The notes under the pieces: model-generated
The model's database searches: none
The model's input: the letters and a program-made list of their open reading frames with translations, nothing else
Told to the model about the DNA's origin: nothing
Origin: Pythium myriotylum
Lineage: Eukaryota > Oomycota > Peronosporomycetes > Pythiales > Pythiaceae
Assembly (NCBI GenBank): GCA_023091665.1
Contig: JALJCQ010000019.1
Coordinates: forward strand, 124,001 to 188,000
Direction: 5' to 3'
Length of the DNA: 64,000 bases
Part shown: positions 1 to 64,000 of the stretch, piece after piece
Numbering within the stretch: the first letter of the stretch is position 1
How the letters are laid out: each line of letters begins with the position of its first letter
Position numbers and translations under genes: made by a program

Positions 1-2009
1 GAGTTCCGCGACGATGAAGATGATGAAGATCAAGATGAAGCAACCGACAACCAAGATGATGAAGACATGGGTGAGCAGCCAGCCTCACCAGCACCAAGTC
101 AGCGCAGCTACGAGCGACCGGAGTGGCAACAGGGCCAGCGGTCGCAGCGTCCAGCAGCACCAGCATCGGCCCAGCAGCCGAATGTCGACTACGCACCAGG
201 GTCCAAGCGCCACTCTCGCACGCACTCGCTCGAGAACCTGGCTGAACCGCCAGTTGAGAAGCGCTACGGACGTGTTGGACGCACAAGTGGTGCGACTCCA
301 CCACCCACGCAAGGTCCAAGGACATCGCTCGAAGATCTGTCTGCACTGCTCACGTCGATCGAAGAGGAAGGCGTAGAAGATGAAGACGAAGAAGGCGAAG
401 ACGTGCAAGAACAAGGGGGAGAAGACCAAGATTACGAAGAGTTTGCCCTCGTCGTGAATTCAGGGGAAGAGTTGCCGACATCGTTCAAGTCGGCGATGGA
501 ATCCGACGACGCCAGCAACTGGAAGGAAGCCTGCGACTCCGAGCTTGAGTCGCTCAAGAAGAACGAGACCTGGGACCTAGTCCCTTTGCCAGCCGGACGC
601 AAGGCCATCACCAGCAAGTGGGTGTTCAAGGTCAAGGAAACCGCCGAAGGACTCGTCGAGCGGTACAAGGCTCGACTCGTTGCCAAGGGGTTCCTGCAGA
701 AGTACGGCATCGACTTCGAAGAGACATTCGCACCCGTCGCCAAGTTCACGTCGATCCGCACCATCCTCAGCATCGCCGCTCGACACAAGCTCATGATCCA
801 TCAGATGGATGTCAAGACGGCGTTCCTGAACGGCAACCTCGACGAAGAAATCTACATGAAGCAGCCCGAAGGCTTCGTCGACCAGCGCCACCCCGACTAC
901 GTGTGCAAGCTCAAGCGCTCGCTCTACGGTCTCAAGCAGTCACCACGCATGTGGAACCAGACCATCGACGCCTTCATGCGCAAGGTCGGCTTCACCAAGT
1001 GCGAGATGGACCACTGCGTGTACGTCAAGCGGAGCGGCTCGGCGATGATCTTCGTGGTGATCTACGTCGACGACCTCGTCCTCGCCTGCAACAGCCTCGA
1101 GTTGCTCACGGCGACCAAGCGTGCACTCAGCGAACGCTTCGAGATGTCCGACCTCGGCGAACTCAAGTACTGCCTCGGCATGGAAGTTGATCAAGACCCC
1201 AAGTCCGGCGACGTGACCATGCGGCAGACCAAGTTCCTGCAGTCGATCCTGACCAAGCTCGGCATGCAAGACTGCAAACCAGTGAGGACCCCTCAAGACC
1301 CCGGACTCAAGCTGACCAAGGCCATGTGTGAAGGTGGTTGCAAGCACGAAGACACCATGAAGAACGTGCCGTACCGAAGTGCAGTCGGCGCACTCATGTA
1401 CCTCATGGTCGGCACTCGACCAGACCTCGCAGCGGCAGTCGGCACACTCAGCCAGTTCGCCGCGGACCCGTGTCCAACACATTGGCAAGCTCTCAAGCGT
1501 GTGCTCCGGTATCTGCAAGCGACTCCGACCTACGGCCTGCAGTTCTCGGCATCGAACGACGGAAGACTGGTCGGCTACTCCGACGCCGACTGGGCTGGCG
1601 ACATCGAGTCACGTCGAAGCACCAGCGGCTACGTGTTCATGCTCAACGGCGGATGCATCAGCTGGCGCAGCAAGAAGCAGCGAACTGTCGCCCTCTCCTC
1701 GACCGAAGCAGAGTACATGGCTCTATCGGAAGCGATCCAAGAAGCCGTGTGGCTCAAGGCGTTCCTGTGCGAACTCGGCGAAGTTGCAAGCGACCAAGCG
1801 CTCACGGTGTACGAAGACAACCAAGGTGCGATCGCGTTGGCCAAGAACCCCGAGTTCCACAAGCGCACCAAGCACATCGACATTCGCTACCACTTCGTTC
1901 GTGAGAAGGTCGAGGACGGTCAAGTGTGTCTGCAGTATTGCCCGACCCAAGACATGCTTGCCGACATCATGACCAAGCCGATCCCCACTGTCCAGTTCGA
2001 CGTGCTCCG
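1..2009 (+). pseudogene. Ty1/copia pol, 3' part (RT and RNase H), cut by window edge
   Basis: The reading frame enters from the left edge and encodes the linker after integrase, the RVT_2 reverse transcriptase and RNase H. The RT shows [12 protein letters not shown], the palm motif [12 protein letters not shown] and [10 protein letters not shown]. RNase H shows [19 protein letters not shown] and [12 protein letters not shown]. The integrity sequence matches 8,761-10,769 exactly in layout. The protein runs to FDVLR and then directly into an LTR in the opposite orientation at 2,010, which supplies a chance stop at 2,058. The natural pol end, PPT and 3' LTR of this copy are therefore missing. 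Confidence 0.9.
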
Positions 2010-2366
2010 TGTTGGAAGGTCGCTTGGGTGGTGGGATGCAAAATGCAAAGTGAATTGATCGGGACTTAGTTCGCTGCTGCTACCTCTAAGCCGTCTGTGT
2101 GTGTCCTACGCTGCCATAATCAAATGTATGTCCTACCTATCGTAAACATATGCAAACATGAAGTGACTTCGTGGATACTTCAACGAAGTCGATGGGTGGC
2201 ACTGGATTCAAACCAGAACCAGACGGAGAATCTTCCACATGTCGAATCTTCCACGGAGAATCTTCCACGGAGAATCTTCTGCAGGAGAATCTTCTACAGC
2301 CGAGCTTCAACTGCCGAGCTTCAACTGGAATGATGACGCTGGGTTCGAGGCGCATCATCTTCAACA
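2010..2366 (-). repeat. Copia LTR (357 bp, minus orientation)
   Basis: The plus strand reads TGTTGGAAGG to CTTCAACA, so the LTR lies in minus orientation. It is the 3' LTR of the truncated minus-strand element 2,010-5,277. Its right edge abuts the end of the truncated pol (GGACGGGTT on the minus strand, PPT-like). Its left edge abuts a plus-strand pol end. It contains five GAANNTTC units and two copies of a GTTGAAGCTCGG repeat. Confidence 0.9.
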
Positions 2367-4916
2367 AACCCGTCCGTAGCGCTTCTCAACTGGCGGTTCA
2401 GCCAGGTTCTCGAGCGAGTGCGTGCGAGAGTGGCGCTTGGACCCTGGTGCGTAGTCGACATTCGGCTGCTGGGCCGATGCTGGTGCTGCTGGACGCTGCG
2501 ACCGCTGGCCCTGTTGCCACTCCGGTCGCTCGTAGCTGCGCTGACTTGGTGCTGGTGAGGCTGGCTGCTCACCCATGTCTTCATCATCTTGGTTGTCGGT
2601 TGCTTCATCTTGATCTTCATCATCTTCATCGTCGCGGAACTCGACGGACTTGCTCCAGGGTTCTTCGCGCTTGCCATCGTCGAACGTGTCTTCCATGAAC
2701 TGCGCGTCTCGACTGATGACGATCCGGCCGGTTGCGATTTCTTCAAACCGATACGCTTTCTCGTGGTCCGAGTAGCCGAGGAACCGACACAAGATGGCTC
2801 GGGCGTCGAACTTCGACCGCTTCTCCTTGGGCACGTGGACGTACGCATGGCAGCCGAACACCTTGAAGTTGGCGAGCAAGGGCTTCTTCCCGTACCATTC
2901 TTCGTACGGCGACTTGTACAAGTCTCGAGCGCGGGTCGGAAGTCGGTTGCGAACTTCGACTGCAGTCATGACGGCTTCGCCACAGTACTCGTCGGACAAG
3001 TTGGCATGGTGGAGCTTGCAACGACCACACTCACCGATGGTTCGGTTCATGCGCTCCGCCACACCGTTCAACTGAGGCGTGTATGGCGGCGTGACGTCGT
3101 GCTCGATGCCACGCTTGCGACAGAACTTGGCAAGCTTGGCCGACTGGTACTCGCCGCCGCCGTCGGTCCGAAGCACCTTGACTCGACGACCGGTTTGGTT
3201 CTCGGCCCAGTTGACGAACTCGACGAACTTGTCGTAGACTTCGTCCTTGGACCGCATGAGGTACAACTTGCACAGTCGAGACTTGTCGTCGGTGAAGGTG
3301 GCGAAGTACTTCATGCCGCCGAAAGTCGGAGTCTTCATGGGGCCGGCCACATCGCTGTACACGACGTCAAGCAGATTCGCAGACCGCTTGGTCGTGCCCG
3401 ACTGGAACTTGACGCGAGTCAGCTTGCCGAGTGCACAGCCTTCACAGACCTCCCACTCCTGCACAGACCCAATGTCGAGTCCGTCGGCGAGGTCCTTCTT
3501 GACGATGGCTTCGAGACCGCTGAAGCCGATGTGACCGAGTCGGAGGTGCCACAGGTACGACTTGGACATGGCGCGACCTCGTCTTGCACTGGCGGCGTGG
3601 GCTGCTTCAATCGACACTGGAGACATGTTGAGCTTGAACAGACCCTTGCCGATACGAGTGCCGATGGTCCGCTTGGCGCCCTTGAGAACGACGAAGCAAC
3701 CGTCCTTGTCGAACGTCACGGGAGCAACGTCCTCCGTGAATCTTCCGACCGAGAACAGGTTGCGGCTGAGCTTGGGGATATGCCACACGTTGGTGAGCAA
3801 ACCCTTCTTGACACCGCTTGGAGTCTTCATCGACATGAGAATGTCTCCCACGCCGACCGCTTGGACCGTGCCATCATCGGCCAGATGCACGTCGACTGGG
3901 TCAATCTTCTTGTAGTTCATCATGAACTGCTTGGTTCGCGACATGTGCTGAGTCGCACCCGAGTCGACCAACCACGCCGTGGATTGACTCGACTTGCCTT
4001 GGGTCTTCCCGACCGAGAACAGGTACTCGCCGGGGTCTTCATCTCGCGCAAGGTTCGCTCGCTGGAACCGTTGCCGAGGGTTGCCGTTTCCGTTGCCGTT
4101 GCCGTTGCCGCCGGAGTTGCCGTTGCCGTTGCCGTTGCCGTTGTCCTTGACACGCGAGTGGCACTCCGCGGCCCAATGACCGATCTTGCCGCAGTAGTTG
4201 CACGTGCCAGTCTTCTTGACTGCACGGCCCTTGGGCTTCGCGTCACTTGTCATGAACGCTTGGCCAAGCGTGGCTCCGTCGCCACCTTGCTCCTTGCGCT
4301 TCATGTCTTCATGGAGCAGCCGAGACGTCACGAGTTCCCACGTGAGTGCGTCGACACGCGACTCCAACGCCGTGATGAGGAACTGGTACGACTCGCTGAG
4401 ACTGCCGAGAAGCGTGATCACCAAGTCGTCTTCGCTGACCGGAGCGCCCACTGCGTCGAGTTGCTCCGCCAGGGTCTTGAGCTTGTTGATGTGCGTGAGC
4501 ACATCGTCACCTTCTTCCATCATGGTCGTGAAGAAACGACGACGAAGAAAGAGCTTGTTGGCAAGGCTCTTCTTCTCGAAGTGTTCTTCCAGTCTTGACC
4601 ATGCATCTTGCGCACCACTCGCCGACCGAACCAGCGGGAGCTGCGAGTCTTCCATCGCGAGACAGATCATCAAGGCAAGGCAAGACTTCTTCTTGAAGAG
4701 GGCTCGGTCCGCGTCGGTCTGGCACTGCTCGAGTTTGACCTCTCCACAGACAACTTCCCAGACGTCGCGTTCTTCGAGCACCATCTGCATCTTGAACTTC
4801 CATGTGTGGAAGTTGGTTCCGTCGAACTTGTTGATGCGGGCTGGGGTGGTCGAATCCATGGCGAAGGCTGGGGAGGCGAAGTCGGTGGAGGCAGAGTCGG
4901 CTGGGCTTGGGCTCAT
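2361..4916 (-). pseudogene. Truncated copia gag-PR-INT polyprotein
   Basis: The frame starts at the ATG inside the primer-binding site (4,916) and runs through copia Gag, the CCHC knuckle [14 protein letters not shown], protease DSGATQHM, the gag-pre-integrase region (HLRLGH and CEGCALGK) and integrase with LRTDGGGEY and GVAERMNRT. It stays open to EKRYGRVC, where the LTR provides the stop. RT and RNase H are absent, so it cannot copy itself. Compared with 6,451-10,818 it has 12 fewer residues in the Gly-Asn linker and Cys instead of Trp in EYWGEAV of integrase. It could still yield Gag particles, protease and integrase. Confidence 0.85.
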
Positions 4917-4920
4917 AACC
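4909..4920 (-). other. Primer-binding site of truncated copia element
   Basis: On the minus strand, GGTTATGAGCCC follows the LTR end directly. It is complementary to the anticodon stem-loop of initiator tRNA-Met, as at 6,447. Confidence 0.7.
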
Positions 4921-5277
4921 TGTTGGAAGGTCGCTTGGTTGGTGGGATGCAAAATGCAAAGTGAATTGATCGGGACTTAGTTCGCTACTGCTACCTCTAA
5001 GCCGTCTGTGTGTGTCCTACGCTACCATAATCAAATGTATGTCCTACCTATCGTAAACATATGCAAACATGAAGTGACTTCGTGGATACTTCAACGAAGT
5101 CGATGGGTGGCACTGGATTCAAACCAGAACCAGACGGAGAATCTTCCACATGTCGAATCTTCCACGGAGAATCTTCCACGGAGAATCTTCTGCAGGAGAA
5201 TCTTCTACAGCCGAGCTTCAACTGCCGAGCTTCAACTGGAATGATGACGCTGGGTTCGAGGCGCATCATCTTCAACA
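4921..5277 (-). repeat. Copia LTR (357 bp, minus orientation)
   Basis: This is the 5' LTR of the truncated minus-strand element. Its inner edge meets the primer-binding site. Its outer edge meets plus-strand integrase sequence (AGGTGCTTCGG) with no flanking host DNA. Confidence 0.9.
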
Positions 5278-6095
5278 AGGTGCTTCGGACCGACGGCGGC
5301 GGCGAGTACCAGTCGGCCAAGCTTGCCAAGTTCTGTCGCAAGCGTGGCATCGAGCACGACGTCACGCCGCCATACACGCCTCAGTTGAACGGTGTGGCGG
5401 AGCGCATGAACCGAACCATCGGTGAGTGTGGTCGTTGCAAGCTCCACCATGCCAACTTGTCCGACGAGTACTGGGGCGAAGCCGTCATGACTGCAGTCGA
5501 AGTTCGCAACCGACTTCCGACCCGCGCTCGAGACTTGTACAAGTCGCCGTACGAAGAATGGTACGGGAAGAAGCCCTTGCTCGCCAACTTCAAGGTGTTC
5601 GGCTGCCATGCGTACGTCCACGTGCCCAAGGAGAAGCGGTCGAAGTTCGACGCCCGAGCCATCTTGTGTCGGTTCCTCGGCTACTCGGACCACGAGAAAG
5701 CGTATCGGTTTGAAGAAATCGCAACCGGCCGGATCGTCATCAGTCGAGACGCGCAGTTCATGGAAGACACGTTCGACGATGGCAAGCGCGAAGAACCCTG
5801 GAGCAAGTCCGTCGAGTTCCGCGACGATGAAGATGATGAAGATCAAGATGAAGCAACCGACAACCAAGATGATGAAGACATGGGTGAGCAGCCAGCCTCA
5901 CCAGCACCAAGTCAGCGCAGCTACGAGCGACCGGAGTGGCAACAGGGCCAGCGGTCGCAGCGTCCAGCAGCACCAGCATCGGCCCAGCAGCCGAATGTCG
6001 ACTACGCACCAGGGTCCAAGCGCCACTCTCGCACGCACTCGCTCGAGAACCTGGCTGAACCGCCAGTTGAGAAGCGCTACGGACGGGTTTGTTGA
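5278..6095 (+). pseudogene. Copia integrase fragment ending at an LTR
   Basis: The frame begins inside integrase at [10 protein letters not shown], the second catalytic Asp region, continues through [10 protein letters not shown] and the acidic linker, and ends at EKRYGRV where the LTR at 6,090 begins. It is the 3' part of a truncated element of the same type as 2,010-5,277, but on the plus strand. Gag, protease and the first catalytic Asp are missing, so it is dead. An upstream frame opens through the neighbouring LTR by chance. Confidence 0.8.
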
Positions 6096-6446
6096 AGATG
6101 ATGCGCCTCGAACCCAGCGTCATCATTCCAGTTGAAGCTCGGCAGTTGAAGCTCGGCTGTAGAAGATTCTCCTGCAGAAGATTCTCCGTGGAAGATTCTC
6201 CGTGGAAGATTCGACATGTGGAAGATTCTCCGTCTGGTTCTGGTTTGAATCCAGTGCCACCCATCGGCTTCGTTGAAGTATCCACGAAGTCAGTTCATGT
6301 TTGCACATGTTTACGATAGGTAGGACATGCATATGATTACGGTAGCGTAGGACACACACAGACGGCTTAGAGGTAGCAGCAGCGAACTAAGTCCCGATCA
6401 ATTCACTTTGCATTTTGCATCCCACCAACCAAGCGACCTTCCAACA
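6090..6446 (+). repeat. Copia LTR (357 bp, plus orientation)
   Basis: It reads TGTTGAAGATGATG to CCTTCCAACA. It is both the end of the truncated fragment on its left and the 5' LTR of the near-complete element on its right. GAAGATTC units lie at 6,162, 6,177, 6,191, 6,205 and 6,221. Confidence 0.92.
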
Positions 6447-6459
6447 GGTTATGAGCCCA
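6447..6459 (+). other. Copia primer-binding site (initiator tRNA-Met anticodon arm)
   Basis: GGTTATGAGCCCA starts right after the LTR. It is complementary to the anticodon stem-loop of eukaryotic initiator tRNA-Met rather than to a tRNA 3' end. That is the arrangement known for Drosophila copia, which primes with a tRNA half. The gag start codon (6,451) is part of the site. Confidence 0.75.
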
Positions 6460-9400
6460 AGCCCAGCCGACTCTGCCTCCACCGACTTCGCCTCCCCAGC
6501 CTTCGCCATGGATTCGACCACCCCAGCCCGCATCAACAAGTTCGACGGAACCAACTTCCACACATGGAAGTTCAAGATGCAGATGGTGCTCGAAGAACGC
6601 GACGTCTGGGAAGTTGTCTGTGGAGAGGTCAAACTCGAGCAGTGCCAGACCGACGCGGACCGAGCCCTCTTCAAGAAGAAGTCTTGCCTTGCCTTGATGA
6701 TCTGTCTCGCGATGGAAGACTCGCAGCTCCCGCTGGTTCGGTCGGCGAGTGGTGCGCAAGATGCATGGTCAAGACTGGAAGAACACTTCGAGAAGAAGAG
6801 CCTTGCCAACAAGCTCTTTCTTCGTCGTCGTTTCTTCACGACCATGATGGAAGAAGGTGACGATGTGCTCACGCACATCAACAAGCTCAAGACCCTGGCC
6901 GAGCAACTCGACGCAGTCGGCGCTCCGGTCAGCGAAGACGACTTGGTGATCACGCTTCTCGGCAGTCTCAGCGAGTCGTACCAGTTCCTCATCACGGCGT
7001 TGGAGTCGCGTGTCGACGCGCTCACGTGGGAACTCGTGACGTCTCGGCTGCTCCATGAAGACATGAAGCGCAAGGAGCAAGGTGGCGACGGAGCCACGCT
7101 TGGCCAAGCGTTCATGACAAGTGACGCGAAGCCCAAGGGCCGTGCAGTCAAGAAGACTGGCACGTGCAACTACTGCGGCAAGATCGGTCATTGGGCCGCG
7201 GAGTGCCACTCGCGTGTCAAGGACAACGGCAACGGCAACGGCAACGGCAACTCCGGCGGCAACGGCAACGGCAACGGAAACGGCAACTCCGGCGGCAACG
7301 GCAACGGCAACGGAAACGGCAACCCTCGGCAACGGTTCCAGCGAGCGAACCTTGCGCGAGATGAAGACCCCGGCGAGTACCTGTTCTCGGTCGGGAAGAC
7401 CCAAGGCAAGTCGAGTCAATCCACGGCGTGGTTGGTCGACTCGGGTGCGACTCAGCACATGTCGCGAACCAAGCAGTTCATGATGAACTACAAGAAGATT
7501 GACCCAGTCGACGTGCATCTGGCCGATGATGGCACGGTCCAAGCGGTCGGCGTGGGAGACATTCTCATGTCGATGAAGACTCCAAGCGGTGTCAAGAAGG
7601 GTTTGCTCACCAACGTGTGGCATATCCCCAAGCTCAGCCGCAACCTGTTCTCGGTCGGAAGATTCACGGAGGACGTTGCTCCCGTGACGTTCGACAAGGA
7701 CGGTTGCTTCGTCGTTCTCAAGGGCGCCAAGCGGACCATCGGCACTCGTATCGGCAAGGGTCTGTTCAAGCTCAACATGTCTCCAGTGTCGATTGAAGCA
7801 GCCCACGCCGCCAGTGCAAGACGAGGTCGCGCCATGTCCAAGTCGTACCTGTGGCACCTCCGACTCGGTCACATCGGCTTCAGCGGTCTCGAAGCCATCG
7901 TCAAGAAGGACCTCGCCGACGGACTCGACATTGGGTCTGTGCAGGAGTGGGAGGTCTGTGAAGGCTGTGCACTCGGCAAGCTGACTCGCGTCAAGTTCCA
8001 GTCGGGCACGACCAAGCGGTCTGCGAATCTGCTTGACGTCGTGTACAGCGATGTGGCCGGCCCCATGAAGACTCCGACTTTCGGCGGCATGAAGTACTTC
8101 GCCACCTTCACCGACGACAAGTCTCGACTGTGCAAGTTGTACCTCATGCGGTCCAAGGACGAAGTCTACGACAAGTTCGTCGAGTTCGTCAACTGGGCCG
8201 AGAACCAAACCGGTCGTCGAGTCAAGGTGCTTCGAACCGACGGCGGCGGCGAGTACCAGTCGGCCAAGCTTGCCAAGTTCTGTCGCAAGCGTGGCATCGA
8301 GCACGACGTCACGCCGCCATACACGCCTCAGTTGAACGGTGTGGCGGAGCGCATGAACCGAACCATCGGTGAGTGTGGTCGTTGCAAGCTCCACCATGCC
8401 AACTTGTCCGACGAGTACTGGGGCGAAGCCGTCATGACTGCAGTCGAAGTTCGCAACCGACTTCCGACCCGCGCTCGAGACTTGTACAAGTCGCCGTACG
8501 AAGAATGGTACGGGAAGAAGCCCTTGCTCGCCAACTTCAAGGTGTTCGGCTGCCATGCGTACGTCCACGTGCCCAAGGAGAAGCGGTCGAAGTTCGACGC
8601 CCGAGCCATCTTGTGTCGGTTCCTCGGCTACTCGGACCACGAGAAAGCGTATCGGTTTGAAGAAATCGCAACCGGCCGGATCGTCATCAGTCGAGACGCG
8701 CAGTTCATGGAAGACACGTTCGACGATGGCAAGCGCGAAGAACCCTGGAGCAAGTCCGTCGAGTTCCGCGACGATGAAGATGATGAAGATCAAGATGAAG
8801 CAACCGACAACCAAGATGATGAAGACATGGGTGAGCAGCCAGCCTCACCAGCACCAAGTCAGCGCAGCTACGAGCGACCGGAGTGGCAACAGGGCCAGCG
8901 GTCGCAGCGTCCAGCAGCACCAGCATCGGCCCAGCAGCCGAATGTCGACTACGCACCAGGGTCCAAGCGCCACTCTCGCACGCACTCGCTCGAGAACCTG
9001 GCTGAACCGCCAGTTGAGAAGCGCTACGGACGTGTTGGACGCACAAGTGGTGCGACTCCACCACCCACGCAAGGTCCAAGGACATCGCTCGAAGATCTGT
9101 CTGCACTGCTCACGTCGATCGAAGAGGAAGGCGTAGAAGATGAAGACGAAGAAGGCGAAGACGTGCAAGAACAAGGGGGAGAAGACCAAGATTACGAAGA
9201 GTTTGCCCTCGTCGTGAATTCAGGGGAAGAGTTGCCGACATCGTTCAAGTCGGCGATGGAATCCGACGACGCCAGCAACTGGAAGGAAGCCTGCGACTCC
9301 GAGCTTGAGTCGCTCAAGAAGAACGAGACCTGGGACCTAGTCCCTTTGCCAGCCGGACGCAAGGCCATCACCAGCAAGTGGGTGTTCAAGGTCAAGGAAA

Positions 9401-10818
9401 CCGCCGAAGGACTCGTCGAGCGGTACAAGGCTCGACTCGTTGCCAAGGGGTTCCTGCAGAAGTACGGCATCGACTTCGAAGAGACATTCGCACCCGTCGC
9501 CAAGTTCACGTCGATCCGCACCATCCTCAGCATCGCCGCTCGACACAAGCTCATGATCCATCAGATGGATGTCAAGACGGCGTTCCTGAACGGCAACCTC
9601 GACGAAGAAATCTACATGAAGCAGCCCGAAGGCTTCGTCGACCAGCGCCACCCCGACTACGTGTGCAAGCTCAAGCGCTCGCTCTACGGTCTCAAGCAGT
9701 CACCACGCATGTGGAACCAGACCATCGACGCCTTCATGCGCAAGGTCGGCTTCACCAAGTGCGAGATGGACCACTGCGTGTACGTCAAGCGGAGCGGCTC
9801 GGCGATGATCTTCGTGGTGATCTACGTCGACGACCTCGTCCTCGCCTGCAACAGCCTCGAGTTGCTCACGGCGACCAAGCGTGCACTCAGCGAACGCTTC
9901 GAGATGTCCGACCTCGGCGAACTCAAGTACTGCCTCGGCATGGAAGTTGATCAAGACCCCAAGTCCGGCGACGTGACCATGCGGCAGACCAAGTTCCTGC
10001 AGTCGATCCTGACCAAGCTCGGCATGCAAGACTGCAAACCAGTGAGGACCCCTCAAGACCCCGGACTCAAGCTGACCAAGGCCATGTGTGAAGGTGGTTG
10101 CAAGCACGAAGACACCATGAAGAACGTGCCGTACCGAAGTGCAGTCGGCGCACTCATGTACCTCATGGTCGGCACTCGACCAGACCTCGCAGCGGCAGTC
10201 GGCACACTCAGCCAGTTCGCCGCGGACCCGTGTCCAACACATTGGCAAGCTCTCAAGCGTGTGCTCCGGTATCTGCAAGCGACTCCGACCTACGGCCTGC
10301 AGTTCTCGGCATCGAACGACGGAAGACTGGTCGGCTACTCCGACGCCGACTGGGCTGGCGACATCGAGTCACGTCGAAGCACCAGCGGCTACGTGTTCAT
10401 GCTCAACGGCGGATGCATCAGCTGGCGCAGCAAGAAGCAGCGAACTGTCGCCCTCTCCTCGACCGAAGCAGAGTACATGGCTCTATCGGAAGCGATCCAA
10501 GAAGCCGTGTGGCTCAAGGCGTTCCTGTGCGAACTCGGCGAAGTTGCAAGCGACCAAGCGCTCACGGTGTACGAAGACAACCAAGGTGCGATCGCGTTGG
10601 CCAAGAACCCCGAGTTCCACAAGCGCACCAAGCACATCGACATTCGCTACCACTTCGTTCGTGAGAAGGTCGAGGACGGTCAAGTGTGTCTGCAGTATTG
10701 CCCGACCCAAGACATGCTTGCCGACATCATGACCAAGCCGATCCCCACTGTCCAGTTCGACGTGCTCCGTGTTGGAAGGTCGCTTGGGTGGTGGGATGCA
10801 AAATGCAAAGTGAATTGA
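6451..10818 (+). CDS. Ty1/copia gag-pol polyprotein, nearly complete
   Basis: A single frame of 1,455 residues encodes the whole copia order. Gag ([14 protein letters not shown]) comes first, then a CCHC knuckle starting at residue 239, an asparagine-glycine repeat linker, and an aspartic protease with DSGA at residue 330. Integrase follows with Asp534, Asp597 and Glu633, a DD35E triad. RT has YVDD at 1,125-1,128 and RNase H has SDADWAG near 1,298. I chose the ATG inside the primer site; an ATG 36 bp upstream lies within the LTR. After FDVLR the frame runs into an inverted LTR at 10,770, so the last residues are LTR-derived and the native PPT and 3' LTR are missing. All catalytic residues I can check are intact. 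Confidence 0.92.
7228..7323 (+). repeat. Gly-Asn coding microsatellite in copia gag
   Basis: GGCAAC hexamers, interrupted by TCCGGCGGC, encode a Gly-Asn linker between the zinc knuckle and protease. This copy and 12,844-12,938 hold one 36-bp unit more than the copy at 4,086-4,142. Confidence 0.85.
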
Positions 10819-11126
10819 TCGGGACTTAGTTCGCTGCTGCTACCTCTAAGCCGTCTGTGTGTGTCCTACGCTGCCATAATCAAATGTATGTCCTACCTAT
10901 CGTAAACATATGCAAACATGAAGTGACTTCGTGGATACTTCAACGAAGTCGATGGGTGGCACTGGATTCAAACCAGAACCAGACGGAGAATCTTCCACAT
11001 GTCGAATCTTCCACGGAGAATCTTCCACGGAGAATCTTCTGCAGGAGAATCTTCTACAGCCGAGCTTCAACTGCCGAGCTTCAACTGGAATGATGACGCT
11101 GGGTTCGAGGCGCATCATCTTCAACA
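10770..11126 (-). repeat. Copia LTR (357 bp, minus orientation)
   Basis: It starts right after FDVLR of the near-complete pol, in opposite orientation to that element's 5' LTR. It therefore acts as the 3' LTR of the minus-strand truncated element to its right. Confidence 0.9.
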
Positions 11127-13712
11127 AACCCGTCCGTAGCGCTTCTCAACTGGCGGTTCAGCCAGGTTCTCGAGCGAGTGCGTGCGAGAGTGGCGCTTGG
11201 ACCCTGGTGCGTAGTCGACATTCGGCTGCTGGGCCGATGCTGGTGCTGCTGGACGCTGCGACCGCTGGCCCTGTTGCCACTCCGGTCGCTCGTAGCTGCG
11301 CTGACTTGGTGCTGGTGAGGCTGGCTGCTCACCCATGTCTTCATCATCTTGGTTGTCGGTTGCTTCATCTTGATCTTCATCATCTTCATCGTCGCGGAAC
11401 TCGACGGACTTGCTCCAGGGTTCTTCGCGCTTGCCATCGTCGAACGTGTCTTCCATGAACTGCGCGTCTCGACTGATGACGATCCGGCCGGTTGCGATTT
11501 CTTCAAACCGATACGCTTTCTCGTGGTCCGAGTAGCCGAGGAACCGACACAAGATGGCTCGGGCGTCGAACTTCGACCGCTTCTCCTTGGGCACGTGGAC
11601 GTACGCATGGCAGCCGAACACCTTGAAGTTGGCGAGCAAGGGCTTCTTCCCGTACCATTCTTCGTACGGCGACTTGTACAAGTCTCGAGCGCGGGTCGGA
11701 AGTCGGTTGCGAACTTCGACTGCAGTCATGACGGCTTCGCCACAGTACTCGTCGGACAAGTTGGCATGGTGGAGCTTGCAACGACCACACTCACCGATGG
11801 TTCGGTTCATGCGCTCCGCCACACCGTTCAACTGAGGCGTGTATGGCGGCGTGACGTCGTGCTCGATGCCACGCTTGCGACAGAACTTGGCAAGCTTGGC
11901 CGACTGGTACTCGCCGCCGCCGTCGGTCCGAAGCACCTTGACTCGACGACCGGTTTGGTTCTCGGCCCAGTTGACGAACTCGACGAACTTGTCGTAGACT
12001 TCGTCCTTGGACCGCATGAGGTACAACTTGCACAGTCGAGACTTGTCGTCGGTGAAGGTGGCGAAGTACTTCATGCCGCCGAAAGTCGGAGTCTTCATGG
12101 GGCCGGCCACATCGCTGTACACGACGTCAAGCAGATTCGCAGACCGCTTGGTCGTGCCCGACTGGAACTTGACGCGAGTCAGCTTGCCGAGTGCACAGCC
12201 TTCACAGACCTCCCACTCCTGCACAGACCCAATGTCGAGTCCGTCGGCGAGGTCCTTCTTGACGATGGCTTCGAGACCGCTGAAGCCGATGTGACCGAGT
12301 CGGAGGTGCCACAGGTACGACTTGGACATGGCGCGACCTCGTCTTGCACTGGCGGCGTGGGCTGCTTCAATCGACACTGGAGACATGTTGAGCTTGAACA
12401 GACCCTTGCCGATACGAGTGCCGATGGTCCGCTTGGCGCCCTTGAGAACGACGAAGCAACCGTCCTTGTCGAACGTCACGGGAGCAACGTCCTCCGTGAA
12501 TCTTCCGACCGAGAACAGGTTGCGGCTGAGCTTGGGGATATGCCACACGTTGGTGAGCAAACCCTTCTTGACACCGCTTGGAGTCTTCATCGACATGAGA
12601 ATGTCTCCCACGCCGACCGCTTGGACCGTGCCATCATCGGCCAGATGCACGTCGACTGGGTCAATCTTCTTGTAGTTCATCATGAACTGCTTGGTTCGCG
12701 ACATGTGCTGAGTCGCACCCGAGTCGACCAACCACGCCGTGGATTGACTCGACTTGCCTTGGGTCTTCCCGACCGAGAACAGGTACTCGCCGGGGTCTTC
12801 ATCTCGCGCAAGGTTCGCTCGCTGGAACCGTTGCCGAGGGTTGCCGTTTCCGTTGCCGTTGCCGTTGCCGCCGGAGTTGCCGTTTCCGTTGCCGTTGCCG
12901 TTGCCGCCGGAGTTGCCGTTGCCGTTGCCGTTGCCGTTGTCCTTGACACGCGAGTGGCACTCCGCGGCCCAATGACCGATCTTGCCGCAGTAGTTGCACG
13001 TGCCAGTCTTCTTGACTGCACGGCCCTTGGGCTTCGCGTCACTTGTCATGAACGCTTGGCCAAGCGTGGCTCCGTCGCCACCTTGCTCCTTGCGCTTCAT
13101 GTCTTCATGGAGCAGCCGAGACGTCACGAGTTCCCACGTGAGTGCGTCGACACGCGACTCCAACGCCGTGATGAGGAACTGGTACGACTCGCTGAGACTG
13201 CCGAGAAGCGTGATCACCAAGTCGTCTTCGCTGACCGGAGCGCCCACTGCGTCGAGTTGCTCCGCCAGGGTCTTGAGCTTGTTGATGTGCGTGAGCACAT
13301 CGTCACCTTCTTCCATCATGGTCGTGAAGAAACGACGACGAAGAAAGAGCTTGTTGGCAAGGCTCTTCTTCTCGAAGTGTTCTTCCAGTCTTGACCATGC
13401 ATCTTGCGCACCACTCGCCGACCGAACCAGCGGGAGCTGCGAGTCTTCCATCGCGAGACAGATCATCAAGGCAAGGCAAGACTTCTTCTTGAAGAGGGCT
13501 CGGTCCGCGTCGGTCTGGCACTGCTCGAGTTTGACCTCTCCACAGACAACTTCCCAGACGTCGCGTTCTTCGAGCACCATCTGCATCTTGAACTTCCATG
13601 TGTGGAAGTTGGTTCCGTCGAACTTGTTGATGCGGGCTGGGGTGGTCGAATCCATGGCGAAGGCTGGGGAGGCGAAGTCGGTGGAGGCAGAGTCGGCTGG
13701 GCTTGGGCTCAT
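11121..13712 (-). pseudogene. Truncated copia gag-PR-INT polyprotein, duplicate copy
   Basis: The frame opens at the ATG within the primer site (13,712) and ends at EKRYGRVC at the LTR. Gag, CCHC knuckle, protease DSGA and DD35E integrase are present; RT and RNase H are absent. It carries the longer Gly-Asn linker and the same Trp-to-Cys change in integrase as 2,361-4,916, so that change predates the duplication. Confidence 0.85.
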
Positions 13713-13716
13713 AACC

Positions 13717-14073
13717 TGTTGGAAGGTCGCTTGGTTGGTGGGATGCAAAATGCAAAGTGAATTGATCGGGACTTAGTTCGCTACTGCTACCTCTAAGCCG
13801 TCTGTGTGTGTCCTACGCTACCATAATCAAATGTATGTCCTACCTATCGTAAACATATGCAAACATGAAGTGACTTCGTGGATACTTCAACGAAGTCGAT
13901 GGGTGGCACTGGATTCAAACCAGAACCAGACGGAGAATCTTCCACATGTCGAATCTTCCACGGAGAATCTTCCACGGAGAATCTTCTGCAGGAGAATCTT
14001 CTACAGCCGAGCTTCAACTGCCGAGCTTCAACTGGAATGATGACGCTGGGTTCGAGGCGCATCATCTTCAACA
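13717..14073 (-). repeat. Copia LTR (357 bp, minus orientation)
   Basis: This is the duplicate of 4,921-5,277. It is the 5' LTR of the second truncated element, and its outer edge abuts plus-strand integrase sequence. Confidence 0.9.
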
Positions 14074-14891
14074 AGGTGCTTCGGACCGACGGCGGCGGCG
14101 AGTACCAGTCGGCCAAGCTTGCCAAGTTCTGTCGCAAGCGTGGCATCGAGCACGACGTCACGCCGCCATACACGCCTCAGTTGAACGGTGTGGCGGAGCG
14201 CATGAACCGAACCATCGGTGAGTGTGGTCGTTGCAAGCTCCACCATGCCAACTTGTCCGACGAGTACTGGGGCGAAGCCGTCATGACTGCAGTCGAAGTT
14301 CGCAACCGACTTCCGACCCGCGCTCAAGACTTGTACAAGTCGCCGTACGAAGAATGGTACGGGAAGAAGCCCTTGCTCGCCAACTTCAAGGTGTTCGGCT
14401 GCCATGCGTACGTCCACGTGCCCAAGGAGAAGCGGTCGAAGTTCGACGCCCGAGCCATCTTGTGTCGGTTCCTCGGCTACTCGGACCACGAGAAAGCGTA
14501 TCGGTTTGAAGAAATCGCAACCGGCCGGATCGTCATCAGTCGAGACGCGCAGTTCATGGAAGACACGTTCGACGATGGCAAGCGCGAAGAACCCTGGAGC
14601 AAGTCCGTCGAGTTCCGCGACGATGAAGATGATGAAGATCAAGATGAAGCAACCGACAACCAAGATGATGAAGACATGGGTGAGCAGCCAGCCTCACCAG
14701 CACCAAGTCAGCGCAGCTACGAGCGACCGGAGTGGCAACAGGGCCAGCGGTCGCAGCGTCCAGCAGCACCAGCATCGGCCCAGCAGCCGAATGTCGACTA
14801 CGCACCAGGGTCCAAGCGCCACTCTCGCACGCACTCGCTCGAGAACCTGGCTGAACCGCCAGTTGAGAAGCGCTACGGACGGGTTTGTTGA
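14074..14891 (+). pseudogene. Copia integrase fragment, duplicate copy
   Basis: It has the same extent as 5,278-6,095: from [10 protein letters not shown] of integrase to EKRYGRV at the LTR. One visible residue difference (TRAQDLYK instead of TRARDLYK) separates the copies. Confidence 0.8.
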
Positions 14892-15242
14892 AGATGATGC
14901 GCCTCGAACCCAGCGTCATCATTCCAGTTGAAGCTCGGCAGTTGAAGCTCGGCTGTAGAAGATTCTCCTGCAGAAGATTCTCCGTGGAAGATTCTCCGTG
15001 GAAGATTCGACATGTGGAAGATTCTCCGTCTGGTTCTGGTTTGAATCCAGTGCCACCCATCGACTTCGTTGAAGTATCCACGAAGTCACTTCATGTTTGC
15101 ATATGTTTACGATAGGTAGGACATACATTTGATTATGGCAGCGTAGGACACACACAGACGGCTTAGAGGTAGCAGCAGCGAACTAAGTCCCGATCAATTC
15201 ACTTTGCATTTTGCATCCCACCACCCAAGCGACCTTTCAACA
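14886..15242 (+). repeat. Copia LTR (357 bp, plus orientation), right end of cluster
   Basis: It ends TTTCAACA at 15,242. The next bases belong to a LINE-like fragment, so this is the right boundary of the copia cluster. The matching left boundary and its target duplication lie outside the window. Confidence 0.9.
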
Positions 15243-15397
15243 CTGGCTAGCTCCGACCCGCCCGTGACGCGAATGGGCAGAGAGCACACCGTGCCACGCG
15301 TAGTTGTCGACGAAGATCTGGAGCCGACGTACTTGGGTTGCATTCGGCCACGTATGCCGCGCTACGAATAGGATCCTGGGGATCATCACAGCCTGGC
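15243..15397 (-). pseudogene. LINE reverse transcriptase fragment (C-terminal side)
   Basis: The minus strand encodes PRILFVARHTWPNATQ and LQIFVDNYAWHG, the pattern that follows the RT palm in LINE-type non-LTR retrotransposons. The fragment is cut on one side by the copia LTR and on the other by the family A LTR. The preceding part of the same frame (RYLGGQI and RLHLASIKSTDILQRVHI) lies at 28,170-28,340. The two join in frame across the duplicated AGAT. Confidence 0.65.
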
Positions 15398-15408
15398 AGA
15401 TTGTGGTA

Positions 15409-15543
15409 CAGTCCGCGCCACTAGTTTCCGAAAATTCACATTGTTTCCGAAAACAGAGCAACCTCATCGAATTTCACCGACCCACGACTTGCGGGATTTA
15501 GCCAATCAGATTTCTTGTCGAATGGCGTTGGAATCAGCGCCAA
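15409..15543 (+). repeat. Tc1 left terminal inverted repeat
   Basis: It pairs with 16,385-16,519, with only a few mismatches over 135 bp. Confidence 0.88.
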
Positions 15544-15673
15544 CGCTACAGTGGATCGAATGCAATGGGAGCTTTTCTGAAGTTACCTCAAAGTTAACCA
15601 CAAGAATTTATGCAAGGCCCGACAAACTTTGCGTTATGAATGCACTTCCTGTCCTTCTCATGCGTTGCTAAAT

Positions 15674-16192
15674 TTAATACGCCAGTTGCTTTCCCCGAGC
15701 TTCCTTGAGCAGTTTCACCCGCTTGGGCATCGAGAAGACAATACTGAGGAGGTATTCCTCGGGAATTGCCTCCCAGGCTTCGAGGATGGCCTTCTTGAGA
15801 TCTTCGATCGAGAAGAACTGGCGTCCGTTGGCGTAGACAAGGCTCGACAGGTAGGCCCACACGTTCTCGATTGGGTTCAAGTCGGGCGAGCGCGCTGGCC
15901 ACGTCATAACTTCGAAGCCCACACTCAATTGCAACAGCGCGTGGATCTTTTTCGCGGTGCCATGGCCTGCGGAAACCTTGCGCACAATCAGTCGCCCCGT
16001 CCTTTTGTCAATTTTTTTGGTGCTGCCGCGCTTTGATGGCTTCGCTGGCGCACCCACCGACTTGACAACAGTGTGAACCGTGCTCACAGACCGCTTCACG
16101 ACGTTGGAGATCTCCAGGTACTTCATGCCGGCCTCGCGGACCCTCACAATCGTGTCCTTTTCTTTCTGCGTCAGTTCTGGTCCCCCTTCCAT
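15674..16192 (-). pseudogene. Deleted Tc1-like transposase (172 aa)
   Basis: The N-terminal half has two helix-turn-helix stretches (ELTQKEKDTIVRVREAGM and KRTGRLIVRKVSAG) that would bind the terminal repeats. The C-terminal half has WPARSPDLNPIENVW with the third catalytic acidic residue of the DDE/D fold. Full Tc1 transposases have about 340 residues. Here the middle, with the first two catalytic Asp residues, is missing while the frame stays open, so the protein could bind DNA but not cut it. ATG at 16,192 is the only sensible start. Confidence 0.82.
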
Positions 16193-16384
16193 GGTTGCGA
16201 ATGCGAAAATGAGGCCCCGCGCTTTTCAAAGCCCGCGCGCCAAAGTCAACGTATTTGCAACGGCTCCAGCGCGCGTCAAAAAAAGCAATAATTACCTCGT
16301 TGAACTTTCGTTTCCGACGTAAATTCGGACCAAAAAGCTTACCGCATTTTGAAATTTTGACGTAGCTCAGGCGTGGTTGCGTTT

Positions 16385-16519
16385 TTGGCGCTGATTCCAA
16401 CGCCATTCGACAAGAAATCTGATTGGCTAAATCCCGCAAGTCGTGGGTCGGTGAAATTCGATGTGGTTGCTCCGTTTTCGGAAACAATGTGAATTTTCGG
16501 AAACCAGTGGCGCGGACTG
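16385..16519 (-). repeat. Tc1 right terminal inverted repeat
   Basis: It is the inverted partner of 15,409-15,543 and is followed by TA at 16,520. Confidence 0.88.
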
Positions 16520-16602
16520 TATAGCGCCCCGATTCCATGAACATGAGCTCTGCGAGCATGAGGCGACCAGTCAAGTGAAGGTGTACGTGACCAAGTCCCA
16601 AG

Positions 16603-17012
16603 GAAGTGATCAGTCTGGCGTACCTTAGCACCCAAGTCAAGACGAAGTGAACAGTCTGGCGCCCAGGTCAAGATTCCGTATTCCAGATTCGGCGGTACAA
16701 GTTATCGTGTTTCTCTTTATTCAGAAGCCTCACACAAAAACAGTAGGAGTAGGAACCTTATATTTGACAGATTTCAGTAGGTAGGAATGGGTGCTTGCCA
16801 CCCAATAACCCACGGAAGGGAGGCGATTCTCCGCCGCTAATTCCGTGGGAGTCAGTCCAGAATTTTTCCTCCTTCTCGCAGAAGCCCCCTGATTCCCCCT
16901 CAACAGTAGCCCGTCAGTATCTCGAGGAAGTTACTAAGAGTTTCGAAGTGATCAGTCTGGTCGATCGGCTGCCTATTTTGGGTACTGTCGCGATCCGAAG
17001 TGATCAGTCTGG
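16603..17012 (+). repeat. Motif cluster in 5' LTR (4 copies of the 16-mer)
   Basis: GAAGTGATCAGTCTGG lies at 16,603, 16,945 and 16,997; the GAAGTGAACAGTCTGG variant lies at 16,644. Confidence 0.95.
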
Positions 17013-17309
17013 CCGAGGGCCTGGTGGTTTTGCCTGCGCTTCCTGCCAATTTCCCCGTAGGAGTTCTCCAGGAGCTCCATCGTCTCCAAGCCGTTCTTTC
17101 TCGCTGCCTCTAGACTTGTGAGGGTCTAGTTGTAGTGTCGTGTCAGAGTTCCGGGCCTCCGCTTCAAAGAAGTTGTGATATCCGGGTCTGAAGCGAGTGT
17201 TCGAAGCACGCAAGATCCACCCCTTTCCTGAGAATATTGTTGCCGTCGGTGACTCAAGAGCGAGCCTACGTACTCCAGGTGCCCGTTTTTGATTCTGCCA
17301 CACGACAAC

Positions 17310-17327
17310 TGGTGCGTATGCCAGGAG
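17310..17327 (+). other. Family A primer-binding site
   Basis: TGGTGCGTATGCCAGGAG lies 2 nt after the LTR end and is complementary to a tRNA 3' end including CCA. I cannot name the tRNA. Family B has the identical 18 nt at 27,280, although the two LTRs differ. Confidence 0.75.
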
Positions 17328-17361
17328 CGGAGCCGTTAGCTGTTACATACACGGTGAGAAG

Positions 17362-17883
17362 ATGGAAGAGAAGGCAGAGGTGCGGCAAGGTCAAGTCACA
17401 GACCCGAAGAATGTTTCGATCCGCCTCGTTGTTCAGAGCGCGATCCATGACACAACTCGGGTGTACCGACTGTCAGAAGCGAACGAAATCGGTCTTCGGT
17501 ATCAACGACAGGTGTTGAAGATGCCGTCCGACTCAGAATGCTGGTTTTCCCTGTATGAAATTACGAAAGTAGGGCCCACGACATTCTTTGCCGGTTCGCG
17601 ACTGAGGGCGTCCACCTACGACTTCGCGACGATTGACGAAGCGATTGATTTTGTGGAGAAGATGTTGACGTTGTGTGGTTACAATTTGTACCGAAGAAGC
17701 AATTACCAAGATGCAGTCTACCTGAATCCAGAACGGATGGCGCAGGACATGGGCTACATGATGTCAGTTCTGCTTGCCGAGTATGAGTGGGAGACTAGCG
17801 TTATCCAATACCGGGAGGAGGACACAACGTTTGATCCGAAGTACATGGCCATTGCTGACGTAGCCCACACTCCGCAGACCTAG
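17362..17883 (+). CDS. Family A ORF of unknown function (173 aa)
   Basis: An intact ATG-initiated frame lies between the primer site and gag and ends 18 bp before the gag start. It is mixed in charge, has no signal peptide, membrane segment or cysteine motif, and I recognise no domain. Its position at the 5' end suggests a small accessory protein or a Gag N-terminal piece translated before Gag. An out-of-frame ATG inside the primer site (17,318) precedes it. Confidence is for a real reading frame, not for any function. Confidence 0.6.
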   Translation: MEEKAEVRQGQVTDPKNVSIRLVVQSAIHDTTRVYRLSEANEIGLRYQRQVLKMPSDSECWFSLYEITKVGPTTFFAGSRLRASTYDFATIDEAIDFVEKMLTLCGYNLYRRSNYQDAVYLNPERMAQDMGYMMSVLLAEYEWETSVIQYREEDTTFDPKYMAIADVAHTPQT

Positions 17884-17901
17884 CCAGCGAAGCCGCGCTC
17901 G

Positions 17902-19286
17902 ATGAAACGCTTTGATGAAGAATCCAGCTCAGATGAAGAATTTCAACTCGAGAGCCCAATTAGGAAGAAGCTGGAGTTTGCCAGTGACGAAGGATCTCTC
18001 TCCTCCCCCATGGACAAGATGAAGCGAAAGAACAACCCGCTGGCGACGAAGCTGATGGCCCTGACGGCTGGCGGGATGTTGTCGATGGATGAGTTATCAG
18101 AAGTGATACAAGCGCTGAGCCCAGATACCGCGAAGCGAGTTGCGGCCACGCGAGCGCCGGTGAAACAGAATCGAGGCACTAAGAAAGGATTCGCGCGTCT
18201 AGAAGATTCCGAGTCTGACGACGATGAACTGGGGGAATCATCCGACGAAGAAGCAATCAAGCGCGCCAACAAACCAGTCAAGAAGTCGAAGAAGCCAGTC
18301 AAACACAGTGCTCGCCATTCAGATATGGAAGATGAGCTCGGTCTCTCAATGTATGAAGATTCTGACTCGGATGTATCCGGACCTCGACGACGTGATCGAC
18401 ACGTGACAACGGTCATCCAGAATGTCAATGTGAAGTCATTCAGTGGTGCCAAGGTTTTCCCGGAAGAAGCCAAGGCGTGGCTCTCGAAGTTTCTTCACAT
18501 CGCTGATCTGTCCAACTGGTCCAATCGTCAACGTCTCGGTTCGTTCGTAGACGCTCTCACGGGTCCGGCGAGGTATTGGCAGAAGCAGCTCCCTTCGTCA
18601 ACGAGGAAGAAATGGAAGCTTACGATGAAGGCCTTCTATCGAAAGTATTGCACCGAGAGCACGCCATCCACGCTCACGTACTACCGGCTAACCCAGAAGC
18701 CTGACGAGTCAGCGTTGGATTACTTCTATCGCTTTAATGCAGCAGGCCTTCGCGCTCGCATTGATTTCCGTGTAGACGATGACGATGACGAAGATCGTAT
18801 CCCGGCCGATTTGAAGGATCACATTCAGCAGTTCTTCGATACGCTACATGACAAAGCTGTTCAGTCTCAATTCCGTTACAGCAAGTACAAGTCGATTGAC
18901 AAGCTCGAGGAGAAGCTCGAGATGTACGAGAACTCTCAAGCGAAGCCAACGCCTAAGAAGCAGGCCAAGAAGCAACCGGAGGAGAGCAATGACCCACCTC
19001 CTGCAGTCAATAAGGTCAATGCAGGTCAGAGGCAGCAAGGCTCTAATGGTGGAGGTCAAGCTCATCAGACTAGTGGGAACGGCAAGAAGTCCGCTGTGAA
19101 CACTGTGGCAAGTCCGGACATACTAAGGAAAGTTGCTTTCAACTCCATGAGTATGAGTTTTGTGGGGTGACTGGTCACACGATACAAGTCTGCCGTGCTT
19201 TCACCGAGAAGATGAAGACGCTCAGTCCAAAGCTCAAGACCGGCGAGATTACTGTGGATGATCTCGTTCGGCAGTTAAACCGCTAG
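17902..19286 (+). pseudogene. Family A Gag (Ty3/gypsy) with frameshift at the zinc knuckle
   Basis: The ATG frame gives 422 residues. A Ser/Asp/Glu-rich N-terminal region comes first, then a gypsy Gag core (EEAKAWLSKFLHIADL, ALTGPARYWQKQL, YYRLTQKPDESALDYFYRF) and a Lys/Pro-rich tail. The nucleocapsid knuckle CEHCGKSGHTKESC and a second CGVTGHTIQVC are encoded in the -1 frame from 19,095 to the stop at 19,284. The main frame runs past them to a stop at 19,170. Either one base was lost or gained, or a -1 shift joins Gag to its knuckles. Confidence 0.8.
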
Positions 19287-19809
19287 CCCCGCAACAACCC
19301 GCCAGTGTTGTACGTGACGGGGATGTCGCGGGGACTTTGCATGTGGAGAAGATCCGGCGCAGATCGAAGAAATACCAGAAACAAAAGGCGCCTTACGTTG
19401 ATGAAGAAAGTGTTCACGTGGAAAATGGAGCGAAGAAACATGAAGAAACAAATTATGGTGACTCTGTGCATGAAGGATTGAACGTATATGAAGATACAGT
19501 TAAGGATGTCGCGCTACCTGCGGTGTTTGAATCGGTAGTGTTGACTGTGGATGAGAAACAAGAAGAAACAAGTGACGAAAATTGTGTATGTATATGAGAG
19601 AAGCAGTTGGTGATGAAGATGAAGAGCTGCATGTGCTATGGTGCCCAATTGAGCCAATTGAAGAAGGTGATGAGGGCGCTTGCGACGAAGATGCTGATGA
19701 AGAAGATATGAAGATGCCAAATGGTGCTCGAGATATATCTCTGCAAAGAAAGGTAACTCACATTCGTCTCGTTGGTGATGAACGACGAGGGTAGTGGAAG
19801 AACCACGAA
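19287..19809 (+). other. Acidic spacer between Gag and protease
   Basis: Two short frames (19,337-19,597 and 19,582-19,794) encode Glu/Asp/Val-rich sequence without a recognisable domain. This is probably the decayed linker of the polyprotein between Gag and protease. Confidence 0.45.
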
Positions 19810-20349
19810 TTGTCAACGAACGAAAAGATACCAGCCTTCGTGCATGGTGCTGTTGAAGGACTCGAGATTCCGTTGATGCTGGATTCGGGAGCGAACATCA
19901 GTCTGTTACACACCAACTTGGCACGTAAGTTGGGGTTGAGAGTGCGGGCGTTCGAGGACTCGAGTGAATTCTTCGGCGTGAGTGAGGAACCGATGCAAGC
20001 ACGCGGAAAGGTCATGGTGAAGATCCGACTGGGAGAGTTCGTGGTGTACGAAGTCGAGATGTGGGTGGCTGAGTTTGAAGCTCACTCGTTGATTATTCTC
20101 GGCACCGACTTCATGATGTGCGCCGGGCTGAAGATCGACTTGGGCAAGAAGCGGTGTGAAGTGCCTGACGAAGATGCGTTGCCGCTGCTGAGTTATGATG
20201 ATCTGCGCTGTGAGGCGTATGCGGCTTCGTATGATGCGGTGCGCTTGGCTGTGAGGACGCCACTCCTGCGTAGCAGCGACATTGCTGTGCTGGTTGCTGG
20301 GGAGACCCGCCTCGAAATGTCTGGAGTTGAGCAAGAGAGAGGCCACTAA
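19810..20349 (+). pseudogene. Family A aspartic protease region
   Basis: This frame encodes a retropepsin-like fold: the catalytic loop LMLDSGANISLLH, a flap-like region around KVMVKIRLGEFVVYE, and the second strand signature LIILGTDFMMCAGLKI. Retroviral-type proteases act as dimers and cut Gag-Pol. The frame ends at 20,349 while the RT frame opens at about 20,282 in another phase, so one shift separates protease and RT here. The three-motif cluster 20,387-20,483 follows immediately. Confidence 0.75.
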
Positions 20350-21813
20350 AGAGGCGAGTACGGAGCCGAATAGAGGCGCGGTCACCGAAGCGATCAGTCT
20401 GGCGGAATGTCTCAATCATGAAGAGGCCGAAGTGATCAGTCTGGTCCAGGGCAGAGCGGGAGCAACTGAAGTGAACAGTCTGGCGGATGAGCGAGCGTTT
20501 TCACAGGTTTGCATGCTGGACGGACCTCTCCCTGAAGATCTGGATCAGTCGAAGTTTGCAAGAGAAGTCTACGTCCATGAAGGGGTAGAGATGTCAGTTG
20601 AGAGCATGAGAGAGCAGATTGCGTTGCTACCTGAGTTTGACGAGGCCCCACTGGGGGAAGTCGACATGGGTGAAGCTGACATCGGCGACGAGGAGACGAC
20701 GGCCGAGGAGATTGAAATGATCAGAGAAACGTTGGAAGCAAGGTCCGCTAGCTTTATTAGCTCCGGGAACGCTCTACCGCCGACAGCGAAAGGAGTCGTG
20801 TGTGACGTGGACGTCGGGGACGCGAAGCCGATCGCTCAAGCCGCGAGACGAGTGCCGCCGCACCTGCGGGGAAGATTGTATGAGTTACTGCGTGGCCTTC
20901 TCCGACAAGGTTTGATAAGATATTCGAACTCACCGTGGGCATCACCGATCGTCATTGTGCTGAAGAAGAACGGGAAAGACATCCGCCTTTGCATCGACTA
21001 TCGCCTGGTGAATGGACTAACGAAGCTGATGGTGTACGCGATGCCACTGATAGACGACTTGCTCGACAATTTTGAAGGAATCATGTGGTTTTGCTCCTTG
21101 GATAATGCGAGTGGATTCTGGGCTGTACCTCTAACGGTCCGCGCGCGACTTGTGACTGCTTTTATCTGCCCGCTCGGACACTTCGAATGGACGAGGATGC
21201 CTCAAGGGTTGAAGAATGCTCCACAGATCTACCAGCGCATGATTGATAACGCGCTGTGGAGCATGGTGAGGCGACTCAGCAACCGTGATGTGAGATTCAA
21301 GGCTGTCGGGTGGACGGAGGAGTTAGATGACATGGAGGCCCAGCGAGAGAAAGAGCGCATCGACATTGACGTACCGCTGAAGCGAGATGTATTTCATCGA
21401 GGTGAACCACAAGAGTCGGATGTGTTGCCGGTGATCAAGCGTCGATCATACATCGACGATATCACCTTTGGGGCGACGACGTGGTCGGAGATGAACGTGA
21501 TGCTACAGTGTCTGCTCGACGCATTTCAATACTGGGGAGTGACGTGAGCTTGCGGAAGAGTTCGTTTGGGAAGAAGTCAGTTGAGTTCCTCAGTCACGTG
21601 GTCTCGCGAGAAGGGTTGATGAGCGCCCCAAGAAACCTCGAGTCGATCAAGCAGATGCCGTTTCCGTCGACGCAGAAAGGGTTGCAGCGATTCATCGACA
21701 GCCTGATTTATTACCACAAGTTTATCAGCAACTTCGCGACTTATGCGGCAATCCTGTATGAGGTCACTGACCTGAGACTGAGAGGTGGGAGCCAACTTGA
21801 TCATGCAAAGTGA
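20282..21813 (+). pseudogene. Family A reverse transcriptase
   Basis: The RT domain starts near VPPHLRGRLYELL and has SPWASPIVIVLKKNG, RLCIDYRLVNG, the first catalytic Asp in WFCSLDNASGFW, RMPQGLKNAPQIYQ and the palm YIDD at 21,449-21,460. A charged insertion of about 60 residues lies between NALWSMVRRL and SYIDD, a layout typical of oomycete gypsy elements as I know them. The frame stops at 21,547; the thumb and connection (FLSHVVSREGLMSAPRNL) continue in another frame to about 21,813, so at least one frameshift and one stop inactivate it. Confidence 0.85.
20387..20483 (+). repeat. Motif cluster at the protease-RT boundary (3 copies)
   Basis: Copies start at 20,387 (one C for T change), 20,429 and 20,468 (AAC variant). 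All three are in the RT frame and encode EAISL, EVISL and EVNSL. Confidence 0.93.
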
Positions 21814-22843
21814 GCCTTCGAAGAACTGAAGATGAAGCTATGCGACGCGCCTCTTCTGCGCCATGTTGAGCGCGGACGAGAGCTTGTTGTAGTGCACGAA
21901 CAAGTGGGCTTTCAGAGCATCAGTTTGCCAAGAGCACAACAGGATTCTACATCCAGTTCGATTTGTGAGTAAAGTCTTCAAGGATGCAGAGACTCGATAT
22001 ACGCCTGCAGAACACGAAGTGTTAGCTCTGCTAAAGACGCTCCACGTCGCGAGTCACTACTCGCTCGGCCAACCGATTGTAATGTACGCGAGATACTCTA
22101 CCATGAAGTGGGTCTTCACGTCGAAGAGTTTGATCGGTCGTACCATTCAGTGGGCCGCCATGTTGTCGCCATGGAACTTGACAATTATACGAAGCGATGA
22201 AACTCCCGCTGGCTTGATGGCAGTGTTGGCAGCATCAATAACCCCTGCAGAACAGATGGATGCAATACTCGAAGAAATCGCGCCGATGAAGGCAATTAAA
22301 GATATACCAGTCATTCGACCCTTCCCTGATCTTCGAAGAAATACAGACGGATACGTGCTCACGTTCGATGGGGCAGTCAAGTTGAAGGATACCCGGTCTG
22401 GCACGTTTGGTATGATCCTATGGAAACTGCCTGAGTGGAAGGTGGTTGCCGCGGAATATGATGTGAAGGAAGGGATTGCCGTGAACGACAGTGAATATCA
22501 CGGCCTGCTCGGCGCACTGGAACTGGCAACGACGCGGGGTATCAAGGAGGTGCTCGTGTGTGGCGACTCCCGCCTGGTGATCGGGCAGATAAACGGTGAC
22601 CTTCGGTGCAATCAAGCGTCGCTACAAGTCTGGTTGAATCGGGCGAAAGAGCTGCTCACCTTGTTCGACAGCGTGAGTTTCATTCACATCGCGCGTAAGT
22701 ACAACCAGGCGGCAGACTTCCTCACCAGAGAGGCCATGCGATCCCAGTCGAGGGGCGCAGTCACTGATGATGCGCTATGCGCGCTTGCACGACTTGGAGC
22801 TTTTGAATACTCTCCCGGAGCTGTTGTACCGTGTGGACCATGA
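21814..22843 (+). pseudogene. Family A tandem RNase H domains (gypsy RNH plus second RNH)
   Basis: After the thumb comes a degraded first RNase H. Its recognisable part is RYTPAEHEVLALLKTLHV and IVMYARYSTMKWV, with the usual Asp of the latter motif not seen. From about 22,345 a second, complete RNase H-like domain follows. Its candidate catalytic acids are in TFDGAVK, NDSEYHGLLGA, VCGDSRLV and NQAADFLTREA. A dual RNase H layout of this kind is known from plant Tat/Ogre and some oomycete gypsy elements. The frame is broken at 21,811 by a stop. Confidence 0.75.
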
Positions 22844-24149
22844 ACACGTGTGCGAAGGAAAGCCGGAGGCGGAACCGGGGGCCACTATAATGGTAAGGCG
22901 AGTTGATCAGTCTGGCCACAAGGTCGAGCCAAATTCAGCGCAACTGATCAGTCTGGAGTCGACTACCACCCGCGCAGAGCCAAGTGAACAGTCTGGTGAA
23001 GAATCGCAGTCAGTGTTGGACGAGATGAATGGACTCGCGCCAGTCAGAGTGGTGAGCGGGAGCCATATGGCGGGATTGCATGACGGTCCGAGCTGCGAAG
23101 TGTTTGTTGTCGACACGAGAAAGCGGACGAGGTCGAAGAAGGAGAGCCACTCGAAGAGGCAAAAAGAAGGGTCGAACGCAGCTGACATTGGGACATTCGA
23201 GGATGATGGATCGAAGCCGGCCAAAGAATGGACACCATTGCATGTGAGTGGGGAGATGCTAAGTCAAGCCCAGGTGGAGAGGTTCCGACGCGTGGCGACA
23301 GCGCAACGCCGAGATGAATGGTGCAAGCAGGTAATCGCGTATCTCGAGGGCAATGAGGATGAGTTCTCTTCGTCGACTGCGCTCAAGCGCGTAGCGCGGA
23401 TCGCTGTCCTATATGTGCTCGACTCAGATGGGGTGTTGTACTACTCCCCTCAAGGAGAGAAATCGGAGGCTTTGAAGATGCGACTGGTAGTGTCGGACAT
23501 TCTACAGAAAGATTTATTATGCGCCTATCATGAAGAACTCGGGGCCGGTGCACACCAAGGTGTGGGGCGTGTGTTCGAGCGAATGCGCCGTCTATACTAT
23601 TGGAGAGGCATGTATGCAGATGTAGAATGGTACGTTGCCTCGTGGGAAGACTGCGCCACTGCGAAGGGCAAGCCCCGATACAAAGGTCGGTCCAGTGGCA
23701 ATATTGACGCGACCAGACCATTTCAGGTGCTCGCTATGGATTTCGAGATCCCTCTCCCCAAGACGTACAACGGAAATGAAGCCATGCTCTGTTGCATTTG
23801 CCTCTTCTCAGGTTTTGTGATTCTTATTCCGATGGCCGACACGACAGCGCAATCCGTTGCAGAGGCGTATTTGAGTGGGGTGTTCAAGCGATTTGGGGCC
23901 CAGGAAATGATTCGACACGACCGCGACCCGCGCTTCATGAGTTCTGTGTTCAAGCGATTCAACCGCATGATGAATCAGAAGCAGCCCCCGACACTAGCTT
24001 ATCGACCGCAAGCGAATGGAAAACAGAAACGTTCTGTGCAGACTGTGGTGAGGGCGATCAAGTGCTATATTGCTGGTGCGGAGCAGAAGGACTGGGATGA
24101 ATATGTTCAGCAGCTTGAGTTGGCCCTCAACACGTCAGTGGGTCTATAG
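22767..24149 (+). pseudogene. Family A integrase, catalytically damaged
   Basis: The N-terminal zinc-binding region keeps its two His (YHEELGAGAHQG) but only one of the two Cys (SWEDCATAKG). The core shows Asp in LAMDFEIPL and Asp in RHDRDPRFMS. At the expected Glu position the sequence is PQANGKQKRS with Lys, so the DDE triad is broken. Before the integrase proper lies a charged linker with the motif cluster. A stop at 24,147 ends the frame; the sequence resembles integrase connection beyond it. The product would not integrate DNA. Confidence 0.8.
22900..22996 (+). repeat. Motif cluster at the RNase H-integrase boundary (3 copies)
   Basis: Copies start at 22,900, 22,941 and 22,981. The middle one is read as QLISLE; the outer two fall in another phase (VDQSG and SEQSG). 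Confidence 0.92.
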
Positions 24150-24912
24150 CACAAGCAGACTAGTTTTTACCTGGTGCATGGCTGGGATGCACGAACGCAA
24201 CTAGAAGCAGCGATTCCCCCCAAGGATGGCACACTCAAGGAACGAAATGCACTTGAATGGCGGCAAAAAATTGCAAAGCAGCATGAACAAGCTCAAGCGC
24301 ACGCCGAATTTATTCAGCAGAAATTAATGGAAGAACGTGCGAGGTAGAACAACGTGCAGGCCGACGAGAATCTGCAGTCGATAGTGAGAACAGAGTATCA
24401 GCCAGGTGAGCTTGTGTGGCTGTATCACGTTTTGGTCAAGGAAGGGCTCGTAAGGAAGCTATCGCACCTGTGGCATGGTCCATTTCAGATAGAAGAGCGT
24501 GTCAGTGAGTCGGTGTACAAGCTAAAGTTCGATCGGAGCGAGAGTCAAGTCATGCCGATGATCCATATCTCCCGGCTCAAGCCATTCGTTTCAAGGATGC
24601 GGAGGCCACGTGAAAAGGTTGAGAGCATTCAGGACCTCGAGTTGGACGAAGCTCTATTACCTGAGGATTCGTGGTACGAAGAAGGTGGTCGACTGCCGAT
24701 ATAAGGAGCGGACGAGGAACAGTAGACGAATGCGCGAGTACTTGATCAAATGGGTCGGTCACGAGGAGGCTACATGGGAGCCGGAAGAGAATCTACACTG
24801 CGACGCTCTGCTGTACGAGTTCGACGCAAGACGGGCATGGGAGAACCGCAAGGACGCCGCTCAAACTACTCATGAGGAAGAGGTCGATGAGAGTGATTCG
24901 AGTGACGAGTAG
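24150..24912 (+). pseudogene. Integrase C-terminus: GPY/F module and chromodomain
   Basis: The frame 24,354-24,704 carries HLWHGPFQIEERVSESVYKL, the GPY/F module of Ty3/gypsy integrases. A second frame from about 24,710 carries MREYLIKWVGHEEATWEPEENL, a chromodomain core with the conserved WVG and TWEP. This marks a chromovirus-type element, whose chromodomain can direct integration to modified chromatin. One frameshift separates the modules. The frame ends with an acidic tail at 24,912. Confidence 0.82.
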
Positions 24913-26247
24913 AGAGTGACCTGGCGAAGTGATCAGTCTGGTGTGAGAAGGTGCTCGGCGAAGGGACCAAGTGAACAGTCTGGTCGGAGCGAGGTCACAA
25001 GAGTGAGGGGACGAGACTGAAGGTGCGCGGCGAGGTGATGCGGAGCGCCGCGATTGAAGGAGAGACGTTGAGGAAGAAAAGACGGTGAGGAGAAGGAGAA
25101 GAAGAAAGAGCTGAATGAAGTACAGCTCTATAGCGACCTGACCCGGATCGAATACGTGGTAAGGTCAAGTTCTGGGGTTGAAAGGTGAATCGAACCCACT
25201 GTACAGCCCTGCGATGGAATCCGGCGCCGGGGGCCCAAGTTGGCTGCGGAATGCTGAGGTGCGGACCCGAGTTGGTTGCACAAGAAATCGCGAAGTTGAC
25301 ATGTGATGAACAAGTTTCAAGGAGCTACGTTTTGTGGTGATTGCATTCTGCCATGGGTATGCGGCGGATGCACCAAGATTTGATATTGTATTGTTGACAT
25401 GGAAGCTACAAGCCTTAGGCGGTGCCAGTGCACTGGGTTGACCGAAAAAGGCTACGTCTTGACACGGAGACTGTCCGGCGAGACGACAATTGAGGTGATG
25501 TGGCGGGCGAGGTGGCGAGTGAAGCGCATGTTCGGAATCTGGCTGTCTGATCAACTACCGGGTGAAGAACAGAAGCGAGCGCACGCACGTGTCAGCGAAA
25601 GTGGTGATCTGCTGTTGAGCCTGATCAGCGAAACAGTATACGAAGCGCGGACGTTGACCACCCCTGTCGTGGAAGCCTTAGAAAGAAATGAGAGAGTTAG
25701 GCGGACTCGGAGCGGATCGAACCCGCCGACAGAAACGAGCGAGTTGAGATGGCTTGACGCGGAATGAACCCACTAAGAAGCCGCGGCGTTGTCGAACTGA
25801 AGGGCTCCTTCGAGTGGATCATCTTGATGCGCCGGTTGAGAAGGATGATGTGACGCAGCTGAGAGAAGAGAGAGGAAGCGTGTGTGTATGTGCGAAGAAA
25901 ATGATGAAAATGAGGTGACTGATGACAAGCGAGATGTGATAGACGAGGAGGCCCGTGCGCCAGAGAGAAACGAAGCGGTATGGATGCCAGAGAGGAAGAG
26001 CGCACCTTTGTAGTGTGGCGCGGCCTGCGTTGATGACGTGAAGATGACTGGGGACGACTCAAACTCGTAGGGCGAAGCGCGGTGACGAATGGCGCCGGAG
26101 GCAAGAGACCTGTTTGGTTGATGAGTGGTACGACTTGGCTTTAAATACTGGCCCCAAGGAAAGCGAAGTGATCAGTCTGGCCAGGTTTGTTAGGGATCGG
26201 TCTGGTCGGTTTTGGTGAAGTGATCAGTCTGGTCACCGTGAGGGGAA
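24913..26247 (+). other. Family A region after the chromodomain, no recognised gene
   Basis: This 1.3-kb stretch contains four motif copies (24,926, 24,968, 26,165, 26,217) and a degenerate one near 26,195. An open frame of 122 residues (25,399-25,767) has no recognisable domain. The last bases, GAGGGGAA, look like a polypurine tract, but GGAA is explained better as the target duplication of the family B LTR. Confidence 0.6.
26244..26247 (+). other. GGAA target-site duplication (left)
   Basis: Its partner is TTCC at 34,582-34,585, beside the inverted family B LTR. Confidence 0.7.
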
Positions 26248-27277
26248 TGTGGTGAAGTGCCTCCGGTTTCGGGCAGCCCACCGTCACCAAGGCACTGCGA
26301 GGTATTGTGACGAAGCGACCCGGCGCTGTGGGCGACAGGGAGCATGCGAGGCGCCGCCGAGCGACTTAGACAGTTTCAGGTAGTCGATTGAAGAGATTAG
26401 TCTCGGCCTGGATTGATATGCCGGACCGGTCCGGTTCACTTGAACCGGTCCGGATTCTTGGCACCAGGTCCGGCTTTCCGACTTAGTGACGTGTCATAGT
26501 GACCCAGACGTTGTGACATTATCCATGTCACTATCGCGGGTCATTCGCAAGGTAGTCAGTCTAGCCAGTCTAGGACCCGGCTAAGTACGAGGGGCGACTT
26601 GCCTCACGTCCTACAATAATAGACTTTGAATTCTGCGGTCAAGTGCTCAAGTCGCTCGCCCTCCAAGACAAGAAACCGGACCCTCTTCGGGATCCCAGAC
26701 CCAGCAAGGTACGCTTGCTCGTGTTAGGCCTGCGCGTAGTGGATTTGGCTCTGGCTCGGGTGTGCATTGGTGTGTTGAGTGCTTGATTGTGTGAGTCTGG
26801 AGCAAAACTCCCGAGACTTTGTCTAAAGGGACTTGGTCAACTCCAAGGCCCCAAAGACACTCCATATTAGCGTGTGTAGTAGTTGCTCTGGCGGGAAGCC
26901 GGAGCATTTCATATTAAGGAAGGAGAGTGTGTGAGAGAAGTTGCGAGTATATTGATAGTTGGTTGAGCGAGGCTCTCTAACTCATATAATATATTCACCC
27001 CCCCCCCCCCCCCCCCCCCCCCCCCCGATTTTCCTGTGCTTGTTGGTCTTCTTGTGATCGCTTCTGGACCGATCGAAGTGGCTCTTATTCACTGGCTTCC
27101 AAAGAGCTGCGAAAGGGTACACAACGTGAGGGCGGAAAGCTAGCGAAAGCTTGAAGCCGATTTATTACTGTCTGAGTGCTAAACCCGACGCTACCCCTTC
27201 GTCGGAGTTTAGTGGGAGTGGAATAGAAAGGTCGCTAGCTTGCTACATACGCGGGCTTTTGAACCCACTTCATCACA
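26248..27277 (+). repeat. Family B LTR (1,030 bp, plus orientation)
   Basis: It starts TGTGGTGAAGTGCC and ends CTTCATCACA. It is followed by the same primer site as family A. It holds a C-run at 26,998-27,026 and a hairpin with CCGGTTCA/TGAACCGG arms near 26,431-26,448. Its inverted partner is 34,586-35,610, which differs mainly in homopolymer length. Confidence 0.9.
26998..27026 (+). repeat. Poly(C) run, 29 bp
   Basis: The inverted LTR copy has 24 G at 34,837-34,860. This length difference explains the 1,030 versus 1,025 bp LTR sizes. Confidence 0.95.
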
Positions 27278-27279
27278 AC

Positions 27280-27297
27280 TGGTGCGTATGCCAGGAG
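27280..27297 (+). other. Family B primer-binding site
   Basis: TGGTGCGTATGCCAGGAG, 2 nt after the LTR, is identical to the family A site. The ATG within it opens the following frame. Confidence 0.75.
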
Positions 27298-27746
27298 CCA
27301 GAATATCTACTTCCACATCGAGCGGTTCTGATATGATGCAGGCAGAAGCCCCCAGGGATGTTGACAAGCAACAGGAACCCGACTCCGGGTCGAAAACCGG
27401 AGTCATGGCCCACCAGCGCCAAGAAGCTGGCATGCGGCGCCAATCTGTGGTTGGCGCCAGCCGTCTGGGTCTCCCAGACGACTTTGAAGATGAAGTGAAG
27501 ACCGAAGATGGCGAAGAATATTTCAGCGGTCCCAAAACCAGCTCTTCAACCGATAATGTCACGGCGGTGCCCGTTACCAGTCAACCGGACACAGAGACTA
27601 CGTCGAAGAAGTCCCGGAGGTGCGGAAAGAGGGGTGTTCGCAAGAAGCATAGCACGCTAAAGAAGTCGGTCGATCCAGATTCGGTGAAAATGATCGAGTT
27701 CGTGTTATTCCCTATAAAAAAATATGGAATTACCAAAAACTGCTAA
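27288..27746 (+). pseudogene. Family B 5' ORF, truncated (152 aa)
   Basis: The ATG is inside the primer site. The product is hydrophilic, rich in Ser, Asp and Lys, with a basic stretch KKSRRCGKRGVRKK near the end, which would suit nucleic-acid binding. I recognise no domain. It is probably the N-terminal part of a Gag-like protein cut off by rearrangement, because no related sequence follows. Confidence 0.45.
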
Positions 27747-28169
27747 TAGCTTGCTACGACAACTCTTTATCCCTACAAATCTGGCACGATGGCGGACTTC
27801 GTCGCCCACATATACCAAGAGTTTCATGTCTTCATTTGATGCATAATTGTTCATTGTTTTCGTTCACAAGATGTACAATTTGGGCTCCGCTTGGAATTTG
27901 TGATGAGGCTCGCATCCACGATCGTATTTCGTTCGGCGCAGTTATCTCGTTGTGTGTAGTATTTTAGCTCAATGGGTGCTTTGTGTTACTGTGTGTGACG
28001 CGGGACTTTTGGTTAGTGTGATTTGCATTTGCGTGCGTGTAATGTGTAATGGGCCCACAGCCCATTACAAGAGAGTAGGTTCTATAAGAGAGAGTTGTCC
28101 CTCCCGTGTCTCTGATTGGTCAGAGACCAGTCTGTCTCGATAAGCATCAAGTCGACCGTGCGCAAAGAC
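27747..28169. other. Unassigned stretch with a GGGC hairpin
   Basis: No gene is seen. A perfect inverted repeat TGTAATGGGC...GCCCATTACA at 28,045-28,069 is followed by TATAAGAGAG. This may be the start of an LTR of another family, but no end was found. Confidence 0.35.
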
Positions 28170-28340
28170 TCTCTACGTTCCCAGTCGCGCCCGCAGATCG
28201 GCTTGTGCGATATCTTGGTGGGCAAATCTCTACCATCCTCCGATCCGACGCGATTTGGGACCTTACTATCCAGCAAATACAAGCGAGACTGCATCTCGCG
28301 TCGATCAAGTCAACCGATATCCTGCAGAGGGTCCACATCT
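28170..28340 (+). pseudogene. LINE reverse transcriptase fragment (N-terminal side)
   Basis: The plus strand encodes RLVRYLGGQISTIL and QARLHLASIKSTDILQRVHI, matching the YLG region and following helix of LINE RTs. It ends at ATCT (28,337-28,340), the complement of the AGAT at 15,398. Joining it to 15,243-15,397 gives a continuous LINE frame. The two halves are now 13 kb apart and in opposite orientation. Confidence 0.6.
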
Positions 28341-29081
28341 TGTCGTGTGGCAGAATCAAAAACGGGCACCTGGAGTACGTAGGCTCGCTCTTGAGTCACC
28401 GACGGCAACAATATTCTCAGGAAAGGGGTGGATCTTGCGTGCTTCGAACACTCGCTTCAGACCCGGATATCACAACTTCTTTGAAGCGGAGGCCCGGAAC
28501 TCTGACACGACACTACAACTAGACCCTCACAAGTCTAGAGGCAGCGAGAAAGAACGGCTTGGAGACGATGGAGCTCCTGGAGAACTCCTACGGGAAAATT
28601 GGCAGGAAGCGCAGGCAAAACCACCAGGCCCTCGGCCAGACTGATCACTTCGAAACTCTTAGTAACTTCCTCGAGATACTGACGGGCTACTGTTGAGGGG
28701 GAATCAGGGGGCTTCTGCGAGAAGGAGGAAAAATTTTGGACTGACTCCCACGGAATTAGCGGCGGAGAATCGCCTCGCTTCCGTGGGTTATTGGATGGCA
28801 AGCACCCATTCCTACCTACTGAAATCTGTCAAATATAAGGTTCCTACTCCTACTGTTTTTGTGTGAGGCTTCTGAATAAAGAGAAACACGATAACTTGTA
28901 CCGCCGAATCTGGAATACGGAATCTTGACCTGGACGCCAGACTGTTCACTTCGTCTTGACTTGGGTGCTAAGGTACGCCAGACTGATCACTTCCTTGGGA
29001 CTTGGTCACGTACACCTTCACTTGACTGGTCGCCTCATGCTCGCAGAGCTCATGTTCATGGAATCGGGGCGCTATACCACA
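28341..29081 (-). repeat. Family A 3' LTR (741 bp, minus orientation)
   Basis: It is the inverted partner of 15,402-17,307. It starts (minus strand) TGTGGTATAGCG after a polypurine-like GCAGGGGACGG and ends CACACGACA next to AGAT. It lacks the Tc1 and one 52-bp motif unit. Motif copies lie at 28,636, 28,937 and 28,978. Confidence 0.9.
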
Positions 29082-29142
29082 GCCGTCCCCTGCGAAGCTC
29101 CAGCACCGCGGAGGAGAGCGAGCACACCTGGGTCACCCTTCT

Positions 29143-31515
29143 TTACAGCAGCACTGCGTCTTGGGCGTCGCCAATGACTCTCGAGTCGTTAGCGCTGGCC
29201 AGCTTCCTCATGTGGTCCTTGTCTTTCAGCACAGCGCCAGCTTCCTCTGGTGTCCATCTTGATCTCCCGTACGTGATCCTCATGTCGATCGCTTGTTGGC
29301 GGAATTTCGCCCACGTGCTATCTTGAGCGAGAGTCTGGTCATCCGCGAGAACGAACATGTATTCCTTGGCACGACTCAGGGACACCAGCAATCGCGAGGG
29401 ATTATTCTTCAAGAATCCCATTTTCACATGGCGCACCATCGAGGTGATCGTGATGTCAGCTTCACACCCTTGGCTCGAGTCCACAGTCTTTACTTCCACG
29501 TCTAGAAAATTCTCGTAGAGATTTTTCCACTGCAGAGCGTCTTCCTTTAGTCTCTTGACTTGCTCCGCGTAGGGGGAGATAACTAGGATACTCTTGCGCC
29601 ACACCCTATGCGTCATCTTGGATTGCAGTTTGAGTTGCGCCTTGATCCGCAAGATCAGTTCCATCACCAGCGCTTGTTCGATCACATTCACGAACTTCTC
29701 CTCACTCGCAGATTTCCGTCGGCCGTCGGGGTGAAAACCTTCGTTGCCTGAGTCGAGCCATATTGCGGACGGTCCTCGAGGCAGGGGCGGTCCGTTCTCG
29801 ACTCCATCCCTAGACCAACTTGCGTCATCCTGCAGAGGCGGTAGCAGCATCCCAACCAGATATCCTGCAGTGTTGCTGATAGCGGAGCGCAGCGGGTAGT
29901 CGTAAAAGGGTTGCAATAGTGTCACTAAATCTGGTCCACACCGAAAAATGTCCTCCGTCGTTAGCCCCGGGAACTTCATGCCGTAAGATGCGTAGCAATG
30001 TTCGAACGTGTGGAACACACACCAATTGAGCTTGTGCCGTCTCTCATCGCCGGGGAACCTCTCAGCGAAGTTTGTCGGTAGCGAGCTGTGCCCCCGCAGC
30101 TGGTTGGGGTCCCCTGCTAGTAACAGCGTGTGCGTACCTTCGCGAAGAGCTTGGATCACCGCGGCTCCCGCAACCTGTGCGCCTTCGTCGATGATCACCA
30201 CGTGATTCGCTGGATACCGATATTTCGCACTTCCCATCGTCGCTAATGTGGCGACAAGAACCTTCGCTCGAGCTAGCAAATGGTCTTCGTACTTCTTCAT
30301 TTCGGGTGCCACCATGTCGGGCCGGTCAGGGTATATCCGTTCTATTAACACCCGTCTTTTCTTCATGAGTTCGTCGAGGTAGATCCCTGCAAACTCCTGC
30401 ATGTGAGCATCACACTTCCCAAGCCTCAATATTTCGTCTTCGGGCACTAGGTTCTTCTGCCGGAGTCGTCGGAGGTCCTCATCAATCGCGGCGTTCGTTT
30501 CTGACACGACTGCAATCACTCCTTGGAGCACGCCTCACGGTGGACGGATATCACGCGTGTCAATGTCGTCGTCTTGCCGCAGCCAAACGGGCCTCGTACT
30601 AACATGATGCCAGTCTTCGTAACGAACTCCTCGACCACTCCCATTTGGCTTGGTCTCAAGAATAGCGACTTCGTCCACATCCTCACTTTCTTCGCTCGGG
30701 TCTGTTGGGGTCGCGGACGTTCCTTCTGATGCATGTCCCGCATGGCAAGCGCTGTGACGAGCGGCGCAGGTCGCGGTGCCGCTTGGTCTATCGCCAGGAA
30801 ACGTCGCACGTAGTTCAATAAACTTGTCATCGGGACCCACATTAAATCGAGTCTGCTTGGTTGGGCTGACGTGATACTCGCGTTCGTGACTATAAACCAC
30901 CGGGATCCAGATCTCATCAACACCCCGCGGCCCAATACTTGACGCTCATGTAAATATCTCTCGCCTGCCACCACCGCACCGTAATCCCATGGCGAGAGCT
31001 GCGCTTCGCAGACTTGCTGATCCGTAGTCATGTCCAGAGAGAGGTATAATGTGGTCATCGAGCACAATAACGGGTGAAGATGGATCACCGATCTTGCTCC
31101 ATCGCTCCCTTGTTCGTCACCTTCGCTTCCACCGCCAGGCCACTCTTCTGACATCTGATTAGTCATCGATCCCCCTGAGAGCCTCAGCCGGACACACTTC
31201 CCATCTCGCTTGATGGGTGGCAAGTCGGGGCCTTCAGTGGCGTAGAGCATCTCGAGATGCGCCGCAAGCGCGCCCGCCAGCAGATAGTCTCCCACGCTCG
31301 TGAAGTAGTCGAAGTTGACCCGTCGCATCTTGAAATATCGCCTGTCTACACTCGCCTTCATACTGGAAATGCGGGCGGTTCACATCGTACGCTAAGCAGC
31401 AGTCTTTGTTCCGGCACTCTCCGTATTTGTCTGTCCACATCTCCCTCAAGAATATTGTGTGCGATTCTTCGCCGCGCGAGAGGATTGTTCCGGCCAGCAT
31501 CAATTCCCTCGACAA
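29143..31515 (-). pseudogene. SF1 (Upf1-like) helicase carried by family A
   Basis: Superfamily 1 helicase motifs occur in order over three overlapping frames. These are Walker A RGPFGCGKTTTLTR (about 30,560-30,600), VIAVVSETNAAIDEDL (motif Ia-like), Walker B VVIIDEGAQVAG (about 30,170-30,205), LLLAGDPNQLRG (motif III), DSSQGCEADITITSMVR (motif V region) and LLVSLSRAKEYMFVLAD (motif VI). The order and the QG.EAD and SRA signatures fit Upf1/SMG2-type ATP-dependent RNA/DNA helicases. A Cys-rich stretch (ECRNKDCC) lies N-terminal to it. A frameshift near 30,520 separates motif I from Ia, and another at the poly(G) run, so this copy is broken. I infer a role in element RNA or cDNA handling. Confidence 0.78.
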
Positions 31516-31527
31516 ACACTTGTCGAT

Positions 31528-31552
31528 GGGGGGGGGGGGGGGGGGGGGGGGG
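31528..31552 (+). repeat. Poly(G) run, 25 bp, in the helicase N-terminal region
   Basis: On the coding (minus) strand it is poly(C), reading as poly-Pro in one frame. The helicase frame changes across it. Confidence 0.95.
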
Positions 31553-31788
31553 TGCCGGACCGTCGGGAAGGCGCATCTTGTCTAGGCCGCCTTCAATCAT
31601 ATCTTCTACGCGCTGCTCACTATCTTTGTAAAACGTCCTCAACTTGGAGTCTGGTGCGAGGTCACTTGCTTTCAAACGATCGCATGTGTCGGCTGAGAGA
31701 ACTTTCCTTGATTGGTCTGGAGCAATTCGGACGGTGATGTATTGTGGTGCACCATCATGTGCATTTCGCCACACCACTTCGTCCTCCT

Positions 31789-33894
31789 CTACCATCGGCG
31801 TAGCGCGTGGTGGGTCTTGAGGCTTTTGAATCTCGTGGGATCCGCCTTCGCTGCTCTCTGCGGCATGGTCTCCCAAACTGGAGGGAGCGCCCCCCCGGAA
31901 GAGGCCAGACTGTTCACTACGCTTCGACTGGCGACTGGTTCCTTGACCAGACTGATCACTTCAGATGGAGGGTCCACTGAAAGGTCGACCAAGTTAGTTG
32001 CCTTTGCTACCTCCGCCAGACTGTTCACTCCAGCTTGCCTGGCCTCTGGCAAACCTTCCAGACTGTTCACTTCGTCTCCACCGTCCACTAATGGGGTAGC
32101 CAGACTGATCACTTCGGGTGCGTGGTCTGAAACTTCGTCAGTCTTGGACGAAGCTTGAGCAATCGGAGCATCGGCTCCTGTCTCCGCTGGTCCGCCTTCA
32201 TGCACTAGAGTTGAAGGTGTTCCGTCCGTAGCGCCTTCGCGCACACCTTCCCCGTGGGCCTGCAGTCTGCGGGTCTCCGTCTCTCTGGGCGCTGGCATTT
32301 CTCCGGTAGTTCCTCCGATCACACTGGCGCTGTCCCCAAAATTCTCGCCCGCCGTCTGTCGCTCTGACACCGTCTTCTTGCTCCAAGTCCGTCGACAGAT
32401 TCTCGGCTTGGCCGCTCATCCCTTGGTCCGTGTCTTGTTTCGACCCTTCACTTGCTTGCTGGCTGCAATATTCTACGATGGCCGTCGCCTCACCAAGAGC
32501 TTGTGCCACGGCAAGGTCGACGTCTTCTTCATCAGGTCTGGCTGGGTCATTCGTTGGTGCGTCATCATCTGACTCTTCATTCACGCCCTCGAACGAGATC
32601 TCGTCTCCACTCTCGACGACGCTCTCGACATCCGCACTGCCAGATCGCAGGGCTAGTAGCGTCTCAGCCAATACGGCGCTTGGCATCGTGTATTCCGAGT
32701 GGGCGACGGTCTTCCCTAGCTGAGTGGCACCATCTTGGTTGGACTCGCACACAAACGGCTCGATGAGGATTCCTTGGCCTGGACTGGCTTCCTTCTCTTC
32801 CGTCAAACCGCCGACTTCCCCATCGATGGCGTGCAGCTCTTTCCAACGACGACGCACAGCAATCTCGGAGACTTCCAACGCTGCCGAGAGTTCTTTCATC
32901 GCTTGTCCGCGCTTCCGCTTCTTTTGCTTCATAGCCTGACGAATCTGTTGATCGTCCTTGTCCGTCCACCGCCTGGGCAGCTTTGTCGTCTCGGGTCTCC
33001 CATCACGTAAGGTGTTCAGTCGTTTATTGATGGCCACAATGGTGCGGTCACCAATGGGCACTCCGTCTCGTTCTCCGAGGGCAAGGAGCTCGCTCTGTAT
33101 CGCTTCGTGACATATAACTGCGCCCTCGTCCTTATGCGCGTGTAGAGCCTTCATCAATACGGCGTCTTCGTCGGGATGCCATACTCGGCGCACCATTGTC
33201 AGCGTTTGTCGGTCAGTGGCCGTCCCCTGGTCGCTTGAACGGTTGCTGTTGCGACTCGAATCTTGCTCTGAGATGCTGGAGAGCTTGGTCACCACTGCCT
33301 TGTATTCTCGAGATGTCCACCCGTGAGCCTGAACCTTATCAAGATACTTCGCATATATGTCTCGGTTCGAGGTCTTCGCCTTCTTCTCCGCAGTCAGAAA
33401 CGCTTCCTGGTCCACTTGGCGAGCTTGGGTTCTGTACTCTTCCTCAACTCTGGATCTCGTTGGCAGCGAGCTCGGCAGGCATTAGCGTCACGCAATGGGT
33501 GTCCGGTGACTTCGTTGATCTTGTTGAACTCCTCAGCGAACCGGTCCCACGCCCACCTGTTACGGTCCTTCAGCTCGTACAGGACGCGTAACGTCTTGAG
33601 CTGCCCTTCCGGCCAGTGTGAGCCAGCACTCCTCTTTGGGGCTGGACGAGCAGGGGCTTCAGCTTGGCTTCCGGCACGAGCGAGCTTTCTTGGCGAGTTG
33701 ATAGAGGTATCTTCCTCATCTTGAGCCGTGTGTCGAGCGGAGGTCGAGGGCGGCGGCGCTTCTTGGTGCGCACCTTGTCGCGTGGCTTCTCCTTCAATTC
33801 CAGGCGGCGTCTCGATAGCGTCTTGCCGCCCTTCGTCTGCGCCCTCCACCTGGTCCTTGACAGTCCCACGCTTGCGCTTCATGCCAGCTGCCAT
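31789..33894 (-). pseudogene. Myb/SANT-like protein region carried by family A
   Basis: From the ATG at 33,894 the coding path crosses three overlapping frames, with shifts near 33,400 and 32,370. It contains three tryptophan-anchored helical modules: SHWPEGQLKTLRVLYEL to RDANACRARCQR; RRVWHPDEDAVLMKALHAH; and RRWTDKDDQQIRQAMKQ to VRRRWKELH. They resemble trihelix/SANT-Myb DNA-binding domains. An acidic region and the five-copy EV(I/N)SL repeat follow, leading into the helicase. It was probably one polyprotein, SANT modules then helicase. Function in DNA binding is inferred from fold resemblance only. Confidence 0.6.
31905..32115 (-). repeat. Motif cluster between SANT block and helicase (5 copies)
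   Basis: Copies lie at 31,905, 31,947, 32,016, 32,058 and 32,100. All five are in one reading frame and encode variants of EVISL, EVNSL, GVNSL and VVNSL. Confidence 0.93.
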
Positions 33895-33905
33895 TGTTCC
33901 GTTCG

Positions 33906-34129
33906 CCAGACCTGATCACTTCGCGCCGGCCTCGATAGGGTATCTCCGCCAGACTGTTCAACTCACTCGATTTCCTCGTTCGCAGTGGATGTTTCTTGAC
34001 ACTCCAATTGAGCTCTCCCCTTCTTACACGTTCTTATACGTTCTTAGACGTCGAGGCTGGGCCTTCACCAACCAGACTGTTCACTTCCGTTCTAGGAACC
34101 TCCACCTCGTCCGCCAGACTGATCACTTC
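33906..34129 (-). repeat. Motif cluster upstream of the SANT ORF (4 copies)
   Basis: Copies lie at 33,906 (one extra base), 33,949 (degenerate), 34,072 and 34,114. All lie upstream of the ATG at 33,894. The rest of 34,130-34,581 shows no convincing gene. Confidence 0.9.
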
Positions 34130-34585
34130 GCCTGGGACCGTTAGGTTCGCGCAAACCCTTCAGTGCGTACTTGGTCCTCTGGCTGGGATGGTTGGAAGGC
34201 CGGCCTCTCCCATTTCTTGATCGAGCCTGAGTTTCTCGACGCGCCTTGGTGCGCCAAGCCCGCCGCTCGTTCTCAACCTCCGCCCGCGCTGCCATCTCCT
34301 TCCATGATCACTCCCGCTTGCTGCTCCAAGCTCACACCGTCCCACAACGTCGTCCAAGGTAATTATCGTCGGCGAAGAGCATCGATTTGTTGACGGCTGC
34401 TGACGCCTTTTCTCACCCTCCATGCCAGCGCCGCCCGCGCTCTGTCAAGCCGTTGTCGACCACAGCAGACTCGTCCTCATAGGCGCTGCCATCACTCGGA
34501 TAAGACAAATAGCATGTTCACAGACCGTTTCTGCTCCTTCACTTGCGTTTCACCGTCATAGACACCGATTTCGACTGATCCTTCC

Positions 34586-35610
34586 TGTGATGAAGTGGGT
34601 TCAAAAGCCCGCGTATGTAGCAAGCTAGCGACCTTTCTATTCCACTCCCACTAAACTCCGACGAAGGGGTAGCGTCGGGTTTAGCACTCAGACAGTAATA
34701 AATCGGCTTCAAGCTTTCGCTAGCTTTCCGCCCTCACGTTGTGTACCCTTTCGCAGCTCTTTGGAAGCCAGTGAATAAGAGCCACTTCGATCGGTCCAGA
34801 AGCGATCACAAGAAGACCAACAAGCACAGGAAAATCGGGGGGGGGGGGGGGGGGGGGGGGTGAATATATTATATGAGTTAGAGAGCCTCGCTCAACCAAC
34901 TATCAATATACTCGCAACTTCTCTCACACACTCTCCTTCCTTAATATGAAATGCTCCGGCTTCCCGCCAGAGCAACTACTACACACGCTAATATGGAGTG
35001 TCTTTGGGGCCTTGGAGTTGACCAAGTCCCTTTAGACAAAGTCTCGGGAGTTTTGCTCCAGACTCACACAATCAAGCACTCAACACACCAATGCACACCC
35101 GAGCCAGAGCCAAATCCACTACGCGCAGGCCTAACACGAGCAAGCGTACCTTGCTGGGTCTGGGATCCCGAAGAGGGTCCGGTTTCTTGTCTTGGAGGGC
35201 GAGCGACTTGAGCACTTGACCGCAGAATTCAAAGTCTATTATTGTAGGACGTGAGGCAAGTCGCCCCTCGTACTTAGCCGGGTCCTAGACTGGCTAGACT
35301 GACTACCTTGCGAATGACCCGCGATAGTGACATGGATAATGTCACAACGTCTGGGTCACTATGACACGTCACTAAGTCGGAAAGCCGGACCTGGTGCCAA
35401 GAATCCGGACCGGTTCAAGTGAACCGGACCGGTCCGGCATATCAATCCAGGCCGAGACTAATCTCTTCAATCGACTACCTGAAACTGTCTAAGTCGCTCG
35501 GCGGCGCCTCGCATGCTCCCTGTCGCCCACAGCGCCGGGTCACTTCGTCACAATACCTCGCACTGCCTTGGTGACGGTGGGCTGCCCGAAACCGGAGGCA
35601 CTTCACCACA
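34586..35610 (-). repeat. Family B LTR (1,025 bp, minus orientation)
   Basis: It is the inverted copy of 26,248-27,277. On its high-coordinate side, minus-strand sequence AAGGGGCGGT forms a plausible PPT, making it the 3' LTR of the element to its right. On its low side lies TTCC (GGAA) and the family A interior, not a primer site. Confidence 0.9.
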
Positions 35611-36283
35611 ACCGCCCCTTGACAGGGCTCTGTTGCTGCTGCACAGCTGCTGTGACTGAGCTCTGACACTCCAGGCCGAATTCAATCAGGTTGCTGAAGA
35701 TGTCGGTAGGTTCTTGGGCAAAACGCCGGGTTCCAATTTGTGACCGGTAGTAATGAATCGCTGTGTAGTCAGCCCCGAAGATTTTACCATTGAGAGGATG
35801 CATTTCTTCGCTTGCTTGCACAAGACTTTGCAGGTATATACCTCGTAGCAAAGCCGTAAAATCATTCACCGGATAGTCAACTCGGTTCTTCTTGTCGTTT
35901 TCTTCATACACACATGCATACTCGCTCTTTCCTTCAGCTTACCGGCCATCCGGTTTCGGATCCGGATGGACGGTTACGGCTGGCATCAACTCACCTGGGA
36001 GAACCAGACCGCGGTAGATGACTCCCGCTGTCCGTTGCTCCTTGGTCAAGTTGGACTTCGTGCTGGTCGTTGCAACTGGCCGGTGAGACGGCCGCCGGTT
36101 CACTGCAGGGTCACTCGCGACTTGAGGGACGCCGCAGCCCTGTTGCCGGCACTCACTTGGTGAGGTCGGCTTGCAGCTTGAGGGACGCTGCAACCCTTGC
36201 GCCAGATACCAGACCAGAGCAGCCACTCGGTCTCCATGGTGAGACTTTTGAGTGCTGAACCGGATCGGGGCTGGCGGTCCGGC
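35611..36283 (-). other. 3' region of the Gag-protease element
   Basis: Only short frames occur (for example 35,603-35,911, 102 residues, no domain). Repeated GAGGGACGC(A/T)GC units near 36,120-36,190 are the only structure I notice. Confidence 0.4.
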
Positions 36284-37633
36284 CTAACAGTACCGGTTCT
36301 TCCCAGGCAACACAGGAGTATCTTTTGAAATCACCTTCTTCGTCCACGTATCGTCTGGCGACCGCACGACTCTCTCCGCTTCCAGTAACAGTAAGTTGTT
36401 CAAACTCGCGAGCAAACCCGGCATAGCGGTGGCTTGAATCCGGCTTAGCGTGATCAACGTGAGCACTTTGCATCTTTGATGTCTCCCCTTGTTGAGATGA
36501 TGGTGTATAAACAAATTCACGCTGGGGTTGGTCCTGCGCCACGTGCGTCGCGGCGTCATCAATGCCTTCAACTCCAACCTCAATGACTTCAACCTCAACC
36601 TGAACGTCATCAAGATTGACGTCTTCAACCTCGACACCTTCAACCTTAACACCTTCAACCCAACATCTTCAACAAAGCCCGGGGATTCAGACGCGAAAGC
36701 GCAAACTGGCACGGGCTCACCCGAGCTTACACATCGCAGTTCGTTACTTCGACCCGCAACGACATTCTGGCTGGTTCCGGCAACAGTTTCATGAGCCACG
36801 ACGACGCTTGTATCGGGCCGATTCAACAAGCTGATCCGCTCAGGATCGACCCGGCTTTCATAACCATGATCTGGCAAATCAAATACGCCACACTCGAACA
36901 ACACCTTGAGCAGTTTGCAGACCTCGTGCAGTAGGCGATGATCGATCGGGTGAGGAACTTCCATGGCAGGTTGGATGCCACCCGGAAGGCGGACATTAGT
37001 GTTGCTCCTGCTGCATGCGCAACCCGTCGAAAACTCGGGCAATATTGAACTACCGTTCACACCGGAAAGCTCCATGGCATCAACAAAGGCCTTCGCAACC
37101 GCTTTGTACTCCGACACCGGATGTATAGGTACCACTAGCCGGCTGCTGGACTTGCAATCCGGTTTTTCACGGGTGGCACAGGCTGTTGAATGCTGAACGA
37201 AGTATGCACTAGCAAGCAAACTCTTCATTGTCACTTCTCGATGACACGACGATTTGGGCGAGATGCTCAACCCAGATGCCATGCTAGCAGAGCTAGGTGG
37301 GCAACCGGACCCCGTTATTGGGCTTCTAGGACTCTGCTTGGTGTAATTACTTGATGAGTCAAGCACCACAGTCGTCGCCAATTTTAACCGCGGAAGCGGG
37401 CCTTGCGAACTGCTCAAATTTGGCGAGGTAGATGCACGATCCGTCCCAGACACGATGGTGGTAGAGTTGGACAAAACGCCGGCTCTAGGAGATAGAACGC
37501 CTTGTTCGCTGGAAGACGACCAATGCACATCTTGGTGATCCATCGGGTGAGATATATCTCCGGCAGTCAATGGGTTGGGAAAACGCTGCGCCACTACTGC
37601 GTAGACTGAACCACACACGGAAGATGAAGACAC
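36284..37633 (-). CDS. Long open frame of unknown function (449 codons)
   Basis: An open minus-strand frame lies downstream of the protease. It has no ATG at its 5' end, is Ser-rich and has basic Leu/Arg/Lys repeats (KVLRLKVSRLKTS and following). The latter come from an imperfect CTTCAACCTCAACC-type DNA repeat at about 36,560-36,670. No RT or integrase motif can be found. It may be a decayed or non-catalytic portion of the element, or a chance frame. Confidence 0.35.
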   Translation of the reverse strand: MSSSSVCGSVYAVVAQRFPNPLTAGDISHPMDHQDVHWSSSSEQGVLSPRAGVLSNSTTIVSGTDRASTSPNLSSSQGPLPRLKLATTVVLDSSSNYTKQSPRSPITGSGCPPSSASMASGLSISPKSSCHREVTMKSLLASAYFVQHSTACATREKPDCKSSSRLVVPIHPVSEYKAVAKAFVDAMELSGVNGSSILPEFSTGCACSRSNTNVRLPGGIQPAMEVPHPIDHRLLHEVCKLLKVLFECGVFDLPDHGYESRVDPERISLLNRPDTSVVVAHETVAGTSQNVVAGRSNELRCVSSGEPVPVCAFASESPGFVEDVGLKVLRLKVSRLKTSILMTFRLRLKSLRLELKALMTPRRTWRRTNPSVNLFIHHHLNKGRHQRCKVLTLITLSRIQATAMPGLLASLNNLLLLEAERVVRSPDDTWTKKVISKDTPVLPGKNRYC

Positions 37634-37667
37634 GCCCCTTGTCGGCTCAAAAGCCGGTTTGAATTCA

Positions 37668-38690
37668 TCAGCGTCGCCGCGTGATAATATCTTCCGAGGT
37701 TGGGCACACCTGCTGAGGAGTTGTCGATGGTAGACTCCGGTTAATGGGGAAATTCAGTCGGTCTTGGTGTCGTTGCTCGGAACTCTCTCGGATTGAGACT
37801 TGCCACTCAGTATACCTGCGAGACCCGGCGCGTACGCATATGTCGCCATCGGGTAAATAGCCGGCCTCGACTAGATATCCGACGGGGGTTCTTCTAGGTA
37901 TTTGGAGCGGATGTCCGGATATATTCGTGATTCGAATGCGATCAGGGCGGCCTTCATCGTCGCAAAGTATTGTCGGGAGCCAGGTTTGTCCTCGCCGTAG
38001 CCAGGGCACGAGATTCAAATCTGCCTTTCCGTAAATAACTGGGACAGTCACACTCCGGCCGGGAAGAACATACAAGTCACTCGGCGCGGAAATTGGAATC
38101 CGCTTTGGCAATCTTGATCGAGTACCTTGCCGAATAAGAGGGATACTCTCCTCATCAGGAAGGTGGACCACACCTTCGCAGGCACTTAGGCGTACACCAG
38201 CCGATACCATAAAGTCGAAACCCAGCAAGCAGTGAACACCTTCGCCGATATTCCCGCACCAAATATCCATAAAGTACACCGTGCTCATACCCAATGTTAG
38301 CTTGACACTGGTTCTTGCAGTGACATACGTCACAATACCTCCAATTCCTTTTACCTCAAGACGCTCGTGAAATGATAGCCGAAGGCGGAGCTTTCGAGCC
38401 AGCTCAAGGCTCAAAATACTGGTGTTTGATCCGGAATCTAGCAAGATGTCGCAACGGCGATCGCACACCGCGCCGTTGACCAGAGCAATCCCGGTCTCCC
38501 CCGTTGACCCCGAATAATCTGACCACCAACCCCGGCGCTCCCCTTGGTGTAGGCGTCCTGTCCCCACAGACAGATTCAAATCCTCCAGAGTCAATGACGT
38601 TCGAGCGTGCCTCGTTGGGCATGAATATACGGGACTCTTTGTCAGTATCAAACTGGCCGTTTCCATCAGAATCGGTGTATGCAAAAACAC
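37668..38690 (-). pseudogene. Aspartic protease of the Gag-protease element
   Basis: This frame overlaps the Gag 3' end in the +1 phase. The retropepsin loop is CDILLDSGSNTSILSLELA, followed by LEVKGIGGIVTYVTA (flap side) and GVHCLLGFDFMVSAGVRL (second signature, ending HLPDEESIPL). The same arrangement is found in the family A protease. The ORF extends upstream of the domain through Gag-overlapping sequence, so the protease would be made by frameshift or, after an indel, not at all. It ends at 37,668 with no RT behind it. Confidence 0.75.
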
Positions 38691-41522
38691 GCATTACACG
38701 AGCGGATTGATTCACTTGACCGAAGGCTTTGAGGTCCGGTGTTCGATGCTTGTCACGCGCAGAATATTCGGATTTCGATGCGTGTACTGCTTCGAACGGT
38801 CTATTAAATGACTCCACGACACTTCGTGGTAAGCTGGCATTTCGGCCTGCCGGAGATTGATACCAGGCCTTGAGATCTTCAATGACACGAACCGCTGCAC
38901 ACCCTTTACCTGTCGCATGTACTTGATGACAAGCTGGACATTTTTTCCAGCAGTTGTCTGACGGGTGAGTGCCGGAGCACCAACGACACGTGGGACGAGA
39001 CATGCGTGCGTTGACAGTCGAAACCGGCGCTCGGTGTTGGTCAGACTCACTCGACACAGTTGGAGCCGGCAAAGCAGATTGGACATCTGGGCACAACTTC
39101 GCACCGCGATGTTGACTACCACGTGACCAACCTTTCGCGTTCGCATGAACGCTACCATACTCCGGCGCTGGCGGCCCAGTAACACGATAGGTGACCCCAT
39201 CTTTGCCATTAGATGTGCTCTCATATTCTCGGAATAGAGCCACCCGGTCAACCTCCGACTCTTGGCGCATAGACTCGGTATCACGCAAATAGTCATTACC
39301 GACATCGTCATCTTGGGAAGTCCAGTCAGATAACCCAGATCTAGCTCGCGGGAAAATTCGTTCACGGTCATGATGATCACGCTCATGAGTCTGGTCGCGC
39401 TCGCGACTCTGACTGCGCTCACTAGAGCGACTATCTGAATGTCGATTGCTTCCATCGACACCGGTGCGCTGCCCATGAAGCCTCAACATCTTGTCGAGAT
39501 CTTTGACAGAACGCACCGATACGTCGGACAGCTTGGCTTTGAAGACAGAATCGCGAAGACCCCAGTAAAACCGGTTCAGATGATTCTCCACGGCTCGCGG
39601 CGTCTTCAAATCTAGGTTAGCCTGCTCCGCAACCGAATTCAGACGCCATAAAAAGTGACGAGCTGACTCCTTCCTGCCTTGACTCAACGAGCAATACCTT
39701 TCGAGCGGTGACTCCACATCTTCCAGATACTCTCTCCGGATAGCTGCCTCAAGGGTAGCACATTTCTTCGCTCGCGAACCCAGCTGCCGGATAAACGTGA
39801 GGATCGGCTTTCGCACGTACCGGAATATGTTCTGGCACAATTCCTCATCGGTCCACATTGCCGTTCGCGCCATATACTTGTAATCGGTCATGAACTGCTT
39901 GCGGTCTTCGATGGATTCTTCACCGGTGAGTAGGACCAGATAACCAGTAGGTACAAACGGTCTGGGGCACATCACGACTGGAGATTGAGCCGGAGCGTGG
40001 GATGCTGGCACGCATTGCGTGCGTCTCTCACCAGACGGACTCGGCGGTACACCTGCATCGGCGTTTTGCGACCAGCTACCAACCACGTAGGTCGTGTTGC
40101 GGCGAGTCGTAGGTACATCTTGGTGGGACAGATTGAGAGCCGCTTGCAGATGCGAGTGCAAAGCGTCGCGAGGCGAGGGTTCCAAATATCCGGAACCATG
40201 GACTGGTGCATCGGGCAGCAGGCCATCGGAAGCTGAAGGTTGTGATCGACTTGATTGCAGGACTTGATGAACGGTGAACTTGGGTTTGTCGTGTTGCGCT
40301 TGGGGACCAACCTTGCGGAAGACCCGATCGTCCTTCATCGGATTTAATGGACGATCTTTCTGTGAAGTTCGTCGTTGCCTGACCGACTCGTCGTCGGACG
40401 AAGCGGATCCTGCTGAAATTCCATTTGACACTTTGGCACAAGAGCTGATGATAGATGCCGATTGACGCATCGCGTTCGAGTCGATCGGGTGGCGGTCTTC
40501 GGACTCATCAGTGACCATCGACTGACGAGTCTGGATCTTGTACTTCAGCCCATTCGCGTGGTTTTCACCCAACATGTTCAACCAGCTGGCGACGTAATGA
40601 ACTGCTCGCAGCACTGCCGACACCTCACCATACAGTCGTGGCGTCGACCACGAATCAAATGGTTCCTCGAACTTCTCGAGTGCTGGAACGATGTTCCAGA
40701 CGGAGAAACCGGCGTTATATCGCGCAGTCTGGACCAGCGCCACCAACTCGCTACGCTTGAGGGGACTTCTGTCAATCGAAAAGCAGAGTGGCTCGTACTT
40801 AACCGGACCTCCCACGCGGACCGGGTCCAATGCACGCAGATATGTTAATAAGGCAACTTACCGGTGGTCGGAGTGACGCGGTTGCCGGCTTGACACCACC
40901 ACTTCAGACACCCAAGAACGTAGTTGGCTTCCTCTGCGCTCAAGCCCTGGATTTTACCACTCCCTCTCGACGCCACTTCACGGCCAGAGACATCGAACGT
41001 GAGCCTATCAAGTCCCGCCGTTTCGTCGTGTGAACGCGGATCCTCTTTTGCGACAACCAGGTCACTCTCTCCCTGCCAGTCCCACCTCTTCTCGGCATGT
41101 TGACCTACTCCGGCAACAACCTGGTGACGACTCCGTCCACTATGACTTGACGTGCCAGTCTTAACCTTAGACGCCTGGAGCTTCCGCTGTGCCGCTGTCG
41201 GCGTAGACTGGGGCTTATCATTCGAGTGGACTCGAGCATTGGCATCCGATACTTGAGCATCCCAAGGCTTCCCATGCCACCACCGCAAATGATCATAACG
41301 AGGGTCATTGGGTACAGGCACGTCAGTGGATGGATATTGCTGATATCCCGGATACCAATACTGCAGATGATTCCGGGGGTCGTAGTGCAGACCTGGGTAG
41401 CTAGGTAGCCATCGCGTAGGAGGCGGTCGGTAGTACCAGTAGTAATCATCACGAGGGTAATAACCATTGCGCCGCCAGTCCTCCGGTGACCGATAAGCCT
41501 GCTGCCTGCCGTCTTCGCGCAT
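38404..41522 (-). CDS. Large Gag protein, probably spliced (about 1,021 aa)
   Basis: Exon 1 (41,522-40,862) starts MREDGRQQ and is Tyr/Pro-rich. A 53-nt GT-AG interval (40,861-40,809, donor GTAAGT) keeps the frame and joins to exon 2 (40,808-38,404); without splicing a stop follows within 20 nt. Exon 2 has a Ser-rich region, a gypsy-type Gag core (LVLLTGEESIEDRKQFMTDY, REYLEDVESPLERYCSL, ARHFLWRLNSVAEQ, NRFYWGLRDSVFKAKL), an Arg/Asp/Glu-rich stretch and a Cys-His cluster CRWCSGTHPSDNCWKKC with CPACHQVH. It would assemble particles and bind RNA. Introns inside Gag are unusual. Confidence 0.7.
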
Positions 41523-41600
41523 ATATCCTCTCTCTGGGTCATGCTCGTGCTCACTGTCAGAACGTTCGATCCCTGCAAGCCCGCGGGCCTTCCATCCAGC

Positions 41601-41926
41601 TGGGTTTCTCAGCCACTAGCTCGCCGCAGGCGGTTGCACCACGAATTGGATAAAAACTGGCGCACATGGACATGTGTATGAAGAACATGTTCTCCAGGCA
41701 TTCTCCAAAAACACCAATCAGATCCAGAATTTGGAAACCAATCACATGCAAAGACTCGGACGCGGGATTCGCATTACTTTTTAGGATGCAATAGCCTTCC
41801 ACAAGCCAAATGTTAGGATGGGGGAGCCTATAAATTCTGGATCCGCCTGTTTTGCAGTCTGTTCGTTTGTGTGGGGCACCGCGGATTCTGAAAATCGCGT
41901 GAAATCTTAGGATACAATCTGATTGG
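41601..41926. other. Junction between Gag element and Crypton remnant
   Basis: No gene, LTR or primer site is recognised here. The boundary of the retroelement cannot be placed exactly. Confidence 0.4.
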
Positions 41927-42851
41927 CTAGTTCTGACCAATCGCGGCTCTTGACGATCTAGCTTGGTGCGTCCGCAAGATCGTTGCCGCGGATGCCCACT
42001 TGATTTGCTCAGCACGGCGAGACCTACCTTGAGGAGTTTTCGAGAGCAACTCGAAGTCCTTGATTGCCTCGAGAAAAGCATCGTTTGCCTCGTGCAGGGT
42101 TGGTCGCGAATTGGATGGAAAGCCAGGCACCTTGTCATCGATCTGCTTCATCACGAACGCCAATTCAGAGAGACGCTTCCGATCGTCACTAGATCTCATC
42201 TCGTGCGGGGCGCAAACCGTAGAGGCGGAGGTCCAACGAACCACAGCTGCCATGCCGTCATGAGACTGACCTTGGGCAACGGCGCGGCGAGATTCTCACG
42301 GACCAGGTGCCCGCGTTCCGCCCGCACGATTGCTACTGGTGGATCAGCAGACACCGGGTGGCCAGCGTCGGCGGGTCTCGACTGCAAAGCCTCCATCCAG
42401 GTTTCTGTTGACGTGCTCAATCGTCTGCAAGAGGCCATGCAGCTCAGAGCGCATGACAGGGCCATCCGACTGTGCCTCGCATGCGCCCATGCTCGCTGCC
42501 ACTGCCTGTGGCATAGCTCGTACAGCGGTGACTAGATCACGCAACTCCCCTGCCAGATTGTTCATTTGGACGAGCAGGTTGACGTGCGGTGGCACGCCCG
42601 TGGGCCATAGAGCATCACAGTGGCAGGGCGCTTGAAGCACAAACAGTGCGAGTGATTGCTTCAGCGCAGTGTTCTTGAAATCCTGGCTTTGGCGTACGGG
42701 ATGACTGGGTGGGAGGGTCTCGGCCAAGAACGCGTCATGATATACCAGTGATGCCAAACAAAAACTTGCAAGAGCCGGGGCAACACGGTGCAAAGCTGGG
42801 AAAACGCCCTTGGTTGCGTCAATCACGGTGTCGTCAATAGTTGTGAAGTGT

Positions 42852-42882
<31 letters not shown>

Positions 42883-43254
42883 GGGGGGGGGGCAGCAAAG
42901 TCTGGCGTGTCCACAGGGAGGCCGCACGCAGTTCGGCCAACGTGCTGGTCGCCCGCAGACTCATGCTGGCAATAGCGCTCGTGAACGGCTCCTGTGGACC
43001 AGCCGGCGCGCACACGAACCGCAGCCGACGATGGGCATGCGGTCGAACCTGAAGAGCAGTAAGTAGCTGAGCCTTTCCGAATTGAGTGAGTCCCGATATC
43101 TGACGGTGTGAGGCCGAGCTCCTCGCAACGCGCCAGTGGCCTCATCACTCATTCTGGTGTAGGCGCATGAGTGTTGAAGTGCCTGCAAATAGCTACACTC
43201 CAAGCCTAACCCCAAATGGCACCCTCCTATAACCGTCCTATAATTTCCGTACAC
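41927..43254 (-). pseudogene. Crypton-like tyrosine recombinase, broken
   Basis: Reading the minus strand across three frames shows the C-terminal half of a tyrosine recombinase. It has MSDEATGAL, GLTPSDIGTHSIRKGSATYC (the HxxR box), VRAGWSTGAVHERYCQ (glycine-tryptophan box and candidate nucleophile Tyr) and CGLPVDTPDFA. The downstream domain (VFPALHRVAPALASFCLASLVYH and VNLLVQMNNLAGELRDL) resembles the region after the recombinase in oomycete Cryptons as I know them. The frames change near 43,150 and across the GT/G tract. The core N-terminal half with the first catalytic Arg is absent, so it is inactive. Confidence 0.6.
42849..42892 (+). repeat. (GT)n-(G)27 microsatellite in the Crypton
   Basis: A GT run leads into 27 consecutive G (42,866-42,892). 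It sits at a short Pro-His coding site of the recombinase and turns it into poly-Pro and Thr-His repeats with frame changes. Confidence 0.92.
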
Positions 43255-43342
43255 AACTGAATGTCTCCAAGGTTTCTATTCGCAAGTATCCGTTAAATCC
43301 GGTTCCGTGAACAGAAAAGATTGACTCAGTTTGTTTGTGCAC

Positions 43343-45456
43343 ATGAACATCAGCGTTCAGGCTGACTCCCCGCTGGGGCAATACCTAGCCGGTGCGTGAG
43401 AGAACCCACCGCCGCACACAGGATTGGAACCTAATCGTCGTGTCCTTTGCCCAGAGCTGGGAGATGAGGGCGCCACTAACGCCGCGTCGGCGTCGCCGAG
43501 CAATGCCGGCATTGACGGTGTCGGTGTTCTCAAGAGGAAGGCAGTGGTTGCGGCGCGCCCGCGCCGTTCATCTATATGGGAGTGCGCTCAACATCTTGCG
43601 TCAGAACAGCTTCTGGCGAGGCTATCAGCTGACGTTGACCACTTTCATCCTGAACTCAGGTTTGTTGGTCAATACCCTTCAGGAGTCATGAGCTTTATTT
43701 CATCGACTGTTTATCCAGAGCAAGCGTGCTGGAGGCCGCAGACAAGCTGAACGGAAACATGTCCCCTCAGATTGTGCGATGGTGGATACTATATGCTCTG
43801 CAAAATCTCGATGTTCAGGCGGGAGTGCTCACAACAGCTGCTTGTGTGGGAATTTTGGTGGCATTGATACCCCGCTTCCTCTTCGTAGCGATCGCTGTGG
43901 GAGGATGTTTGGAACTGGTAAGCCTTGCAGATTTCAATGATGCCACTTCAAACATTGAGTCTAGAACGTCCTGGTAGCTCTATCAACTCCTCGTTCTCCG
44001 ATACTCGTACAGTGCCCAGCAATTTTTCAACACGCGGCAATTGTATTTTGAGTCAGTCACGCTTCTGGAGACGTCATTTCATCGTGTCATCGACATTGTC
44101 AAGCGATCCGAACTTGCTAGTAGAGGCTATCGGTTGGGAAGCGTCCTTCCTCCACTCGGGCGGCTAGAGGAGGCGAGCAGCGGGCGCAACTCGATAATGG
44201 AGCTTCAGTGCAAGCGTATGCGAACACTTTTGCGAGCAACGAACGAATCCATGGAGCGAACCGCGCGCAATCTTGCGACTGGCTCGTTGAATTCAGCGAC
44301 GGGCGAGACTCAGTGGAAAACGAACTCGAGCGGTGACCGTGATAGCGCCGCACCTTCACTTCTGGTTACTGCTCTCTCCAAACAGCACGAAGTAAGCCTA
44401 TATCTACTGGAGTGTGCACTCCAAGATATCCTAGTAGAGGATTTGGTGCTTCTACTCACTTGGGATCGCGGATTTCTGTCAGTTTTGGATGACCGAACGA
44501 GGACTTACCACGAACTGACTCTCCGCATGAGGAAGTGGACGAAGGATCTAGATGGGTGGACTGAGCCAGAGCAAGTAGTCAGTGGAAACGCGGACAAAAA
44601 GAAGAACGCAACAGGGGATTTCAGAGCTGTACCTGCGGTGTTCTCTGATGTCAGCAAATCTCTGTTAGATCTGCAGGCATCGTGCGACACCTTAAAGGCT
44701 CTCACTCTCGCAAGCCAACACACCATTATCGACACTGTAGCCAGCGATGATGAAAGAGTCAAAGGTAAACACAATTCTGACGACCTTACGATGATGAAAC
44801 AAATTCAAGAGCATCTAAGACCTCGCCGGCAGCAAATCTCGAAGCTCATCAGTGCGCTGACTACTGAGTGGTCACGGTTAGAGAAGGCGATGGAGGAACT
44901 GGACAGAAAACACACACCCGAGAAGCTCATTGAAAGCGAGGTAGGAGCAGGCCCAAGCAACCTCCTCGATACAGAATTTAGTGATTGTGCAGCGGAAGCC
45001 ATAAAGCCAGACGACGCTGAACGTGATTATCTGCTCGTTTTCACGGCAACGAGCACGGGAGAGAAAGAATTCGATTTGCAGGCACTTCTTCATCAGCAGC
45101 GACTCGATGAGGAGCGTCGTTTGGCACCTCCTGTACCTTCGTTCATGAACGAGCTGCAAGATGTACTTGATCGACGACAAGCTCTCTCCAGTGCGCCGAT
45201 TCTCGAGAAAACGATCGGGGAAGAAAACGCAACGGCGGAACGAATCCATTGTGAGCGACGGGAGGTTCCGTCGTTGGAGGCCCCGCTGAAGTTATCGGAA
45301 TTGGGGCGCATTCTGCACTCCCAGTTTAACCTCCCTCAAGAAGAGTTTCTAGTTGGTTCAAGCGATGATAGCGAGGACGAAAGGGACCAGACTGAAGATG
45401 GACAGAAGAGCAGACGCCGTTTACATTCGAAAGAACTCATGGCGGAGCCGCGCTAA
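43343..45456 (+). CDS. Vezatin/Inp2-like membrane protein
   Basis: Proposed exons are 43,343-43,659, 43,719-43,917 and 43,978-45,456; the introns are 59 and 60 nt, GT-AG, and both keep the frame. A hydrophobic hairpin spans VLTTAACVGILVALIPRFLFVAIAVGG in exon 2. Exon 3 opens with SELASRGYRLGSVLPPLGRLE and a following CKRMRTLLRA, the pattern of the vezatin/myosin-binding domain family. Long helical stretches and an acidic C-terminal tail follow. Family members are membrane anchors for myosin. The start region has an in-frame TGA at 43,397; a 30-nt GT-AG interval (43,392-43,421) around it would remove it, but is very short. A later start is possible. Confidence 0.6.
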
Positions 45457-45912
45457 CGTAGTTAATAGGAGCTGTCGAATTGCTGGCTCTATCGATGGAT
45501 CGAGCTCTTCATCAGTGAGAAAGGCAATGCTGCTCAAGGTTGAGAAGCCGCGGCGTTCGAGATTGCACCCAAAGGACAGTAGCCCGGGATGGCATGCTGT
45601 CATCCATTGCACGACCTCACCTTGCTCACATACTACAACAGTATTCATAGCTGGTTTCCTGCGTCCATAGCGCTCGCAGCTCCGAGACTCACCTGGTCCG
45701 AACACGGTAGCGTTTTCCTTCGCCTCGTCCAGTCGCTTCCGCACCCGAGGACTCGCGGGGCCTGGGGAGATGACATCCATGTCCGAGTCGTCTCCACGAC
45801 TTGCCTTTCGGCCGAGTCTCCTTGTCATGGCTGACGGCCGCGAGCGAGTGCTGTCCTCATCTTCATACCTCGACAGTTTCGTGGGTGAGGGCGGTCCGTC
45901 GGCGAGAGGCAT
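45421..45912 (-). CDS. Unknown protein with a SAM-like C-terminal region
   Basis: The ATG is at 45,912. The frame is open throughout, but a 72-nt GT-AG interval (45,692-45,621, donor GTGAGT) can be removed without shifting the frame, giving a compact protein of about 139 residues. The N-terminal half is charged and Ser/Pro-rich (RRLGRKASRG, VISPGPASPRVRKRL). The C-terminal half (FSTLSSIAFLTDEELD to LLLTTLARLRHEF) is helical and resembles a sterile-alpha-motif repeat, possibly a protein-interaction module. It overlaps the 3' end of the vezatin-like gene by 36 bp, tail to tail. Confidence 0.5.
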   Translation of the reverse strand: MPLADGPPSPTKLSRYEDEDSTRSRPSAMTRRLGRKASRGDDSDMDVISPGPASPRVRKRLDEAKENATVFGPGESRSCERYGRRKPAMNTVVVCEQGEVVQWMTACHPGLLSFGCNLERRGFSTLSSIAFLTDEELDPSIEPAIRQLLLTTLARLRHEFFRM

Positions 45913-46091
45913 GGCCGGTGGCCTTTGCCGTGGCGAGCAGAACCTGCGGTGCTCCGCGTGTGCGCGTCCCGCTCAGAAACGGCTATTTTTGTCAGCCTCA
46001 GAATGGCGAGCAGAGACACGGAGAGATATACGCAGAGGACCGTCATATTCAGCAAACTATCTAGGCTCTCGCACGGGTCGACGCGCGCCGC

Positions 46092-46578
46092 TCAGATGTC
46101 GTCGAAGTCGAAGCCGATGTCGTCGTCGTCCTGGTCCATGGACATCTCGACCGTGGTCTCGTTGATGCGCGCGTTGTCGGGCAGCTCGCCGTAGGCTTTC
46201 AGGCTTCGCGCCTCGTCGGCGTTGTACTTGTGGATCACGTCCACCTTGCCGTCCTGGTACTCGCGGAGCGACACGAGGATGATGTCGCCGGCGCCGATCC
46301 ACACCTTCTTCCGCATCTTGCCGCGGATGTGTCCCAGCCGCGTCACGCCGTCGAAGCAGTAGCACTCGACGCGCCCGTTGCCCAGCATGCGCACGGCCTG
46401 CGCATATTCTACAGAGAGCACGAGAGGGGGTCAGTCCCGTGACGCGGCGCTCGTCATCACGTCGTCGCCGCGACGCACCCTGCCCGTCCTCCTTGAACTC
46501 GAGCTCGCGCTTGTTCTCCTCGCCGTCGCCCTTTCCTCGGCGGCGGTTCTTGCCGCCCTTGCCCTTGTTCTTCGGCAT
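46092..46578 (-). CDS. eIF1A: Translation initiation factor eIF1A
   Basis: Exon 1 is 46,578-46,479 and exon 2 is 46,408-46,092; a 70-nt intron (donor GTGCGT, acceptor CTGTAG) interrupts a Glu codon. The 138-residue product has the basic N-terminal tail [16 protein letters not shown], then the OB fold ([50 protein letters not shown]) and the acidic C-terminal tail ending DIGFDFDDI. eIF1A binds the 40S A site, promotes Met-tRNA recruitment and scanning, and interacts with eIF5B through its last residues. Length and both tails match the family. It is divergent from the TMEM94-like gene. Confidence 0.96.
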
Positions 46579-46760
46579 CGCTTCCCTTCCGAAATGGCCC
46601 CCACTGTTTCGTTGGTTTCAAGGCGACGTGGCGAGAATGCGGCTATTTCAGCCAATCCCAGAAGAGCAAGTGCCATATTCGTAATTCAAGCAGATCAAAC
46701 CGACTACTTTTGGGATTTCGAGGGGATCTCGCATCCGGCGTCCGTGCTGGATCGGCAACC
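46579..46760. promoter_or_regulatory. Bidirectional promoter, eIF1A / TMEM94-like
   Basis: Only 182 bp separate the two start codons. On the eIF1A side GGGGCCATTTCGG lies just upstream of the ATG; no clear Inr is seen. Confidence 0.5.
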
Positions 46761-49700
46761 ATGGAGGACGCCAAGGCGAGCGACCCGCTCTCGCTCGCGG
46801 GCTCCGGCGCGTGGACCTCGCGCGTCAAGCCGCCGAACCACCCGGCGTCGCGCAAGTCCGAGCCGCCGGCCTACCACACGTTCAGCGCGGACGGCGAGCC
46901 GCCCTTCGGACTCTCCACGAGGACGGCGCGACGCCGGCTGCTGCGCGCCATCGAGCGCAAGATCGAGGAGAAAGAGCGCAGCCCCGACTTCACCAAGGAG
47001 TTCCGCGACCCGTTCGCGCTGCTGCTGCTCGTCTGCGCCATCTTCCGCCTCGCCGACTACTCACGCGCGGACGTCAAGTCCGAGACCGTCGGACCGCTCC
47101 TCGAAGGACTCTTTCTGCTGGGCGCGGCCGTCGTCAACGTCGTGCTGAACGCCATGCAACGCCGACGACACCACGACGAAATGGCCGAGCGCGTGCGAAC
47201 GGCCGTGCAGCAGATGCTCACCCAGCAGAGTGACAAGGCGCCCGCCGCACCAGCGACGCTCAAACCGATTGTGCTGCTGCCGTCGTCCAATCTGCTCGCG
47301 TGCTACCGCGACAGCCATTGGCAGCGCATGCCTATGAACTTGCTCGTCGAGGGCGATATCGTGGCGCTTATGAGCGGGGATATCGCGCCCGGAAAAGTGG
47401 TCGCCTTGAACCCGCCAAGTGAAGAGTCACCTGTAGAGTTTGCTCGGGGCACGAAGATCCCGAGCCAGGGCGAGAAATTCGACACTACGCGATGCAACGC
47501 AACATTTAATCCATCACTTTTGCTCTCTCTTTGCGGTGATATGCGCGTATTTGAGATGCAAGAGACGCCAGTCGTGGAAGACATCGAAGACGCGTTCTTC
47601 CGGATTAGTCGACCGCTCACATTCACGCAGAAGCTCCAAGCGAAGGCGCGCCAGATCGCTATCTACGTATGCGCACTTTACTCGGTCATTGTGCTTGGCG
47701 CGATTGGTCTGCGTGTGGTTCTTCTGCATCGGTCACTTCACGCCACGCTAAATCACGTGTTGCTCGGCCCCATCGGGATCTGGCTCTGTTTCGCATCACT
47801 CAACACACCACTTGCCCTGTTCCTCGCCGAAGCAGCTGGCACGGCATCCATTCTCGGCTCTTTTGAAAACGTCGTATTCACGAATGCTAATCCAAATGTG
47901 ACACAGCCAGCTAACTCGGAAAAGGAAGCACAGGACGCTGAGAAAGCTCATGGACACGAAGATAGCACGGAGCGCGAAACAGTGGCTGCACTCCTGTCCA
48001 AACTGCAGGAACACGCAAGTGACCTGTACGACTCAGAAGAGCGAGAAAAGATGCGTTCCGAAAAGGCATCAAAACAGTCAGCATTTCGAAGATCGCTGGA
48101 GTACTTTTTGATTACCATCAGATTTCGAGCTACTACGAGTAAGAAGGCCCACGATATCAATGACTCGCAAGGCGAGCACAGGTATTTACCTATTCCTTTC
48201 CGTTCATTCCGATTGCTTGAGCGGTTGGGTAGCACGACGATGCTATGTTGTTTCGACGACGATGTGCTGTGTGAGCAGACACCGTCAGTGGAAGAAATCT
48301 TCCTGCTCAACGATAAGCAAGGAAACAACACAACTGTCCTTGACTTGCACCCGGATCGTGACTGCGAGACAGGTCTGAAGTTTGAGGATCCCAAGTGGCG
48401 TCAACATCTCGCGTCTCTTAAACCCATTGGTCTCTCAATTCTCCTCAACGATGCCGAAGACCCAGCGGATTACTACCACACGTCGATGGGCTACCTCATG
48501 AGTGAGGCGGAAATGCTGACGAAAGGTGTGGATGATGCGTGCAAGCCCGCATCCACTAACAAGAAAGACCCATATTTACCCACGTGCATTCAGCGGCTAT
48601 CGGCACACGTGCGCATGCTGCCTTTTCCAAAGCACCTCCTGAGCCTAACGCGTGAGATCGGATTCGTACGTGACGATTTGAAAGTGTTTCGGCGATTACA
48701 GGCACTCCACATAATCTGCCCACGGCTCGCACACCATGAGCACACTGTCGACCATCACGAACAAGGCCAAGAGGATACGCGTTACAGAGGTAACTTGAAG
48801 ACTCACTTGTACTCGACAGTCGTCATGGATCAACGGTCGAACCGCCTGCAGCTTCTCTCGCGAGGTCACCCTATGGTGACGCTCTCTCAGTGCTCAGAGT
48901 ATTGGGATGGCAAGTCTATCTGCCCGCTGACTAGCGAGAAGCGTCGCTCTATCTTAGAGATGTATAATCAGTGGCGTGTGGAAGACCTTGATTGTGTCGC
49001 CATGTCATACGTCCCAGTACCACACAAAGTATCCGGTATGTTCACGCGCTCGAAGTCCAGCCAACTCACCCTTCGGAATGGAATGGGGATGCTTCCCCCG
49101 GTATACTTGGTGGATGACAGCGTTTCAGGCGACATCAGCTTCCGCGACACTATGGGCACCACAGCTGTGCCGGAGGACACCGCAAGTTTTGGTCCCGGTC
49201 TGTCCCGCGGACGGGGGCGAAGCCAGCTGAACATATCGCCTGTTGCTTCAGATGATGATTTCCGCCGCTCCCTTGCACAAGGTATGAGCTCAGTACCATC
49301 CACACTACGCGCAGTGTCACCGTCTTCACGACATCGAAACGAGCGGAATGGTGCTCATTACATGAGCGACGCAGCTTCGTCCATCGGACTTCACACGTCT
49401 GAAGTTGAGTCAACCGAGAAAGAGTCGCTTATGTGGCAGATTCAAGATGATCAAATATTCCTTGGTATGGTTGCCACAGGAGTGCAGCCCAAGCGGACGA
49501 TTCCTGACTTCATCGAAGACCTGACTGCATCTGGCATTCGATTCGTTTATTTTTCTCCTCGAAACATGCGTCGAACCAAGCTATTGGCAGAGAAAATGGG
49601 TATTGAAACAGACTGGAACTGCGCGATTTCGCTGCGACCGCTTGAGAGTGACGGCCCGGATCCACATCGCATGACGTCTAATTATTCAGACTGGGATGTA

Positions 49701-50975
49701 AAAGCACGTCTCCCACACGGCGTTGAAGCTATCAAACGCCACATTCAGGAGGTCGATAATGTGCCTCTCCTGGTGTCCCTCTACACTGACAGCACCACGG
49801 AAACAATCGATGAGATGATTTCCATCTTTCAAGAGAACGACGAAGTGGTTCTCGGTGTTGGATCATCCCTCAAAGCAAGTAACACAAGGTTGTTTTCCTC
49901 GTCCGATGTGGCAGTGGCCCTTCAGACTGGACTTCACACACTCTTTGATGAGAACCTACCCAGAGGTTCAGAGCGTCTCGTTTTCTCGGAAGATGACGTT
50001 GAGTTTAGTCACCTGCTTAACACTCTTGCATGTTCGTTCAGCATCCGCAGTGCGACGGATGCGGCGGCCTTGCCGTCGTCTTCTCCGACAGGACTGACCC
50101 AGCTCATCGAACTTATCCGTCTCGGGCGTTGCATGCTCACCAACTTCCACCAGATGATCACGTATATCTTCGTCTCGCAGTTATTTCTTGCGACACTAAT
50201 CGCGGCGACTTACATTGTACCATTCCCATCCGTGCCGCAACTCAGTTGCGGGTCCATATTTTGGTTTCTTTGGGTGCTTGTGCCTGCGCTGAGTCTGTGT
50301 ATGCTCGCCTCACCCGAAGAAAAAGACGTTATGAAGCGAACACCTCGCAAGAACGAAGACATCACCCTTCATGAAGATCTTCCGAGACATACCTGGTACT
50401 TTGTCGCACGGCACGTGCCTTCTGCGCTGGCGTCAATATTGGTGTACGAGAGTGTCCTCGGGTTCTCACTTCTGGCCAACAAGACAGCGCTTGGCGCCCG
50501 TTACAGCTCATACCGGTGGGTTGACTTCATTCTTCACAGCTCGCTCACGCAGGAGCGGCCTCGCCCGCCAACAGTCGTTGCGGCAATTGATCGTGCGGAA
50601 GCCGCCATGATTCTAATGATCGGCTTGACTGTTATCTCGTCATCGACCAGCTACCTCTATCGATGCGAGAGCATCTTCAAGGCGTCACCTCTTCGTAACC
50701 GTATCTGGACTGGGACAGCGAGTGTGCTTGTTGGCGTCCAAATCGCAGTTAGTGTAGGCAGGGCTGGTCTCCACGGCGCGGATGGGATGCTGCTTTCTGA
50801 GTTTGTCACACAAGCGGTGCCGTGGTACTTTTGGTGCCTGCTGTTTGTTTGGCCAATCTTGACAATTGCAATCGATGAAATTGTGAAGAGCCACGATCGC
50901 CATCACATGACGAGATACTACAAATTTTTGCGCATGCAGTTCGACACGCGCCTGGGCATGTGGAGCCCCAAGTGA
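46761..50975 (+). CDS. TMEM94-like P-type ATPase relative (1,404 aa)
   Basis: The ATG at 46,761 has a good context (CAACCATGG); the frame is open further upstream but without an ATG. Two helix pairs (FALLLLVCAIFRLADY, LEGLFLLGAAVVNVVL; YVCALYSVIVLGAIGL, GIWLCFASLNTPLALF) flank an actuator-like domain with LLVEGDIVALMSGD. The large cytosolic part follows, then six C-terminal helices from ITYIFVSQLFLATL onward. The phosphorylation motif DKTGT is replaced by CCFDDDVLCEQ, and the hinge motif GDGxND by GVGSSLKASN, so classical ATPase cycling is doubtful. The architecture matches animal TMEM94, a reported ER magnesium-handling protein. No introns are seen. Confidence 0.8.
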   Translation: MEDAKASDPLSLAGSGAWTSRVKPPNHPASRKSEPPAYHTFSADGEPPFGLSTRTARRRLLRAIERKIEEKERSPDFTKEFRDPFALLLLVCAIFRLADYSRADVKSETVGPLLEGLFLLGAAVVNVVLNAMQRRRHHDEMAERVRTAVQQMLTQQSDKAPAAPATLKPIVLLPSSNLLACYRDSHWQRMPMNLLVEGDIVALMSGDIAPGKVVALNPPSEESPVEFARGTKIPSQGEKFDTTRCNATFNPSLLLSLCGDMRVFEMQETPVVEDIEDAFFRISRPLTFTQKLQAKARQIAIYVCALYSVIVLGAIGLRVVLLHRSLHATLNHVLLGPIGIWLCFASLNTPLALFLAEAAGTASILGSFENVVFTNANPNVTQPANSEKEAQDAEKAHGHEDSTERETVAALLSKLQEHASDLYDSEEREKMRSEKASKQSAFRRSLEYFLITIRFRATTSKKAHDINDSQGEHRYLPIPFRSFRLLERLGSTTMLCCFDDDVLCEQTPSVEEIFLLNDKQGNNTTVLDLHPDRDCETGLKFEDPKWRQHLASLKPIGLSILLNDAEDPADYYHTSMGYLMSEAEMLTKGVDDACKPASTNKKDPYLPTCIQRLSAHVRMLPFPKHLLSLTREIGFVRDDLKVFRRLQALHIICPRLAHHEHTVDHHEQGQEDTRYRGNLKTHLYSTVVMDQRSNRLQLLSRGHPMVTLSQCSEYWDGKSICPLTSEKRRSILEMYNQWRVEDLDCVAMSYVPVPHKVSGMFTRSKSSQLTLRNGMGMLPPVYLVDDSVSGDISFRDTMGTTAVPEDTASFGPGLSRGRGRSQLNISPVASDDDFRRSLAQGMSSVPSTLRAVSPSSRHRNERNGAHYMSDAASSIGLHTSEVESTEKESLMWQIQDDQIFLGMVATGVQPKRTIPDFIEDLTASGIRFVYFSPRNMRRTKLLAEKMGIETDWNCAISLRPLESDGPDPHRMTSNYSDWDVKARLPHGVEAIKRHIQEVDNVPLLVSLYTDSTTETIDEMISIFQENDEVVLGVGSSLKASNTRLFSSSDVAVALQTGLHTLFDENLPRGSERLVFSEDDVEFSHLLNTLACSFSIRSATDAAALPSSSPTGLTQLIELIRLGRCMLTNFHQMITYIFVSQLFLATLIAATYIVPFPSVPQLSCGSIFWFLWVLVPALSLCMLASPEEKDVMKRTPRKNEDITLHEDLPRHTWYFVARHVPSALASILVYESVLGFSLLANKTALGARYSSYRWVDFILHSSLTQERPRPPTVVAAIDRAEAAMILMIGLTVISSSTSYLYRCESIFKASPLRNRIWTGTASVLVGVQIAVSVGRAGLHGADGMLLSEFVTQAVPWYFWCLLFVWPILTIAIDEIVKSHDRHHMTRYYKFLRMQFDTRLGMWSPK

Positions 50976-52125
50976 GCTAGTTTCTAATGCCCGAGCATGA
51001 GTTTTATTTCGAGTTGTTCTCGTGGGATGAGGGCAAAGCAAAGTAGTTGGATCAGAGTCTGCGTCTGGATGGAGATTTCGCCGCGAGAAGCTGATTCACT
51101 TGACTAGCAACATGCCAATCAAGATCATGCCCATTTGATCTCAACAAAATCTCATACACTTCAACTCCTGGGGTATTGGCGGATAGACCATCATTCAGCA
51201 TCCCCACAACCCTCAGCGGAGGGAGCAAGCCTTCAGCCTTCTAACTGCAGTGATGTGACTGACTATTGGAGGATGTAATTGATGTATTGTTCGCTTCCTC
51301 GTCTCTTCTAGTGGGATGCGCTTCGTTCAAGCAGTCAAAGGGAGGTGAGTTTTTGCTAGTTTTCTGTTGTAAAAGGACAAGTTGCCGACATCCAGTCGTC
51401 TCTCTTCACTGAAGGAAGACCCCCATCATTCTGTTTGGGTTTACTCAGATATGACGAATAGGAACAGATCAAATCCGTCAACTCCCGCGGTCTGGTTTGA
51501 GCACAATCGCGAAATAGAACGGACTCTTGGATTATTGCTGTCTTCAGCCAGCAGGTAGATCTGTGTTGGATTGTTGATTGAGTGGGTGATTGTGAACCTC
51601 ACGGCAGACAATGGAGACGAATCCTTGGCGTCAACTCCACATTGTGAAACTTAATGGATTACGCGAGGTCATGCTTCGAATCGCCGTTTTGTGCTGGGAA
51701 GGAGTTGTGGAGGTTGTGACGAAGGCCAACAGTTTCATGGCCAGCCCTAAGAGCATTAAATGCTCTAAGTTCAAATGTTGAACTCTCTTTGAATCATGTA
51801 GCAATGGAAAATCAAATAGATGTAAATCGCTCCCACAGATATCATATCGCTCGAATTGGACGGAGTCTTGCGAACCTGAGGAAACACAATCGTCCTTCAC
51901 ACCAACTACTGGTGCGGATAGGGATAGACTACAGAGGATCATGTTTCACTGGTTAAGGTTGCAAGGATGACAGATCACAGTCTTTTCTCGCAAACACAAC
52001 TATTTACATACGGAAGGTATCTGGACCTGATTGTCTAATCTTTGAATCCGTTGGGATTAGCCCTCGTTGAGGACTGGATGAGGGTTGCCGCAGGGGCCAA
52101 GCACTCCTCCCTGCTATCTCGTTTC
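50976..52125. other. Intergenic region, 1.15 kb
   Basis: No gene, repeat or RNA is recognised. A 103-codon minus-strand frame (51,631-51,942) has no homology features I can see and is treated as chance. Confidence 0.6.
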
Positions 52126-52147
52126 TCATTCTCACTCTGCAATTTGC
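52126..52147 (+). promoter_or_regulatory. Oomycete-type Inr plus flanking element
   Basis: TCATTC (52,126) and CAATTTGC (52,140) match the oomycete initiator and flanking-promoter pattern (CTCATTYY then CAWTTT). They lie about 30-50 nt before the RidA ATG. Confidence 0.65.
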
Positions 52148-52177
52148 CTGCTACAAGACAAGAAGACTTCGCCCACC

Positions 52178-52579
52178 ATGACGACGCCAATCAAGTTCCA
52201 CACTCTCAACACACCTGATGAGGCTCTCTTCGGCTACTCCCAGGCTGTGACGGCTGGTAACACCGTTTACATCTCGGGCCAGTACTCTCACGAAGAGGGA
52301 AGGCCCATTGGCGAGGGTGACTTCGACGCGCAGGTTAAGCAGACCTTTGCCAACATCGACAAGTGCCTTGCCATGGTGGGGGCGACGCGCAACCAAGTGG
52401 TCCACACGGACGTCTTGCTCACTCATATCCGAGAGGATGTGGAGAAGCTCACGGCTGCCCACGCCGAGTACTTCGGCTCGCACCGCCCGGCGAGCACCAC
52501 GTGGGGGGTCAGCGGTCTCTACTTGCCGTACATGCGACTGGAAATTAAGGTGACGGTGCGACTTGACGTGCCAAAGTAA
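52178..52579 (+). CDS. RidA/YjgF/UK114 family protein (133 aa)
   Basis: The ATG at 52,178 (CCACCATGA) follows a good core promoter; the frame upstream of it is 5' UTR. The single-domain protein has the family layout: SQAVTAGNTVYISGQYS, then QTFANIDKCLAMVGATRNQVVHTDVLL, and the end LEIKVTVRLDV. Family trimers hydrolyse reactive enamine/imine intermediates or have other roles. At the place where RidA proper has the catalytic Arg (ARST-type motif) this protein reads RPASTTWGV, so it may belong to a non-imine-deaminase Rid subgroup. Length fits the family. Confidence 0.9.
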   Translation: MTTPIKFHTLNTPDEALFGYSQAVTAGNTVYISGQYSHEEGRPIGEGDFDAQVKQTFANIDKCLAMVGATRNQVVHTDVLLTHIREDVEKLTAAHAEYFGSHRPASTTWGVSGLYLPYMRLEIKVTVRLDVPK

Positions 52580-53025
52580 GAATGCGTGGAGCGGCTACTC
52601 TGTAGTTCCATTTGCATGACGATAACGAAGGAGAAAATTGATTTGACTCATTCCAACAAACTATCGCATCTTTCTATTCACCTTCTCAACTTTGCATTGG
52701 GATTCGACTTCTCCTATCCTACTGCATCAGTGAGTGCTGCCTTATGGCTAATTCAGTTACCGCCAACTGGACTTCCGTGTCAATACTGGGACTAACAACC
52801 TCTTGCTGCGGTTCGTGATTATCTAAATCGTCGGGGGCGTCGTTTGCCGAGATATAGTCGTTGTGAGAATCATCATTAGGATCAAGATCAAGTCGTGCCC
52901 GTATCAGGGGATCCTCAACCCTCGCAATCGCGTCGGCACTATTTACATCGTAATATGGGTCTCGTGTTTGCTCCGCATCACCAATGTTGTGATTGGGCCA
53001 TGCAAGTTCAAGTCGAGGTGGTTCA
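52580..53025. other. Intergenic region between RidA and TPR genes
   Basis: The two genes converge here. A minus-strand frame continues past the TPR stop in another phase (to 52,719), which may mean the TPR 3' end is spliced differently. No other feature is seen. Confidence 0.5.
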
Positions 53026-55817
53026 TCAAGTAGTAAAGCTTGCTGATAATGCTCCCCCTCCTGAGTCAAACTCTCGGCCGTTGTCCCTCGCAAACTCATA
53101 CCCGGACTCTTCTGGGAGCATCGTGGGGTCGACAAAAGGTTCCACCCCTTCAGCATATTCGCTACTCTCTGCGAGCAGAGCGCCGTGGTTCGGATCAACA
53201 GCGCCGGCAACCTCAATTTTGTACGCATCAACGTCGTGTGGATCCGGTTCGTTCTGTTCTATCGAGTAGCTGGAAATGTATTGGTCGTCTGACACGTCCT
53301 GTTCTGGTAGGAATAGGGGATATTCTGGTGTCCGCTGCTCACCCACATCGCGCGGAACAACGTCTTCGGTGAGTTCGTTTCCATTAAGCTGAAGTGAAGA
53401 GGCATCCGGTTGCCCATCGTCGTCTAGCAAAGTATGATCATCCGAAACAATATCCTCGTTTCCACCAAGCTGAAGTGAAGAGGTATCCGGTTGCGCATCG
53501 TCGTCTAGCAAAGTATGATCATCCGAAACAATATTCTCGTTTCCGTCAAGCCGAAGTGAAGAGGCATCCGGTTGCGCATCGTCGTCTAGCACAGCATGAT
53601 CATCCGAAACAATATCCTCGTTTCCACCAAGCCGAAGTGAAGAGGCATCCGGTTGCACATCGTCGTCTAGCACAGTATGATCATCCGACACATTATCCTC
53701 GTCGACCTTAACTTCTACGCTCTGAACTTCGTCTGACTGATGTTCAATTCGTCGGTCTCTGAGATCAATCGGTTCAGCTTGAAAAGGGATTATCTTCGAG
53801 TTGTCATCGGAAGCGTTGGGTTCTGAATTCGAGGCTTGAAGGGCCTTTTGTGCGTCGTGATTTGTGTCATGGCTCTCGCTCGAGGTTTCTATGGTCAAAG
53901 GCGCTTCCACGCAATGGTTGGTAACCGGCATGGGTTCTAGATGTTGAATCTCAGTGCTAAGCGGCAGTAGAGATATTTCGCTTTCTACGTGGAATAGCCC
54001 AGCAGCTTGCGGTTGCTGGGGATCTTCGACTCCCTGACCTACCTCCAGGCTGGGAGATTCGGGAGATCTTACCTCTGAGGCTTTTTCAACATGATTATCG
54101 GAACTAGATTCTTGAGGAGATAGCTCGAAAATGTGTGCTGTCTCGCTCGCCTCTAAGAGCTCGCCCTGGATGTCCGGGAGAGAAAAGCACTCACCACTTT
54201 CACCCATTGAGACTACTTTGAGGTTGTCCGGAGGACACTCGTGCGATGACACCTCGACAATGCCCACGTCCTCGCTCGTCTGGATCTCCCAGTCTTCATG
54301 CTCTGCGACTTGCAGGTCAACCAGTTCGCGGTCTCCAATCAGCGGTTCCTCTACGGTGCTAGTTTCCGAAGTTTGGGGGATACCATTGACTGCGAAAGCT
54401 TGGAGGGTGTCTGCCACTTCTCGGCTACCTAGCTCAGCTTGCGTAATGCTCTCCGATTCGTCACCCGACTCAATAACCCCTCTGTCTGGTTCTGAAGTTG
54501 GCGTCTTCGCTACTGAGTGTTCGATGCCGACACTATCCTCTGCCATACCGTCGCTCTCGACCCTAGTATCTTCAGAAGCTTTCTTGTCTACAGATTTTTT
54601 CTTCAAGACTTTGATCGGCGCATTTGCGTTCGCATCGAAGCGATATCGCGGACTGAAGAATGGGTCCTCTGGTGCCAAGCACCTTTTATTTGGGGCTGTG
54701 TCAATCGGAGGAAGGGTGTGACCTTTGGCAAGCGCGTCAGCAACGATTGATCGCGGTGAAGGCAGCTGCTGGGTGTTTAGTTGCTGCTGCTTGGGTCTCG
54801 TGATGGGGCTAGGAAGTCGTAGCGACGTCGGCGGTGTAGCTGCTCGTGGTTTTAGTGGTGCGACTCTCTGGCCACCAGCTCTGGATGCATGGCGCACGCT
54901 TGCAGCTTTTGTCGATATTGTACGCTTGGCCGCGAGATATGAGTTGCGGATCGTGGTGGCGATCGTGTGGTCGAGCCCGAGGTACTGCTCGGCGAGCCCA
55001 ACGCCCTTCTTATAGCTGAGCACACTCGCCTCGTAGTCCTTGAGGAACTCCTGCTCGACGCCAACGTTGTGATAAGCGATGCAGAGCACGGAGACGCGCT
55101 CGAGGTTTGCAGCATCCTGCCCCGGATCTTTCTGCGCCTCGAAAAACTCACTTTGGAGCGTAATGAGCGCAGCCTGCGCGTGCTCGAGCGCCGCAGCGTG
55201 TTGGTTGAGTTGTGACAGCACAGCGCACATGTTAAGATGCGTGTCCGCTGCGTGGCGCGCGTCATGCAGCGTCCGCGTCTCGATGGCCAGTGCCTTCTTC
55301 AGACACGTCAAGGCCGTGTGGAGTTTGCCGAGGCGCCGATAGTAACACGCGAGGTTATTGAGCGTCGTGGCCCTGTCGCGCGGGTGGTGCTGCGATAGGA
55401 TTTCCGCCTTCTTGAGCAGCTCGAGCGCAACGGCGTAGTTGTCCTGCTGCAGGAAGCTCATGGAGAGCAGATTGCACATTTCGGCGAGCGCGCGACAGGC
55501 GTGCGCGACCTCTGCACTGTCAGCGCCAAAGAAGTGGCGTCGCAGTACGAGCGCGCGCTCCATGCGGTCGAAGGCCTGGAGGTAGTTGCCCTGTCGCGTC
55601 GGCACAGCGAGTTGCGTGAGCGAGCGTCCACGAGAGATGACACACAGAGAGAGCGAGCGACGTACGGCGCGCTGGAGGTGGACGCATTCCTCGTCCAGAC
55701 GGTGGAGCGCGTCGAGCTGCTCCTGCTCGCGGTGCGCGTTGCGCACGTCCTGTCAGCGCGGCGCCGGCGTCAGAGCCAGCGAGCGAGCGAGCGCGACACC
55801 CAACGCACCGAGTTCAT
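53026..55817 (-). CDS. TPR-repeat protein with long acidic tail
   Basis: Probable exons are 55,817-55,809, 55,749-55,666 and 55,590-53,026. The introns (59 and 75 nt, GTGCGT and GTACGT donors, CAG acceptors) keep the frame. The frame as such stays open across the second intron. The N-terminal third has tetratricopeptide repeats of the kinesin-light-chain spacing (ERALVLRRHFFGADSAEVAHA, ATTLNNLACYYRRLGKLHTALTCL, DYEASVLSYKKGVGLAEQYLG). A basic Pro-rich linker follows, then a Ser/Asp/Glu-rich tail with four 27-residue repeats. TPRs bind partner peptides; no enzymatic part is visible. It is divergent from the AAA ATPase gene. Confidence 0.75.
53391..53714 (-). repeat. 81-bp coding minisatellite in the TPR gene (4 units)
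   Basis: Units start at 53,391, 53,472, 53,553 and 53,634, and each encodes 27 residues around IVSDDHTLLDDDAQPDTSSL. Divergence between units is low. Confidence 0.9.
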
Positions 55818-56064
55818 GGCCGCTTGCGTCTAATTTAACTAATGGGGCCGAATGTAGCCATCGTCGACAATGCATTCTCGACCGCGATTATCGACCGTCG
55901 ACAATGTCCACAATGTCGCCGTCGGAGCAAGAGGTTATTGGCGCCAGCCATTCGCGACCCGACCGCCGCCGCCGCCCCCTCGCGCCGCCGCCGCTCTCTC
56001 TCGCTCTCGCTCTCGACCTGCCGAGCTGCACGCGCGTGAGTGACTCCTGCTAAAACCGACGCCC
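55818..56064. promoter_or_regulatory. Bidirectional promoter, TPR / AAA genes
   Basis: The 247 bp between the start codons hold repeated GTCGACAATG (55,873 and nearby) and a CT-rich tract before the AAA start. Confidence 0.45.
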
Positions 56065-59000
56065 ATGCCGCCCGCGAAGCGCCGCCGCGCGAGCGACGCC
56101 GACCTCAACGGCGCCGCGTCGCCCTCCAAAGCGCCGCGCGTTAAAACCGCCGAGCGCGCCGACGACGTGCTCGCGCCCTCGGCCGCGGCGCTCGACGCGC
56201 TCAGCAGCGAGCACGCCGCGCTGCTGCGCCAGCTCCAAGGGCCCTACACGTTCATCCAGGCCATGCTCACGGAGTTCGCGGCCGAATTCGAGAAGAACCC
56301 GAGCGACCGCGACTCGCTGGTCATCGAGGACGACGCCGCGTGGTTCTGGTTCGTCGAGATGCGCTTCCTCGTGGTCTTTCTCTATGAGATGACCTTCATG
56401 GAGTTCTCGCTGAGCGTGACCAAGCCCGACTCGCTCACTGTGCGCTCGGTGATCAAGCCGCAGGAGCGCAAAGAGCGCGTGGCCCACCGCGGCGAGATGC
56501 AGCAGCGCGTCGAGTTCCTCGCGCGCATGAAGAACTACCTCGTCGATCTCGGACGCGTGCGACTGCAGGCCACAGAGGCCGCCGGCAAGCGCGTGCCTCG
56601 TCTGTTCCGCCTCGCCAAGCGATACAACCTCACGGAGCAGGAGACGGATCTCTTCCAGCTGCTCGTCGTTCTCCAGGGCTGCCAGTCGAACGCGGTGCGC
56701 TGCCAGATGATCGAAGAGGACGCGCAGCGCCGCATGTCGCTGTGCCAGCGACTCGCCGGTATCTCCGAGATCGACGTTGCCGAATTCTACGATGACCAGC
56801 GCGAACACGTGAAGGAAGGCACGCTCATCGTGGACGAGGAGAACTACTGCACATCGCTTAGCCTCTCGAACATTTGCGTGCGCGTGCTGCTCGGGCGCCA
56901 TCTCACGAGCAACCAGGAGCTCAAGCTCAGCCAGACTGCGCTTGAGGAACTGCTGCTCGACGAAGGCGTCAAGTTCTCCGATGCGCTGGACGTGAAGCCC
57001 GCGGATGCAGCCAGCAGCGACGCTGACCATGCGCGCATTAAGCGCGAGCCGAGCTACTCGATGGACACAGTTGACGCTGACCACAGCGACTACTCGGGTG
57101 ACAGTCAGGCGGAAGACGACGTTGAGGATGACGCTGAGACGGATGAATCGTCGGCGTTTTCGTTTATTGGTGGCTTTGGCAAGAAGTCTGCCAACGGTAA
57201 GGTAAAGAAGAGCCGGCGAAGCAATGGTAGCTACGACGCAAGTGAGCTGGCTCTGCCTCCTGGGCCAGATCAAAGCGAGCTCAAGCCCTACGATCCGTCC
57301 AACCAGCTCGAGTACCTCGAAGATCGGTTTCAGGTCGTGGCATATGCGATTCGCGCGTCAGGCGCTCGCGTCAAGGACCAGATGAAGGAGGCCGGCACCA
57401 AACAACCATGGGAGTCCAACACGTTGCATGCGAATGCCGGACGGCGCGAGCTAAAGGCAAAGCAACGTGTCCACGATCGGCGTACACTGCATCGACTTAA
57501 TCTCTCGCGCAAGGCCGGTCTGGCGCTACCACGCCTCGAGGAGCTCTCGGCCAAGTTCAAGCTCAACAAGTTCGAACAGAACGTGATTGTGATGCTCATC
57601 GGCAAGACCATCTCACCTGTTATCAAGAATCTCATTGATGGCGTGGACACATCGCCGGTGCAGCGCATGGATGAAAGTATCATCATCAACCAGATCTTGA
57701 GCGTCTTTTGTGACACGTTCCAAGAGCAGGTTGCCCACCGAGTCTACTTCTACAAGTCTTCACGGCTACTCTCACGTGGGCTCGTCAAGCTTCACCGTGG
57801 ACGGTGGCACTCGACAGCGGGAGACCTCGTCGATCAGCGTGTAGAGCTTGACCGGCGTGTGCTTGACTGGGTTGTCGGGCTCGACACGGAAATGAACGAG
57901 CTTGTTGAAGGATCGGACCTCTACTACCCGAAAGTGCGCATGGATCAGGTCGTGCTGCCTGAGGAACACAAGGCGACGATCCTCCAGACTGTCGAAAGCT
58001 ACGAGGCCTTCCGCAAGTACCGCAAAAAGAGCGGCCTCGAGGACTCAATGAGCTATGGCACGGGACTTGTGCTGATGCTCTGCGGTGCGAGTGGCACAGG
58101 CAAGACCATGACAGTAAACGCTGTAGCCCACCACCTGAAGAAGCGCGTTCTGCTCGTGGACTTCCCGTCGCTCCAGGGCAAGCGCCAAGAAGGTGTAGAG
58201 GTCGATGCAGACCTGCGTGGACTGTTCCGCGAGGCAGAGATGAGCAACGCCGTGCTCTTCTTTGATGAGTGTGAGACGATTTTCCGACAGCGCGAATTCG
58301 GCGGAGATCGTCTTCTCAACGCTTTGCTGACGGAGATTGAGCGATACGAAGGCATCGTCTTCCTCGCGACCAACCGGCCGTTCGACTTGGACGAGGCAAT
58401 GCACCGACGCATCACAGCCGTCTTCGAGTTCAAGGCACCAGACCATATCCAGCGACGCAAGATCTGGCAAGTGCTGCTCAGCGACTCTCTACGTGTCTCC
58501 GATGACGTTGACTGGGAGGCCATTAGTCTCAAGTACGAATTGAGTGGCGGCTTCATTAAGAATGCGATTCTCTCGGCATTGCTGCGCGCGCTCTCACGCG
58601 ACGCCGAGTCTCCGGTGATCTGCCATGAGGACATCGTCGCAGGTTGCGCATTGCAAATGCGTGGCAGTCTCCACATGAAGACTTTTGACCACCGCGTCGT
58701 GCCAACGGCCGGGCTGGACGCGCTCATCGTCGAGGACGCGGTCAAGGATAAGCTCCAGGAGATCGTCCATTTCGAGAAAGCACGTTCTGTTATCTACGGC
58801 CAGTGGGGCTTCGACTTTGGTGAGAGCAAGAGCAAGCAGAAGGGCATCAGCGTGCTACTGGCCGGCCCCGGTGGCGTCGAGAAGGTCGCGGCGGCCAAGG
58901 CCATCGGTTTCGAGGTCGGTCGTCCGCTCAAGCTAGTCAACTTTGCACAGCTTCAGAGCGAGTCGCTGGCTGAGACGCGCAAGGCGGTGCGGGCGGTGTT

Positions 59001-59520
59001 TGACGACGCGCGACTCATGGACGCTGTCGTCGTGCTCGAGGGCTTCGAGTCGTTCGGCAGTCAGTGGGACCTCGGCACCGACCCGTTCGAGTCCCCGCGA
59101 GTTCGTGTCGAGGTGCTTCGTCTGCTGGAGCTCATGGACGCGTTCCCGGGCATCACGATCCTCGTCGCGACGCTCGCGTCCTCGGCACTCACGTCGCTTT
59201 TCCACTCGGAGTTCGCGCGCAAGATCAAGTTCCTCGTCGAGATGCGCAACCCGAACGCCAAGCTCCGTGAGCAGCTCTGGCGCGCGTGCTTCCCGCCCAA
59301 GGCGCCGCTTGACAAGAGCATCGACTTCAAGAAGCTCGCCGAGCGCTTTGAGCTGAGCCACACGGCCATCGGCGACGCGGTCTTTCGCGCGGCCGCGAGC
59401 GCTGCGCTGCGTGACGAGAAGGAGCGCCACATCACGATGAAGGACCTGCTCGCGGCCGCCGAGGTGGAGCGCGGCAAAGCGCGCGCCGGCAGCGGCGCCA
59501 TGGACAGCCTGTTCATGTAA
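56065..59520 (+). CDS. Tandem AAA ATPase, second domain degenerate (1,151 aa)
   Basis: The N-terminal 600 residues are helical with an acidic low-complexity stretch (about 330-365). AAA domain 1 has Walker A GASGTGKT at 674-681, Walker B LFFDECE around 732-737, a sensor Asn in FLATNRPFD and RR residues in MHRRI suited to arginine fingers. AAA domain 2 has GPGGVEKV at 934-941 in place of the P-loop and VVLEGFESFG in place of Walker B, so it probably does not hydrolyse ATP. No signal peptide or membrane segment is seen. The ATG at 56,065 follows an upstream stop. The fold suggests a substrate-remodelling ATPase; no specific partner can be named. Confidence 0.8.
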   Translation: MPPAKRRRASDADLNGAASPSKAPRVKTAERADDVLAPSAAALDALSSEHAALLRQLQGPYTFIQAMLTEFAAEFEKNPSDRDSLVIEDDAAWFWFVEMRFLVVFLYEMTFMEFSLSVTKPDSLTVRSVIKPQERKERVAHRGEMQQRVEFLARMKNYLVDLGRVRLQATEAAGKRVPRLFRLAKRYNLTEQETDLFQLLVVLQGCQSNAVRCQMIEEDAQRRMSLCQRLAGISEIDVAEFYDDQREHVKEGTLIVDEENYCTSLSLSNICVRVLLGRHLTSNQELKLSQTALEELLLDEGVKFSDALDVKPADAASSDADHARIKREPSYSMDTVDADHSDYSGDSQAEDDVEDDAETDESSAFSFIGGFGKKSANGKVKKSRRSNGSYDASELALPPGPDQSELKPYDPSNQLEYLEDRFQVVAYAIRASGARVKDQMKEAGTKQPWESNTLHANAGRRELKAKQRVHDRRTLHRLNLSRKAGLALPRLEELSAKFKLNKFEQNVIVMLIGKTISPVIKNLIDGVDTSPVQRMDESIIINQILSVFCDTFQEQVAHRVYFYKSSRLLSRGLVKLHRGRWHSTAGDLVDQRVELDRRVLDWVVGLDTEMNELVEGSDLYYPKVRMDQVVLPEEHKATILQTVESYEAFRKYRKKSGLEDSMSYGTGLVLMLCGASGTGKTMTVNAVAHHLKKRVLLVDFPSLQGKRQEGVEVDADLRGLFREAEMSNAVLFFDECETIFRQREFGGDRLLNALLTEIERYEGIVFLATNRPFDLDEAMHRRITAVFEFKAPDHIQRRKIWQVLLSDSLRVSDDVDWEAISLKYELSGGFIKNAILSALLRALSRDAESPVICHEDIVAGCALQMRGSLHMKTFDHRVVPTAGLDALIVEDAVKDKLQEIVHFEKARSVIYGQWGFDFGESKSKQKGISVLLAGPGGVEKVAAAKAIGFEVGRPLKLVNFAQLQSESLAETRKAVRAVFDDARLMDAVVVLEGFESFGSQWDLGTDPFESPRVRVEVLRLLELMDAFPGITILVATLASSALTSLFHSEFARKIKFLVEMRNPNAKLREQLWRACFPPKAPLDKSIDFKKLAERFELSHTAIGDAVFRAAASAALRDEKERHITMKDLLAAAEVERGKARAGSGAMDSLFM

Positions 59521-59620
59521 TCGAGTATTTAAACGAAACACTCTTGATCCTCTTCCTCGCGTGTATTTGGTGTCTTTGTTTGTTTTCTCATGGGTCTCGC
59601 GCGGCCTCGCGACTCGGGGC

Positions 59621-60340
59621 TCAGATCTTGTAGGGAAGCTTGTTGCCGTCGACGAACTCGCGCACGACGTCGTCCTTGGTGATCGTGACCGTGCGGATGA
59701 CGCCGCCCGAGCTGCCGTCGCGAGCCATGGCGTGCGCTAATGCCTTCCGCACAAAGTCCTGGCACTCTTCCTTGGTCATGTTGGGTCTAGCGCAAGAGAA
59801 ACAATCCAGTTAGGCGCCACACCAGCAAAGGCAAAGATGCGGCCAAACGCACCGGTACGCCGAGTCGACGTAGCCGTATATGTAGGTGGAGCCGCTGCCG
59901 CCGATGGCGAAGTCCTGCTCGACCATGGCGCCGCCGATCGGGATGGAGAAGACCTGGCCGCCCTTGACCGGGTCCCAGCCGGCCACGATGATGCCGGCGA
60001 GCAGGCGGTCCTTGTTGTTGTAGCAGAGCGAGCGGAAGAGGTTGGCGGCCGTGTGGACCTTGGGCAGCCGGCCGAGGTCGATGGCGTGCGAGCCGAGGAA
60101 GTGGCGCACGTAGTCGGAGAGCGCCTGCGTGTCGGCGGCCGAGCCCGAGCGGCAGCAGTAGATGCGGTCGTGGAGGCCCGTGAGCTTGTCGGAGACGCGG
60201 TTGGCGATGTACGTGCCCGTGGACGTGCGCGAGTCGGCGCCCAGCACGACGCCGCCGTCGAACTTGACGGCGATGATGGACGTGCCGGCGTCCACCTCGC
60301 CCGGCTTGAGCATGCTCGCCTCGTCGAACGCCTCCAGCAT
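59621..60340 (-). CDS. PSMB6: 20S proteasome subunit beta-1 (PSMB6/PRE3)
   Basis: Exon 1 (60,340-59,853) and exon 2 (59,786-59,621) are joined by removing a 66-nt intron within an Arg codon. The 217-residue protein has a 19-residue propeptide ending in Gly, then catalytic Thr20, Asp36, Arg38 and Lys52, which correspond to Thr1, Asp17, Arg19 and Lys33 of the mature subunit. Diagnostic blocks are [41 protein letters not shown] and [17 protein letters not shown], then [18 protein letters not shown] from exon 2. Beta-1 gives the caspase-like peptidase activity of the proteasome. Nothing suggests inactivation. Confidence 0.95.
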
Positions 60341-61056
60341 CTTCGTCCCTGTTCCTGAGCTCCTCGGGGGGTTCTCCCTCGTTTGGATCGGAAAAGGATC
60401 CAACGCCCCGAGAAAGATGATACATGTAATCACACAACAGAGGGACTACGGTCATCGTAACCGGAACCGGTGGGATATTGGATGCACCAAATCACCAAAA
60501 AGAAATGGTGCGACCACCACAAGTCGCCCATTTTTTGGTACCTGAAATCGAGCGTGGTCGACACGCTCGACAAAATGGTGGCGGTCGACCAAATTCGCAT
60601 CAGAACCACGTGTTGCTTGTTAAGGGTGCCGGCGGCAGTGCCCGAACTCGGTCGAGTGAGCCGCCGATGGACGACGAAGAAGCACCAAGCTCTGCACCAA
60701 GCAGCGTCAGTGTGAACGATGTGGCCGATGCTGTCGGCGCCAAAAGCGCACGCCGAGGTATACGCGTGTCTCGTCGGGTTATCACTCGAAGGGTTGCTGC
60801 GCGATGCGGCGGGCGGCGAGGAGCACCAGTATCGTCATGCGCGAAGACACCATGCCTCCCCTCGCAGCACGCGTCTTGCAAGTTGCAACTCATGCTGATA
60901 CCAAATCTGAATCTGAGTGGAAATTGGTGTTTCAGGATGTCCTGCCAACCAAATTCCCAAATTTATATCACACTTGAGTGCACTGCGAAATTCTTCGAAA
61001 AGTCCTCTCCGCTGAGAGTCTCACCTCCACAGACTCAGACCACTCCAATGCAGTTC
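60341..61056. other. Intergenic region between PSMB6 and BI-1-like gene
   Basis: An open frame (60,478-61,101) runs into the BI-1 gene but has no protein features. It is treated as 5' sequence because a core promoter lies downstream of it. Several GGTCGAC(C)-type repeats occur near 60,550-60,590. Confidence 0.55.
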
Positions 61057-61931
61057 CCCATTCTTATTTTCTCCTCCGCCACGCTAAGTCTCTCCTTCGC
61101 AATGAGTGCTGACGTATTCTCTGTCAACAAACCAGCTTCGATCGACCAATTACCCCCTGGTGCAACACTTGACGCACCTCTATTAACGACGCCACCCTCG
61201 ACTCGTCCGTACGACTACGTCACTCGCCGATGGCAACTCTTCAACCTCTACGACGGAAGTCGCGTCGTACCCTTCGACGAGGCGACCTTGGGAGCCATCT
61301 CGCACCTGCCGTTGCCACTGCAAGTAGCCTTCCGACTCAAGATGCTCGGCATCTTCGAGCTGCAGTTGCTCGTGGTGTGGGCCGTCGTCGCGGTCTTTCG
61401 CTACGAGCCGCAGGCCAAAGATGTGGCTGACCGCTTCTTCGACCCTCCGGTGGCGCGTCTCGTCATAGCCTTTGTTGCGGGGCTCGCACTGCTCGTCGGA
61501 CTCTACTTTGCGCGCAACCGGTTCCCACTGAACTGGGGTTTGCTGCTGTTCTTCACGTTTGCGCAGTGTTTGTGTTTCGTGGGACTGGGCGTCGTGCTGG
61601 ACACGAATATCGGCGTGATCAACTGCGGGTTCACGTTCCTCAGCGTGTTGATCATGATTGTACTGTCATGCATACATTCGCGTTGGGGCGAGCTCGAGAT
61701 GCTGTTCTCGTCGTTTTATGCCGGGTTGATCGGGTATGTGGTGTCGGCGCTCGTTCTGTACGGGGTGTTTCGACACGACTTCGCAACGAAGGAGGGCTTC
61801 GGAGCGACGCTGGGTTTCCAGTTGTTGCTGTTGCTTTGGTTCTCTTACGACGCGATGTCGATGTATCAGATCATGTCGCCGGACGAGTACATGCATGGGG
61901 TGATCTACTTTTACACCGACTTGATTTTGCT
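61039..61931 (+). repeat. Direct duplication of BI-1-like gene, copy 1 extent
   Basis: It is identical to 63,056-63,946 apart from the 2-bp gap. It includes the putative initiator element and stops abruptly inside the coding region. Confidence 0.85.
61057..61071 (+). promoter_or_regulatory. Putative Inr/flanking element of BI-1-like gene
   Basis: CCCATTC followed by TATTTTC fits the oomycete initiator arrangement. It lies 31-45 nt before the ATG at 61,102 and after the alternative ATG at 61,048, which favours 61,102. The same sequence precedes copy 2. Confidence 0.5.
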
Positions 61932-62154
61932 TGGAAGTGCAGCCGTTGGTGTAGCATTTGCAATTGCTGCAATGGTTGGGATGTGTATGTCTGACGACGA
62001 AGTTAAGGTGGACGGCTTCGTCCGGATGGCGGGGTCTTGCTGCGACTGCTTCGCGTCGGCACGCAGGGGTGGCTACTACTGCTGTGACCTGTGCTGCAAC
62101 AGGTTCTTTGCCGCGGACGTGTCTACTCCCCCCGTGGTCAGCGTAAATGCATAG
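61102..62154 (+). CDS. Bax-inhibitor-1-like (TMBIM) membrane protein, copy 1
   Basis: From the ATG at 61,102 the product has 350 residues. Seven hydrophobic segments follow a 90-residue cytosolic N-terminus: ELQLLVVWAVVAVF, LVIAFVAGLALLVGLYFA, WGLLLFFTFAQCLCFVGLGV, TFLSVLIMIVLSCI, FYAGLIGYVVSALVLYG, FQLLLLLWFSYDAM and the last one after YFYTDLILL. RLKMLGIFELQLLVVW and YFYTDLILL recall the BI-1/TMBIM family, which forms calcium leak channels in ER or Golgi membranes. The C-terminus is Cys-rich (CCDCF, YYCCDLCCNRF), an odd tail that might be lipid-modified. From 61,932 the sequence differs from copy 2. Confidence 0.7.
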   Translation: MSADVFSVNKPASIDQLPPGATLDAPLLTTPPSTRPYDYVTRRWQLFNLYDGSRVVPFDEATLGAISHLPLPLQVAFRLKMLGIFELQLLVVWAVVAVFRYEPQAKDVADRFFDPPVARLVIAFVAGLALLVGLYFARNRFPLNWGLLLFFTFAQCLCFVGLGVVLDTNIGVINCGFTFLSVLIMIVLSCIHSRWGELEMLFSSFYAGLIGYVVSALVLYGVFRHDFATKEGFGATLGFQLLLLLWFSYDAMSMYQIMSPDEYMHGVIYFYTDLILLGSAAVGVAFAIAAMVGMCMSDDEVKVDGFVRMAGSCCDCFASARRGGYYCCDLCCNRFFAADVSTPPVVSVNA

Positions 62155-63054
62155 ATGAAACAATGGATCGCGTATGAATACCTAAGCCCACAGATGAGAG
62201 CGTAGCATTCTCTACGAAAGTTCGAGAGATCTTAGCCGTTCCTTCGGCTCAATTATTTTCTGCTGGTACCAACAGAACCTCTGCAAGTATTGTCGTTTCC
62301 ACCAAAATTTGTGGAACTAGCACTGAAATCCGAATCGATTTAGATTTGATTTTAGGCCAATCAGAGAAGGCAGACGGATGATTGTCTCGTCGCGGCGTGG
62401 ATAAGAATGGGAAAGTGGTCAGGTCTTTCGAAATTCGAAGCTTTGGTTGGCTGAATATCGATCGAATCGATTTGAAAATGATTGCCCAAAACGATTCGAT
62501 TGGGGCCTTTCGAATGAAAACGACAATACCCGATGTTTCTTTTTGGAACTTGGTTAGGTCGTACGGCCATTCGAGAAGCCAACACAAAAACGATCAATGA
62601 ACTCAACTACGCTCGAAGGGCCATCATCGGATGTATTCTTGCAAAGGTGCTGATGGCATGCGGAGATCAGAGCCGTCCAAAATGAGCTTCAAGATACTTT
62701 GAAAATTAGAAACCCGAAGCCCCACCAGCAAAGGCAAGTGGAAGGCCTTCAGTGTAGGGTGGACGAGCTGCTATTGTGGAAGGCTCAAGAGGCAAGCCAA
62801 GGGGAGACTCTTCGCATGATGAGAGCGAGCGGAGCAACGCTGAGCGGGGCGAGAATCGAAGTCTGCGTGAAGAAAAGAACTCATCAACCAGAGGAAAAAA
62901 GATAACTAATGAGTGGAAGGTCCACATCGTTAAGAAAAATACTCACATCGTGGCGAGATATGTATCACACCAAAATGCACCACAGTCTCTTAGCTCATTT
63001 ATCGATGGAAAGGATCTACCCACTGTGCTGGACGATCTCACCACAACCACCTCA
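62155..63054. other. Intergenic region between the BI-1-like copies
   Basis: AT-richer, with repeated ATCGAATCGAT-like words around 62,330-62,500. No gene or RNA is recognised. Confidence 0.5.
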
Positions 63055-63118
63055 GGCCACTCCAATGCAGTTCCCCATTCTTATTTTCTCCTCCGCCACG
63101 CTAAGTCTCTCCTTCGCA

Positions 63119-64000
63119 ATGAGTGCTGACGTATTCTCTGTCAACAAACCAGCTTCGATCGACCAATTACCCCCTGGTGCAACACTTGACGCACCTCTAT
63201 TAACGACGCCACCCTCGACTCGTCCGTACGACTACGTCACTCGCCGATGGCAACTCTTCAACCTCTACGACGGAAGTCGCGTCGTACCCTTCGACGAGGC
63301 GACCTTGGGAGCCATCTCGCACCTGCCGTTGCCACTGCAAGTAGCCTTCCGACTCAAGATGCTCGGCATCTTCGAGCTGCAGTTGCTCGTGGTGTGGGCC
63401 GTCGTCGCGGTCTTTCGCTACGAGCCGCAGGCCAAAGATGTGGCTGACCGCTTCTTCGACCCTCCGGTGGCGCGTCTCGTCATAGCCTTTGTTGCGGGGC
63501 TCGCACTGCTCGTCGGACTCTACTTTGCGCGCAACCGGTTCCCACTGAACTGGGGTTTGCTGCTGTTCTTCACGTTTGCGCAGTGTTTGTGTTTCGTGGG
63601 ACTGGGCGTCGTGCTGGACACGAATATCGGCGTGATCAACTGCGGGTTCACGTTCCTCAGCGTTGATCATGATTGTACTGTCATGCATACATTCGCGTTG
63701 GGGCGAGCTCGAGATGCTGTTCTCGTCGTTTTATGCCGGGTTGATCGGGTATGTGGTGTCGGCGCTCGTTCTGTACGGGGTGTTTCGACACGACTTCGCA
63801 ACGAAGGAGGGCTTCGGAGCGACGCTGGGTTTCCAGTTGTTGCTGTTGCTTTGGTTCTCTTACGACGCGATGTCGATGTATCAGATCATGTCGCCGGACG
63901 AGTACATGCATGGGGTGATCTACTTTTACACCGACTTGATTTTGCTCGCGGCGGTGATTGCGGCGATCGTTGGTGCGGCGTTGGCATGTGCGGCAATTGC
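63119..64000 (+). pseudogene. BI-1-like copy 2, frameshifted and cut by window edge
   Basis: The sequence matches 61,102-61,931 with an offset of 2,017 bp, but lacks GT near 63,663 (AGCGTTGATC instead of AGCGTGTTGATC). That shifts the frame after TFLSV and ends the protein early. After 63,946 the sequence departs from copy 1 and would encode a run of Ala/Val/Ile residues (AAVIAAIVGAALAC in the old frame), a more ordinary last membrane helix. Either copy 2 is a recent pseudogene or the 2-bp loss is a sequencing or assembly error. Confidence 0.75.

What the first reader, a model, noticed from the sequence alone, without database searches (positions are those of the whole stretch)
16603..34129. 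26 copies of a 16-nt motif, all inside one retrotransposon, clustered at gene boundaries
Seen: GAAGTGATCAGTCTGG or GAAGTGAACAGTCTGG at 16,603, 16,644, 16,945, 16,997, 20,387, 20,429, 20,468, 22,900, 22,941, 22,981, 24,926, 24,968, 26,165, 26,217 (plus) and 28,636, 28,937, 28,978, 31,905, 31,947, 32,016, 32,058, 32,100, 33,906, 33,949, 34,072, 34,114 (minus). All share one orientation after the inversion is undone. They occur in coding and non-coding parts and in the LTRs, but not in the Tc1, family B, copia or host genes. Conservation exceeds that of the surrounding decayed sequence. Candidate roles: binding-site arrays like the gypsy insulator, RNA packaging or translation signals, or selfish micro-repeats.
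Basis: seen in the sequence. Interest (0 to 1): 0.92.

Follow-up and report, generated by a model that had tools for sequence, protein, structure and literature searches.

The report
Retrotransposon carrying its own DNA-binding-site arrays
A large mobile element in what looks like a water-mould genome carries about two dozen copies of a short DNA address tag along its length, and related elements carry their own altered tags at similar spacings, as if each family labels itself for a DNA-binding protein, possibly one it encodes.

Summary
The motif is real: 25 of the 26 listed sites match within 2 mismatches (17 exact); the 26th has a one-base insertion. The genome holds 352 exact copies, 0 of the reversed control. 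The host is a ~16-kb Ty3/gypsy retrotransposon with two RNase H domains and a chromodomain (Chronos-like), plus an ORF joining four Myb-like repeats to an SF1 helicase. Motif cores vary less than their surroundings: 1.3% vs 4.5% internally, 0.9% vs 3.1% in LTRs. Neighbouring sites are mostly 39-43 or 51-52 bp apart across unrelated spacers. Sites inside one ORF are read in two frames, so peptide is not the constraint. Key new result: in the pieces examined, diverged relatives in the same genome lack this motif, but two types carry their own related motifs in pairs 42 or 51-52 bp apart, one in both orientations inside one element. Best reading: family-specific double-stranded-DNA binding sites that change in concert, probably read by the element's fast-diverging Myb-helicase protein. 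Binding and effect are inferred. Closest analogue: VANC/VANDAL anti-silencing in Arabidopsis.

The parts
16519..17308 (+). 5' LTR of the host element, beside a Tc1-like insertion
   Evidence: inverted 93% match to 28340-29077; matches LTRs of other genomic copies
16603..16659 (+). array A1 (LTR), sites 16603 and 16644, spacing 41 (42 in most copies)
16945..17012 (+). array A2 (LTR), sites 16945 and 16997, spacing 52 (38 of 39 LTRs counted)
17884..20349 (+). gag and aspartic protease region (open stretches 17884-19170 and 19795-20349)
   Evidence: ORFs; domains named on genomic copy L001 (Retrotrans_gag, Asp_protease_2)
20387..20483 (+). array A3 between protease and RT, sites 20387, 20429, 20468; coding, EV(I/N)SL frame
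20484..22843 (+). RT, RNase H and second RNase H region, broken in this copy; limits approximate
   Evidence: ORFs; RVT_1, RT_RNaseH, RVT_3 on L001
22900..22996 (+). array A4 between second RNase H and integrase, sites 22900, 22941, 22981 (spacings 41, 40); coding, in two reading frames
22997..24912 (+). integrase plus chromodomain region, broken in this copy; right end approximate
   Evidence: Integrase_H2C2, rve, Chromo on L001
24926..24983 (+). array A5, two sites 42 apart; in L001 it begins 14 nt after the pol stop codon
26165..26232 (+). array A6, two sites 52 apart, no long sense ORF; core invariant in 11 of 11 distinct copies aligned
26248..27277 (+). 1-kb unrelated repeat, one end of the inversion
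   Evidence: 99.3% inverted match to 34586-35610
34586..35610 (-). second copy of the 1-kb repeat, other end of the inversion
   Evidence: breakpoints
33906..34129 (-). array A7 upstream of the Myb-like ORF: 34114, 34072, 33949 and the one-base-insertion variant at 33906
32198..33915 (-). ORF3: four Myb/SANT-like repeats (broken in this copy; one open frame with ORF4 in several other copies)
31905..32115 (-). array A8 between the Myb-like repeats and the helicase: five sites, spacings 42, 42, 69, 42
   Evidence: 0 of 60 core bases differ from the C1 copy L006 at 18.7% background divergence
29143..31379 (-). ORF4: superfamily 1 helicase (AAA_11/AAA_12), in two frames in this copy
   Evidence: ORFs; domains on L002
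28340..29077 (-). 3' LTR with A1 copies (28978, 28937) and one A2-type site (28636)

Best explanation
The 16-mers are double-stranded-DNA binding sites of one sequence-specific protein. They are laid as small arrays (2-5 sites, mostly 42 or about 52 bp apart, i.e. four or five helical turns) along a 16-kb Chronos-like LTR retrotransposon, in both LTRs and in several coding linkers and non-coding stretches. Related families have their own version of the site, changed in concert across the arrays seen. The most likely reader is the element's own ORF3-ORF4 product, four tandem Myb/SANT-like repeats joined to an SF1 helicase: it is under purifying selection within the family but has diverged far more between families than pol. 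Most likely effect: the protein coats integrated DNA of its own family, cooperatively on one face of the helix, and keeps it transcribable (self-recognition with anti-silencing or auto-activation). Shown: motif, constraint, DNA level, regular spacing, concerted change in two sister types, ORF architecture.
For: 352 exact genomic copies vs 0 control. Core mismatch rate 1.27% (34/2667) vs 4.51% (1169/25939) in six internal arrays; 0.88% (24/2724) vs 3.12% (942/30167) in 43 distinct LTRs. In the most diverged pairs: A8 0/60 vs 83/445, A7 1/36 vs 88/440, A6 0/24 vs 38/280. Not peptide: within one 957-codon open frame of L001, A4 reads VDQSG, QLISL, SERSG, i.e. two frames; LTR copies are non-coding. 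Information lies at positions -1 to +17 (23 sites of one copy), and spacers are unrelated. Of 23 hand-tabulated neighbour spacings from three motif types, 14 are 39-43 and 5 are 51-52; the 19 short ones are more in phase at 10.5 bp than any of 20000 draws of uniform spacings, which ignores shared ancestry. Relatives: the C22/C3 type (pol 70-73%) has CAGTTAGCACTCTGA -42- GAGTTAACACTCTGG or close variants at A4, A8 and LTR; the C26 type (58%) has TRYGATCACTGTCA at 51/52, 91 genomic copies (controls 0 and 3), neighbour spacings 52 (15), 51 (12), 109 and 124, and five antisense sites inside the C26 element, four of them mirrored in the C30 copy. ORF3: four tri-helical units in the model; dN/dS 0.10-0.19 in the 15 of 21 pairs with dS above 0.09. 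A C3 relative keeps the four repeats at 24% identity although pol of that type is 70-73% identical.
Confidence: 0.55

Rival explanations
1. Same DNA-level arrays, but read by a host-encoded protein (insulator factor, activator or repressor), as Su(Hw) reads the gypsy insulator.
For: Array form resembles the gypsy insulator, 12 Su(Hw) sites in 340 bp (PMC2374998, passages). No direct link between ORF3 and the motif has been shown.
Against: Motif type differs between related families in one genome, which one fixed host protein would not favour. Sites are spread over the whole element rather than one cluster. The element carries its own multi-repeat DNA-binding candidate.
Confidence: 0.22
2. RNA-level signals (packaging, translation or processing) repeated along the genomic RNA.
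For: In the main-family copies scanned all sites are in the sense orientation; they occur in coding, non-coding and LTR parts alike.
Against: The C26-type sister motif lies in both orientations within one element, repeated in a second copy. Spacing keeps mostly to 42 and 51-52.
Confidence: 0.07
3. Peptide-level function: EV(I/N)SL as polyprotein protease cleavage sites at domain boundaries.
For: A3 and A8 copies read EVISL/EVNSL in frame at the PR-RT and Myb-helicase joints.
Against: LTR copies are non-coding. A4 copies sit in two frames of one ORF and encode VDQSG/SERSG as well as QLISL. The DNA is what is conserved, codon choice included (AGT is 22% of Ser and CTG 29% of Leu codons in this element).
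Confidence: 0.03
4. Selfish micro-repeat or relic of tandem duplication without function; the 42-bp spacing is inherited.
For: 42-bp spacing recurs in several arrays and in the C22 type; a T-type site often precedes an A-type site. Conservation in LTRs is not exceptional within the LTR.
Against: Spacers unrelated between sites; motif constrained against background over 43 LTRs and 10-15 copies of each internal array; concerted replacement in sister types.
Confidence: 0.1

Closest known systems
VANC/VANDAL sequence-specific anti-silencing (Arabidopsis DNA transposons; PMC5735166 passages, PMC10398659 abstract and outline)
   Same: Short motif in many copies inside the element; motif differs between related families; the element encodes a protein, shown there to bind it and to evolve with its targets.
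   Different: Here an LTR retrotransposon; reader candidate is Myb-like repeats plus SF1 helicase; sites also in coding linkers and LTRs; spacers unrelated rather than tandem repeats; mostly 42/52 bp spacing. Binding and anti-silencing not tested.
Gypsy insulator, Su(Hw) sites (PMC2374998 passages)
   Same: Array of short sites inside a Ty3/gypsy element.
   Different: One 340-bp cluster of 12 sites in the 5' UTR read by a host zinc-finger protein; here 8 arrays over 16 kb and several family-specific motifs; different motif.
Chronos LTR retrotransposons of oomycetes (PMC5348765 passages)
   Same: Ty3/gypsy with dual RNase H and integrase chromodomain.
   Different: The words helicase and Myb do not occur in that paper's main text; no motif arrays in the passages seen.
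SF1 helicases captured by retrotransposons, e.g. LINE-like TRAS of insects (PMC6338049 passages)
   Same: A superfamily 1 helicase carried as an accessory domain by a retroelement.
   Different: Virus-derived helicase in non-LTR elements of insects in the passages seen; no Myb repeats or motif arrays mentioned there.
Transposon accessory protein with a DNA-binding and a DNA methyltransferase domain (Sola1 in Ectocarpus; PMC12477816 passages)
   Same: Element-encoded DNA-binding plus effector domain proposed to act on the element's own DNA.
   Different: DNA transposon, methyltransferase effector, no motif arrays in the passages seen.

Membership tests
Chronos | Two RNase H domains in tandem | tested here: met
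   RT_RNaseH/RT_RNaseH_2 and RVT_3 in adjoining open frames of L001
Chronos | Chromodomain at the C-terminal end of pol after integrase | tested here: met
   PF00385 at 878-930 of the 957-aa frame
Chronos | RT in the Chronos clade | not testable with these tools
   no reference Chronos sequences held
Chronos | Oomycete host | tested here: inconclusive
   organism not named; a Crinkler-domain gene (E 5e-26) and the element type suggest it
VANC-like self-recognition system | Family-specific short motif in many copies inside the element | tested here: met
   main and C26 types; C22 type only in three pairs
VANC-like self-recognition system | Element-encoded protein binds the motif | not testable with these tools
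   ORF3 is a candidate only
VANC-like self-recognition system | Protein removes silent marks from its family | not testable with these tools
   no methylation or expression data
VANC-like self-recognition system | Homology to VANC proteins | not tested
   no VANC comparison made
Gypsy insulator | Sites match the Su(Hw) consensus (core TGCATA) | tested here: not met
   motif core TGAWCAGTCTGG vs (TC)(AG)(TC)TGCATA(CT)(TC)(TC) quoted in PMC2374998
Polyprotein cleavage site | Same peptide at every copy | tested here: not met
   two frames at A4, non-coding copies in LTR
RNA packaging signal | Sense orientation only | tested here: inconclusive
   main-family copies scanned are sense only; the C26-type sister motif has antisense copies

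The most novel reading that the evidence does not exclude
An LTR retrotransposon lineage that runs its own sequence-specific 'address system': it encodes a Myb-repeat/SF1-helicase protein and scatters family-specific, helically phased binding arrays through its LTRs, genes and gaps, so that each family marks and activates (or de-silences) only its own integrated copies. Protein and sites diverge together and split the lineage into non-cross-reacting families.
Probability: 0.35. Interest if true: 0.88.

Novelty: new variant of a known kind. Interest (0 to 1): 0.72.

Why it matters
If right, coevolving self-recognition between a transposon protein and its DNA sites, documented for plant DNA transposons, also arose in a retrotransposon in a distant lineage. 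It would give a sequence-only test bed for how DNA-binding specificity changes while about twenty sites in one element must change with it, and a possible reason why some giant retrotransposons carry a DNA-binding/helicase ORF. It also shows a DNA-level code kept inside coding linkers in more than one reading frame.

Tried and rejected
Peptide/protease-site idea: my first hypothesis, dropped because A4 copies lie in two frames and LTR copies are non-coding. An earlier count said three frames; two is correct (corrected).

RNA-signal idea: disfavoured after antisense copies appeared in the C26-type family.

Within-family spacing test: inconclusive. Four of 43 LTRs without four scorable sites were set aside. 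52 bp is kept in 38 of 39 against about 32 expected from the indel rate between arrays. For A1, 31 of 39 read 42 and five read 85, probably because the script picked a degenerate third LTR site; about 34 expected.

Spacing table: entered by hand, one value for each homologous interval (42 for A7 where L002 has 41; 42 in A8 where L002 has 32), without the A7 insertion variant, the C26-type 109 and 124, and distances between arrays.

Association of the C26-type motif with helicases: I used 24 of the 32 helicase rows under 80% identity and dropped the eight weakest.

Main motif elsewhere: viral contigs gave 18 stretches with one exact match each and no array, read as chance. ORF3 found no relative at E <= 0.001 among the 7997 scored candidates; the helicase found five distant ones among 7995.

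Literature: no paper linking helicase or Myb ORFs to Chronos-like elements was seen in the listings; that is a limit of those searches, no proof of absence. Retrotransposons with SF1 helicases are in print (PMC6338049 passages). on element-encoded binding proteins showed 10 of 107 papers, none fitting by title. PMC7082073 (passages) describes a copia element at oomycete centromeres; not this element.

Codon probability printed assumes ten AGT-CTG sites; in L001 one A3 site reads GGT CTG, so I use only the codon fractions.
Full report
OBSERVATION. The 26th position carries a one-base insertion. The assembly (58.7 Mb, 55 contigs) has 352 exact copies and none of the reversed control; only the first 100 places were listed. 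At least 40 stretches match the window's LTR (40 of 69 candidates were scored).

THE ELEMENT. The uninterrupted copy L001+L002 runs LTR, gag, protease, array A3, RT, RNase H, second RNase H, array A4, integrase with chromodomain, array A5, about 1.2 kb, A6, about 0.5 kb, A7, ORF3 (four Myb/SANT-like repeats), A8, ORF4 (SF1 helicase), LTR; each LTR holds A1 and A2. Other fetched copies show the same array pattern, some incomplete. No array lies between gag and protease. ORF3 and ORF4 form one open frame of 1586 codons, stop to stop, in several copies. The window copy is broken by a 1-kb repeat with a four-base overlap at the joint, and the second half is inverted between that repeat and another copy of it.

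CONSTRAINT. In 43 distinct LTR sequences (48 hits, identical ones counted once) motif columns differ from the majority at 0.88% against 3.12% elsewhere; the four motif windows rank 54, 137, 160 and 249 of 760, so other LTR parts are as conserved or more. In six internal arrays (10 to 15 distinct copies each) the 12-nt core differs at 1.27% against 4.51%. In the most diverged pairs the contrast is sharp for A5-A8: A8 0 of 60 against 83 of 445, A7 1 of 36 against 88 of 440, A6 0 of 24 against 38 of 280, A5 0 of 24 against 37 of 333. For A3 and A4 it is weak: 2 of 48 against 31 of 431, and 3 of 36 against 38 of 357. Copies are related by descent, so these are not independent counts.

DNA LEVEL. 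Copies sit in LTRs, in coding linkers and between genes. In A4 of L001, inside one open frame of 957 codons, the first and third copies are read in one frame (VDQSG, SERSG) and the middle one in another (QLISL). Flanks carry almost no information, and the 26-nt stretches after the sites are barely more alike than random element sequence (mean 7.0 against 6.65 identities). In a hand-made table of 23 neighbour spacings from three motif types, 14 are 39-43 bp and 5 are 51-52 bp; 69, 78, 80 and 123 are exceptions, and one copy also has 32. Two preferred distances about one helical turn apart suggest same-face binding, but shared ancestry of arrays could contribute.

CONCERTED DIVERGENCE. Searches with the helicase and pol proteins found relatives in the same genome at 70-75%, 58-59% and 37-46% pol identity. 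In 18 short pieces of these (L049-L066) the main 16-mer does not occur at two mismatches or fewer. The C22/C3 type (70-73%) instead has CAGTTAGCACTCTGA and GAGTTAACACTCTGG, or close variants, exactly 42 bp apart at A4 (two elements), A8 and LTR. The C26 type (58%) has TRYGATCACTGTCA 51 or 52 bp apart after pol and in the LTR. Misses: L049, L051, L054, L055 and L060-L066 held no site of either sister motif at the threshold used, and L057 no pair. Genome-wide the C26-type motif has 91 exact matches (controls 0 and 3). Its neighbour distances up to 130 are 52 (15), 51 (12), 109 and 124; 54 of 91 sites, in 7 of 22 clusters, lie within 10 kb of a diverged helicase match, which covers under 0.9% of the genome (24 of 32 helicase rows used). 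In the C26 element five sites are antisense, four of them mirrored in the C30 copy. The C22-type pattern was chosen after seeing the sites; its genome count is 17 against controls of 1 and 2.

MECHANISM. I favour family-specific self-recognition of integrated copies, with anti-silencing or auto-activation as the most likely result, by analogy with VANC proteins (PMC5735166, passages; PMC10398659, abstract and outline). A host reader is the strongest rival. Placement at gene boundaries may reflect only where such sites are tolerated.

RELATION TO KNOWN KINDS. SF1 helicases in retroelements are in print (PMC6338049, passages). I saw no report of such arrays together with a Myb-helicase ORF in an LTR retrotransposon in the listings.

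Noticed in passing
G000:C22:656000-812000 (L021-L036): Repeated arrangement of the element: LTR, about 15.3 kb, LTR, about 6.15 kb, with a ~21.4-kb period, in both directions along the block; possibly an amplified or centromere-like region.
   Followed up: partly
L033:1924-3753: The 6.15-kb unit between LTRs holds a Crinkler-domain gene (610 open codons, PF20147 E 5e-26) and a fragment of another gag; no motif outside the LTRs.
   Followed up: partly
window 1-15243: Nested and inverted copies of a Ty1/copia-like element sharing ~1.2-kb stretches at about 99% identity.
   Followed up: no
window 26998, 31528, 42866: Runs of 25-29 C or G.
   Followed up: no
window 53375-53702: Four copies of an 81-bp tandem repeat (92% alike) inside a long open frame.
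   Followed up: no
L006 vs L002, helicase region: Two copies of the family differ by dS 0.74 with dN 0.045, hinting at deep sublineages in one genome.
   Followed up: no
LTRs, e.g. L007:684, L014, L017: A degenerate third site (GTGATCAGTCAGG-like) 43 bp before A1 in some LTRs.
   Followed up: partly
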